DNA of 64,000 nucleotides, taken from Eretmocerus hayati. Lineage: Eukaryota; Arthropoda; Insecta; Hymenoptera; Aphelinidae. The position numbers and the translations under genes were made by a program. The stretch is from positions 64,056,454 through 64,120,453 of the forward strand of contig CM056742.1 of NCBI GenBank assembly GCA_029851415.1, written 5' to 3'. This document shows, one piece after another, positions 1 through 64,000 of the stretch; positions within the stretch are counted from its first letter, which is position 1; each line of letters begins with the position of its first letter. Under the pieces are notes generated by a model. It saw only the letters and a program-made list of their open reading frames with translations, was not told the origin of the DNA and did no database searches.

Positions 1-450
1 GATTTCCAGCTAGAAGCAGCCCTTACATCCTTCCTGCGTCGTAGAGGCGTCTAACTTCATGCGGTGCCGGCTCTGTTGAGAAAAGCATTCGTGTGTGTAT
101 GAGAGAGATACAACTTGATTTATAACTAGAGACAGCTCATACACTCTCACTGAGTCGCACTGTCATCTAACTTCATGCGTACCGGCTCTCAGGGTTCCTA
201 CTCAAAATCTCGAATCAATTCCATGGTCCTTTCAGGTTCCCCACGTGTGGAATAAAAAAATTCCAAGGACTCGTTCAATTGTACTGTATAATAATTCTCA
301 AGATATGCTACTGAATGGGATTAGCGAAACGCTTCCTCATATCGAAATATGCACATCTTTCTATTGTAAGTCACCCTTTTTTGTCTATGATCATCGTAGG
401 AGAACAAAAACGGAAATTTCTGAAGGTCATTCTAATTAATGTGCCTACGA
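1..450. other. Unassigned flank with a short direct repeat
   Basis: No gene is recognised here. A motif reading tctaacttcatgcg followed by accggctct or gtgccggctct occurs twice, at about 48-72 and 166-190, so a roughly 118-bp period is present for two copies. The short open frames in this stretch have no recognisable domain. The right edge is set by the start of the copia-type LTR at 451. Confidence 0.4.
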
Positions 451-921
451 TGTTATATTTCCGACCGCGTTTTCTCTCCAGTTCACCAAGAGATCTTTTT
501 GGGATTCGTACGGATGGGACATGACCACACAACGATGTGCTGAGAAGATTCACAGCTGGCTGTCCCGGACAATTTACAATTCATGGTTCTTGAAGAATGA
601 AAAGTTCAAAATTTCTGGATATCAGCTTTGAAAAGTTGAGCAGGCTTGATTTATTCACGGAATCACAAATACAGCCCTCAATAAAGTGAACGTTCATCCA
701 AAAACCCGAGACTCAATAGATTCGTAGAATATAGAAAACAATATATCGATGAAGATCATACTTAGAGATGAGGTCGCTACAAGGTCTCATCACGGAATAA
801 GACAATGGCCGACGGTCGTTGTCATCAACAGCTCTGTGTTGCCAACAAGAGAATCGCGTCGACGTCCGAGCAACTTCATAACATTTGAATATACTTTTTG
901 TATAAGTATTAAACTCTAACA
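451..921 (-). repeat. 3' LTR of Ty1/copia relic
   Basis: This 471-bp segment begins with TGTTA and ends with TAACA on the plus strand, the short inverted ends typical of copia LTRs. It lies directly downstream, in minus-strand sense, of a polypurine tract and of the RNase H end of a copia pol relic. No matching 5' LTR was found to the right, so the outer boundary at 451 rests on the inverted ends and the spacing alone. The presumed flanking target sequence is tacga at 446-450, with no partner identified. Confidence 0.6.
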
Positions 922-930
922 CTCCCTCTT
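922..930 (-). other. Polypurine tract of copia relic
   Basis: The minus strand reads AAGAGGGAG immediately before the LTR start TGTTA. This arrangement primes plus-strand DNA synthesis in Ty1/copia elements. It fixes both the orientation of the element (minus strand) and the inner edge of the 3' LTR. Confidence 0.75.
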
Positions 931-1218
931 CAATACAAAATCAGAATGTATGTGAATTGGATATTGTTTCGATTTAAAATAATTAATGACAATAAAAGTA
1001 ATTTTGATTCAGGGGTAAGACGTTTGGGGAGAATTTATAAAATTCACTAAATCTAGTGCAACGTTGAAATTTAAAATTTTCAATGCTAATACATTGAAAT
1101 CTTGAGAATCTTGAATCAACTTCAGCTCTCTTGTTATTCCTGCTCGCTACCTGTGACCATATGAGAAGAGCAAAATATGTAGATGATTCATATGTTATAG
1201 ATTCGTTAGTCATAATAG

Positions 1219-3382
1219 TCATCGATTCAATTTTAATAGATTCTTGGGATTTTTCGTGATTTCATTCGTCAGGTCATCATGTGATTCGAATGATGAAGGT
1301 TTAGTTATAATGTCAGCAATATTTTCTTTCGTCGCAACCAATTCGACCATGACTTTGCGTGACTCTACACATTGTTTTATGAACTCTTGTTGTGCCTTAG
1401 TCATATGGACTCTATTCTAAGATTTTTCTCTAAGATTCAAATCACTCATTATCCCATCAGTCTCTTCATCGGAAGATTTCAATCTATGACTCCCATCCAT
1501 CATTGTACAGTTTCCTGCAGACTGATTGTCACACCAGATAGTTACTGGATACATAGTCTCGCCTTATGTATATCGAATCGATTTATCGATCGGAAGTAAC
1601 TCTCTACAAGCTTCGCTCATAGCTAGATATTCAGCTTCACAAGTAGAGAGAGTTACATACTTCAGTTTCTAGCTTCTCCATGCAATTACGTCATTAAATA
1701 ATTTCTCACAATCATGTGCGTAGAGTAAGTGCGTAAAGACCATTTCTTCGATGCGTAAGGAAAAACTTTACGCACATTGAATTGCGAAATAGTATATTTC
1801 GCACCGAGTTCATGAGGTTGTAGCTCGCTTTTGAGCGATCGGTTTTCGACCCGAGCCGGAGGCAAGGGTTAAAATGATCGCTCGGGAGCGGGGAACCTCG
1901 TGTGCGAGGCGCGAAAGTTATTTCTCGCAATTTTGTGGGCACTCAATCATCGGAAAATTGCGAAAAATATCGAACGAAACGACTTCAATACCTCACGCAC
2001 TGTCGGAAACTTTACAGACTCGAGGAATACTTTACGCACTGTTGGGATTTTCTACGCACTCGCTGATGCTCGTGCGTAGAGAAATCCCAACGGTGCGTGA
2101 AGTTGCTACCCTCGTGTGTGAAAATTTCCGACAGTGCGTGAAGAATCGGAGTCGTTTCGTAATATACTATTACAACATAGCCACCAGTCGAGGTCGAATC
2201 ATCATAATCTCGGGAACTGGCATCTGTGTATGTATCAAGATTCTCACCAGTTGAAGTAAAATACAGTCCAATATTTATAGTTCCTTTCAAATATCGGAAG
2301 ACTCCCTTGACATTCTTCCAGTCATCTTCTGTTGGATAACTTTGTTTCTCTGCCAGGGACTTCACAGCAAACGCTGTGTCTGGTCTTGTAGCTACTGCCA
2401 GATACATGAGACTCCCAATAGCCTCTTCATATGGTGCTTTTCTGAGACCTTCATTTTGGATCGTATTATCTAACTCAATTGAATCGACTTTGCATCTCTC
2501 ATTTTGTTACTCACTTATCTTGTTTTCATAGGAGAATCCTGAGAATTTGAATCTTGCTGTCGAATTTTTCTAGAACAGATTCAGTGTACTGTGATTGATG
2601 GATTCGCATCGATCGATCTTCGATATTTCTTTCAACATTCATTCCTAGAAACAACTTTGGTTCAACTAAATCTTCAATTCCAAATACTTAATGTAAGTAT
2701 AATCTAACTTTGTCAACTTTTCTCATCAGGATTTCATCATTTTTCCCCCAGGTGAAGAGACAAGGTTCATGCAGGTCATATTCAAGCCCTAGATCCTTCA
2801 CTCTTTTCCTGGAGGGGTTCATCCCATTCCTTTAGACTTATGTCCAAGCCATAGAGTAATTTTGCAAGTTTGCAACTTTAGTCACCGAAGAATTTTTATC
2901 AACCAGTGAACCTTTTGGAATTTCCATGTGAATTCCTTCATCTAGATTTCCATTCAAGAAAGCTGTTTTAACATGCAGCCGACATGCTTGAAGATTGAGT
3001 TTATTGGTGGATACCATATCGCCTTAACCAAAGATAACCTTGCAACCGGTGCGTAGGTTTGTTTCAGACCATAGTTATTCGTATCTTTGAGCCCACTGAT
3101 GATCAATCTGGCTTCGTTTCTGATGCTATCATCTGACTCTATTTTCCTCTTGAAAACTCATTTAGAATCGATCATATTAGCTCGAGTAACATTGCTCTGA
3201 GCTGTAGGTCGATCAATCAGAGTCCAAACTTGATTCTTATCCATTGATTTCAATTCTTCTTGTATTGCTTTGATCCAAAACACTCTCCCAGTAGAAGCCA
3301 TAGCTTCTTCGAATAAGGTTTGGTCTTTATATACATTGTGGTCTTTATATACTGCGACCCAAAAAAAACCGACCATGGGCAA
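1219..3382 (-). pseudogene. Ty1/copia reverse transcriptase and RNase H, broken
   Basis: This is the 3' half of a copia pol. Read right to left it shows the RT entry block (WIKAIQEELKSM, about 3,260), a stretch with AFLNGN and MEIPKGS (about 2,920-2,970), a block with FLGMN and SQYTESVLEKF (about 2,570-2,660), the RT/RNase H hinge YLAVATRPD and YTDASS...TGGY (2,165-2,407), LSTCEAEY (about 1,620-1,655) and the closing ENIADIITKP (about 1,300). All are hallmark positions of the copia family. Stops and frameshifts separate the blocks, so the gene is dead. RNase H is also interrupted by a hairpin-rich insertion between TGGY and CEAEY. The enzyme would have copied element RNA into DNA in cytoplasmic particles. 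Confidence 0.85.
1695..2163. mobile_element. Hairpin-forming insertion in copia RNase H
   Basis: The RNase H frame is lost at about 2,163 and resumes at about 1,695, so about 470 bp are foreign. The segment is dominated by repeats of GTGCGTA(A/G)AG and its complement. Positions 1,973-2,062 and 2,071-2,162 form a near-perfect hairpin: cgaaacgac at one end mirrors gtcgtttcg at the other, and around the centre gttgggatttt mirrors its complement. This suggests a foldback or miniature inverted-repeat element. Exact ends and a target duplication could not be fixed. Confidence 0.6.
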
Positions 3383-4300
3383 ATTTTTTTTCTGATAGAA
3401 TTTTTTGAAAACCGAGGTTCACACTTTAGGTTTTTGGGGTCGGAGATCCCAAAGAAAGAGATGAAAAAATTCACGCATCAAAAGTTACAAAATTCATCTT
3501 TCGAATTACGCAAAATTGATTAGGACAAGTTTGGCTCAATCGAAAGATCGTACAATTTTACTATGAAACGATTACTTGCACTTTCGATTGCGAGCGTACT
3601 CGAATCATGCTTAAATTTTGAAAAAGGCAACTTTTTGAATTGGACTCTAAATCGTGAACTTGGCCGCTTTAGCTGTACCAACCCCCCTTGACTTCCTCAA
3701 AATCTTGAAGTTCAGCCATCTGCTCGTACTATGCTCACGCGCGAGCGCTTGCCGCAGCTTGCCGCGAGCATACATACGGTTCAGGTCTGCTAATCTAAAA
3801 CGGCAAGACTTTGTGCAGCGTGGCTTTATATTTTCATTGAAATGGATTCTACTCAGTAATTCGATAGTTACGAAAATCACATGGGGTAGTTTGGAGCTGG
3901 GGCATATCACCAGAAACAGTCATGCATGTGTTGGGATCAAGTTTGGCCCGAGCCATGGCCCGAGCATCCAAAAATAATCAATCATAACCTATCGGTGCGG
4001 TAATGACTTCTCGGTAAATTGCTCAGTGGCGATTCCAACTGTCATCCCCCCCCCCCCCCAAGACGAAGACGCAATAGCGAATTGAGAATACGGCTCTATT
4101 TTCTTCAAAATTCGGGCGACAGTTTTGAATAGATTTTTCTGCCAACAGCGGTGCGTCCATCCGCTATGCATCATTCGTCTCTCGTCATCAGCTGATGCAT
4201 GACTCAGTTCAGCATATGTGCTCCACATGAACGAACCTTGCAGTGTGCCATCAGATAAGTATAGGGTTTAAAATTCGAGGCAATCATGTATCTCTTATCA
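3345..4300. other. Foreign-looking segment between copia integrase and RT
   Basis: Copia coding similarity stops at about 3,330 and weakly resumes at about 4,340. In between lies unrelated sequence with low-complexity A/T runs, a GC-richer stretch at 3,730-3,800 and a 14-base C run at 4,046-4,059. At the left edge the string ctttatatac occurs twice, about 20 bp apart (near 3,326 and 3,345). I see no terminal inverted repeats. It may be an inserted element or simply decayed copia linker. The open frames on both strands show no domain. Confidence 0.35.
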
Positions 4301-4339
4301 ATCGAGCAAATAATTCTTTGGGCATATCTCTATCTCAAG

Positions 4340-4640
4340 TTGCGGAGCCAGTGGTACCTGTCCAGTTGTGACTCCCAAGAGTGATGAGCACAATTCACGA
4401 TATACATTGATCAAGTTTGGGTATTTCCGGTTACTGATTTTTTACATCGGTATATCAACTTGCCTCTTTAGTATTGACAACTTGATGACCTCGACAGGCC
4501 AAATCTGTTGCTCAGGAAGTGTGCGTTGCTGTCACCTAGCAATGTTATGGGATACTATCGTTCCCTGTGCTAACATCATGCTCTTTCTATCGGATGAACT
4601 ACCACTACTTTCACATCTTCAGCAATTGTCTGAGAGGTAA
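4340..4640 (-). pseudogene. Possible copia integrase remnant
   Basis: On the minus strand three weak landmarks appear in the expected order. One resembles the histidine-rich start of integrase (near 4,540). Next is a Cys-x-x...GK block (near 4,460-4,480). Last is an ELxxSxLxG-like string (near 4,380-4,400) at the usual position of the first catalytic Asp block. Each is degenerate and split by frameshifts. Order, strand and position agree with the RT relic downstream, but any one alone would be unconvincing. Confidence 0.35.
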
Positions 4641-7600
4641 ACAGTTTCTAACATATTAGCAATTTGTGCTGTCAACGCGTAAACTCATTGTGTAGCCCCA
4701 ATGCCAAGGAATCCAACTATCCGAGCTTATTAGAGAGCCAATGTGATGTTTCACATTTCCCACTATTGGAATCTGTTCCGTGTATCACATTCTCATCTTA
4801 CGTTCTTAGGATTTTTAGTTTCTTGATTCATTTGTGCAATGTGTCGCCTAAGTTTTTTTGCCATGTTGGGGATTTGATACTCTACAGTTGATGAGAATCT
4901 GATCCAACTTGAATTCACTACGGCCATTGGAGCATTGATGAGTTTCAGGATTTTACAACGGTATCACATTCCAAAATCATTGTCAGAATCCACTTGTCCA
5001 TTAGTAGATAATGTAAGTATCTTATTTTTGTCAACTTTGTAGAGCAGCAGCCTGAGCGTAATAGGTTTTACGTTCTTCAATCCTAGGAAATTCTGTCATG
5101 CATCTGATGAGTTGAGTGGATTTTATTGCCTATTCAATTGACCACCTTTATCATTTTGTTACTCACTTTCACCTTTGGATGCCGATTAACTCAGTGTGTA
5201 ACTAGTACATGGAGATTTTTACTTTTTCATGATACCCTGATCTCATTCTTGTTCTACCCCTTATGACGAAGAATTGTTTTTTTTTATGACTTTACGCATT
5301 GGTTTGAAACTTCTTGAATTGATACTTGTTGTAAGCTAAACAATATGACAGACATTCCGATCCACCCCAATCATCCAAAAATCTCAGAGACTCGACTGAA
5401 ACATACCATGTGCCATCAAATTTTATCAACATTGAAGATTAAATAGATTGTAAAGAATTTTTCACATGACCACTCCGATCTGATGGTTTTATAATACGGT
5501 AAAAGAACTTTTATGTTCAGTCTTCAACTTTCCTTTTAGATGAATGCCCATGGTTGAAGTTCGTCCAGATCACAATTCAACTCAAAACGTTCACCAAATC
5601 ATCATTTTATCCATTCAATACATCACAAAGCCTCTGAATCATTCCATACTCTTATTATTTCAACATTTTACTCAAGTTCATAGTGTATAATACTCGGGAT
5701 CTGGTTTCCGGTGTAAATAGCGAAAATTTTATGAAGAGTCAAGACAATTCATCGTAATCTAATATCCTCATGTCTCTATTATTTACCTAAATGAGAAGTA
5801 TACGTGATAGTGTGACATCCATCGACTAAGCTAACTTGATTTGTGAGATGCGCATATGATCACTGCTGCTATATTTCCCATCACCAAATGCTGTTATCGT
5901 ATGAGTCATATCATATTTTAATGAGATGAATGAACATCAGGTATTATATCCATCTTTATTATCTTCATCTCTGGGATGAGGGAGTCCATGGATTCGTCTC
6001 ACTACTTGATAGCTATCTTAAGTACCCGAAATTTTTCCTCCCTGTGTTCAGACAATGGAAAATCTGCTTGATAGGAATATTTCTAAAACATCCCTTCAGT
6101 CTTTCAAGTTTTTTTTTCAAAGGTTTCATTTTTTTATTTCCAATCAGGCATCTTTATTCAAGCCCACTGACCACAACGCAATTGAATTTTTCCATTCAAG
6201 CTATCCAGAGGATACACCTCCATTAATGGTATCCATTTACAAATATAAAATAAATATATGTCTACTCAGAAAATCAATGGCAGCAACTTATTCATCAAAT
6301 TTCTTCTTGTCTTCTCATTTCCGTGTCAAAATAGAATCCATTCTCAGAATCATTTTCGTGAAAATATCATTCCTCTCTATTTGCCTCGAACGAGTTGAAT
6401 CATTTCACAGGAAGCCGACTATTTATGGGAAGAATGATGAAAAGAAGTAATAAAAATGATGAAAAAAGTTGAAACTTACGGTCATTATGTCTTAGCTTAC
6501 TAGCTTTGTCATTTTCGGAGTATGTATCAAATTATTCACGATATTTAAAATAGTCGAGCAAATTGATTTTGCCTGCCCAATAAACTATCATTATGAAAAT
6601 GAAAATCTCGTTCGTATTTCTACTGCTCTCTGCTTACTTTGAGAACAGTACCGTGTAAATATTCCTGAACGGTCGTATAGAATCCTCTTTCGCTTGAACG
6701 TTGATTGCTCAAGCTCAGATCAACGTAGAGGGATTTGGGAGGAAGAATTTTGAAGGTGTGATAAATGCCAACGCCCCGGGGCTCAAACCGGGGACCTGCA
6801 CGAACAGCTAATATAATTTCGAGGATTTCGAGGAAAAACCCGCTTCAACTCTATCAGCTGCTATTTCGACATGGATGAAGATACAGCGATTCACATAAAG
6901 ATCATCATACAGGGCGGAGAACATCCCATTTGCAATGGTTCGTCGAATATTTTTCATGTCGTGCGAACAAGAGCGCAAGAGCTCTAAAAATAGCAAGATT
7001 CTCTAACTTTCGATCAAATGCGGGGGAAAATGGCAAAAATTCCAATTTTGGTTATTTTGAGAGGATTCACACTCTGTTCCACACGACGTAGAAAATAATT
7101 GGAATAATTGTTGCAAATGGAATATTTTCTACTCTTCATGATGCTCTTTGTAAAATTGCTGTATCTTCATACACGTCCAAATGGCAACTGATAGAGTGAA
7201 AACGTTTTCTTCTTTCAAAATTCTTGATATTATATGAGTTGTTCGTGCATCCAGGCACGGTTGGAAGGTACATCAGAAACCACAGATGATTAGCATTTCT
7301 TCTCGTCTTCAGAATAATTTCTCTCGAATCCCTTTGAGTTGATCTGGGCTTCAGCATTCGACGTTTGAGCATGAGGGGAAAAATCCTCTACCATCAAGAA
7401 TCCTATCATTCGGAAATTATTGCACGGTATTGTATATTCATATTATTCGAGCATCAAACAAGTACTTATAGCAATTTCATCCCAAACAGTTTCATGTTTT
7501 AAATTCGTATGATGAATAGCTTGAGACATTCTCGCTTATTTCATTCTTGTTTCATCGCCCAAACGATCTCTGCATTTGATCAAAATGATTGACAGTGGAC

Positions 7601-8700
7601 CTGAATCTATTCTCCGCTCTTGGACTCTTTCCTAAGGCAGTTTTGCCATCCGTCTGGCTGACTCCAGCATTATGTAACTACAGCACTCTAGTTATGGCTT
7701 TCATGTGGAAATCCTAATTCCATCTGGCAGTACTATCCAATGCCAAGACAAGAATGCATGCCTCATCACGAAAAGCTAAACTTTGTTTCAAGCGTGCAAT
7801 GTTAAATACCGTATCTCATCGCTTCTGCAGATTTTGTATCCGCTTTGGCCCAGCCTCAGCCGGCAGTCGCTTGTCGATCACGTCTATATTACGGAAATGT
7901 CCCGTACCAATCACGAATTGACGTTTTCAACAAGATCAACATGCTTTTTGATGGCGACCCAAGAACTCAACCATCCTCCTAGCTGTTTTCAAGACAGGAA
8001 AAAATTTTTATATTTCATTGTGGTGTGCATTTTGCTCTGAAATATTGACACTTGTTCTCAGACTAGAAACTACTTCAGTTACACGTTTTCCAGTGGAGTG
8101 GCTTCAGATGATGATTTAGATCCTATATGACGCCCAGATCGTGTTCAGATGGTCATTTTTAGCCGGAAATACATATTCGGATCATCTTTCTAGCCGCACA
8201 TCTCATTTGTGAGCCAGAATGAGTAAAATCTCTCTCACGCTCACCTACGTCCAAATAGACCAATTCATGCCCATATTTGACTCGTAAAATAGAATCTCCA
8301 GACCACATCTGACTCGGGCTCGCATTCGGAAATTTTTCCACATATTTGAGGGTACATCGGGGAATGATTCGCCACAGGTTGGCGCACATTAGTTCAGATG
8401 AGAGCATATTTGAGCCACACCTGTGATATCATTTTTAGCAAAAAGTCGAAAAAGGGTGTTTCAAATTGGCCGAATAAAACCGAGAATTGGATAGCCCATC
8501 CAGATAACTGTTCTAATTCATTATAATTGTATTGAAAAACATATTCACACAGGTTCGAGGCCGAAAGAAGAAAACAATTTTTTTTGATTCAGCTCAAAGT
8601 TTGACATTTCCATGAAACTACTCAACTTATTAATTAGCATAATGCTTTCTCGCAGCGTTATATGATAATAATCATAACGAATGAGAAAATATCTTACATT
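4641..8700. other. No gene recognised
   Basis: About 4 kb of AT-rich sequence in which I recognise no coding domain, RNA gene or bounded mobile element. Short open frames at 5,930-6,450 and 7,783-8,040 lack family motifs and look fortuitous. The copia 5' region (gag, protease, 5' LTR) should lie at the left side of this stretch, but no primer-binding site or second LTR was found, so the element is probably truncated or too decayed. A GC-rich stem at about 6,770-6,795 stands out from its surroundings. Confidence 0.5.
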
Positions 8701-8709
8701 TTGAGTTAG

Positions 8710-8960
8710 TCTTTAGAGAAAGCATTCCAGAGGAATTCGGGTCATCTAGAAGCAGGTTTTTCCAACAACACCTTTTATTTGGTTGAGGGAAAATTCCGAT
8801 ACAGTTGGTCTAAAGATGATGAAACTGGAGTTCTTGGTCAAAATTTACTCTGGGTTTCATGGATTTGGAGAGAATTTGATATCAACCAATCGACTCAGGA
8901 TGGCGCATAAGTCCCCAGGTCATCAAAATTAAGATAAATAAGTCGTAGTAGAATGATACG
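8710..8960 (+). repeat. Dispersed repeat R, partial copy
   Basis: This stretch shares the order of several phrases with 55,500-55,770 and 9,010-9,140. It has an agaaagcatt start, a tttggttgagg-like block, a ttccgatacagt block and ends with atcaaccaatcgactcagg. It is one of at least four copies of a non-coding dispersed repeat in this window. No frame is conserved between copies, so it is treated as an interspersed repeat rather than a gene. Confidence 0.55.
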
Positions 8961-9009
8961 AGCGAAAAATGGATATTAATAAATATGTTCTACTAGGATT
9001 TGGATGATC

Positions 9010-9140
9010 TTTTTGAAGAAGTTTTTAGAGAGATTTAGGACATCTAGACTGAGGTATTTGAACAATATTCATCGTTTGGTTGGGACCGAATTTCAATGCA
9101 GTGGGTCTGAAAAGGGTTAAACTGAAATTTTTGGTGGGAA
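9010..9140 (+). repeat. Dispersed repeat R, left half split by 8-kb transposon
   Basis: Aligns by eye with 55,500-55,635 (gaagtttttagag, tttggttgggaccgaat, gcagtgggtctga, and a final ttttggtggg). It stops where the inverted repeat of the 8-kb transposon begins at 9,141. The missing right half resumes at 17,149. Confidence 0.65.
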
Positions 9141-9627
9141 GGATCCCGCACTAAATGTATTGATTTTGGTTCCCGGTAATTTTTGACAGGATTTCACGGG
9201 TAGATAGATCGAAATGCGCTGAACAATAGTTCAAATGGGTGCAAAACTCTAGCGATTGGGGATTTTGAGATATTATTGCGCGAGTTCGCAAAACACGCAA
9301 TGTTTATAGGTTAGATCACAACTCTCGTGTTGTTGTTCGTGATATCGATTTTTTCATGGAAGGCATTGTGTAGGGGATTTGGTTGATCTGAGATCATCAA
9401 GCATGATGCTAATTGATGAGAATCAAGTATGTGGCGCTGGAGATACTCATATCTGGACCTTATTCAGATCTCGATCCCGAGAAGAGTACGCTTCGCGTGA
9501 GATAATGAATGGGATGAGATACGTGACGGAGATCGGTGCTATGGCAGCACAGATGGGTTTCAGTGGGTAGTATCCAGATCGCGAAGGCACGAACCTTATG
9601 CATTCACTTTGAAATCTCGATCTGCTG

Positions 9628-10420
9628 CGAGCGAGGCTGCGTGGGCGAGACATGCGGGTGTGGTGGCGCGCAGAAAAGGCGAATCGATGCAACTCGACGC
9701 GGCTGTACCGAACATGGCTTGATCACGAGTTTTCAAGATTACAGAGGACGGGTCTGATGCAGCCAAGCTTTGATCTGATGCGAGGGAGGCTGCGTGGGCG
9801 GGAAGAATGCGGGAGTGGCGGCGAAGAGGGCGAGTCGACGGTATTCGACGCAGCAGCACCAAACATGGCTTGATCACGAGTTTTTGAGGTTGCTGAGCAC
9901 GAATCTAATTCAGCCAAATCTAGATCTTGTGCGAGGGAGCTGCGTAGGCAGGGAATATGTGGGGGGAGGGGCGGCGGCGAAGTGGGCAAATCGATGAAAC
10001 TCGACGCGGCTGCACGCAATATGATTTGATCACGAGTTATCAAGGTTGCTGAGTACTGATCAGGTCTAGCCAAGCCTCGATCTGGTGTGAGAGAGGCTGC
10101 GTAGGCCAGGGGTGTCAAGCGTAGTAGAGTCCCTCCCCTCAAGCCCCTCCAGCCAAGTGCAGAGAGCGTCGTGGCTCGCGGCGAAGGAGCTCCTCCCCTA
10201 CGACGCCGCGGCGCGCTCTACACATGACTGGAGGGGCTTGAGGGGAAGGACTCTACTACGCTTGACACCCCTGGCGTAGGCGAAGGAATGGGGGGGGGGG
10301 GGGTGGCGGAGAGGGCGAATCGATGAAACTCTCCGTGGCTGCACTGGATTTGGCTTATCGCGGGTTTTCGAGGTAGCTGAGTCCGAATCTGATGTAGCCA
10401 AGTCTCGTTATTGCACGTGG
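9628..10420. repeat. Sub-terminal tandem repeats in left TIR
   Basis: About four to five units of 151-156 bp, each starting near gcgagggaggctgcgt and containing a tgatcacgagtt phrase. The same array is mirrored in the right arm (about 16,190-16,690). Arrays of this kind often hold transposase binding sites in long-TIR transposons; that role is inferred, not shown. Confidence 0.65.
10107..10273. mobile_element. hAT-type palindromic MITE in left TIR
   Basis: A 167-bp almost perfect palindrome with ends CAGGGGTGTCAAGC and its complement. It is flanked by the 8-bp direct repeat GCGTAGGC at 10,099-10,106 and 10,274-10,281. CAGGGGTGTCAA-type ends and 8-bp duplications are the signature of hAT transposons. 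The right TIR arm has a single GCCTACGC at 16,185-16,192 and no insertion, so it preserves the empty site. The element codes for nothing and would depend on a hAT transposase made elsewhere. Confidence 0.9.
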
Positions 10421-11954
10421 TCGGAAATGGTGGGGGTGGCAAACCCATGTCCGTGATCATTACTGTGTTTCAGTCTTCCAGATCTGCCTGATATTCCACA
10501 ATTCGTGTTGTAAACTTTGTGTCTGGCAATCGTGATGAATGTACCCACTTCATGAGCGAGCCGTGTATGATTTTCATATCATCGGCCGGCTCGAGCTTAA
10601 TGCATTTACCAGTCAGAAGCTCGATAAAAAAAAGGATGTCTTATGGCTCGTTCCAATTACCAAACTCGCAAACGAATTTTTCAATCCGCATATGATCGTT
10701 ATACCTCTTGTCGAACCTTAGTGGGCTAACACGTCAATTAACAAAGCGATTGAAATGAAAATCTTTGATTTGGTTCGAGTTTAACGCTTTGAAAAGTCGT
10801 GACCTCACCGTAAAAAAAAAGAATTATGGGGTTCATCTCTCCATGAAAAATTCTCGAGCCTATTTCGTAGACCTACAGATTCTCGCAATGACTTTTTCCA
10901 TAATTGGACAGACGGTATATCAATCGCCAACCCGAGTGTGTTGAGAATCTTCAATCGGCACACATTCATGCGTCGAAAAGGTATACTGCCGATGAAAAAA
11001 TTATGACTTCTTCGTTTCAACCGATCGCGGACAATGACATACGTACTCTCCGGGCCTACATATAATTAGATGATCTACTTTCGCCAGTAATAGAATGGTA
11101 TATCAGTTGTTCGAGACAATTACCCTGAAAGTCTTCAGTTGTCTCGAATTTGATTCGTTAAAGAGCCGTAAACTCAATAGAAGAACGAAGGCTCCTCGGC
11201 TCGATTTGATTCCTGAAATCGCATACGCATCCGTCTTCTTTCCATCGTAGATCGTTTACCAAAACAATATCTATCTGTATCACATAATTTCATATTGAGT
11301 AGAAATCTGACGAATACACAATAAAAGCAACCCATTTCTGGTACAATTGAATCACTACTGACATGAATCGATTCTATTGAAATTGAAGAATATTGACTAT
11401 TGCTCCGAGTTCATATCAACAGAAAAATATTAGCACCGATGTACAGGCAGTACCAAAATCAAGCAGAATCCACCTGCGGGCCTCTGTGTGCTGCATCGAA
11501 GATCGCATTGAGCAACACTTGTGATGGGTATGACACTTGCTCTTCGTGTCTGGCGTACCCTAAGTACTATAAGACACTGGTTACGTGAGCGCAGGTACCA
11601 AGCGTTCGAGCTCCTGATCGACAGATGCAGTAATGACCCGTTATAAGATCAGCATTTTCATTAGTGTTCTCATCGTGATCAACACCCACAGGCTGGTAAG
11701 TTATCCACATCTGATGTTTTGCTGCGTTACAGAATCGAGAGTATACTCTTGCTCTGAGGAGACCAGGCTCAGGCAATCGATTTGTTTCTCTCAACATCTC
11801 TATCTGAAACTCATATGTTTCTTCTCTCTGCAACGTGTCTTGGATGTACGATGGTGACAATTTGATCTGGTAGATTCCAGTAGTAAGGTCTCTCAAGTAG
11901 TCTATCGTTAGTTGTGGAAAGTCCTGCAAGTGTTCTTGATCTAATCGAATCCAC

Positions 11955-12033
11955 CTGGGAATTAAATAAGATATTTTTTCAGCTAGCCATATATGTGAAT
12001 TGGTCTTATCATCAAGATCTGTGCGACATTAAC
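11955..12033 (-). other. Short intron in transposase pseudogene
   Basis: A 79-bp interval with a CAGAG|GTTAAT donor (intron starts at 12,033) and an AATTCCCAG acceptor (ends at 11,955). Removing it joins the two protein blocks in frame, giving Asn-Ala-Gln-Arg-Trp-Ile. The short length is typical of arthropod introns. Confidence 0.7.
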
Positions 12034-12165
12034 CTCTGAGCATTCCTGGTTGCGAGATTGTTTTCCTCGACCAATCTCTGAACGACGTTGTTTCGTTCTG
12101 CTCTCTCAAGTAAGGCTCGAGCACGATCTGCATCAGCTCCTTCCATAGTGATGGGGGGATGATAC

Positions 12166-13348
12166 CTAAGAGATACAAGAAACGCATGATGAATGGTGTT
12201 ATGTAGCTGATCACTCAAAGCTGAATGAAATGAATTTTGTTGTGATATAAAAGTATAGAGAATGTTACACGGTTCGCCTGAACTGACTTTGACCCGAAAG
12301 TGCTTTCCGCTAAGAACAGCTTTTGCTCTCCAAAACTACATGGAAGATGGAAGTTTCTCCGACAAGAATCAAAGTCATCGCCGGAGCCGTTTTTGAGAAA
12401 TATCGACCAGACCATTCTTTCACAATTATTTCAATTTTTCTTGATAAAATTGGTCTAATACTCCGAATTTTATGAACTCATTCCATCAAAATATGCTTCA
12501 TGTTATTCGGAAAGTAACGAACAGGTATGGAGCAATTTTTTGTATGGAGCCAAAGGGGTTTCTAATAGACTGCGCATACCACTGTGTTGAATAATATGAT
12601 CAAAAATCGAGCACGTTTCACATTTCTTGGGTGTTTGTCATGGCGTCGATTACGGGGAGATATGGAGGTTGAAATATCGTTTATGATAGGATAGTATTGA
12701 CAACGGGAAATTAACGATCCCCACTCCCACTCTCGTGCTGAAGAGGGAAATAGGTCTCGGTTTTTTGAGTGAGCAGGCCATGGAATCATCCCATTTTGAC
12801 TTCAGTCTGACGGAGGAAAACCACGAAGTTGACAAAAAAAATCCCAATTATCAGAAAAAATTTTGGCGGGCTGTGTGCGCTTATAACAGTATGCATATTC
12901 AGAATGAAGGATCAATCATCAATGAAATGATCTCACTCGAATTCATAAGTGATAACCTTATTTCAACTACCCCATACATCAATCGCTGATTACTAGAGGA
13001 ATATTATGCAATAATTAGGGATATACAAAACTCACACGAAGAGTGACATTGCGCTTGCTATGGTTTACAAAAAATACGAACTCGAAATATTTCAACTCGA
13101 CGGTTCTCTGAAACGGCTCCGGCGATGATTCTGATTTTTGTTGGAAAAACATTCATTTCCCATGTAGTTTTGGAGAGCAAAAGCTGTTTTTAGCGGAAAG
13201 CACTTTCGGGTCAAAGTCAGTCAGGCGAACCGTGGTTACAGTCTCTCGTACTTTGTTAGGAATCCACGTTTCTATTCCAAGGGTACTTCACCCATTATCA
13301 TGATTGAGAATGAAAGTAACATAACATGAAGTTGAATTATATATTGAC
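12166..13348 (-). other. Intron enlarged by a miniature transposon
   Basis: The donor AACAG|GTCAAT (intron starts at 13,348) and acceptor TCTCTTAG (ends at 12,166) join the frame as Ile-Asn-Arg-Tyr-His-Pro. The interval is 1,183 bp. Subtracting the 967-bp inserted element and its 4-bp duplication leaves an ancestral intron of about 212 bp. Confidence 0.75.
12268..13234. mobile_element. 967-bp CAC-ended MITE inside the intron
   Basis: The ends CACGGTTCGCCTGA and TCAGGCGAACCGTG are perfect complements. The inverted repeats extend about 135 bp each (12,268-12,402 and 13,100-13,234) with few mismatches. A 4-bp direct repeat GTTA flanks it at 12,264-12,267 and 13,235-13,238. CAC termini with 4-bp duplications recall the Chapaev group of CMC transposons (inference). 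The open frames inside show no transposase motif, so the element is non-autonomous. Confidence 0.85.
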
Positions 13349-14996
13349 CTGTTGATCATGGCCCCCGCGATTTTGTAGAAGTCACCAACATTAGGTAGAT
13401 GCTGGATTTGCATGGTCTGAGCCAAAAACTTGAACACTGATTTGATAAGACCATTTCGAGCCTCAATGAGCCATCGGAGAATAGTAATCAGCCTCGTTGC
13501 ATTAGCATCTTCAGTTGAGAGCTGACGTTCACCGGGTTCGAGGAATGCAGGCATGAGACATTTGTATCCACGCTCTTGTAAAGCAGCAATGATATAACGA
13601 TATCCTTTATCGAATACAAAGATATCTCGAGGCTGGCATCATCCATCCAGGCCACCTCCATAATTTCGATCCAATATCTCATTTTGTAGAATAGCTGCAT
13701 CGTTGTTACGAGCATCGGAGAAGTATGGTGGAAAGATATCCAAGATATATCCATCCGGTGCGACCAAGAGTATAAGATTTACTGAATGGCGACCCTTATG
13801 AAGACAGTAAGTCTGACTAAGTGCTCGAAAATTCATTGATTTAAGACAATACGTATATGTTGCATCAACGAAGATGATTGCTAGCTCCTCTTCGCCACCG
13901 GGGTTATACAACTGTCTAGGAAATTCTGTCACGTGATGCTGAATGTAATGTTGTCTAGTGATTGCCCCTAATCCGATGTTTTTCCGGGACAAATCTCTGC
14001 ATCAATGATTGGCGTACCGTAGCCACTGCTAAACTCGTTGCTTGTCTGCTACTTTAACTGAATGAAACTGTCAGAAATTCGTCAGAGAGGCCTTGCCTTA
14101 GTTTACACAGAGGCATAATAAGGTCTTCTCTCTTGACATATCTGAAACCAGCCTGTTGAGCTACTCTGTCACAATAAGCAAACATATCTTCGAATTGTGG
14201 TTTTGTGACCGACGTGAGACACACAAATTCCTCATCGTTGACGCAATTTTCGTCCTGAAATTGATTGCGGTTCTGTGCAACTTTCTGGATGCCTTGCAGG
14301 AACAATTCAAGAATCCGCCCTCGTATCACACACAAACGATTTATGGATAACAAACCCGGTAACAAAAGAGGCAGAAGAAAACCATTACTATCCAGGTCAC
14401 GTGCACAGGATCGAACTATTTCTGGCATGTATATATTGCACTGTAGAAATACGTCGGCTTTACAATCATCTGATAATCGTTGTGAATCATGAACAGCGTT
14501 ACATATGACACAAGAAGTATTTCGAGTTTGCCTTAGAACATTTGACCTGACTGCTGAAGGGTTTCCTTGAATGACATTCAATTCAATCTGGATACTTTGA
14601 TGACAATTGAAGCAGATTCTAGAATCAAGGATAACTTCTTGAGGAGGCAAACCACGTCCATCTCGACGAGCTACGCACACTATCGCTTCTCCAACGTTCT
14701 CTTCCCCGCCAATACGTACAGCATTCTGAAGAGCGCTTCGTCGATCACAAACATAACGCCGAGTATAACGAACCATACTTTTCTGGATGGGAGTCTTGCC
14801 GTATCTATCGGATACCATAAGAGTATCGATAAACAATGAATCTTCATCAACGATGTATTCTCGATAACCAATGAAACTAACCTGCATCAAGCCGATCCTC
14901 GTGCAACAAACATTTTGAATACAAGACTCAACAATATTACGAACTGGCAATGCAAACAATTGCTCAATACTTATCGAAAACGGATTTGCGATACTT

Positions 14997-15270
14997 CTAC
15001 AAAATTAAAAAAACACGTATCTTTTTTCAGCGTGCTGCTATGGAGTTGAGGTTAGATATGCCTGTCAAAACAATGGCCCAAATCAATATATCAGATCCTC
15101 AAATGTTTACGTGCGGCTATTCTTTGTAACAGAGATTTTCTCAGTACGATCGGGTAGGGGGAAAGAGATATCATCTGTACAATGATAAGAGGAGGTATCC
15201 CCATTACGTGTAGCTCTAGGGGATGCGTTTGAGACTTTCGACGGAGAAACAAAGGAATGAATCCGATAGA
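14997..15270. other. Upstream region of the transposase gene
   Basis: This is the unique interval between the transposase coding start and the inner edge of the right TIR. It should hold the promoter and any first exon. The minus-strand frame at 15,107-15,367 overlaps the TIR and shows no recognised domain. I see no clear start codon context, so the N-terminus of the transposase remains undefined. Confidence 0.4.
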
Positions 15271-17148
15271 TCATCTCCTTTTCAATTAGCTTGCGATTTT
15301 TTGACGAATCGAATCCGAGCCAACTGGAGATTTTCAGTGTAATCGTCTCGAATAACTGATATATCATTCTATTACTGTCGAAAGTAGATCATCTGAATAT
15401 ATGTAGGACCGGAGAGTACGTATGTCATTGTCCGCGATCGGATGAAACGAAGGAGTCATAATTTTTTCATCCGCAGTATACCTTTTCGACACATGAATGT
15501 GTGCCGATTGAAGATTCTCAACACACTCGGGTAGGCAATTAATATACCGTCTGTCCAATTACGGAAGAAGAAGTTATTGCGAGAATCTGTAGGTCTAAGG
15601 AGTAGGTTTCAGAATTTTCCATGGGGAGATGAACCCCATAATTCGTCTTTTTTACGGCGAGGTCACGACTTTTCGAAGCATTGAACTCGAACCAAATCAA
15701 AGATTTTCAGTTCAATCACTCTGTTAATTGACATGTTATCCCACTCAGGGTCGACAGGAGGTATCAGAACCATATAGTGGGTTGAAAAATGCGTTTGCGA
15801 GTTTTGGTAATTGAAACGAGCCACAAGACATCCTTTTTCCTATCGAGCTGCCGACTGGTAAACGCATCAAACTCGAGCCGGCCGATAATATAAAAATCAT
15901 ACACGGCTTGCTCATGAAGTGGGTACATTCATGACGATTGCCAGACACGAAGTTTACAACACGAGTTGTGAAATATCAGCCAGATCTGGAAGACTGAAAC
16001 ACAGTAATGATCACGGACATGGGTTTGCCACCCCCACCATTTCCGACCACGTGCAATAACGAGACTTGGCTACATCAGATTCGGACTCAGCTACCTCGCA
16101 AACCCGCGATAAGCCAAATCCAGTGTAGCCACGGAGAGTTTAATCGATTCACCCTCTCCGCCAACCCCCCCCCCCCATTTCTTCGCCTACGCAGCCTCTC
16201 TCACACCAGATCGAGGCTTGGCTAGACCTGATCACTGCTCAGCAACCTTGATAACTCGTGATCAAATCATATTCCGTGCAGCCGCGTCGAGTTTCATCGA
16301 TTTGCCTACTTCGCCACTGCCCCCCCCCGCATATTCCCCGCCTACGCAGCTCCCTCGCACAAGATCTAGACTTGCCTGAACTAGATTCGTGCTCAGCAAA
16401 CTCAAAAACTTGTGATCAAGCCATGTTCGGTGCTGCTGCGTTGAATATCGTCGACTTGCCCTCTCCGCCGCCACTCCCGCATTTTTCCCGCCCACGCAGC
16501 CTCCCTCGCACCAGATCAAAGCTTGGCTGCATCAGACCCGTCCTCTGTAATCTTGAAAACTCGTGATCAAGCCATGTTCGGTACAGCCGCGTCGAGTTGC
16601 ATCGATTCGCCTTTTCTGCGCGCCACCACACCCGCATTTCTCGCCCACGCAGCCTCCCTCGCAGCAGATCGAGATTTTGAAGTGAATGCATAAGGTTCGT
16701 GGCTTCGCGACCTGGATACTACCTACTGAAACCCATCTGTGCTGCCATAGCACCGATCTCCGTCACGTATCTCATCCCATTAATTATCTCACGCGAAGCA
16801 TACTCTTCTCGGAATCGAGATCTGAATAAGTCCAGATATGAGTATCTCCAGCGCCACATAATTGATTCTCATTAATTAGCATCATGCTCGATGATCTCAG
16901 ATCAACCAAATCCCCTACACAATGTCTTCCATGGAAAAATCGATATCACGACCAACAACACGAGAGTTGTGATCTGACCTATAAACAATTTGTGTTTTGC
17001 GAACTCGTGCAATGAATATCTCAAGATCCTCAATCGCTAGAGTTTTGCACTCATTCGAACTATTGTTCAGCGCATTCCGATCTATCTACCCGTGAAATCT
17101 TGTCAAAAATTACCGGGAACCAAAATTAATACATTTAGTGCGGGGTCC
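15270..17148 (-). repeat. Right terminal inverted repeat of 8-kb transposon
   Basis: The complement of the left arm, without the hAT-type insertion. It keeps the empty target GCCTACGC at 16,185-16,192. It mirrors the sub-terminal repeats at about 16,190-16,690 and has C runs near 16,165-16,176 and 16,320 at or near the place of the G runs in the left arm. The two arms differ by scattered substitutions and small indels, so the element is not recent. Confidence 0.85.
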
Positions 17149-17300
17149 TTTTAGTTTTTTCGAAAGTTTGAGATCTTTGAAGACTGAATTAAATTCTTCT
17201 ATTGAACAATCGATAGATACTGCGGAAAGAATCATGGTTTAGGTCATCCGAATTGAGAGGAATGAGTCATAGAGGAATGTACGAGGGAGAAATGAATGTT
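17149..17300 (+). repeat. Dispersed repeat R, right half
   Basis: Begins ttttagttttttcgaaagtttgagatct and follows 55,641-55,770 (ttttgattttttcaaaaatttgagatct) through the gaagactgaa and ggaatcat blocks. It is the continuation of 9,010-9,140, displaced by the 8-kb transposon. Confidence 0.65.
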
Positions 17301-17622
17301 GAGAGAAATTCTCCATTATTTTTATACGTTCCTATCCCACTCCACCGAGCTGTGGTTTCCCCCCCAAATCCTCATTCGGTGTCACTATATCGCCTTCCGG
17401 TTCTGCAGGTGATCTAGTGGAATTAGTACGTGTGCAAGTTCGCCCACCGGAAAAGACGCCCTACTCATCGCATCAATTGACAAATCCCATCTATACTCGC
17501 GTCAATCATCAGGGCAACGTGGTGCAATGCTTGTCTCTGTCTACTTGTCTGCTCTGCAGATTCGCGACAGGATGATGGCACCACAATAGCGTGCGCATCT
17601 TCGCTAAAGCTATGGTTATACT
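17301..17622. other. Flank between transposon and LTR element; left TACT duplication
   Basis: Non-repetitive sequence with no recognised gene. Its last four bases, TACT at 17,619-17,622, are the left copy of the target-site duplication of the LTR retrotransposon; the right copy is at 55,342-55,345. Confidence 0.6.
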
Positions 17623-18946
17623 TGTAACGTGGCAAATGAGATTACCTATCACACTCATTTATTTTTAGAAGGACTCATACCCTAGACGCAAATTCTCTCG
17701 CACTATGGAGACACGACTTCGAAATCTCGGGAACTCTGCTCTCTGCAACTCTCATTCACTTACCGTTATTCACCTAAAAAGTCAAGATAGAAAAGAAAGG
17801 GGTAGGGGCGCACGCGTTCGAAATAACCCAGTCCAAATTTATAATGAAACAACCTCGGCATATATTCGACAACGTTCCTTTTTTGCGGCGATACATGAAA
17901 TTATCCATATCGTAAATACTGGACCATCTCAAAAACTGACTAGAGTCTCCAAACTGGAAATGTCTGGATAATCGATAAATATTCAATAACTGTCTTTCTA
18001 TTATCCCTGGAATTACAATAGAGAGAAACACTAAACTGTCTGGCACACTATCTCGGCAAGAATTGGGACTCCAAAATTGGGTGAAGCACGCTGCTCCGAA
18101 GCAATCTCAAAATGGCTGCTCCGCGGCAATTTCCACGCCGCGCTCACGACGCGAGGCAAGATGGCTATCTGCCTACACACGGATTCACACCCCTGATTTT
18201 GGTGATCACGACACGCCCGCGACTGCTGGGGTGTGCTGGAGTCTCGGCAAATTTTTCAGGGTGCACTCCAGCACCATCAGTCTCCCCAGGAGTCTGGTTC
18301 GGCAAGCCCGACGATGGCAAGTACGCGCGCACAAGGCCCTCGAGGGACGCGCGGAAGAATTCACCAATTATTATGAATGATCAAGACCACTCACCGCTGA
18401 TATGTGACATCCAGGCAATCCTTGTTATAAATCCTGGACTCCCTTCAATCTATTTGATAGTCGACTCTCGTCGAGTGCGCAACCCGGGACTCTTGGGGGG
18501 CTCACGGCAAAACTTTGGAGCACGAGGCAAAAGCACAAGAAAACGTCTGGTCACTTCTGTGGCAATCCAACAAGTGTCGCAATGGCCGGCTTCCTGCCGG
18601 CAGAAGCTCTTCTTCTTCTTCAATAAATGAAGCTCTCTAATTGGTCGGCAGCGAGAATTTTGATTGGCCCTCAAAATCCGCGAGAAACTGACATTGCCCT
18701 CTGGTGGCCGTGGCGCGGCAAATTATGGAACATGCGTTCGAGCGCAAGGCAGCAAATCGGCACAAGATACAAAATTCACGGCAGGAATCTACCTAATTGT
18801 GGGTACGGCACTGTGTTCTTGCCTCCACCAGTTACTTATTCCATCTCACTCGCACCCACGGCAAGCATATGTAAGCGTAGAGGCTCTGCGCGACTGGCTG
18901 TTGCCTCCACTCTTCGTACCTTCACTGCATGCAATCAGGCACACGA

Positions 18947-18949
<3 letters not shown>
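17623..18949 (-). repeat. 3' LTR, outer piece
   Basis: Starts TGTAACGTGGCAAATGA, matching TGTGACGTGGCAAATGA at the edge of the 5' LTR (53,328). It then follows the 5' LTR to about 54,270, including the acgcgttcgaaataac, ctatctcggcaagaattggg and ctgctccg...cggcaattt stretches. It has about 220 bp (about 18,315-18,536) that the 5' LTR lacks. It ends in a (TA)n run. Apparent open frames of 80-170 codons in this piece also appear, altered, in the 5' LTR, but show no protein domain. Confidence 0.8.

Positions 18950-18980
<31 letters not shown>
18950..18980. repeat. (TA)n tract at left insertion junction
   Basis: A pure TA dinucleotide run of about 31 bp. A similar run lies at 40,400-40,433, at the other edge of the inserted block. 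The two probably derive from one TA tract in the LTR. Confidence 0.9.
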
Positions 18981-18984
<4 letters not shown>

Positions 18985-18988
18985 GTAA

Positions 18989-19163
18989 CGTGACTATTGA
19001 ACACTTTCGGAAAATCATCTATATTGATCGGGAAAGTCATATATTGGCTTAAGAGGGTCTGATTACCCATCAGATCAAATATTGTTGCAGTATATGGCGT
19101 TTTTTCATATATAGATGCGATTTCAAAATTTTTTTGGAAAATTCGATCGTGACTATTGAACAC
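18989..19163 (+). repeat. Left-end CGTGACTATTGAACAC boxes
   Basis: Two direct copies of the 16-bp box, at 18,989-19,004 and 19,148-19,163. The second is extended to a 20-bp perfect match with the right end. The first is only 8 bases from the TA tract. Repeated end boxes suggest protein-binding sites (inference). Confidence 0.8.
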
Positions 19164-20930
19164 TCTAGAACTGTTGATATCCATGGCCTCCATTCCGATG
19201 GAAATGATGATTGAAGGGAGTGCTAGGTTTCAAGTTACCCGACTTTCCATCGATGAAGTTCATCAGGAAGCTGGAAAAAGGTTGAGCATGCCAATTTTGA
19301 TCGAAACAATGATGAGTAAATCTCACGCCAAGTTTTGTAACCGTCGATCACAATCATCGGAGCTCAGGAAATGGCTTCTGGGTTGCTTGGTAACTTTTGT
19401 TTTCCACGATGCATACTTGAAGTTTCGCTCATGAAATTACATACCCACGAGACCCTGTTGAAAACGAGGGGACGCTGAATCACGCATAAGGCGTCATAAT
19501 TGAGTTGCAAGCACCCGGCAAAACTGTTGATAATAATGAGCATTGTTGTAGCCAACCATGCGAGATGATTGATTGTAGCTATGTTAGCTTACCAAATTGA
19601 TTGATGATGATTTGGTCCCGACCCGGTAGCCAACCTCCCAATCCAAAATTTCCACTCAACGACCCAGAGATTGTTCTGGACTCTCTTGTGCGAGCCTCGC
19701 TTCATCCCTGTTACCGGGACCTCGTCAGCTTCCCCAGACAATATGGCTGCCTGTCCCGCAAGCGAAAGTGGTTTGGAGGAGGAAAACTTGTTTCGCGCTG
19801 GCGCATCACAAATCGAACATGAATCCGCACCATGGTGCGTGGTGAAGCGGCGCTCGACGCTGCGGTGCAAATCTGCACAACAGTCCGCCAGCTCTGCACC
19901 ACAGTCTGCCAGTTATGCACGACGAGGTCGGATAGCCATATATATGCACAACAGTGTAAACGTGCACCACGCCCGTTCGAGAAAAATACTGCGTATGTCC
20001 TTCCGGTGTAGAGTTAACGCGAGAGCAAGCAAGAAAGAAGAGAATAATTAACAAAAGCGCAATTTGGCAGCGCAATTCATTGATAATCTTGCTAATCAGG
20101 ATTGTGAGCGCAATCGCTTGATACACTGAATTTATTCAACTGGATAAAAGCATTCAAATAACTAATAACTGAGGTGTCATCTTCACACATTTGATGGATA
20201 ACAAGTTGTGGTGATAAAGCTACAACAGATGTCATAGGCTGGGAGAAGAGCGTGGAAGAATTATCTACATATAAATGACGAGAAAAGCACTCTTCCTAAC
20301 AGGAATTTCTACACCAAGAATTCCTCTTGATGTACTGGAATTGCAATAACGAGTAAAAACTAAATTGTTGTGATGATACATTCTGAATAGAGTCATATTT
20401 GTCGAGATATATTTTGTAATACGAGAGATTCGCAAGCAGGAATCCAATCACAACTCCGATGAAGGGAATAAGAATTGTAGTTACGAATCAGTTATGGAAA
20501 TCGCGTGACGAATACTTGTACAACTAACAAAATCTGAGTGTCCTTCGATTCATGAGTAACAAGAGTGATAAATTTATGAGTTTCAATATCTCCTCCTTTA
20601 GTTCTTAGGCTAGGAAACATCCCAGGAGCAAGAAAACTCTCTGAATTGTATCAGTTACAAATAAGTTCAAATAATGTTTCAACTACAAAATATTAATGAC
20701 AGTATACCTATATATGTTTGTCATTACTTTTCAATCTTTTTTCTCCACCAAAGTTGACAAGGCAAGAACTCTACAAGACAAATTTGACATATTTTTAGAT
20801 GAGATGAAGAGTTTCTGAGTCATTGAAAAGCCACTACTGGGTTGGATTTGAAAATGTTCCAGATACAGTTCGATTGTGGTGAGAGCGGTAACACTGACAA
20901 AGAACGTCGTCGTTTCCCGTAACACCATAC
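19164..20930. other. Left shoulder of the inserted block, no gene recognised
   Basis: Non-satellite sequence between the end boxes and the array. Frames at 19,156-19,434 (+), 19,671-20,051 (+) and 19,806-20,126 (-) overlap each other and show no domain. An imperfect tandem pair with the core cagtccgccag / cagtctgccag lies at 19,872-19,920. A TATATAT string lies at about 19,940 in a GC-richer context, so an old promoter or LTR fragment is possible but unproven. Confidence 0.4.
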
Positions 20931-23900
20931 TATTTTCGGAGTTATCATTCATCATCCAGAATCCTGTTACACAGTATTCCACCGTATCTCCCAGTGCTTC
21001 CCAGCAGCGGATGAGCCTGTAACGCGCCTGAGCTAGTTCCTCGTTAATGTCCAATATTCGATACAGTATTCGGATTTTCGTGCATGTTTTGGAGTTTCGT
21101 CATACAATATTCAGCGGTATACCACGCCCCCACTATGGAACGAATCGCGAAACACAGACAAACAGAGGAGATGAATTCAAGGAGTCGGTGAATACGTTCC
21201 GTTGAGGCCGACGTTCCCGGGATCCTCTCCGGAAATAGCAGTTCAAATACCATGATCGATTCCGGAAGAAAGAGCCTCGAGGACGAGCTTGCTCCATGCG
21301 CATCTTCGTAGCTCAATATAGTATTCGGAGTCCACGAATTCGACTAGAACTCACATCATACAATATTCCGCCGTATCTCCTGGTGCCTTGGAGGGGAGAG
21401 AATCGAATCACGGATCATGGGTGAGCACAAAATTCAGGTTTAGGGAGATAGAGGAAGAGCTTGCTCGATATCCAACTCCGTAGTTATATACAGTATTTGG
21501 AGTTCTCAAGAAGATTCAAATGCTCAACATTCAGTATTCAGACGTATCTTAAGAGGCTCTGACCGGCGGAAGGGACCTCTCGACGAATCCGCAATAGATC
21601 GTCATAAGAACACGCAGTTGATCAACCATCACGCCGCGTCAGACAGAATAGCCTCGACAGTGAGCTTGCTTCACATCGATTCGCGTAACTCATTGCTGTA
21701 TTCGGAGTTCTTAAATATCGGTTAAACTTTCATTATACAGTATTCAATGGTATCTCGGACTCTAAACAGGCAACGAAGTCGTCTCACGCCCACGGATGAG
21801 CACAAGAGCTGCACTCAAGGTCTTCATAGTTTTGTTCTGATCAAAACGACCTCGCCGGGCTCCTCCTTGGAAAATAGCAGTCGATACCATCGGCCGCGTC
21901 AGAGGAAAGAGCGTCGAGGCTGAATTTGCTTCATGTTTATCCAGGTAGCTCAATACAGTGATCGGTGTTCTCAAATATAACTAAACCTCACCATACAGTA
22001 TTCCGCCGTATCTTACGACGTCCTGACAGGGAAATCAGACTTCAACGTGATTCAGTGATAGATTGATCTAAGAATACGCAAAGATCGACCGACAGCCGTT
22101 CCACACAATATAGCCCTGAGAGTGAGCCGGATAACGTCATTTTCCGTAATTCTATACGGTATTCGAACTTTCAACGATCATTCAAGCCCTCGTTATACAG
22201 TATTCGACGGTATTTTAGGCCCCAACCAGGGAACGAAATCGATCCACGAATAAAGGATGGACGTACGAGGGGAAATCGAGAGCGTCATAGTTTTGTTCTG
22301 TTCAAAACAACCTCGTCAGAATTCTCCATGGGGAATAGCAGTTGATGTACCACAAGCCGCTCCCGACAGAAGTGCCTCGAGAATGATGTTGCTCAATGAC
22401 CATCTCTGTAGTTCAATACAGTATTTGGAGATCTCGAGAAGATTCGAATGCTCAATATACAGTATCCGGACGTATTTCAAGAGGCTCTGACCGGCGGAAG
22501 GGACCTCTCGACGAATCCGCAATAGATCGTCATAAGAACACGCAGTTGATCAACCATCACGCCGCGTCAGACAATATAGCCCCGAGAGTGAGTTTGCTTC
22601 ACATCGATTCACGTAACACTTCCTATCCGGAGTTGTCATTTATCGTTCAAACCCTCATTTTAAAATATTCGACAGTATTTCGGACCCCAACCGAGCAACA
22701 AAGTCAATCACGCTCACGGATGAGCACAAGAGATGCACTCAATGTCTTCATAGTTTTGTTCTAATCAATACAGTCTTGCCGAAAACCTCCTTGGAAAATA
22801 GCAATCGATACCATCAGCCGCTCCGGAGATGAGAGCGTCGAGGATGAGTTTGCTCCATGTCCATCCCCGTAGCTCAATACATTATTCGGGGTTCCCAAAT
22901 GTGACTAAACCTCACTTAAGAGTATTCCGCCGTATCTCACGAGGTCCCGACAAGCGAATCAGACTTCATCGTGATTCAGTGATAGATTGATCCGAGAATA
23001 CGCAGACATCGACCACCAGCCGTTCCACACGGAATAGCCCTGAAAGTGAGCCAGCTAACGTCATTTTCCATAATTCTATACAGTATTCGGAGTTGTCATC
23101 GAACATTCAAACTTTCGTTATAGAGTACTAGACGGTATCTTAGGCACCAATCAGGGAACGAAATAGAAAAACCAATCGCGGATGAACTTCCAAAGTGCAC
23201 TTGAGGGAATCGTAGTTTTTATCCGATCAAAACGACCTCGTCGAAATCCTCCATGGGAGATAGCAGTTGATGTACCACATGCCGCTCGAAACAATGGAGC
23301 CTCGAGGCTGAGCTTGCCCCATGTCCATCACCGTAGTTCAATACTGTATTTGAAGTTCTGAATAAGATTCGAATGCTCAACATACAGTATCGAGACGTAT
23401 CTTAAGAGGCTCTGACCGGCAAATGGGACCTCACAACAAATCAGCGATAGATCGTCATGAAAACACGCAGTTGATCAACCATCACGCATCGTCAGACAAT
23501 ATAGCCCCGAGAGTGAGCTTGCTCAACATCGATTCACGTAACTCATTGCTGTATTCGGAGTTCTCATTTATCGTTCAAACTCCCACTATACAATATTCGA
23601 CAGTATTTCGGACCCCAACCGACCAACAAAGTCAAATCACGCTCACGGATGAACACAAGAGGTGCACTGAAGGTCTTCATAGTTTTGTTCTTATCGAAAC
23701 AACCTCGCCGGGAACCTCCTTGGAATAGAGCAGTCGAAACCATCATTCGCTTCGGAGATTAGAGCGTCAAGGATGAGTTTACTCCATGTCCATCTCCGTA
23801 GCTCAATATAGTATTCGTGTTTCTCAAATGTGACTAAACCTCACCATACCGTATCCCGCCGTATCTTACGTCGTCCCGACGAGCAAATCAGACTTCATCG

Positions 23901-26900
23901 TGATTCAACGATAGATGGATTTGAGGATACACCGTGATCGACCACCAGCCGTTTCACACAAAATAGCCCGGAGAGTGAGCCAGCTAACGTCATTCTTCAT
24001 AATTCTATACAGTATCCGGAGTTGTCATCGAACATTCAAACTCTCGTTATACAGTATTCAACGGTATCTTAACCCAGAACCACGGAACGGAATAGACTGA
24101 CCAATAACGGATGAACCCACGAGGTGCACTCAAGGGCATCATAGTTTTGTTCTGTTCAGAACCACCTCGTCAGAATCCTCCATGGGAGATAGCAGTTGAT
24201 GTACCACAAGCCGCTCCCGACAAAAGTGCCTCGAGAATGATGTTGCTCAATGACCATCCCCGTAGCTCAATACAGTATTGGTGGTTCTCAAATGTGACTA
24301 AACCTCACCATACAGTATCCCGCCGTATCTTACGTCGTCCCGACAAGCGAATCAGACTTCATCGTGATTCAACGATAGATGGATTTGAGGATACACCGTG
24401 ATCGACCACCAGCCGTTTCACACAATATAGCCCTGAGGGTGAGCGAGCTAACGTCATTTCCCGTAATTCTATACAGTATTCGAAGTTGTCTTCGAACATT
24501 CAAACTTTCATTATACAGTATTCGACGGTATCTTAACCCAGAACCACGGAACGAAATAGACTGACCAATAACGGATGAACCTACGAGGTGCACTCAAGGG
24601 CATCATAGTTTTGTTCTGTTCACAACAACCTCGTCAGAATCCTCCATGGGGACTAGCGTTTGATGTACCACAAGCCACTCCAGACAATAGAGCCTCGAGG
24701 CTGAGCTCGCGCCATGTCCATTCCCGTAGTTCAATACAGTATGTGGAGTTCTCAAGAAGATTCGAATGCTCAACATACAGTATTTGGACGTATCTTGAAA
24801 GGCTTTGCCCGGCAAATGAGACCTTTGAACAAATCAGCGATAGATCGTCATGATAACACGCAGTTGATCAACCATCACGCCGGGTCAAACAATATAGCCT
24901 CGAGAGTGAGCTGGCTCCACATCGATCCACGTAACTCATTCATGTATTCGGAGCTCTCAGAGATCGTTCAAACTGTCATTATACAGTATTCGACGGTATC
25001 TCGGACCCCAACCAGGCAACAAAGTCGACTCACGCGCACGGATAAGCACAAGAGATGCACTCAAGGTCTTTATAAATTTGTTTTAATCAGAACAACCTCG
25101 CCGGAAAAGTCCTGGTGAAATAGCAGTCGACACCATCAGCCGCTCAAGATATTGGAGCGTCAAGGATGACCTTGCTCCATGTCCATCCCCGTAGCTCAAT
25201 ACAGTATTCGGGGTTCTCGAAAGTGACTAAATCTCACCTCAGAGTTTCCCGCTGTATCTTACAAGGTCCCGACAAGCGAAACAGACTCCATCGTTATTCA
25301 GTGACAGATTAATCCGAGAATACGCAGAGATCGACCACCAGCCGTTCCACACAAAATAGCCCGGAGAGTGAGCCAGCTAACGTCATTTTCCATAATTCTA
25401 TACAGTATTCGGAGTTGTCATCGAACATTCAAACTTTCGTTATAGAGTTTCAGACGGTATCATAGGCCCCAATCAGGGAACGAACTAGACTAACCAATCA
25501 CGAATGAACTTTCGAGGTGCACTCGAGGGAATCGTAGTTTTTATCCGTTCAAAACCACCTCGTCAAAATCCTCCATGGGAGATAGCAGTTGATGTACCAC
25601 ATGCCGCTCAAGACAATGGAGCCTCGAGGCTGAGCTCACCCCATGTCCATCACCGTAGTTCAATACAGTATTTGGAGTTCTAAATAAGATTCGAATGCTC
25701 AACATACAGTATCCAGACGTATCTTAAGAGGCTCTGACCGGCAAATGGGACCTCACAACAATTCAGCGACAGATCGTCATGAATACACGCAGTTGATCAA
25801 CCATCACGCCCCGTCAGACAATATAGCCCCGAGAGTGAGCTTGCTTCACATCGATTCACGTAACTCATTGCTGTATTCGGGGTTCTCATTTATCGTTCAA
25901 ACTCCGTTCATACAATATTCGACAGTATTTCGGACCCCAACCGATCAACAAAGTCAAATCACGCTCACGGATGAGCACAAGAGGTGCACCGAAGGTCTTC
26001 ATAGTTTTGTTCTTATCGAAACAACCTCGCCGGGAACCTCCTTGGAATATAGCAGTCGAAACCATCATTCGATTCGGAGATAAGAGCGTCAAGGATAAGT
26101 TTACTCCATGTCCATCCCTCTAGCTCAATACAGTATCCGTGGTTCTGAGATGTGACTAAACCCCACCTAAGAGTAGTCCGCCGTATCTTACGAGGTCCCG
26201 ACAAGCGAATCAGACTTCATCGTGATTCAGTGATAGATTGATTCGAGGATACGCAGACATCGACCACCAGCCGTTCCACACAAAATAGCCCGGAGAGTGA
26301 GCCAGCAAACGTCATTTTTCATAATTCTATACAGTATTCGGAGTTGTCGTCGAACATTCAAACTTTCATTATACAGTATTCGACGGTATCTTAACCCAGA
26401 ACCACGGAACGAAATAGACTGACCAATAACGGATGAACCTACGAGGTGCTCTCAAGGGCATCACGGTTTCGTTCTGTCCAAAACAACCTCGTCAGAATCC
26501 TCCATGGAGAATAGCAGTTGATTTACCACAAGCTGCTCCAGACAATACAGTCTCGAGGCTGAGCTTGCCTCATATCCATCTTCGTAGTTCAATACATATT
26601 TGGAGTTCTCAAAAAGATTCGAATGCTCAACATACAGTATCCAGCCGTATCTTGAGAGGCTTCGACCGGCAAATGGGACCTCACAACGAATCAGCGATAG
26701 ATCGTCATGGAAAAACGCACTTGATCAACCATCACCCCGCGTCAGACAATATAGCCTCGAGAGTGAGCGTGCTTCAAATCGATTCACATAACTCATTACT
26801 GTATTCGGAGCTCTCATTAATCGATCAAACTCTCATTATACTGGATTCGACGTTATCTCGGACACCAACCATGCAACAAAGTCGACTCATGCTCACAGAT

Positions 26901-27081
26901 GAGCGCAGGGAGTGCACTCAAGGTCTTCATAGTTTTTTTCTCATCAAACCAACCTCGTCAGAATCCTCTATGGAAAAAAGCAGTTGATACCATCGGCCGC
27001 TCCAGAGAGTAGAGCGTCGAGGATGAGTTTCCTTCATGTTCATCCCCGTAGCTCAATACAGTATTCGGTGTTCTTAAATAT

Positions 27082-27100
27082 GAGAAAAATCAGTTGACGT
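27082..27100. repeat. Unequal-exchange junction in the satellite
   Basis: At about 27,082 a unit jumps from ttcttaaatatga directly to gaaaaatcagttgacgtacc, skipping most of a half-unit pair found at this point in other repeats. The break marks the left edge of the well-ordered higher-order region. It is most simply explained by unequal crossing-over or a deletion between units. Confidence 0.6.
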
Positions 27101-27508
27101 ACCACAAGCCAATTCAGACCATAGAGTCTCGAGGCTAAGCTTGCCCCATGTCCATCGCCGTAAATCGATACAGTATTTGAAGGTATCAGAAAGACTCAAA
27201 TGCTCATCATACAGTATTCAGCTGTATCTTAAGAGCCCTGACCGGCTATTCAGACTTCACAATGAATCTATCATAAATTCCCTCGAGAACACGCAGTCCA
27301 TCGACCATCAGCCGCTACAGACGATAGAGCGTCGAGAGTGAGCTTGCTCTACGCCAACTTCCGTCACTCAATACAGTATTCAGAGTTCTCAAATATCATC
27401 CAACCTTGCGCTATACAGTATTCGGCGGTATCTTGAGCCCCAAACAGACATTGAAATTGACTCACGAGTCACGGAAGAGCGCAGGAGGTGCACTCAAGGT
27501 CTTCATAG

Positions 27509-30500
27509 TTGAGTTCTCATCAAACCAACCTCGTCAGAGTCCTCTATGGTAAAAAGCAGTTGATACCATCGGCCGCTTCAGAGAGTAGAGCGTCGAGGAT
27601 GAGTTTCCTCCATGTTCATCCCCGTAACTCAATACAGTATTCGGTGTTCTTAAATATGACTAAACCTCACCATACAGTATTCCGCCGTATCTTACGAAGT
27701 CCCGACAAGCCAATCAGTTTCCATCGCGATCCAGTGATAGATTGATTCGAGGATACGCAGTGATCGATCACCAGCCGTTTTACACAATATAAGCCTGAGT
27801 GTGAGCCAGTTAACGTCATTTTCCGTAATTCTATATAGTATTTGGAGTTGTCGTTGATCTTTCAAACTTTCATTATACAGTATTCGACGGTGTCTTAGGC
27901 CCGAATCAGGGAACGGAATCGATCCACGAATCATGGATGTACATACGAGGTGCACTCGAGGGCATGATAGTTTTTTTCCGTTCAAAACAAGCTCGTCAGA
28001 ATCCTCCATGAGAAAAATCAGTTGACGTACCACAAGCCAATCCAGACCATAGAGTCTCGAGGCTAAGCTTACCCCATGTCCATCGCCGTAGTTCGATACA
28101 GTATTTGAAGGTATCAGAAAGACTCAAATGCTCATCATACAGTATTCAGCCGTATCTTAAGAGCCCTGACCGGCTATTCAGACTTCACAATGAATCTGTC
28201 ATAGATTGCCTCGAGAACACGCAGTCAATCGACCATCAGCCGCTACAGACGATAGAGCGTCGAGAGTGAGCTGGCTCTACGCCAACTTCCGTCACTCAAT
28301 ACAGTATTCAGAGTTCTCAAATATCATCCAAACCTGCGCTATACAGTATTCGGCGGTATCTTGAGCCCCAAACAGACATTGAAATTGACTCACGAGTCAC
28401 GGATGAGCGCAGGAGGTGCACTCAAGGTCTTCATAGTTGAGTTCTCATCAAACCCACCTCGTCAGAGTCCTCTATGGTAGAAAGCAGTTGATACCATCGG
28501 CCGCTCCAGAGAGTAGAGCGTCGAGGATGAGTTTCCTTCATGTTCATCCCCGTAACTCAATACAGTATTCGGTGTTCTCAAATATGACTAAACCTCACCA
28601 TACAGTATTCCGCCGTTCCTTACGAAGTCCCGACAAGCAAGTGAGACTTGATCGTGATTCGGTGATAGATTGATCTGAGAATACGCAGAGATCGAAAGCC
28701 AGCCGTTTTACACAATATAGCCCTGAGAGTGAGCCAGTTAACGTTATTTTCCGTAATTCTATACAGTATTTGGAGTTGTCAACGATCATCCAAATCCTCG
28801 TTATACAGTGTTCGACGGTATCTTAGGCCCCATTCAGAAAACGGAATTGATCCACGAATCAAGGACGGACGTACGAGGTGCACTCGAGACCATCATAGTT
28901 TTGTTCTGTTCAAAACAGCCTCGTCAGAATCCTCCACGTGAAATAGCAGTTGATGTACCGCAAGCCGCTCCGGACAATCGAGCCTCGAAAGTGAGCTTGC
29001 TTCACATCGATTCACGTAATTCATCACTGTATTCGGGGTTCTCACTTATCGTCCAAACTTCCATTATACAGTATTCGACGGTGTCTCGGACCCCAACCAG
29101 GCAACGAAGTCGACTCACGCCCACGGATGAGCAAAAGAGCTGCAATCAAGGGCTTCATAGTTGTGTTATCATCAAAACAACCTCGCCGGAATCCTCCTTA
29201 GAAAATAGCAGTCGATACCATCGGCCGATTCGGAGGAAAGAGCGTCGAGGAAGAGTTCCCTTCATGTTCATCCCCGTAGCTCAATACAGTATTCGGAATT
29301 CACAAATATGACTAAACCTCACCATACAGTATTCCGCCGTATCTTACGAAGTCCCAACAAGCCAATCAGACTCCATTGCGATTCACTGATAGATTGATTT
29401 GAGGATACGCAGTGATCGATCGACAGCCGTTTCACACAATATAGCCCTGAGAGTGAGCCAGCTAACGTCATTTTCCGTAATTCCATACAGTATTCGGAGT
29501 TGTCAATGATCTCTCAAACTTTCGTTATACAGTATTCGACGGTGTCTTAGGCCCGAATCAGGAAACGGAATCGATCCACGAATCATGGATGTACATACGA
29601 GGTGCACTCGAGGGCATGATAGTTTTTTCCCGTTCAAAACAACCTCGTCAGAATCCTTCATGAGAAGAATCAGTTGACGTACCACAAGCCACTTCAGACA
29701 ATAGATTCTCGAGGCTAAGCTTGCCCCATGTCCATCTCCGTAGTTCAATACAGTATTCGAAGGTATCAGAAAGACTCAAATGCTCATCATACAGTATTCA
29801 GCCGTACCTTGAATGCCCTGACCGGCGAATCAGACTTCACAACGAATCAGTCGTAGATTGCCTCGAGAACACGCGGTCAATCGACCATCAGCCGGTACAG
29901 ACGATGGAGCGTTGAGAGTGAGCTGGCTCTACGCCAACTTCCGTCACTCAATACAGTATTCAGAGTTCTCAAATATCATCCAAACTTGCGCTATACAGTA
30001 TTCGGCGGTATCTTGAGCCCCAAACAGACATTGAAATTGACTCACGAGTCACGGATGAGCGCAGGAGGTGCACTCAAGGTCTTCATAGTTGAGTTCTCAT
30101 CAAACCAACCTCGTCAGAGTCCTCTATGGAAAAAAGCAGTTGATACCATCGGCCGCTCCAGAGAGTGGAGCGTCGAGGATGAGTTTCCTCCATGTTCATC
30201 CCCGTAACTCAATACAGTATTCGGTGTTCTCAAATATGACTAGACCTCACCATACAGTATTCCGCCGTATCTTACGAAGTCACGACAAGCCAATCAGTTT
30301 CCATTGCGATCCAGTGATAGATTGATTCGAGGATACGCAGTGATCGATCACCAGCCGTTTTACACAATATAGCCCTGAGAGTGAGCCAGCTAACGTAATT
30401 TCCCGTAATTCCATACAGTATTCGGAGTTGTCGTTGATCTTTCAAACTTTCGTTATACAGTATTCGACGGTGTCTTAGGCCCGAATCAGGGAACGGAATC

Positions 30501-33500
30501 GATCCACGAATCATGGATGTACATACGAGGTGCACTCGAGGGCATGATAGTTTTTTTCCGTTCAAAACAACCTCGTCAGAATCCTCCATGAGAAAAATCA
30601 GTTGACGTACCACAAGCCAATCCAGACCATAGAGTCTCGAGGCTAAGCTTACCCCATGTCCATCGCCGTAGTTCGATACAGTATTTGAAGGTATCAGAAA
30701 GACTCAAATGCTCATCATACAGTATTCAGCCGTATCTTAAGAGCCCTGACCAGCTATTCAGACTTCACAACGAACTGTCATAGATTGCCTCGAGTACACG
30801 CAGTCAATCGACCATCAGCCGCTACAGACGATAGAGCGTCGAGAGTGAGCTGGCTCTACGCCAACTTCCGTCACTCAATACAGTATTCAGAGTTCTCAAA
30901 TATCATCCAAACTTGCGCTATACAGTATTCGGCGGTATCTTGAGCGTCAAACAGACATTGAAATTGAATCACGAGTCACGGATGAGCGCAGGAGGTGCAC
31001 TCAAGGTCTTCATAGTTGAGTTCTCATCAAACCCACCTCGTCAGAGTCCTCTATGGTAGAAAGCAGTTGATACCATCGGCCGCTTCAGAGAGTAGAGCGT
31101 CGAGGATGAGTTTCCTTCATGTTCATCCCCGTAACTCAATACAGTATTCGGTGTTCTCAAATATGACTAAACCTCACCATACAGTATTCCGCCGTTTCTT
31201 ACGAAGTCCCGACAAGCCAATCAGTTTCCATTGCGATCCAGTGATAGATTGATTCGAGGATACGCAGTGATCGATCACCAGCCATTTTACACAATATAGC
31301 CCTGAGAGTGAGCCAGTTAACGTCATCTTCCGTAATTCTATACAGCATTTGGAGTTGTCAACGATCATTCAAACTTTCGTTATACAGTATTCGACGGTGT
31401 CTTAGGCCCGAATCAGGAAACGGAATCGATCCACGAATCATGGATGTACATACGAGGTGCACTCGAGACCATCATAGTTTTGTTCTGTTCAAAACAGCCT
31501 CGTCAGAATCCTCCACGTGAAATAGCAGTTGATGTACCGCAAGCCGCTCTAGACAATCGAGCCTCGAAAGTGAGCTTGCTTCACATCGATTCACGTAATT
31601 CATCACTGTATTCGGAGTTCTCACTCATCGTCCAAACTTCCATTATACAGTATTCGACGGTATCTCGGACCCCAACCAGGCAACGAAGTCGACTCACGCC
31701 CACGGATGAGCAGGAGAGCTGCAATCAAGGGCTTCATAGTTTTGTTATAATCAAAACAACCTCGCCGGAATCCTCCTTAGAAAATAGCAGTCGATACCAT
31801 CGGCCGATTCGGAGGAAAGAGCGTCGAGGAAGAGTTCCCTTCATGTTCATCCCCGTAGCTCAATAATGTATTCGGTGTTCTCAAATATGACTAAACCTCA
31901 CCATACAGTATTCCGCCGTATCTTACGAAGTCCCAACAAGCCAATCAGACTCCATCGCGATTCAGTGATAGATTGATTTGAGGATACGCAGTGATCGATC
32001 ACCAGCCGTTTCACACAATATAGCCCTGAGAGTGAGAGAGCTAACGTCATTTTCCGTAATTCCATACAGTATTCGGAGTTGTCAATGATCTCTCAAACTT
32101 TCGTTATACAGTATTCGACGGTGTCTTAGGCCCGAATCAGGAAACGGAATCGATCCACGAATCATGGATGTACATACGAGGTGCACTCGAGGGCATGATA
32201 GTTTTTTCCCGTTCAAAACAACCTCGTCAGAATCCTTCATGAGAAAAATCAGTTGACGTACCACGAGCCAATTCAGACCATAGAGTCTCGAGGCTAAGCT
32301 TGCCCCATGTCCATCGCCGTAGTTCGATACAGTATTTGAAGGTATCAGAAAGACTCGAATGCTCATCATACAGTATTCAGCCGTATCTTAAGAGCCCTGA
32401 CCGGCTATTCAGACTTCACAATGAATCTGTCATAGATTGCCTCGAGAACACGCAGTCAGTCGACCATCAGCCGCTACAGACGATAGAGCGTCGAGAGTGA
32501 GCTGGCTCTACGCCAACTTCCGTCACTCAATACAGTATTCAGAGTTCTCAAATATCATCCAAACATGCGCTATACAGTATTCGGCGGTATCTTGAGCCCC
32601 AAACAGACATTGAAATTTACTCACGAGTCACGGATGAGCGCAGGAGGTGCACTCAAGGTCTTCATAGTTGAGTTCTCATCAAACCAACCTCGTCAGAGTC
32701 CTCTATGGAAAAAAGCAGTTGATACCATCGGCCGCTCCAGAGAGTGGAGCGTCGAGGATGAGTTTCCTCCATGTTCATCCCCGTAACTCAATACAGTATT
32801 CGGTGTTCTCAAATATGACTAGACCTCACCATACAGTATTCCGCCGTATCTTACGAAGTCCCGACAAGCCAATCAGTTTCCATTGCAATCCAGTGATAGA
32901 TTGATTCGAGGATACGCAGTGATCGATCACCAGCCATTTTACACAATATAGCCCTGAGAGTGAGCCAGCTAACGTCATTTCCCGTAATTCCATACAGTAT
33001 TCGGAGTTGTCGTTGATCTTTCAAACTCTCGTTATACAGTATTCGACGGTGTCTTAGGCCCGAATCAGGAAACGGAATCGATCCACGAATCATGGATGTA
33101 CATACGAGGTGCACTCGAGACCATCATAGTTTTGTTCTGTTCAAAACAGCCTCGTCAGAATCCTCCACGTGAAATAGCAGTTGATGTACCGCAAGCCGCT
33201 CTAGACAATCGAGCCTCGAAAGTGAGCTTGCTTCACATCGATTCACGTAATTCATCACTGTATTCGGAGTTCTCACTCATCGTCCAAACTTCCATTATAC
33301 AGTATTCGACGGTATCTCGGACCCCAACCAGGCAACGAAGTCGACTCACGCCCACGGATGAGCAGGAGAGCTGCAATCAAGGGCTTCATAGTTTTGTTAT
33401 AATCAAAACAACCTCGCCGGAATCCTCCTTAGAAAATAGCAGTCGATACCATCGGCCGATTCGGAGGAAAGAGCGTCGAGGAAGAGTTCCCTTCATGTTC

Positions 33501-36070
33501 ATCCCCGTAGCTCAATAATGTATTCGGTGTTCTCAAATATGACTAAACCTCACCATACAGTATTCCGCCGTATCTTACGAAGTCCCGACAAGCCAATCAG
33601 ACCTCATCGCGATCTGGTGATAGATTGATTCGAGGATACGCAGTGATCGACCGCCAGCCGTTTTACACAATATAGCCCTGAGAGTGAGCCAGTTAACGTC
33701 ATCTTCCGTAATTCTATACAGTATTTGGAGTTGTCAACGATCATTCAAACCCTCGTCATACAGTGTTCGACGGTATCTAACCCCCAATCAGGAAACGAAA
33801 TCGCTCCACGTATCATGGATGTACACAGGAGGTGCACTCGAGGGCATGATAGTTTTTGTTCCGTTCAAAACAACCTCGTCAGAATCCTTCATGAGAAGAA
33901 TCAGTTGACGTACCACAAGCCAATTCAGACCATAGAGTCTCGAGGCTAAGCTTGCTCCATGTCCATCGCCGTAGTTCGATACAGTATTTGAAGGTATCAG
34001 AAAGACTCAAATGCTCATCATACAGTATTCAGCCGTATCTTAAGAGCCCTGACCGGCTATTCAGACTTCACAATGAATCTGTCATAGATTGCCTCGAGAA
34101 CACGCAGTCAATCGACCATCAGCCGCTACAGACGATAGAGCGTCGAGATAGAGCTGGCTCTACGCCAACTTCCGTCACTCAATACAGTATTCAGAGTTCT
34201 CAAGTATCATCCAAACTTGCGCTATACAGTATTCGGCGGTATCTTGAGCCCCAAACAGACATTGAAATTGAATCACGAGTCACGGATGAGCGCAGGAGGT
34301 GCACTCAAGGTCTTCATAGTTGAGTTCTCATCAAACCAACCTCGTCAGAGTCCTCTATGGAAAAAAGCAGTTGATACCATCGGCCGCTCCAGAGAGTGGA
34401 GCGTCGAGGATGAGTTTCCTCCTTGTTCATCCTCGTAACTCAATACAGTATTCGGTGTTCTCAAATATGACTAAAACTCACCATACAGTATTCCGCCGTC
34501 TCTTACGAAGTCCCGACAAGCCAATCAGACTCCATCGCGATCCAGTGATAGATTGATTCGAGGATACGCAGTGATCGACCGCCAGCCGTTTTACACAATA
34601 TAGCCCTGAGAGTGAGCCAGTTAACGCCATCTTCCGTAATTCTATACAGTATTTGGAGTTGTCAACGATCATTCAAACCCTCGTCATACAGTGTTCGACT
34701 GTATCTTAGGCCCCATTCAGGAAATGAAATTGATCCACGAATCAAGGACGGACGTACGAGGTGCACTCGAGACCATCATAGTTTTGTTCTGTTCAAAACA
34801 ACCTCGTCAGAATCCTCCACGTGAAATAGCAGTTGATGTACCGCAAGCCGCTCCAGACAATCGAGCCTCGAGGGTGAGCTTTCTTTACATCGATTCACGT
34901 AATCCATCACTGGATTCGGAGTTCTTACTTATCGTTCAAACTTCCATCATACAGTATTCGACGGTATCTCGGACCCCAACCAGCCAACGAATTCGACTTA
35001 CGCCCACGGATGAGCAAAAGAGCTGCAATCAAGGGCTTCATAGTTTTGTTATAATCAAAACAACCTCGCCGGAATCCTCCTTAGAAAATAGCAGTCGATA
35101 CCATCGGCCGCTCCGGAGGAAAGAGCGTCGAGAATGAGTTTCCTTCATGTTCATCCCCGTAGCTCAATACAGTATTCGGTGTTCTCAAATATGACTAAAC
35201 CTCACCATACAGTATTCTGCCGTATCTTACGACGTCCCGACAAGCAAATCAGACTTCATCTTGATCCAGTGATAGATTGATTTGAGGATACGCAGTGATC
35301 GGCCACCACCCGTTTCGTACAATATAGCCCTGAGAATCAGCCAAGTAACGTATTTTCCGTAATTCAATACAGTATTCGGAGTTGTCAACGATCATTCAAA
35401 CTTTCGTTATACAGTATTCGACGGTATCTCAGGCCCCAATCAGGAAACGAAATTGATCCACGAATCAAGGACGGACGTACGAGGTGCACTCGAGGGAATC
35501 ATAGTTTCGTTCTGTTCAAAACAACCTCGTCAGAATACTCCATGGAAAATAGCAGTTGATGTATCACAAGCCGCTCCAGACGATAGAGTCTCGAGGCTGA
35601 GCTTGCCTCATGTCCATCTTTGTAGTTCAATACAGTATTTGGAGTTCTCAGGAAGATTCGAATGCTCAACATACAGTATTTAGACGTATCTTAGAAGGCT
35701 TCGACCGGCAAATGGGACCTCACAACGAATCAGCGATAGATCGTCATGAAAAAACGCAGTTGATCAACCATCACGCCGCGTCAGACAATATAGCCTCGAG
35801 AGTGAGCTTGCTTCACATCGATTCACGTAACTCATTACTGTATTCGGGATTCTCATTCATCGTTCAAACTCTCATTATACAGTATTCGACGGTATCTCGG
35901 ATCTCAACCAGGCAACGAAGTCGACTCTAGCTCACGGATGAGCACAAAAGCTGCACTCAAGGTCTTCATAGTTTTGTTCTAATCGAACAGCCTCGCCGGA
36001 ATCCTCCTTGGAGGATAGCAGTCGATACCATCGGCCGCTTCAGAGAGTAGAGCGTCGAAGATGAGTTTGC
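27509..36070. repeat. Higher-order repeats of 2,579 and 1,652 bp
   Basis: Matching landmarks recur at 27,509, 30,089 and 32,668 (offset about 2,579) and at 28,437 and 31,016 (2,579). A shorter offset of 1,652 links 31,444 with 33,096 and 32,668 with 34,320. The difference, 927 bp, is two basic units, so the shorter form lacks one unit pair. Copies within this region are far more alike than neighbouring basic units, which is the definition of a higher-order satellite. Confidence 0.85.
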
Positions 36071-37597
36071 TCCATGTTCATCCCCGTAGCTCAATGCAGT
36101 ATCCGATGTCCTCAAATATGACTAAACCTCACCATACAGAATTCCGCCGTATCTTACGAAGTCCCGACAAGCAAGTCAGACTCCATCGTGATTCAGTGAT
36201 AGATTGATTCGAGGATAGGCGGTGATCGACCACCAGCCGTTCCACACAATATAGCCCTGAGAGTGAGCCAGCTAACGTCATTTTCCGTAATTCTATACAG
36301 TATCCGGAGTTGTCAACGATCTTTCAAACTTTCGTTATACAGTATTCGACGGTATCTTAGGCCCCAATCAGGAAACGAAATCGCTCCACGTATCATGGAT
36401 GTACATACGAGGTGCACTCGAGGGCATGATAGTTTTTTTTTCGTTCAAAACAACCCCGTCAGAGTCCTTCATGGAAAATAGCAGTTGATGTACCACAAGC
36501 CACTTCAGACAATAGATTCTCGAGGCCAAGCTTGCCCCATGTCCATCTCCGTAGTTCAATACAGTATTCGAAGGTATCAGAAAGACTCAAATGCTCATCA
36601 TACAGTATTCAGCCGTATCTTAAGAACCCTGACCGGCGAATCAGACTTCACAACGAATCAGTCATAGATTGCCTCGAGAACACGCGGTCAATCGACCATC
36701 ATCCGGTACAGACGATGGAGCGTTGAGAGTGAGCTGGCTCTACGCCAACTTCCGTAACTCAATACAGTATTCAGAGTTCTCAAATATCATCCAAACTTGC
36801 GTTATACAGTATTCGGCGGTATCTTGAGCCCCAAACAGACATCGAAACAGACTCACGAGTCACGAATGAGCACTGCAGGTGAACTCGAGGTTTTCATAGT
36901 TTAGTTCCATTCGAAACAACTTCGTCGGAATCCTGCTCGGGAGATAGCAGTTCATTCCATCAATAGCTCCAAAGAATAGAGCCTCGAGTATAAGCTTCCT
37001 GCATGTCCATACACGTAGGTCAATACAGTATTCGGAGTTCTCAAATATGACTCAAATTCACTCCATACAGTATTCCGCCGTATCCTACGAGGTTCAGATC
37101 AACAAATGAGACTTCATCGCGAATCAGTGATAGATTGCCTCAAGAACACGCAGTAGATCGACCATCAGCCATTCAACATAATATAGCTTCGAGATTGAGC
37201 TTCCTCTACGCCGATTCCCGTAACGCCATGATGTATTCGGTCTTTTCAAATACCATCCAAACTTCCATTATACCGTATTCGACGGTATCTTTGGCCCCAA
37301 TCAGGCCACGAAATCGACTCACAAATGACGGTTGAGCACAAGAGGCGCACTCAGGGTCTCCATAGTTTTGTTTTGTCCAAAACAACCTCGTCGGTATCCT
37401 CCTTGGAAGATAGCAGTTCATACCATTAGCCGCTCATGAGGATAGAGCTTCGAGGATGAGCTTGCTCTATGTCCATCCCCGTAGCTCAATACAGTATTCG
37501 GAGGTCTGAAAATGATTCATGCGCTCATCATACAGTATTCTGCCGTGTTTTTAGAGACCCTGATCGGCGAATGAGACCTCACAACGATCCAATGGTA

Positions 37598-38152
37598 CAC
37601 TGTAAAAAATATTTAGTGAATCTTACTGTGACACAGTGATAATACACTATGAATTACAACATTGATTGAGGTGAATTCACTACGGTTGAGTGAAAACGCA
37701 ACAATCAATGTGGGTCCTGAATTGTTACAACATTGAATGATGCGATTTTACCGTGCCGAATGTAAAGTTATAAGCGGGTATGCGCGCGGTGCTGCGGTTC
37801 GGCGTTCACCAAAAATACGACTGATCCTGCACGCTCCTGCATTGTTGCTCAGACAGCTCAATCGGAATTAATAAACTCGATCCCTGTAACAGTTCTTATC
37901 GATTTCAACAATATTTTAGTTTAGAAATTGTACACTAATCGACGCGGAAAGATAATTTGAAACCTAACCTCAAATATGCCGTTTGCTTGTAGCAGAACAC
38001 TCGCGGACATGTAAAATCACACTCTCAGAGTGGATGATTCCTCTACCATAGGGTAAACTCACTACAATCAATGTTGTAACAATTCAGGACCCACAATGAA
38101 TGTGGTGATTCTACTTTGTAGTTGCGATTCTCACGAGATTGTTTTTACAGTG
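37598..38152. mobile_element. 555-bp TA-flanked MITE inside the satellite
   Basis: Ends CACTGTAAAAA and TTTTTACAGTG are complements, flanked by TA at 37,596-37,597 and 38,153-38,154. Internal stretches (gtgggtcctgaattgttacaa and its complement) show that the inverted repeats extend deep into the element. Removing it restores a normal satellite unit (...aatggTAgttcgcctcgag). TA duplications fit the Tc1/mariner group. No open frame of interest is present. Confidence 0.85.
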
Positions 38153-39265
38153 TAGTTCGCCTCGAGAACACGCAGTGGATCGACCATCAGCCGCTTCTGA
38201 CAATATATCATCAAGAGTGAGCTGGCTCTACGTCGATTTTCGTCATTCATTACTGTATTCTGAGTTCTCAAATATCATCCAAACTTCCATTATATAGTTT
38301 TTCAGGGTATCTCGAACCTCAACCAGTCAAAGAAATCGACTTACGCTCCCGGATGAGTACAGGAGGCTCACTCAAAGTCTTTATATTTTCGTTCTGTCCA
38401 AAACAACCTCGTCGGAATTCTCCTTGGAAAATAGCAATGGTTACCATAATCGGCTCCAGAAAATAGAGCCTCGAGGATGAGCTTTCTGCATGTCCATCCA
38501 CGTAGGTCAATACAGTATTTGGAGTTCTCAAATATGACTCAAATTCACTCCATACAGTATTCCGCCGTATCTTACGAGGTCCCGATCAACAAATGAGACT
38601 TTGTCGCGAATCAGTAATAGATTGCCTCGAGAACACGCAGTAGATCGACCATCAGCCGTTCTACACAATATAGCTTCGAGAGTGAGCTTGCTTTACGCAG
38701 ATCCCCGTAACGCCATGATGAATTCGCTATTCTCAAATATCATTCAAACTTCCATTGAACAGTATTCGATGGTATCTTTGGCCCCAACCAGGCAACGAAA
38801 TCGACTTAGGCTCAAGGATGAGCACAGGAGGTGCACTTATGTCTTCATAGTTTCGTTCTGTCCAAAACAACTCCGTCGGAATCCTTCTTGGAAAGTAACA
38901 GTTGTTACCTCAAGCGGCTCCAGAGAATGGAGCCTCCAGGATGAGCTTTCTCCATGTCCGTCCCCGCAGCTCAATACAGTATTTGGACGTCTCAAAATGA
39001 CTTCAACACTCATCATAAGTATTCCGCCGTATCTTTAAAGGCCCTGACTGGCGAATGAGACCTCATAACGAATTAGTCATAGATCGCCTCGAGTTCACGC
39101 AGTCAATCAATAATCAGTTGCTTCAGACAGTTTAGCCTCGAGAATGAGCTGGCTTTACGCCAATCTTCGTAACTCAATATTGTCTCCGGAATACTGTATT
39201 CGCGACTCAAAATGATTCTGACTTGCGAATCACGAAAGAGCGCAAGGGGTGTACTGAAAAATTTC

Positions 39266-40275
39266 TTCGCATGATTGATGACAGATTATACTCTCTATGC
39301 AGGGACAAATGAATAAAATAGGCAAAGATGAGTGGGGTATCAATCTTCAGCTCCTGGATACTTTGATCTAAATCGTATTACTCTCCGCGATGATCGTCAT
39401 ATGTAAATGATATCGCGGAAGGATAATGACCGTTTCTAAGAAGGAGACATTCTTGTCACACTCTGTAAAGGATCTGATTTCTGCCATTCTTGATGAGCTG
39501 AAATTCTCGTTCGAGGGTCTGGGATATCCGGAGATATTCCGTGGAGCGTCCCTATGCAGTTTAGTGAAGACCCTCGATTTGTTTTCGTCCAAGAAAGTTG
39601 AGGACAAACCTCATTCACAGCCTTCTTGATGTACCGTTCCTGTTATTGAATCGACTCTCATATAGAGTTCCACCGTGCCCGGCGAATGCAAAAAACACAA
39701 TGAGTCAGACTCGTTGTTCAAAGAACATGCATGATTCCATCTCAGGTTTGCGTGGTCCCTTCAATTCACCATCACCGCAAGGTGACCAAAATAATCCATC
39801 TCGGATCGTTGCCACCATGCACTACTGGAGACGATGGACTCAAACACTGCTCTTCGCTTCATGTCAAGGTTTCCCGTCTACTTCAGTGGCGAGAAATTTC
39901 AATCACAGCTCGACACATCGTCATACAGTATTCCAGACATTCGTTCTGTAAATTAGTCGAGAGAATCAATTGCGATGAAGAGGTTCCTTCATCGCCGACG
40001 TAAACAGCTCAATTCAGTCTTCATAGTCCAATTTCGACACTCAATTGAACATTGTCTCACAGTATCTGGGAGTGGATCAAAAAGTATCGTGAAGAAAATG
40101 AACATTACCGGTTACGATTTTGCATGTGCTTCGTTGCACGGGTTTGGAGATTAATGTACTAAGTTGATTAAAACAATTGAGATCAAGGATACCCCAACGA
40201 GAAATATGGATTAGATAACGTCTCTGTTGTCAATCAATGGAGAGTGTTCAAAAAGTACGCTGTATATACTTGTTT
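39266..40275. other. Right shoulder of the inserted block, no gene recognised
   Basis: Non-satellite sequence. A plus-strand frame at 39,426-39,629 and overlapping frames at 39,598-40,003 look moderately protein-like in composition but contain no motif I recognise. One copy of the satellite box catacagtattcc occurs at about 39,924, so part of this shoulder may be very diverged satellite. Confidence 0.35.
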
Positions 40276-40397
40276 TATTGAACACGTGTTCAATAGTAAC
40301 GGTGCACGTACAGATTTATTGAACACGTGTTCAATAGTACGCAAAAGTGTTCAATAGTCACGGTAGGATGGAAAATGGGTGTTCAATAGTCACGATC

Positions 40398-40398
<1 letters not shown>
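40276..40398 (-). repeat. Right-end boxes and 20-bp palindromes
   Basis: The palindrome TATTGAACACGTGTTCAATA occurs at 40,276-40,295 and 40,317-40,336. The complement of CGTGACTATTGAACAC occurs at 40,347-40,362 and 40,379-40,394. All share the half-site TATTGAACAC, so six half-sites crowd into 120 bp next to the TA tract. The orientation is inverted relative to the left end. Confidence 0.85.

Positions 40399-40399
<1 letters not shown>

Positions 40400-40433
<34 letters not shown>
40400..40433. repeat. (TA)n tract at right insertion junction
   Basis: A pure TA run of about 34 bp, the counterpart of 18,950-18,980. Beyond it the sequence is LTR again. Confidence 0.9.
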
Positions 40434-40434
<1 letters not shown>

Positions 40435-41653
40435 TCGTCGCGGCAACGCTATACCTATATATGTACTCATCACGGCAATAATACCCACTCGCAGTCTGCC
40501 TAGGCAATCTCCTATATGCCCACACACATACATAATGACCGGTGGGTGTCGTCTGCATACCAAATTTTTCGCCCACCAGGCGATGTCCGGGTATCATCAG
40601 GGTCCCGGGTCGGCAAAGTGTGGTATAACCTACCCTGAGGTAGGTATACCCGTCGGCAGCGCCCTCGCGCCGGCAGCAACAACACGGCAGTGTGTCGTCT
40701 GCGCTAGCCCGCATGCATATCGTTTTCAGCGTCGTCGTGGCTCTCGAGATCACCCGGGTGTCTAGGTGTCATCGCGTGTGCTTGTCCGGGTGTGGGTAAC
40801 ACCCCTAGGTGCGTGCGCGATCGTGTGGATGTCGGCAGTGAGCTGGTGCATCTGGTGTACATGCAACAAAAGTTGCATGCCACCATAACCTTCAGCCAGC
40901 TGATCATAGAAATATAAGGGGCTATTTGCATATGGGGCAGCTGCCCGGATAGCAAATAGCCCGGTGGTGACTTTCCCAGGTGCAGGCATCATCGGCAAGG
41001 CTCCTGCATCGTCCCGTCGTCATCATCTCCTCGGCACCGCCCTGGCACACCCGAATCGGCAAAGGTGTGGTGGCTTCATGTGGCATGCAGGTGCGAAGTG
41101 CATACTCGTGATAGAACACTTATCATCGGGTGCACGGCTGTTGGAGGTGGGATATGGATGCAGCACGGTGCTTGCGGGCACCGGCTGTTACCATTTTCCA
41201 TCCCAAACACAGTATTTTAGTGCACAAGTGCAAATCGCGCCCGCCCTTACTCACCCGGGAGCAAGGGCCTCGGCAAAAACTCTTCGTGGCACGGGCCTCG
41301 GGCCCCTCCTGTGGTGCCGCGGGGTAGGTGTGCGTAGTGGTGGGCCCTGAAAGGGCGGAACCGCATCATGTTGCCCGGGTAGCCCGCCCTGGGCTTCACC
41401 AGTTGATGTCGTTGTGGAGATGACCACCAGCCTCCTAGAGGCTGGTGGTCGCGGCTAACTCAGGTGCAGGCCGGGTTGCCTGTCCCCAGGCATACCCGTA
41501 ATGACTCCTCTCCGCGGCATCGTCGTTGTCTCGATCTGCAGCACCTCGGAAAAAATACGTATTTTGCGTAAATACCTGTTTTTCCGAGGCTGCTGGCTCG
41601 AGGCACGACGAGAGAGATTTTCTTAATTCCCTCAAACGGCTGTGACGGTTTTA
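40434..41653 (-). repeat. 3' LTR, inner piece
   Basis: From about 40,625 (taacctaccctgaggtaggtatacccg) this follows the 5' LTR from 54,290 to 55,333, including cacccgggtgtctaggtgtcatcg and gtgacggtttta. The first 190 bp have no counterpart in the 5' LTR, which appears to have lost its middle. At the inner edge the 3' LTR reads ttttatctctcgg where the 5' LTR reads ttttaccgtcaca, so the expected CGTCACA end is missing. I see no clear polypurine tract next to it. Confidence 0.75.
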
Positions 41654-43492
41654 TCTCTCGGGGTCCCTACACTGGTGCGCGGCAATTCTCCCCGAGACGG
41701 GCCCCATCTGGTGCTGGAACCACCTTCCCTCGGCAATGTGTCCACCGGTGGCCTCTCCAGCGGTACTCCCCGAACCAATTGCCTTGGCCCTAACTCCTCG
41801 ATTTCAATCTCCTGATAAGGTGGAGGCCCTCCCTCGTAGTCATCGGCAGTCAGCTGTCCTCGGGGGTTATGTGGCTTGAGCCGGTGACCAATATCATGGC
41901 GTAATCGAGTCAGGTTCTCCAAGGTAGCTCTTGGAGGTTGTTGGGAGCGAAGCTCTCCCCTCCACATAGGTGGCGAGATAGGTCGCAGCTCCATTTGGCG
42001 TCTTGGGGAGCGGCTCCGGGGCGTGGACGTGTCTGACCTGGTTCCCAAGGGGTGTGATGGACCCGCTGGCGACGCTGGTGGTGGTGATGAGCTGCGACTC
42101 GCCCTTTCAGGTTGATCAATCGGTGGACAGTCCGTCTCCCGGCATGGCACTGGGTCTCTGTACGCTGGAGGCGGGCTAGCCGATTTTACCAAGTCTTCGG
42201 GCGTGACCCGGTCTTTCTCAGGAATCCCATCTCCGGGGCCCAACTCCACGGACCAGTCCAGGATGGCGTCGGGGTCCGCCTCAGCTTGCTCGGAGTCCAA
42301 ACCCTCCCGTGATCGTACAGGAGAGGCTGCAGTGGTCTCCTCCGGGGGCGGAGTTGACTCGGTCTGGAGTGACCTATGAGGGGTCCGAGGGATAGCCCCT
42401 GGAGCCCCGTGGGCCGCCAACTCATCCTCGGAGAGAGCCTGCAGTTCTTCTCACGGTTCCGGTCCCTCGAAACGGACTCTCTCGGGTCGATGTTCGCTGC
42501 TGGCCTCACGAGCTGGTGGTGACCTCACTTTGCCCGTAGTGGCCCAAGCCAGGTCACGAGTGGGAAGGCCGTCCGCCCGTTCACCACTCGTCTCGGCACT
42601 ACTGGTCCCGTGGCAAGTTCTTCGGATGGGTGGCTGCCGCTGATCCCCTTCACCGCCACTTGAGCTGCCACAGAGCTAGCAGCGCCCTCACTGCGGGCAT
42701 GGGATGTAGGTGGGGGATCGCGAGGTGCTCGAGCGGCATTGGACTCGGAGTCGGGAGTAGAGCCTGCTGGTGGCGCAGTGGTTGGGCTGATAGTCAGTTG
42801 GCTCCCGCTAGTGGAAAACTTGCGGCGACTCGCCATAACCTCCACCCAGGTCGCCCATACCCGCAAGGTATCCGGCTGGTCGTCGGGGGTAGGCAAGTCT
42901 TGGAGACGGGGGAGGGGTAGCAGCCCCTAATCCCCACTCGTCATGGTTGCCGACTCCCAGAGACTCTCCGCCTCCATAAAATCCGCTGGAATGGGGAACA
43001 TCTCAAGAAAGTCCGGCTTGACTCCCTCGAGAGCCTCCCCAACCAGCGAGTTTGGCTGGTTCACGGCATGGGTGGCGTCGCACAGTGGGGCCAAGAAGTT
43101 CTTGGATAATTCGCCTTTACGTGAATTGGCAACCAATCCACATATGCGCAGACGGAGGAGGTTGTTTTCATCCATTCAAAAGTCTTCTGTTTACGCATAT
43201 GTCGATTGGTTGCAAATTCATGTAATGGCAAATTATTCAAGAACTCCTTGGCCCCACTGTGCGTCGGCCCCCTCTTCGAGGTCTATGACCAATTCCACCG
43301 AGTGGTCCTCGTCAATTCCTTCAGACTCACGGCCTTGTTGGTTGGGCTCTCCCACCTCAATTGCTGGGTTAACCACCGGAGCTGCTTCGGGTCACCCTCT
43401 CTGACTCTCGGCAAAATGGCGGTCCATCGGGACCTGAAACTTGCACAAGTCAGCAAGCGTGTTGTCATCCTCATGTTGAGATCCTGAAACAA
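41632..43492 (-). pseudogene. Third open region of the retrotransposon, proline-rich with PPxY motifs
   Basis: Three open segments (43,492-43,283, 43,175-42,525 with a break, and 42,420-41,632) lie downstream of integrase, where gypsy-like elements may carry an envelope gene. No signal peptide, membrane helix or glycosylation-rich ectodomain is seen. Instead the last 262-codon segment is rich in Pro, Ser, Arg and Glu and has PPPAY (residues 83-87, 42,160-42,174) and PPPY (residues 199-202, 41,815-41,826). Such PPxY motifs recruit NEDD4-type ubiquitin ligases in retroviral Gag proteins. A PPPAY also occurs in the gag region of this element. The last codons run into the LTR. Function is unknown; a gag-derived accessory protein is one possibility. 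Confidence 0.55.
43081..43261. repeat. Local inverted duplication with ~70-bp arms
   Basis: 43,081-43,150 is complementary to about 43,191-43,261 with roughly nine in ten positions matching, around a 40-bp loop. Both arms can be read as a short protein stretch with Leu-Ala-Pro-Leu-Cys, on opposite strands. The arms lie within the start of the third open region, so one arm is probably a recent copy of the other. Confidence 0.8.
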
Positions 43493-43562
43493 ACAGTAAC
43501 ATCAGACCCGTTATCGGTCCCATTGCGGCATGCAACACGGCATGCACCGTCACCAGGCAGAT

Positions 43563-44839
43563 TCATTTCCGGGGTGGGATCCAGCGCTTGACTTGAGAAA
43601 CGTGGGCCTCTGGCAGTTTCCTACCCATTTCCCCTTCTAACACGTGAACTAGCGGTGACTTTACGGCAATAACTTTGAATGGACCCTCGAACTTCGGCGC
43701 AAGCTTCCTGGAGAACTCATTCGCGGCATTAGACAGGAAGTGTTTTACGGCAAACCATATCGCCCACCCGAAATTCCGCGTGTCTCCGACCCTGATTGTA
43801 GTGTTTAGCCTGCTCCTCACGGGCTTTGTCGATGTTGAACTGTACTAGATCCCTCAACGCATCTATCTTTTTTATCCTACCAACCCACGCGGCCTCATCG
43901 ATTCTCTCGACATGATTCCTGGCAGTTAGCTCGCGAAGCAAGCTCTTGACAGGCTTCGGATTCCGACCATAATTCAAGAACGCAAGTGACACCTTGAGTG
44001 TCGACTGGACGGCAGTGCTCACGGCATGTCTGAACTCATGTACATGCAGGTCCCAATTGCGGTGATCGTCTTTCACAAACTGCGCAATCGTGGTCTTAAA
44101 ACCACGGTTTCCCCTCTCGACAGGGTTAGATTGGGGGGAGGGAGGGGGGTATACGCAATCTTTACCCCATACTCGGCCATCCTCTAGGCCAAGAGTTGGT
44201 TATCAAATTCCTTCCCATCATCCACGACCAGATAGTCTGGTGTTTCCCATCGGAACAAGACCAACTCTCCTACCCCAGCTAGAACCGACTTACCGTCTGC
44301 TTTACGCAGTGGTCAAGTCTCGATCATGCGCGTGAATAAGTCTCAAAGACTAGGAGGTATTTGAACCCCCTCTTACTCGGTGGGAATTCCATCAAATCGG
44401 CAGATACGACAACCCACGGTGCTTCCACAATGCGAGACCCCTTTAAGCCTTGTGGTCCAAGTTGAGAGACTTTATACATTTGGCATGCCTGGCACTGTTC
44501 GATGAATGATACCACATCGTGGTACAGTCCCGGCCAGGAGTATTCACGGGCGATTCGGTCATACGTTTTCTCTACACCCAAGTGTCCGGCCGAGGCGATG
44601 CAGTGGGCATCTTCCAGCACTCTCTTGCGCAGGGTCACTGGCACGACCAAACGCCATTTCTCGTGTGGCGAGGTTGTCGGGTACACTCGCCAATTTCTCC
44701 ACTCCTCCGGAGCAGCTCGTACTTCTTGCATTCTTTTCACGTGCCATGGGTCAGAATCGACTGACATCGCGGCAACTTCCAGCTCCTCGTCGGGCTCGGC
44801 ATCGGCAGGGTCATGCAGCCTAGAAAGGGCATCTGACAC
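43563..44839 (-). pseudogene. Integrase of the mdg1-like element, broken
   Basis: Two open segments. 44,839-44,324 holds the His-His-Cys-Cys zinc-binding domain (GHLGVEKTYDRI ... CQACQMYK) and the first catalytic Asp block (SADLMEF). 44,076-43,563, in two frames, carries the end of the catalytic core, a basic helix with RVGDMV, and the C-terminal domain ending KLPEAHVSQVKRW. The centre of the catalytic core between 44,324 and 44,076 is frameshifted. Integrase would insert the element's DNA into chromosomes. No chromodomain is seen. Confidence 0.8.
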
Positions 44840-45270
44840 CCTATGGAGCCACCCGAAGCGGTGGGAGATCTCGAAGTCCTACTGCTGGAGCTCAAGTGCC
44901 CAGCGAGCCGAACGACCGGTGGGTCTTTCAGACCCCTCAACCACTTTGGCGCACTGTGGTCTGTGATGACCTTGAAATGAGAACCCTCGACATAGGGTTG
45001 CATCTTCTCAATGGCCCACAAAACGGCCAAATTTTCACGTTCTGTGGCGGTAAAATTTCTCTCAGATTCCGTAAGTTTTCGGTTACAATAAAGGATGGGA
45101 TGCTCGCCATCCTCACTCTCTTGCGACAGCACAGCTCCCAGGCTATGCGCGCTCGCATCGGTCTGGATCGTAAAGACTTCTGAAAAACCAGGTCTCGACA
45201 ACACTGGAGCAGACGTTAACGCTTCTTTGAGCTTCTCAGAAGTCTCCTGTTGTCTAGGTCCCGAATTCAA
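44737..45270 (-). pseudogene. RNase H domain of the mdg1-like element
   Basis: Shows the usual order of Ty3/gypsy RNase H: FTIQTDAS with the first catalytic Asp, LGAVLSQ, YCNRKL, the ERENLAVLWAIEKM helix with the catalytic Glu, and ITDH. The frame then shifts at about 44,900, and the end of the domain (VSDALSRLHD) continues in the frame of the integrase segment starting at 44,839. RNase H removes the RNA strand during reverse transcription. Confidence 0.85.
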
Positions 45271-45273
45271 TGG

Positions 45274-45888
45274 CTAGTCTTTCTTGAGCAATTTTTGCAA
45301 CGGCACTCTTATTTCGGCATCATGTTCTATGAACTTGGAGTACCATCCCACCATGCCCAAGAACGGTCGGAGCTGTTTCAGATTTTTCGGAGGTGGGTGG
45401 TCCCGAACTGGAGCAATCTTTTCTGGACCAGGCCTCAGCCCCTCGGCATCAAGCAGAAAACCCAGATATCGGACCCGTTGGGAGCAAATTTTGCACTTTT
45501 TTCGATTGACTCGCAACCCAGCCCCAATTAAGCGCTCCATGACCAGTTTTACGTACTTACAATGATCGGCATAAGTGTCTGTCGCCACGATTATGTCATT
45601 CAAGTACCCGAAGACGAATGGCTCGAATTCAGGTCCGAATAATTGATCTTTAAGTCGCTGGGAGGTCGCTGGAGCATTGGTTAAGCCATAGGCCATGGAT
45701 CTGAATCTCCAGGCTCCAACGCCCGGCGACCCGAAACTAACGAAGTCCTTGCTGTCCTCGGACATTGGGATTTGTAAATACGCTTCCTTCAAGTCTATTT
45801 TCGAGATGTACTGGGACTCATGGTGCTTGTCCAGTATGGCATCCATATTCGGCAAGAGATAGGCATCTTTCTTAGTCACTTTGTTCAA
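45274..45888 (-). pseudogene. Reverse transcriptase of the mdg1-like element, catalytic residue changed
   Basis: 205 codons cover most of the palm and thumb: SKIDLKEAYLQI with the first catalytic Asp (residue 32), FRSMAYGLTNAP, the active-site strip YLND (residues 95-98), and KCKICSQRVRYLGF. The family normally has two adjacent Asp residues at the strip; here residue 97 is Asn (codon at 45,598-45,600). That single change should abolish polymerase activity. A stop at 45,913 separates this segment from the upstream protease segment, which carries the RT fingers. Confidence 0.9.
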
Positions 45889-45912
45889 ATCTCGGAAATC
45901 TATACAAAACCG

Positions 45913-47073
45913 TTAGGTTCCATCGCTTTCCCGGACCAAAATTGGTGCACTGCTCCAGGCACTCTTCAATGGTTCAATATAACTTACGTTAGCTAGTCGT
46001 TTCACCTCTTCCCGTGCTACCTCTAGCATGGCAGGGGCCATCCTTCGATACTTGTGCCTGATTGGAGTGGGGTCCGTGACCTCGATTCGATGCTCAGTCA
46101 ACGTAATCAACCCAAGGCTTTCCTCGGCAGCTTCGATCATATCCTCGACCATTTCCTCGAGGGCAACTTTTTCGCGTGGCTTTCCTACGGCCAATCCGGC
46201 ACACTCGGCATGAATCCGATTCTCAGGAGCCTGGTTCACCCCAATGAACTCCTTATGTTCTCCTTTCATGACTCTCCAGCGACCATCGGCATTCTCGGAG
46301 TCCGATTGCCAGGCTTCCATGAAATCTATGCCCAGGACCATGTCATGGTTGAGCTCTTTCACAACCTGCATCACTAGAGGTCCCGAGACTACGTCGATTT
46401 CCATATTCACTCTCAGTAACCCGACCGCCGGAGTCACACTTCTCCCAACCGCAGTTTTGAGGTAGCCAGTCTGTCCATAAATTCTCTTCTCGTGAAATTT
46501 TGAGACCTCAGGATCCACCATGGACACTTGGGTTCCAAGGTCATAGAGAGCGGCAGAAGACTGGCCACCAAGAACTACCTCAATGTAATTCCTCGGCACA
46601 GGCTTCAGCTTAGGCCCCTCGGCTGATTCCGGAGCAGTCCACGGCAAGACCTCGGCAACTACGCGACTTCCCGGATCCACGTGTTCGAATTGTCTATCCT
46701 CGAAGCTCCGAGCTTCGGTCACGCCGGCTTCTTCAGAGATTTCGGCGGTGGATTTAACCGCGTCATCCTTCATGAACTTCAGCCAGGCCCGGTGATTCTT
46801 GACTGCTTGGCTAGTTTCTCCAGTTCCCAGACATGTATTAATGTCTGGCTGGGTTTTCACTAGAGGTTGAGTCTCGGACTCCGGTAAGCCCGGGTTTTGC
46901 TCCGGGGCTGGTAGCTCTGGGACGCTCAAGTTCAACTCGTCGTCCACAGCAGCTTTCAAGGCCCCCAAGATGGAGAATTTCTTGGCTTCGCGTAAACCCA
47001 CAAGGAAATCGTCACACTTGGCTCCGGTATACACCTTCCGTATAATATCGGTGGTCTCGTCACCACGTTCCAC
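45913..47073 (-). pseudogene. Protease and start of RT
   Basis: A 386-codon open segment. Residues 1-160 are a linker rich in Glu and Pro. Residues 162-255 form an aspartic protease-like domain with ALYDLGTQ (Asp178) and VLGIDF (246-251). The usual D-S/T-G active-site triplet reads D-L-G, so catalysis is doubtful. Residues 327-386 are the leading part of RT (PIRHKYRRM, SAWSSAPI). The segment ends at a stop just before the FCIDFRDLN-type block. Confidence 0.8.
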
Positions 47074-47633
47074 TTCCTCCCAACGTTTGTTGGGGAATTT
47101 CTGGTCCAGTCACTTTCTCAAGAGGTCTTTAGTTCGCACAGCCCACGGTTTCTCAACTTTCAGCCCCGTCATACCTTAACAAAGGCGCTCAGGTACCTCT
47201 ACCCATGACGTCACCGGCTGTTCTTCCACCATATTTTCACATAGGCGCTCAGGTTCGCTAACCTCTGGTGTGTTCGACCGTTCTGCCACCGTACCTCTAC
47301 AAAGGCGCACAGGTTCGTTAACTCATGGTGTATAAGGTCGCTTCTCATCCACTTGGCCACTCACAAGGCTCTCGGATTCCTCAATCCGCTCTCGACTCTC
47401 CGACTGAACTTCAAAATTCCCACACGCGGCATTACTTCCTCTTTTCACATTTTCGACTCCTGGCAAGGCCTCGTCGAAGCCTCCAGGTTCCTCTCTCGCC
47501 GCCAAGTGCACGCTCATTTTGGCGGAGACGCAGTTATTGGGTTTTCCTGGGCCCCTGCTGGGCCGTTCCCTAAGTACTCCAGCTTGAACTTACAATCTGG
47601 TCACGTCTGTGCTGTCACTCCGAATGTACTGCA

Positions 47634-50600
47634 CTACTGGCATTCTCCCACGGCTGGAGCGGCAGCACCAGCGGGTGCAGTAGCCTCAGGGCACTCACTG
47701 GCAGTATGACCTACAGCAGAGCTTTTATAGCACTTCCTGGTGGGGCAACTGTGAGCGAAAAGATTCGGTTGATTGCAGTTGGAACAGAGGCCCTTACTTA
47801 TTCGGTCGTCTTTTATCATATGGTCCCCACTGACTCTCGCTCGACCCGTGCCTGGTGTCCTACGTTGTGCATACCCGGTATACGGTGGATAGGGATACAT
47901 CATAGGGTACTGTGGCCATCTTCCGGGAGCTGGCATCAAGGGTGCCATCGCTGCAGGTTGTGGCTTAGTTGTTGGTGGTGGACCATTTGGCTGAGGTTGA
48001 CTCGTCGCAGGTGCGCTCGTCGTCGGAGTGTCGACAGGGGCGGCTTGAGTACTGGACTGAGTATTCTTGGTGCCAGTTTTACCACTCTGATTTCTGTTGC
48101 GATTCTGCGGAGCATTCACCCCCGGTTTGGGGGCTTCGGCATCAGTATGCTCCTCCCGGCAGTCTCATTTCGCCCCGGCTCACCCCGTGGGAGAGCTTGG
48201 TTCGAACCCTGGTAGGCGGCACCCGGTATACGTGACCTCTCTTTGAAGGCGGTGCAGTGTAGCAAGCGTCGAGGTCTTTACTTCTCTCAAATTTTTGGCC
48301 ATAGTATTGTATGTCTTCTAACGATCTAACTCACTTAGCTTCCAAATACTTGCGCAGCTCCGCCAATAAATTTCGACGCACAATCTCAAACACATCACGG
48401 TCACGAGGGGGTCTCTTGAAATGACCCAATATTATTTTTATGCACGTCAAATACTTGGCAACTTTCTCACCCTTTGCCTGAGTGCGATGTTGAAGCTCGT
48501 TCATTATATCTTGACGGTCCAAATGCCCGATATACTGATCTCTGAAGGCATGCTTAAACTCTAGCTACGTCTCGAACTCATCTTGGTGAGTACGATACCA
48601 ACTTTCGGCATCTCTAGTCAGCGCGGCAGGCACGGCAGATAGAATCTCGGCATCCGTCACTGGCAGCATCCGCCGGCAGTCTTTGAGAGTAGCCAGGAAC
48701 TCCTCCGAGCCTTCTCTGTCTCCCCCCCCCCCCCCACCGGAGCTTATCTTCATACTCTGCAGCATTTTAATGATTTGAAACGTCCTTGCATTTGCCTGAC
48801 CCGCTTGACTCCAGCGGGAGTCATCATCTGAGGTATCATACTCAGATTCGCTGCTCTCACGATGTCTGTGATTCTTGCGTCTACCCTGGTAACCATCCCG
48901 AGAATCGCGCGACCTACGTCACCCGGTTTGCCGCCTAGACCTATCCGAATCTGACCCCGAAGATCTATTACGGCGTGGGTTCCGCGAGAGAGAATTATCG
49001 GACGAACCATCTCGGCTATCACGGTTACGGTGGCGATTATCACGACACCTATCGGCATCTCGAGAATTATCCCGGCAATCTCGGTGGTCCCTGGAGCGGC
49101 GGCAATGCGTATGATCACCCGGAGTTTGTCGTTGCCTAGCATGATCGATCTGCGAGGATCACCGAGGCCCTCCGTTTGAGGTTGGTGGGTCGACGCGACT
49201 GCGGGAACCCTCGACAGGATAGTCGCGTTGGCGCGGCACGGCACTTGACCTGACACGTTGGCTCTCCGGCTCTTGAGAGTGACCTGGAATCACACGCTCC
49301 TGCTCCGACACGGCACGATCGCGGTAGATGTCCCCCGATCGCTCACGCGGATGTTGATTTGCATTGATGTTGGCTCGCTGTGGGCACAAGTGGAGAGCGC
49401 TCTCGCATTTCTGATGCTATCGGTACCAACTCACCTCGGCTGGGAAGTCTGCTAGATGCACGTTCAGTTACGCGCGGATTCACGTTAGCAGTCGCGCTGT
49501 CGGTAGGTGGCACGCGCGAGCGCCACTCATTGGGTTGAGATCCCGGCTGATCCGCACCACTGCTGAGGCTATCAATTGAGGGTTCACGGGGCCTCGAACT
49601 ATCGAACGTGTACGCTGGTGGTGGGTCGTTGTCACTCAAGTCTCGATGATCCCCGCGCTGAAACTTCGGGTCACGGCAACTGGTACGGTTTGAACGCGGC
49701 CTATTTCCCCGAGGGTTATCTATACCAAACAGAATTCCGTCGTGGTCCCACCACATCGTTTCTCCGCGTGACAATTCTGGATTGCACTCGGTGAGGCGAT
49801 TCAGCGTTCGGTATTCAGCTCCTAGTAGGCGATGTCCTACTGGGTGTTGTGGTGACATTGGTAGATACGGTGGGGTTACAGACCTCGTTGACTTGTTCCA
49901 CTCCGTTGACTCGCAGACTCACTGTTACTTTCAGCTTCCGATGACTGACTCTTCTCGACAATCTCGACTCGTCTGGCACCAACTGGCCTAGAACTGACTG
50001 GAACAGGTGGAATCACAGGCCCGCTAGGCCTGGCTAGTGAAGTAGCACCACTCCTAAGGCTCGGATTGAATAACAAGTCGTCGACATATACGGGGGGCGG
50101 TTGCTGTGATCCCGTGGCAGATATCAGCGTACTGGAATCGTGGCGCTTGCTGATATAGCACCGGACATAACGGCCATCTGTGTCATCAATCGATGACTCG
50201 ATTGCGAGATTAGATGACTACTCCTGGGCAACTGGAACGGGGCATGGCTAACAGCTGGGGAGGGAATAGGACCCGGAATGCTACTTGTCACCCGCACGGC
50301 AGATTGCGTAGTCGTCGTCATCGATGTGGTCATCCTGGTCGTCACGGCAAAAGTCACCACGGTCGTTAATGTCGTGAGAATCGGAGCAACTGAAAAGGGT
50401 GGTAATTCGGAAGTTGCACGCCACGGCAGAGTTGACGTCGAGTCAGCGACCCCGCTATGCGATCTCGTCGACGGAGAAGTCGTAGTTGACAGAGAAGCTG
50501 TAGTTGACGAAACTAACTCGGTCGCTTTCCGTACTAGTTATGGTGGCACTCTGGTGGGACGTATCACGGCAAGTTCGGTCCGAGCGTCGCTAAGACTCCG

Positions 50601-50889
50601 GGTGTTCGGATCGGTCCACACCCCCGGCCTCGTCAACTTCGGGTCCCCACGGTACATTTGATTCTGGGAAACACTCTCTGAGTTCCGCCCGCACTAGTCG
50701 TGAACGCGTGCTTTCACGAGTTTCTCTATCATTCAGGCCTTCCGCTTGCAGCTGTCTCGTTACTGCTGCTCCATCTAACGCAAAAACCAATTGAGCTACC
50801 CATTGGTAGCGTTCATCCCTCTCAAGCAACGCTATGAGCTCCATATCTCCGCACCAGAGCAATCCTGGGATCATGGGTGGCGGTGGCAA
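47634..50889 (-). pseudogene. Gag of the mdg1-like element, fragmented
   Basis: Gag forms the particle that packages element RNA. Segments in order: 50,889-50,590 (LIALLERDERYQWVAQ...), 49,858-49,343 with PPPAY at 49,610-49,624, 49,256-48,750 (Arg-rich in a shifted frame), 48,765-48,331 (capsid-like, ...DAESWYRTHQ... and ...QHRTQAKGEKVAKYL...), and 48,119-47,634 with two zinc knuckles. Each knuckle lacks one metal ligand (residue 120 is Leu, residue 133 is Ser). Stops between segments, including near 48,550, and a 14-base C run at 48,722-48,735 interrupt the frame. The boundary with pol is unclear. Confidence 0.75.
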
Positions 50890-51700
50890 AGCTTTCAGCC
50901 TACCTCTGGCCCTCCCAGATGCGAGCCCCTAGTCCAAAAACACGGCAGAAGTACAGAAGCTAACTCCAGATCCTGTCGAATTCCCAGCTATCCCCACTAA
51001 GGCTACTTGGTATCCCCACAGTGCACGGCAAACTCTCCTAATCCGGGACTGATTCCCAGTAACTTCCTAAGATTCCGTGAGTCTAGTCACACGCGTCAAT
51101 ACACTCAGTTAAATGAGTTTCGACAACTCCCTAATCGATCATTCCAAGTTTCGAACGGAAAACCCGAAAAAGTCCCCAAAAATTCCCTGCCAGAGTCCAC
51201 AATAAGGATTGGAGACGGGAGAAATTCCTTAGAATTCCCTTGGCAAGGGTAATAGGTACTTCCAGGAGCTGTGGGATAATCAAACTCAGCAAGATTCCGA
51301 ATATATTCAAATATTAGTATTCGAAAATCTCCACACACATGCACGGAAGGATAAATCAGCGTACAAGGGCAGAGAGGAATTTTTCCGACTCAGAAAAATT
51401 TACTACGGGATCAGTGAACCTCAATAAGATGCTATGGTAACTCTACGTGAGACTCAAGTCCCACCAGGAATGATTTGACTGGGTAACTCTACCAAATCCT
51501 AGGCCTCAGGGCTGCAAATGAGGTACAAATTATCCAATTCGGAGAGAAATATTCGCTTTCACTATAACTATGGTGTGAGAGAGGATACTACACTACTACT
51601 ACACGCGATGAGCCTCGTACGCACGCAAGAAAGTGGAAAAATCAACGATTTCTCCCGTTAGACGCACTTGAACAATTCCTCACCACGCCTAGCGTGCACT
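50890..51700. other. Leader region upstream of gag
   Basis: No gene is recognised. It belongs to the untranslated leader of the retrotransposon. CGGCA/TGCCG pentamers continue here as in the LTR and coding parts. Confidence 0.5.
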
Positions 51701-53200
51701 GCAACAATCTGAAACTCGGCGAAAATCGTTTAGCAATTTTTAAAAGTTGCGAAAGTACTCTCGAAAAATTTTTCCGAACGGCAAAACACGTTCAGGAATT
51801 TCCAGAAGTGACTAAAGTGCACTCAGAAAATTTTTACACACGGCAAAAATCGTTCAGAAATTTTTAAAAGTGGCAAAAGTCCACTGAAAAATATTTCAGA
51901 ACGGCAAAAGTGCGTCCAAAAACTTTTCCGAACGGCAAACACGTTCAGGAATTTCCAAAAGTGACTACAGGCAGCCCCCGCTATTCGCGATTGATGCGTA
52001 TGAAGAAAATGCCACGAATACCGAAACCGCGAATACCGGGACCTTGGGCTTATGGGAAAAGGGGGGTTACGTATACATATGTGGATCCGTGAGTAACTAC
52101 AAAAATCGACACATCATCTTCGAATGACAAATTCATGTGATAGGCCTAGCAAAGTGAATTAATATATGAAAGATACAAAGTAACAGTCTGATACGAGTGA
52201 GAAACTACTGTGATTCACTCCAAAATCTGTTGAAACAATCAGTCATGAGCGTGCGAGTGGAGAGCTCTATCACTTTTGACTAGCAAGATTGACGAACGTA
52301 GTCAGCAACAATGTCTGGTGAGTGGCCATTGGAAGTTCTGAAAACTCAGGCCATTTTTCTTTCAGTGGCAGGCAAATTCAACATTTTCAATTCCTCCGAG
52401 AGGCTCACAGTTTATGATCACGTTTTCTGATTGACGGATATGCATTTTTTTTTAAGTACTGTATCATGACAAGGATCTAGGTAGTGTATCAACAACTTTG
52501 TCATTTAACCAATTAATCAGTCTCAGGAAACAATAACAATACCAACATCTTAAAAATGATGATCACAAAGTTGATTTGGGATGAGACACTTGAATGAAAT
52601 CCATCGGAAATTCACATTTCATGAGGTGAATTATCTCGAATATCCAGATCCAAACCGCGAATAAGCGAGTCAACGAGCCGCAAATACCGGGGATGCCGCA
52701 AATCAGAAACCGCGAATAAGCGAATTCCGCGACAAGCGGGGGCTGCCTGTAAAGTGCACTCAGAAAATTTTTACACGTGGCAGAAGTCGTTCAGAAATTT
52801 TTAAGAGTGGCAAAAGTCCACTGAAAAATTTTTCAAAACGGAAAGAAAGCATCCAAAAACTTTTCCGAACGGCAAAACACAATCAGGAATTTTCAAAAGT
52901 GATTGAAATACACTCGTAAAATTTTTACACACGGCAGAAGTCGTTCAGGAATTTCTACAAATGGCAAAAGTCCACTGAAAAATTCTTCAGAACGGCAAAA
53001 GAGCGTCCAAAAACTTTTCCGAACGGCGAAACACGTTCAGGAATCTTCAAAAGTGACTGGAATGAACTCAGAAAACTTGTACACACGGCGAAAGTCGATC
53101 AGAAATTTCCAAAAGTGGCAAAAGTCCACTGAGAAAGTTTTCAGAACGGCAAAAGTGCGGACGAAAAATTTTTCTGAACGTTTAGGTCGCGTCTCAAGAT
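51700..53200. repeat. Leader minisatellite, ~156-bp unit
   Basis: Repeats containing ttccgaacggcaaa, cacgttcaggaattt, tgcactcagaaaattttta and gtggcaaaagtccactga recur at 51,700-51,967 and 52,750-53,200. The spacing of matching phrases is about 156 bp (51,771 to 51,927). Sub-units of 30-40 bp share gaacggcaaaa. The array is interrupted by a miniature element at 51,968-52,749. Its place between primer-binding site and gag makes it part of the RNA leader. Confidence 0.8.
51968..52749. mobile_element. 782-bp Tigger/pogo-like MITE
   Basis: Ends CAGGCAGCCCCCGCT and AGCGGGGGCTGCCTG are near-complements, flanked by TA at 51,966-51,967 and 52,750-52,751. Sub-terminal stretches carry many copies of aaccgcgaata. 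Removing it restores gtgactaaagtgcactcag, the phrase seen intact in the neighbouring repeat at about 51,808-51,825. CAGG ends and a TA duplication fit the pogo/Tigger branch of Tc1/mariner. No transposase is encoded. Confidence 0.85.
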
Positions 53201-53306
53201 CGCGAGAGCAGCCAGAACGCACCCAGGAAATTTTGGAGCAATTCCAAGGTCACGGGAGTACGAGCTACGGCAATGAAATCGCAGCTAGGAATTTTCAAAG
53301 TCGCGT

Positions 53307-53326
53307 GAGTCCTGTCACGGTCGCCG
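53307..53326 (-). other. Primer-binding site, tRNA-Arg
   Basis: On the minus strand this reads CGGCGACCGTGACAGGACTC. It lies one base inside the 5' LTR end (...CGTCACA) and is complementary, in 19 of 20 positions, to the 3' end of an insect tRNA-Arg(UCG) with its CCA tail as I recall that sequence. tRNA-Arg priming is established for the mdg1/412 group. This fixes the LTR edge at 53,328. Confidence 0.8.
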
Positions 53327-53327
53327 T

Positions 53328-55341
53328 TGTGACGTGGCAAATGAAATGATCTATCACACTCATTCATTTTTAGATGGATTCATACCCTAGACGCGAATTC
53401 TCTTGCGCTATGGAGAAACGACTTCGAAATCTCAGCAACTGGGCTCTCTGCAACTCTCGTTCACTTACTGTTATTCACCTAAAAAGGCAAGAAAGAAAAG
53501 AAAGGGGTAGGCGCGCACGCGTTCGAAATAACCAAGTTCAAATTCATAATGAAACAACTTCAGCATATATTCTGCAACGTTCCTTTTTCGCGGCGATACA
53601 TGAAATTATACATATCGTAAAGACTCGACCATCTCAAAAACTGACTAGACTGTTCACACTGAAAATGTCTGGATAATCGATAAATAATGAATAACTGTCT
53701 TTCTATTTTCCCTGGAGTTACAATGGAGAGAAACGATACACTGTCTAGCACACTATCTCGGCAAGAATTGGGACTCCAGAATTGGGAAAAGCACGCTGCT
53801 CCGAAGCACTCTCAAAATGGCTGCTCCGCGGCAATTTTCACGCCGCGCTCACGACGCGAGGCAAGATGGCTTTCTGACCACACACGAATCTTACACCTCT
53901 AATCAGGGTGATCATGACACGCCCGCGACTGCTGGGGTGTGCCGGAGTCTCGGCAAATTTTCAGGGTGCACTCCAACATCGTCAGCCTTCCCAGGAGTCC
54001 AGTTCGGCAAGGCCGACCCAAGGAAACGTCTGGTCACTTCTGTGGGAGTCTAACGAGTGTCGCCATGGCCGGCTCCCTGCCGGCGAAAGCTCTTCTTCTT
54101 CCTCGATGAACGAAGCTCTCTAATTGGTCGGCAGCAAGAATTTTGATTGGCCCTCAAAATCCGCGGAGAACTGACATTGCCCTCCGGTGGCCGTGGAGCG
54201 GCAAATTATGAAACATGCGTTCGAAAGCAAGGCAGCATATCGGCACAAGATACAACATTCACGGCAGAAATTCACTTACGGCAGAACTATAACCTACCAT
54301 GAGGTAGGCATACCCGTCGGCAGCGCCCTCGCGCCGGCAACAACAACACGGCAGTGTGTCGTCTGAGCGAGCCCGCGTGCATATCGTCCTCATCGTCGTC
54401 GTGGCTCTCGAGATCACCCGGGTGTCTAGGTGTCATCGCGTGTGCTTGTCCGGGTGTGGGTAACACCCCTGGGTGCGTGCGCGATTGTGTGGGTGCCGGG
54501 AGTGAGCTGGTGCATCTATTGTGCATGCAACAAGTGTTGCATGCCACCATATCCTTCAGCCAGCTGATCATAAAAATATAATGGGCTATTCGCTTATGGG
54601 GCAGCTGCCCGGATGGCAAATAGCCCGGTGGTGACTTCCCCAGGTGCACGACATCGTCGACAAGGCTCCTGCATCGTCCCGTCGGCATCATCTCCTCGGC
54701 ACCGCCCTGGCACATCCGGATCGGCAGTGGTGTGGTGGCTTTATGTGGCATGCGGGTGCGAAGTGCATACTCGTGATAGTGCACTTATCATCATGTGCAC
54801 GGCTGTTGGGGGTGGGATATGGATGCAGCACGGTGCTTGCGGGCACCGGCTGTTACCATTTTCCATCCCAAATACAGTATTTTAGTGCACAAGTGCAAAA
54901 ATCTCATACGCGAATCGCGCCCGCCCTTACTCACCTGGGAGCAAGGGCCTCGGCAAATACTCTTCGTGACACGGGCTCCGGGACCCTTTTGTGGTGCCGC
55001 GGGGTAGGTGTGCGTAGTGGTAGGTTCTGGAAGGGCAGAATCGCATCATGTTGCCCGGGTAGCCCGACCTGGGCTTCACCAGCTGATTTTGTTGTGGGGA
55101 TGACCACCAGCCTTCTATAGGCTGGTGGTCGCGGCTAACTCAGGTATAGGCCAGGTTGCCTGTCCCCAGGCATACCCGCCATGACTCTTCTCCGCGGCAT
55201 CGTCGTTGTCTCGAGCAGCAGCACCTCGAAAAGAAGACATATTTTGCGTAAATACGTGTTCCTCCGAGGCTGCTGGCTCGAGGCACGACGAGAGAGATTT
55301 TCTTAATCCCCTCAAAAGGCTGTGACGGTTTTACCGTCACA
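53328..55341 (-). repeat. 5' LTR, 2,014 bp
   Basis: The plus strand begins TGTGACG and ends CGTCACA, perfect 7-bp inverted ends. The primer-binding site lies at one side and the TACT duplication at the other (55,342-55,345). Compared with the two pieces of the 3' LTR it lacks about 220 bp (between about 54,018 and 54,020) and a middle part containing the TA tract (junction near 54,272-54,290). The two LTRs differ at many positions, so insertion is old. Open frames at 53,374-53,676 and elsewhere match altered frames in the 3' LTR but show no domain. Confidence 0.85.
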
Positions 55342-55499
55342 TACTATACTCAAACTGTGTTGTGCACATTAAGCAATTTTTTAAATGCAACTCCCAAGAG
55401 TTTTTCTCCATAGCACCATGTCAAATTTTACAACGTTTCTTGACGCAGGTAATGAAAGCGTATCTTAAAAATCCTTTTAAACTCTCACTTATTCGAGTC
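55342..55499. other. Right flank of the LTR element with TACT duplication
   Basis: Begins with TACT, the right copy of the target-site duplication. The remainder is AT-rich single-copy-looking sequence with no recognised feature. Confidence 0.6.
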
Positions 55500-56800
55500 A
55501 TCCTTTCGAGGAAGTTTTTTAGAGCGCTTTGGGCTCTTGTCTGAGGTTTCTTGGATGATATCTTTTGTTTGGTTCAGACGGAATTCCGATCCAGTGTGTT
55601 TGATAAGGGCAAAAATGAAGTTTTGGTGAAAATTTTGATTTTTTCAAAAATTTGAGATCTGTGAAGATTGAAGAAAATTTCGATATTAACCAATCAATGA
55701 ATCATGCAGAAGGAATCATATTTTTGGTGACTCAAATCGCGGTGAGACAGTGATAGGAAGAGATATTTATGTATTCAAAGTCGGAATTTGAGCACTTTTG
55801 CTTGAAAAAGCCCATGAATCAAATTTGACTGGGAGCCGAAGCTGCCAAATCACTGGGCTCTCAGAAAATGAATTCTGTACAACTTGTAGGAAGCCAAATT
55901 TTGATGAGGTGAACAGTAGAAGAGAAAGCGTGTCCGCTATAAAACAAGACACACACACTCACAAACACGGACAAAGGGGTGCAGAGATGAGTCTCCGTCA
56001 GATTTAGAAAGCCATTAGGAGGAAAAAAGTTACCTACAATTGATAGATTTTGGCGAGAGGAAAAGGATGGTCTAAGGCTTCTTTAGATGGAAGAAATTTT
56101 GTTGAAGGATATGTTGGTTTTCATGAAATATTTGATTAAATTTTCGTTGGTGGGTAAACAAAGCTTTCTCTTTAAAGAAAGCAAGAAGGGCCCAGAATGG
56201 ATCATTCATGGACCCTCGGGCCCATGGGGGGCTTCGAAAAGATTCCAAAAAAATTTCCTCCTAATATTTGAACATGGTACAAACAGAAAACAATTTTTTG
56301 GAATTTTTTTCAGACCCCCCTGGTAAAAGCTCTAACTGGAATGCTCCGAAATGGCCTTTAATTCTGAACAATCTATAATTTCGCTTCCTACGGAACCTGC
56401 AAATTCTAAAAGGCTGTGTTGAATTACTCTGAAACTAGGCGGGTGGATCTTGGAGTTTCTTAAGATGATGCCAGTCAATTCTGAGTTTTCCTCCGTGAAT
56501 ATTTTTTTGAATTGTGAATTTTCCATAAAAAATCCCAAATTTTCATGACGAAAGCATATCTTACAAATGATCTGCACTTCCTCCCTCTAACTAGAAAAAA
56601 ATGTCATGGATGTAATTCTCATGTTACTTGACGTGCTAAATCGATTTGTTAATATGAAATCCTGTAACAATTTCACTATCATGGTTTTGGAGATCAATGT
56701 GACGAGAAATACTGAGAAACTAGTAGAAATTGGGACGAAATCAGATTTCTGCATGAACCAATCGATTCAGCACCTTGAAAATATTGTATACTGAACAACT
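55500..56800 (+). repeat. Dispersed repeat R, most complete copy (plus)
   Basis: About 1.3 kb. Its first part (55,500-55,770) is the uninterrupted form of the repeat split by the 8-kb transposon. Its later parts match 60,530-61,480 in opposite orientation. Shared phrases are an aca/cac-rich run followed by cggacaaaggg, gatagattttggcgagaggaa, gctttctctttaaagaaagc, and a pair of inverted phrases cgtgctaaatcga ... tcgattcagcac. No conserved reading frame is seen. The family and its mode of movement are unknown. Confidence 0.6.
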
Positions 56801-56935
56801 AATATTTCACAATGAAGGGCAAAAAGTAACGGCATTCAAGAAATGAAAGAATGACATATTTTCAGGAAGAAATCATTCACAATTTAAATAGTGACGATCG
56901 GGGGATGGTCAGAATGAATAATGTTCACATCTACT

Positions 56936-58257
56936 CACGGGTGGCCTGAAACGAGCGGAAGTTGAACGAAACTGACTCCGAAAACGGGTCACGGCATCTT
57001 GTTCTTCTCGTTCTTCTGAAGAAAAAAGTTCCTTATGCACAAAATCGGATTTACTTCCTAGAACGATCTACAGAGCAATTCTCATTTTGAACAAATGTAT
57101 CCGTTTAATTACATGGATTATGATTACCATGGCTAATCAGTCGACGGACAAAGATAGCATAATTGTTCATCCAATGACGCCGAACGGATTAGAGGGGAAC
57201 AAATATGCCTTTCGATAGGAAATTTCCCGTAAAATCGGCTGGTTGAACCCATTTTCCGGAATCTGGCTTCGTTTTTGAAATGTGGGCAAAATAGCCCAAG
57301 ATTCATTGGGAGAGCTCAATCTGTCAGCAACGCTTGAGCTTATGATTGTATTGGACACGAGGGAATCGAGGTCCAAATAACCTCTGTTGCATAGTGTTTT
57401 GAAGTATTCTTCCACGTAGAATCCAAGTTTAAGCTCGGTTCCATCCTAAATCCTCAGATTTCCATTTGAATCGCAGGAACTTATCACAATTTCCTAGAAG
57501 ACATCATTCTTCGACATTTTTCAAATCGATCGATCAAGTGCCGTTTCTTATTTTTACCCAAGAATCACCATAGAATACTCATTCAACAACTGTATTGATC
57601 CGCTGGCTATGATGTCGATGTTACCATGATCTAATAACGCATTTGGAACGTCCTCCGAATCGACTTTGCGAGTATGTATTTGCGAAGGTATGATGATTTC
57701 TGTAAAATAGAGAATGTTCCTCGTAATTTAGATGAGAGCATGAAGACTATGGAACCGAGCTCAAACTTGGATTCTACGCGGAAAAATACATGAAAAACTA
57801 TGCAACAGAGCGTTATTTGGACCTCCATCCTCTTTTGTCCAATACAATCATAAGCTCAAGCGTTGCTGTCAGATTGAGCTCCCCCAATGAATCTTGGGCT
57901 ATTTCGCCCACATTTCAAGAACGAAGCCAGATTCCGGAAAATGGGTTCAACCAGCCGATTCTACGGGAAATTTCCTATCAAAAGGCATATTTGTTCCCCT
58001 CTAACCCGTTCGGCGTCGTTGGATGAACAATTATGCTATCTTTGTCCGTCGACTGATTAGCCATGCTAATCAGAATACATGTAATCAAACGGATACATTT
58101 GTTCAAAATGGGAATTGCTCTGTAGATCGTTCTAGGAAGCAAATCCGATTTTGTGCATAAGGAACTTTTTTCTTCCGAATAACGAGAAGAACAAGATGCC
58201 GTGACCCGTATTCGGAGTCAGTTTTGTTCAACTTCCGCTCGCTTCAGGTCACCCGTG
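56936..58257. mobile_element. 1,322-bp CAC-ended element with ~500-bp TIRs
   Basis: Left end CACGGGTGGCCTGAA and right end TTCAGGTCACCCGTG are near-complements. The inverted repeats run for about 500 bp each (56,936-57,450 and 57,750-58,257). TACT flanks it at 56,932-56,935 and 58,258-58,261. Mirror-image frames of 78-82 codons (57,167-57,415 minus, 57,790-58,026 plus) lie in the arms. CAC ends and a 4-bp duplication resemble the 967-bp element at 12,268, suggesting a related transposase source (inference). Confidence 0.85.
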
Positions 58258-58339
58258 TACTGTTGCTGACAAATGTGTCCGCGAAATTTCTAGGGGATTG
58301 ACAAAACCCGTGAGGAGATAAGGCAAACCATACTAAATA

Positions 58340-58375
58340 ACACACCTACACCACACATACACACGCACGCACGCA
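58340..58375. repeat. AC-rich simple repeat
   Basis: A run of cacacatacacacgcacgcacgcacgg followed by gagggctc. A similar AC/GT run plus gagggctc-like phrase occurs in the copies of repeat R (about 55,950 and, on the opposite strand, 60,725-60,760). Confidence 0.6.
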
Positions 58376-58651
58376 CGGTAAGAGGGCTCAAATGATGGGG
58401 TCACTTTATTCGAAATAATGCAATAAAGTACATTTTTTTCTGAAGGCGATGCAGTCGCCGTGCAACCCGGAAATTCATATTCTATTTCATAAAACTCAAA
58501 ATTTCGACGACACGAAGTGCGAGCCCAATTCTCCAAGATCTACAATCATCTGAATTGGGGTGGATAAGTCACCATTAGTCACTAATCACAAGATTAAAGA
58601 AGACGAACGAGAAAAACTTGTCCGGAGGTACTTCTTAACCCACGAGACAAA

Positions 58652-58797
58652 CACATTTTTGTTCACAAAAATCTTAAAACCTTTTCCAATTTGGGCTAAA
58701 CGAAGAATTATCCAGGCCGAGTTAGATGATTATAAAGCTTAGATAACTTGTCGTTCAGCCCAAATTGGAAAATATTTTGAGATTTTTGTGAACAAAG
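58652..58797. repeat. Imperfect hairpin, ~47-bp arms
   Basis: The phrase tttgttcacaaaaatctta ... ccaatttgggct at 58,658-58,700 is mirrored by agcccaaattgg ... gatttttgtgaacaaag at 58,757-58,797. The 60-bp loop has no recognised feature. It may be the remains of a small inverted-repeat element; no target duplication was found. Confidence 0.7.
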
Positions 58798-59538
58798 TTC
58801 AGCGTGCATGGCGACTGCATGACCTTAATAAGAACAGCACAACTTCATGCATCCAAATCTTCATTGAAGGGGACAAAATTCTCCCGAAAATTGAGCGGGG
58901 CAAAATTCACAAACTTGAAATTAAAGCTTTTTCCTTTGACAAAGTAATACTGGCCTGTGTGGAAATTTCCTGAATTTAAACATAACTGTGATGGTCACTG
59001 ATACCCGCAAACGTCTGTCACTTTACACAAAATTCCATCGAGCTATGCCACTCAAAAAATCGTAGACACTTGCATCAATCTCTTCGAAATTTTGAGGCAT
59101 TGCTCAACATCCTTGTGCAATGAATCTAGTCCTCCTCAAAACATATCAACCGATTTGTTATGAATCTAGGATGACTCTAGGGACATCTTTTACTTGGATT
59201 CTAAGTTTTTTCTCATTTCTAATTCGCAATTTTCTCTCCAGACCTCGAAAAAGTTTCCACTAATCTGTATGATTTTTTTAGAAATGGCTCCTAATCATTT
59301 AGCGATGCATTCAGTCAATTTTCAGCTCCACATATTGAAACTTTTCTATGAAACATAAGCCCTAACAGCAACAACTAACCATTCTCAAATTCATTTTGGC
59401 CAAAAGCTCTAGCGTCCAAGCTTTGCAACATAAATTTGACGAGATCGTTTCCACGTAGTTCTTCATCAGTCTGAATATGTTGGTTGTTACGAAATCTTGA
59501 TTAACATTTTCATTCACCGAAAAATTAATTTTCATCTA
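58798..59538. other. No gene recognised
   Basis: AT-rich sequence with no long frame, RNA gene or bounded element. It ends at the left end of the Tc1/mariner-type element. Confidence 0.45.
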
Positions 59539-60423
59539 CAGTACCCACCAGAATGAATAGAACACGGGGTACTTCACTAAAACAGCGATCACTCGGACGC
59601 CCTTGGGTCTACGGCAATTTTACGAGAAGCATTTGAAAGATGAGGGAAAGAGCTATCAATTCATGTCTTCCAAAAATTTTTCTAACCCAAAACCCATCTT
59701 CTTGATTGGCTCCGAAAAGTGAAAAATTCTTCATTTCAATCAATCATCGATCATTCATCGGGAAATTACGATAGAGTCAAAATTTCTGCGAGATCTTGTA
59801 GATCTTTTCAAGACCTTCGAAATCGTTCTTTTATACATTAGTCTACGGTTTTTTGCGTCCGAGTCACGAGCGATCAAGTGAGAGCAAATTCACACGCGTT
59901 GAAGGTAGCGGAGATACAAAAAAATGCGTAATCCACGATTTCGACGTGGAATCTTTTGAAAATCATGAAATATGAATCCATCATATTTTAGAACGCACTC
60001 GAAATGACCTCAGACAGCTTGAAGAAGAAAAAGCTCATACCTCTAGATCAACAGTACCCTCGACCCGCACCAACTTTTCTTAGCCAGATCACTCATAACT
60101 CGGGTGAAAAATCCCGTAGAGTGATGTATAAGAATAGGATTTTGAAGGTCTCAAAAAGAGCTACAAGATCCCACGAGGTTTTTTGCGCTATCATAATTTC
60201 CCGATAAATGATCGATGATTGATTGAAATGAAGAATTTTTCACTTTGCGGAGCCCATTGAAACCATGAATTTGACAGCAGAAAATATTCCAAAGGACATG
60301 AATTGATAGATTTTTTTCTCATCTTCCGAATGCTTCTTTCAAAATTGCCGTAGACCCAAGGATGTCCGAGTAATCACTGTTTTAGTGGAGGAATCCGTGT
60401 TCCATTCATTTTGGTGGGTATTG
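59539..60423. mobile_element. 885-bp Tc1/mariner-type element with long TIRs
   Basis: Left end CAGTACCCACCAGAATGAAT and right end ATTCATTTTGGTGGGTATTG are near-complements, with TA on both sides (59,537-59,538 and 60,424-60,425). Complementarity extends several hundred bases into the element, through cttgggtctacggcaatttt and atcaatcatcgatcattcatcggg. A plus-strand frame at 60,004-60,207 has no transposase motif. It is a non-autonomous long-TIR element. Confidence 0.85.
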
Positions 60424-60529
60424 TATAATCCTATGGCATTTGAAAACTTGGGCACACTTTCGCTGATCTCTTTGAGATTTTAGTACATTTCCAAACCTTT
60501 TCTTGCGACAGGCTCACTCATTTTGCTTT

Positions 60530-61480
60530 CTCAAAAGAGAAAGCATTCATTTGGTGCCAGCAGAATTTTCGTCAAATTTTTTCTAAAAAAATTTTTTTCT
60601 CCTCCAGTGAACCTCTTGAATACATGAAATTGGTACAGTCCTCTTCCTTTCGCCAAGATCTATCGAATGTAGGTCACAGTTTTTCGTTATAACCCCTCAC
60701 AAAATTACTACAACCCCGTCTTTCGAGCCCTCTGTCCGTGTCTGTGTGTGTATGTATGTATGTTGTTTTCTATCGCTCAGCAAAACTCCTCACTGGTTTG
60801 ATAGATCGTCCTGAAATTTTTATGCCATGTTCGGAGGCGTCTCTAGATGGGAATGCTAGATTTTGAGTGCCCCCCGATGATTACTTTTATACTTATGAAC
60901 TTTTTTTCATTTATGTATAATTTTTTTTCATCTTAAAAACTAAAAATATTCTCTCCTTCCTGCTCAAAAAATCTGAGGCTGTTGATTTACGCGTTTCTCG
61001 ACGTGCTTAATCGATTGGTTAATACGGAATTTCGATTGAAGCTCATTTTATTATATCTTTTACACACCTCTCTTTCGTTGGGCTATAAAACCTTTCTAAT
61101 CACAATTTAACAAAATTCCGTATCAGCCAATCGATTCAGCACGTCGAAAAACTTCTAAATTACTTCCTTTACATTTTTTTTATGTAGTAAAATGGAATAC
61201 AAATCATTTATAAGATTTGCTTCTTTCCGAAAAATTCCAAATTTCTCATTAAAAAATTCATAAGTCAAAAAATATTCATGCGATCATGCTCAAAATTCAC
61301 TGGCATTATCATCACAGTCTTTAAAATACACCTACAAAGTCTCAAAAGATTTTGTCAAATCGATCTCGAAATTTTGCGTTCCAAATGATACATTTTTATT
61401 CCAATCTTCACGTTCACCGACAGTTAATTGCTTCCTTTCCTAACATAATCACCTGTTTACCAAAATTCTGTATCAATCAA
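60530..61480 (-). repeat. Dispersed repeat R, inverted copy
   Basis: Runs opposite to the copy at 55,950-56,800. It shares gctttctcttttgagaaagc (here as aaagagaaagc), the GT-rich run at 60,735-60,765, gatctatcgaa and the block with actggcattatcatcacag. Phrases at 60,998-61,031 and 61,112-61,147 form a 34-bp inverted pair (cgacgtgcttaatcgattgg and its complement), matching the pair near 56,630 and 56,760. Confidence 0.55.
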
Positions 61481-61615
61481 TCAATTTCTCGCGTTAATGA
61501 AAATCAATAAAGACCTTTACCTTATTATCACTCTGTTCCACCTACTGCAAGTTGAAATTTACACTCCATAATTTATTCTTCAAATAACTAATTTGTAGCA
61601 AAATACTCAATTTTC

Positions 61616-61951
61616 TTGATTTTCTTCAAACCGATTCATTCCCTTTTCAATGTATACGAGTCATATTCATCAGACCATAATCCTGTTAACATAGTAAAAT
61701 GTCAAACACAGGATGATGAATTAGAGCAAGATAGTAAAGAACAAAACATTGAGGAGGATATGGTGGATTTGATTGATGTTGAAGATGAAGATCAAAGATA
61801 GATGAAGGATTGTTCACCAATTGATATTACAGAAAGTCAGTATAAAGAAATTCGAAAAAATATCTCATGTTCTGGATCATGGTTAGGAGACGTTTTGATA
61901 TTTTGGATGAATAAATATTTTAATAAAAATTTGATGAGGAGAATTGATTAA
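61616..61951 (+). pseudogene. Possible remnant of a Ulp1-like (C48) protease gene
   Basis: One frame runs from 61,616 to 61,951 with a single TAG at 61,799-61,801. The first part is acidic (DDELEQDSKEQ, EEDMVDLIDVEDED). After the stop, the phrase GSWLGDVLIFWMNKYF resembles the start of Ulp1/SUMO protease domains, where a W-L-x-D strip precedes a helix. No catalytic His-Asp-Cys follows, so only the beginning of such a domain would remain. A TTTGTAG acceptor-like site lies just upstream at about 61,599. It could be an exon of a host gene, or a piece of a transposon that carries a Ulp1 domain, or chance. Confidence 0.3.
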
Positions 61952-63180
61952 TGTAACATATCAATGTATTTGAATTTTCGAGTGAATAATATGAGATTAG
62001 TTGACTTCTTCTATGGCAATGAGAAAGCATTCTGCTAAATTCTTTTAGCAGCGTATTTAAGCGGCATCCCTAGATTCCTTTTGACCCCAGGAAATTATCT
62101 TACTTGACAGGTGAGTTGTAACATCAATTGCAAAATACAGTATTTGCAAGTGGTATATGCAGAATAACTGGATACAAATGATTTTACATTTTTGATGAAT
62201 GCTGAACCTTTACTATCGTGATCGACAAATTTTACATCATAGATGAGTGGTGAATTTTGATAATGAATATTGATAAGAAAAATTGGAGGGTTGTTGAGTG
62301 AATGAGAATGACAAGGAAAGTTTCCATGATTTTCAATTTTTGATCATCGGCAGGTACTTAACGATTAAGCATCCTGCTAATGGCTTCCTCCATCGTATGT
62401 TCACAAACTTTAATCGAAATGAAAGGCAAGAAAAGTTACGGAAATATAGTATTAATGTATTCAAATGCTTTATTTCCTTGATTAACATCTCAATGATCAA
62501 ACCCTTATCGATAATTTCTCATTAGGATGGCCTCAAATCCGAGGTGAACAATAGAGGAATAAAAATTAGTCCTGCAATGCTGATTCACGAATTCAATAGC
62601 CCGGTTTTCCGAAGAAAAAATGTTTCCAGCACTCAAAGCGTAATGTACTATTTCATAACAGTAGATCATTGTCATTCTTTGTTGTCGTGGAAATATGTCT
62701 ATATGCTCACTCAAATCTTATTGATGAATTCCACGCCAAAGCGACCTATGAAAAGGGGTCATCTCTCAGATTCTTTTTTAACCTTTTTCATTCGATTCTA
62801 TGGCCCAAAATAGGAACTCCGGACCACCTATGGGGCCCAAAAAAAATGTCTCCTCTCCGTTGCACGCACATCCGTCAACAGACCGAAAATTTATCGTGTA
62901 AAAATCGATGCTCTTTTATTCACGAAAATGGGAATATTTCGAGTTTTTGAATAGCTGCCGATTTGCGGGCTGCGGCATATGAAAGGGCATCAAAAAACCT
63001 ATCGAAAACATTGTCGGAAAATCTTTCTCTGTGATTTGGGGGCCTCCTGGAGGCAAAAGAGTGTTTTTCACTAGAATGTTGATTTCTCAAAGAGCCATCT
63101 CTTTTATTTCCTTCAAATGATATATGTGACCTAAAATTTTGCGTTCTTCCGAAAAAAATGGGTTTCAGAGAAGTTTGGGG
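61952..63180. other. No gene recognised
   Basis: Mostly AT-rich. A minus-strand frame at 62,505-62,714 and a plus-strand frame at 62,298-62,525 lack known motifs. A tgagaaagcattctgc phrase at about 62,020 resembles the palindrome region of repeat R. Confidence 0.4.
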
Positions 63181-63224
63181 CGATCCAAGTGACTTATGAG
63201 CCATTTTTTGAAAATTCGATTTTT

Positions 63225-64000
63225 TCGGTTTCAGAAAAAGGCGATTTTGTGCGCATGCGCACAAACGTAGACTTTCGGGACCACTTTCAATGGGAAGCTG
63301 ACAAAATTTCCTATAAAATGACTACCCGCAAAGTTGAAATTCATGCACTGAAACGCGATCTGAATGGATTAATTATGTCGAATCAGAATCACATAAGAAT
63401 TCAGCCCATTAACGCCTTCGTAGCGCCTGCTGAGATGACACATTTACGAGATCTTCTCGGGACTCAATTTTGAGTACGAAATTGACCTGAAAAAAATTCG
63501 GACCACATGGTTGCAACGTGAAATTGTATGAGCTTTCAAAATATGCGATGGAAAACCCCGTTTGAGGCGAACCCGAGGTGCTACATTCCATTTTTTGCCA
63601 GAAAATGCGATATTTCACATTCTAAATTGCGAAAAATTGAATGTAGCACCTCGGGTTTGCCTCAAACGGGGTTTTTCATCGCATATTTTGAAAGTTCATA
63701 TAATTTTACGTTGAAACCATGTGGTCCGAATATTTTTCAGGTCATTTTCGTAGTCAAAATTGAGTCCCGAGAAGATCTCGTAAATGTGTCATCGCAGCAG
63801 GCGCCACGAAGGCGTTAATGGGCTGAATTTTCATGTGATTTTGATTCGACATAATTAATCCTTGCAGATCGCGTTTCAGTGCATGAATTTCAACTTTGCG
63901 GGTGCGGGTAGTCATTTTATAGGAAACTTTGTCAGCTTTCCATTGAAAGTGGTCCCAAAAGTCTACGTTTGTGCGCATGCGCAGAAAATTGCCTTTTCCT
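63225..64000. mobile_element. Large foldback element, right arm cut by window end
   Basis: The arms 63,225-63,595 and 63,640-64,000 are complementary around a centre near 63,617. The outer parts share gcgcatgcgcacaaacg, and the inner parts share cacctcgggtttgcctcaaacggg or close variants. Each arm carries the same short frame reading outside-in (63,189-63,473 plus, 63,754-63,978 minus) ending THLRDLLGTQF. The right arm is still paired at the last base, so the true ends and any target duplication lie beyond the window. Confidence 0.8.

What the first reader, a model, noticed from the sequence alone, without database searches (positions are those of the whole stretch)
18981..40399. A 21.4-kb satellite-bearing block with inverted end boxes sits inside one LTR
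Two LTR pieces that together reconstitute one 3' LTR are separated by a 21.4-kb block flanked by (TA)n on both sides. The block's ends carry inverted copies of CGTGACTATTGAACAC, including a perfect 20-bp inverted pair (19,144-19,163 and 40,379-40,398). The interior is an 18-kb higher-order satellite. This looks like a satellite array that has moved as a unit into a TA site, possibly as a giant non-autonomous transposon. I see no gene for mobility, so the mechanism is open.
Basis: partly seen in the sequence, partly recalled or inferred. Interest (0 to 1): 0.88.

Follow-up and report, generated by a model that had tools for sequence, protein, structure and literature searches.

The report
Giant jumping elements carrying satellite arrays
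In a parasitic wasp genome, blocks of satellite DNA (roughly 13 to 45 thousand bases) sit at about thirty chromosomal places as transposon-like units with fixed ends beside TA repeats, which suggests a way for satellite DNA to move around a genome ready-made.

Summary
The 21.4-kb block is one copy of a dispersed family in (inferred) Eretmocerus hayati. The exact 16-bp box occurs 80 times in 692 Mb (reversed control 0), at 28 places: 23 A ends, 26 B ends, 22 paired copies of 12.6-44.8 kb. All aligned ends adjoin TA repeats, though the tract is short (6-8 bp) at 10 of 26 B ends. The 466-bp satellite was found at 27 of 28 places; the first 100 of 370 genomic hits of a satellite 18-mer lie inside copies, the other 270 were not listed. 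Copies E1 and E2, 16 Mb apart with unmatched flanks, share collinear stretches at about 98% in arms and array, so array blocks moved with the ends. Arrays also grew in place. A second family (three copies, one end seen) has related boxes, a TA flank and a different higher-order satellite. Best reading: giant non-autonomous TIR transposons with satellite cores, mobilised in trans. Transposase, target duplication and empty site are not shown.

The parts
18950..18980 (.). (TA)n target tract, A side
   Evidence: all 23 A ends aligned adjoin a TA tract
18981..19004 (+). A terminus with first box CGTGACTATTGAACAC (terminal inverted repeat)
19144..19163 (+). second A box, 159 bp inside the first; this 20-bp stretch is the perfect inverted partner of 40379-40398
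   Evidence: the 159-bp spacing recurs at most A ends, 177 in E17
18981..21094 (+). A arm, about 2.1 kb, 93-99% identical between seven copies
21095..39188 (+). satellite core: about 466-bp monomers, alternating types (period about 930), with one 521-bp non-matching block at 37603-38123
39189..40399 (+). B arm, about 1.2 kb, 95.7-99.7% identical between nine copies
40276..40301 (.). palindromic double box TATTGAACACGTGTTCAATA, part of a one-mismatch box
40317..40342 (.). second palindromic double box
40347..40362 (-). inner B box
40379..40399 (-). outer B box and B terminus
40400..40433 (.). (TA)n target tract, B side
17622..18788 (-). part of the interrupted LTR (host site)
40624..41653 (-). 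remaining part of the interrupted LTR (host site)

Best explanation
The block is one copy of a family of giant non-autonomous DNA elements. Each has two unlike arms (A about 2.1 kb, B about 1.2 kb). Each arm ends in the same inverted box, repeated inside the arm as a likely recombinase-binding array, and between the arms lies a satellite core. A transposase supplied in trans is inferred to recognise the boxes, move the whole unit and insert it into TA repeats. After insertion the core grows and shrinks by multi-unit duplication or unequal exchange while arms and arm-proximal monomers stay fixed, so copy length varies 3.5-fold. Shown: dispersed copies, near-constant ends, TA flanks, array blocks carried with the ends, in-place amplification. 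Inferred: the enzyme, cut-and-paste chemistry, box function.
For: 80 exact boxes, reversed control 0, paired spans 12.6-44.8 kb. 23 A ends genome-wide at up to 3 mismatches, control 0. 23 A and 26 B ends aligned, all beside TA repeats. No blast match at 1e-5 among the outer flanks of the seven paired copies held in full. Satellite at 27 of 28 places; 0 of 2 control points. E2 against E1: 39 of 72 windows at >=97%, all 39 collinear, spread over both arms and array; E1 against E2: 44 of 131, 41 collinear. First 100 of 370 satellite 18-mer hits inside copies. Internal duplications of several monomers at 99-100% within copies. Family X: related boxes and TA flank with another satellite.
Against: No transposase was recognised; the arms were checked for ORFs only (longest 164 aa from ATG, in E1 and E2), not against protein libraries. 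No target-site duplication can be read inside TA repeats and no exact empty site was found. At 10 of 26 B ends the longest pure TA run nearby is only 6-8 bp, so the target may be looser than (TA)n, and the innermost TATAT may belong to the element. 33 of 72 windows of E2 have no >=97% counterpart in E1. E4 and its neighbour E4b share an interrupted TA tract beside the B end although the DNA beyond differs. Only the B end was used to look for relatives by DNA search. One place, E25, had no satellite at the sampled point.
Confidence: 0.82

Rival explanations
1. Circle model: the element leaves as a circle closed through its flanking TA tracts and re-enters another TA repeat by homologous recombination, with the boxes serving replication or excision rather than cut-and-paste. 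This resembles the circular model proposed for plant SaTar elements.
For: All aligned ends adjoin TA repeats; E4 and E4b share an interrupted TA tract, and a similar pattern is on E4's A side; the SaTar paper calls such a model speculative but possible for microsatellite-bound MULEs (section read).
Against: Ends are nearly constant to the base on both sides and inverted to each other, as expected of enzyme-cut ends; at 10 of 26 B ends little TA (6-8 bp) is available for recombination.
Confidence: 0.15
2. Ordinary satellite dispersal by segmental duplication or array recombination, with the ends just conserved flanking DNA.
For: Arrays do undergo block duplication; copies cluster in chromosome centres (24 of 28 in the middle third).
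Against: Homology stops at the same base beside TA repeats at the 49 aligned ends; outer flanks of the seven paired copies held in full have no match; copies lie on four chromosomes in both orientations.
Confidence: 0.03
3. Assembly artefact: collapsed or misjoined repeats at TA tracts.
For: Satellite plus (TA)n is hard to assemble; junctions were not checked with reads.
Against: Same junction architecture at many places with different flanks; the assembly is HiFi-based with contig N50 7.96 Mb (passages of PMC10482854).
Confidence: 0.02
4. Remnant of an integrated large DNA virus or polydnavirus-like segment whose genes were lost and replaced by satellite.
For: Size range, and a parasitoid wasp host (recalled association only).
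Against: No ORF over 164 aa from ATG in the arms of the copies checked; in the copies held in full the interior is satellite apart from the 521-bp block and the inserts of E3, E4 and E9. Arms were not searched against viral protein libraries.
Confidence: 0.02

Closest known systems
TA-microsatellite-targeting Mutator-like elements of plants: MuTAnT (PMC4486113, abstract and one section read) and SaTar (PMC5907723, abstract and two sections); TAFT/TAFTA only as cited there; Micron recalled
   Same: MuTAnT: 204 of 218 copies in perfect (TA)n; non-autonomous copies with terminal inverted repeats; target duplication hidden in the microsatellite.
   Different: SaTar also uses other microsatellites and non-microsatellite sites. 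Here an animal; 12.6-44.8 kb; satellite core; no Mutator ends or transposase shown.
Tetris foldback transposon with TIR-220 repeats, Drosophila virilis (PMC4079207, abstract and one section read)
   Same: Non-autonomous DNA transposon whose internal tandem repeats expand to satellite-like arrays of up to 66 copies.
   Different: In Tetris repeats lie in the inverted repeats, and amplification may have disrupted the element; here a central one-strand array lies between intact ends and blocks of it moved with them.
Helitron-associated satellites in Crassostrea gigas (PMC8268682, passages read)
   Same: Mobile element with conserved end boxes and central satellite monomers; satellite mostly element-bound and spread over chromosomes.
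   Different: One such satellite averages about six monomers per array; maxima of 9 to 48 monomers are given for others, so monomer numbers can overlap with ours. Here both ends carry the same box inverted, beside TA repeats, with 466-bp monomers and copies of 12.6-44.8 kb.

Membership tests
Non-autonomous TIR DNA transposon (class II) | Dispersed copies with constant ends and unrelated flanks | tested here: met
   flanks compared for seven paired copies
Non-autonomous TIR DNA transposon (class II) | Inverted terminal sequences on the two ends | tested here: met
   16-bp box on both ends; imperfect longer outer pair read by eye
Non-autonomous TIR DNA transposon (class II) | Target-site duplication of fixed length | tested here: inconclusive
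   aligned ends adjoin TA repeats, so a duplication cannot be read
Non-autonomous TIR DNA transposon (class II) | Autonomous relative with a transposase and matching ends | tested here: inconclusive
   one search found family X with related boxes; the three ORFs of 120 aa or more in L084 have no Pfam match at 0.1; its far end was not read
Mutator-like (MULE), as in MuTAnT/SaTar | TA-microsatellite targeting | tested here: met
   with short tracts at 10 of 26 B ends
Mutator-like (MULE), as in MuTAnT/SaTar | 8-11 bp target duplication at non-microsatellite sites | tested here: inconclusive
   no aligned end lay clear of TA repeats
Mutator-like (MULE), as in MuTAnT/SaTar | MULE transposase or TIR homology | not tested
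   no transposase family was searched in the genome; a paper names E. hayati among species with complete MULE copies (one passage, PMC13359780)
Helitron/Helentron | No terminal inverted repeats | tested here: not met
   both ends carry the same box inverted
Tc1/mariner | TA target duplication with mariner-type transposase | tested here: inconclusive
   TA flanks fit, but a TA duplication cannot be told within TA repeats; no transposase seen
Classical satellite DNA | Large free-standing arrays | tested here: inconclusive
   370 hits of the 18-mer genome-wide, first 100 inside copies, the places of the other 270 not listed; the total fits the copies alone

The most novel reading that the evidence does not exclude
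There is a wider system of TA-targeting giant elements that share one end-box code and differ in their satellite core: at least two families, a 466-bp satellite (about 29 places) and a satellite with about 200/400-bp subunits and a 1.87-kb higher-order repeat (three copies, one end known). The satellite is a regular, perhaps selected part of the element, and such elements seed ready-made higher-order satellite arrays in chromosome centres, so satellites arise and spread as transposon cores.
Probability: 0.35. Interest if true: 0.9.

Novelty: new variant of a known kind. Interest (0 to 1): 0.76.

Why it matters
How satellite families reach many chromosomes is an old question. Here the arrays carry their own ends, so the same array can be followed between loci (E1 and E2) and in-place amplification told apart from movement. 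A model cited in PMC8268682 (passage) expects transposition to fade as internal repeats grow; copies of 12.6-44.8 kb with shared array blocks test that. If family X or a relative holds the enzyme, satellite mobility becomes experimentally tractable. The central clustering (24 of 28 places) raises a link to pericentromere formation that FISH or CENP-A mapping could test.

Tried and rejected
Rfam on the window at gathering scores: 0 matches. Pfam on seven window ORFs (two of them from the array): only RVT_1 in the LTR element. ORFs in the arms: short ones of about 65-83 aa recur in all or most of the seven A arms, as expected at 93-99% identity, and several recur in B arms; the longer ones (102-164 aa) are open in only some copies. 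They were not searched against libraries, so a small or spliced gene is not excluded. The other LTR copy as an empty site: rejected, it lacks the target stretch. E4's non-satellite insert (8.5 kb) as a transposase gene: no ORF over 150 aa in the 7.3 kb listed (L020); its last 1.3 kb was not listed. E9's 1.8-kb palindrome and E3's 0.9-kb insert look like nested elements. A motif shared by both satellites: 77 exact ATACAGTATTC in the window array but only 1 in 2.6 kb of family X's array, so not claimed. A first end alignment with loose patterns mixed inner and outer A boxes and was redone; I use only the B-end tract lengths. The clustering test was thought of after seeing the places and is not controlled for where TA repeats lie. 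Paper searches (0 papers) showed no report of this element in their listings (titles and starts of abstracts seen). Two E. hayati genome papers were searched for terms only ('satellite' 0 times in each main text).

Full report
WHERE IT IS. The window is C2:64056454-64120453 of a 692,130,109-base assembly with 17 contigs. Two proteins matching a window ORF are named Eretmocerus hayati and lie on contigs of 204,958,428 and 122,604,546 bases, the lengths of C1 and C4 here. The genome paper gives 692.1 Mb, four chromosomes, scaffold N50 192.5 Mb and HiFi data (passages, PMC10482854). The host is therefore, by inference, this whitefly parasitoid wasp.

OBSERVATION. The B side has more boxes than the A side: two palindromic double boxes and two single ones against two single ones. 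The interior is a one-strand tandem array from about 21.1 to 39.2 kb. The interrupted LTR is real, but the other LTR copy lacks about 370-400 bp at the site, so it is no exact empty site.

A FAMILY. The exact box occurs 80 times (43 forward, 37 reverse; reversed control 0), and I sort these into 28 places on four chromosomes. An A-end 29-mer with up to 3 mismatches occurs 23 times, control 0. I aligned 23 A ends and 26 B ends; all adjoin TA repeats and the terminal bases are nearly constant, with exceptions such as L031, L050, E2 and E5. At 10 of 26 B ends the longest pure TA run nearby is only 6-8 bp. 22 places have both sides, 12,628 to 44,801 bp, median about 21.8 kb, 527 kb in all; one of them, E26, has lost its outermost A end and is measured from its inner box. 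Two places are A-only and four B-only by the box. A search with 339 bp of the B end gave 47 matches: the 26 known B ends, one more truncated arm at C3:72965554, two fragments (one inside E19, one 17.7 kb from the A end of E16), 15 matches of the palindromic stretch on the other strand of known copies, and three matches of a second family. The outer flanks of the seven paired copies held in full (E1, E2, E3, E4, E6, E9 and the window) do not match each other at 1e-5.

CORE. All nine copies read at length (seven whole, two in part) carry the satellite. So do the smallest copy (10 kb of it read) and 17 of 18 further 1.2-kb samples; the exception is E25, a B-only place, and two control points had none. 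That makes 27 of 28 places. A satellite 18-mer present in 131 of 292 monomers occurs 140 times in the nine copies, 131 of them in the seven whole ones, about 19 each. In the genome it occurs 370 times; the first 100 places are listed and lie in copies, the other 270 are not listed. 22 copies at about 19 would give more than 370, so no large free array is needed.

MOVEMENT AND GROWTH. A arms are 93-99% and B arms 96-99.7% identical between copies. E1 and E2 (C1, 16 Mb apart, no flank match) share 39 of the 72 windows of E2 at 97% or more, all collinear, from the A end through parts of the array to the B end; the other 33 windows do not reach this, so the arrays have also turned over. Their common ancestor already had array blocks now present in both, so array moved with the ends. 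Other pairs share mainly arms and arm-proximal monomers. Within copies, runs of monomers are duplicated at 99-100%, for example in E6, E3 and E1. 24 of 28 places lie in the middle third of their chromosomes (binomial p 1.6e-8, post hoc); whether this is insertion bias or retention is unknown.

SECOND FAMILY (X). Three places on C3 match only the box stretch of the B end at 76%. They are 98.4-99.1% identical to each other over 4.2 to 9.1 kb, carry five box-like repeats, end beside TA repeats, and have different DNA beyond. Probes 12 kb further in are still 97% alike between two copies, so the element is at least about 21 kb. There the DNA is another tandem array: 2.6 kb with an internal 1.87-kb repeat at 97.4% and weaker repeats of about 800 and 400 bp; a motif recurs about every 200 bp. 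The tandem-repeat tool listed nothing within its 500-bp limit, and the 466-bp profile does not match. Its far end was not read, so calling it the partner or a sister family is inference.

MECHANISM. Near-constant ends, inverted boxes, unlike arms with box arrays and TA flanks fit a DNA transposon moved in trans (inference). No enzyme was recognised; the arms were checked for ORFs only. The circle model stays open, mainly for the shared interrupted TA tract of E4 and E4b.

NOVELTY. TA-targeting elements and transposons with internal satellite repeats are both known. The combination seen here, tens of kilobases of higher-order satellite between intact inverted ends, with blocks moved along with them, in an animal and with two satellites, did not appear in the listings of my paper searches. 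I rate it a strong new variant of a known kind.

Noticed in passing
window 9139-17150: An 8-kb element with inverted arms of about 2 kb (91-95% identical) and minus-strand ORFs; several relatives of one ORF carry the domain PF13359, and two are E. hayati hypothetical proteins.
   Followed up: partly
window 41632-55333 plus 17622-18788: LTR retrotransposon on the minus strand (RVT_1 at 45274-45912) whose LTR holds the block; its other LTR lacks the stretch around the insertion.
   Followed up: partly
window 56936-58257 and 59537-60425: Two inverted-repeat (foldback-like) stretches, arms 94% and 80% alike.
   Followed up: no
window 51717-53180: Short tandem arrays of about 31, 62 and 154 bp units inside the LTR element.
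   Followed up: no
L019-L022 (E4, E4b): Two nearby copies share an interrupted TA tract beside the B end though the DNA beyond differs; their B arms are 99.67% identical. Unexplained; may mean TA tracts travel with the element.
   Followed up: partly
E2/E26, E8/E20, E10/E18/E19 and E4b/E13/E17 flanks (L013-L014, L022, L029-L062): Several copies sit beside look-alike host repeats, seen by eye, suggesting that TA tracts of certain repeats are repeated targets.
   Followed up: no
L084-L093 (C3): Family X: giant elements of at least about 21 kb with related boxes and a different higher-order satellite. L087 is instead a truncated B arm of the first family.
   Followed up: partly
L020:2824-10000 and L021:1-1343 (E4); E9 and E3 inserts: Non-satellite inserts of 8.5, 1.8 and 0.9 kb inside copies; the E9 one is a long palindrome.
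   Followed up: partly
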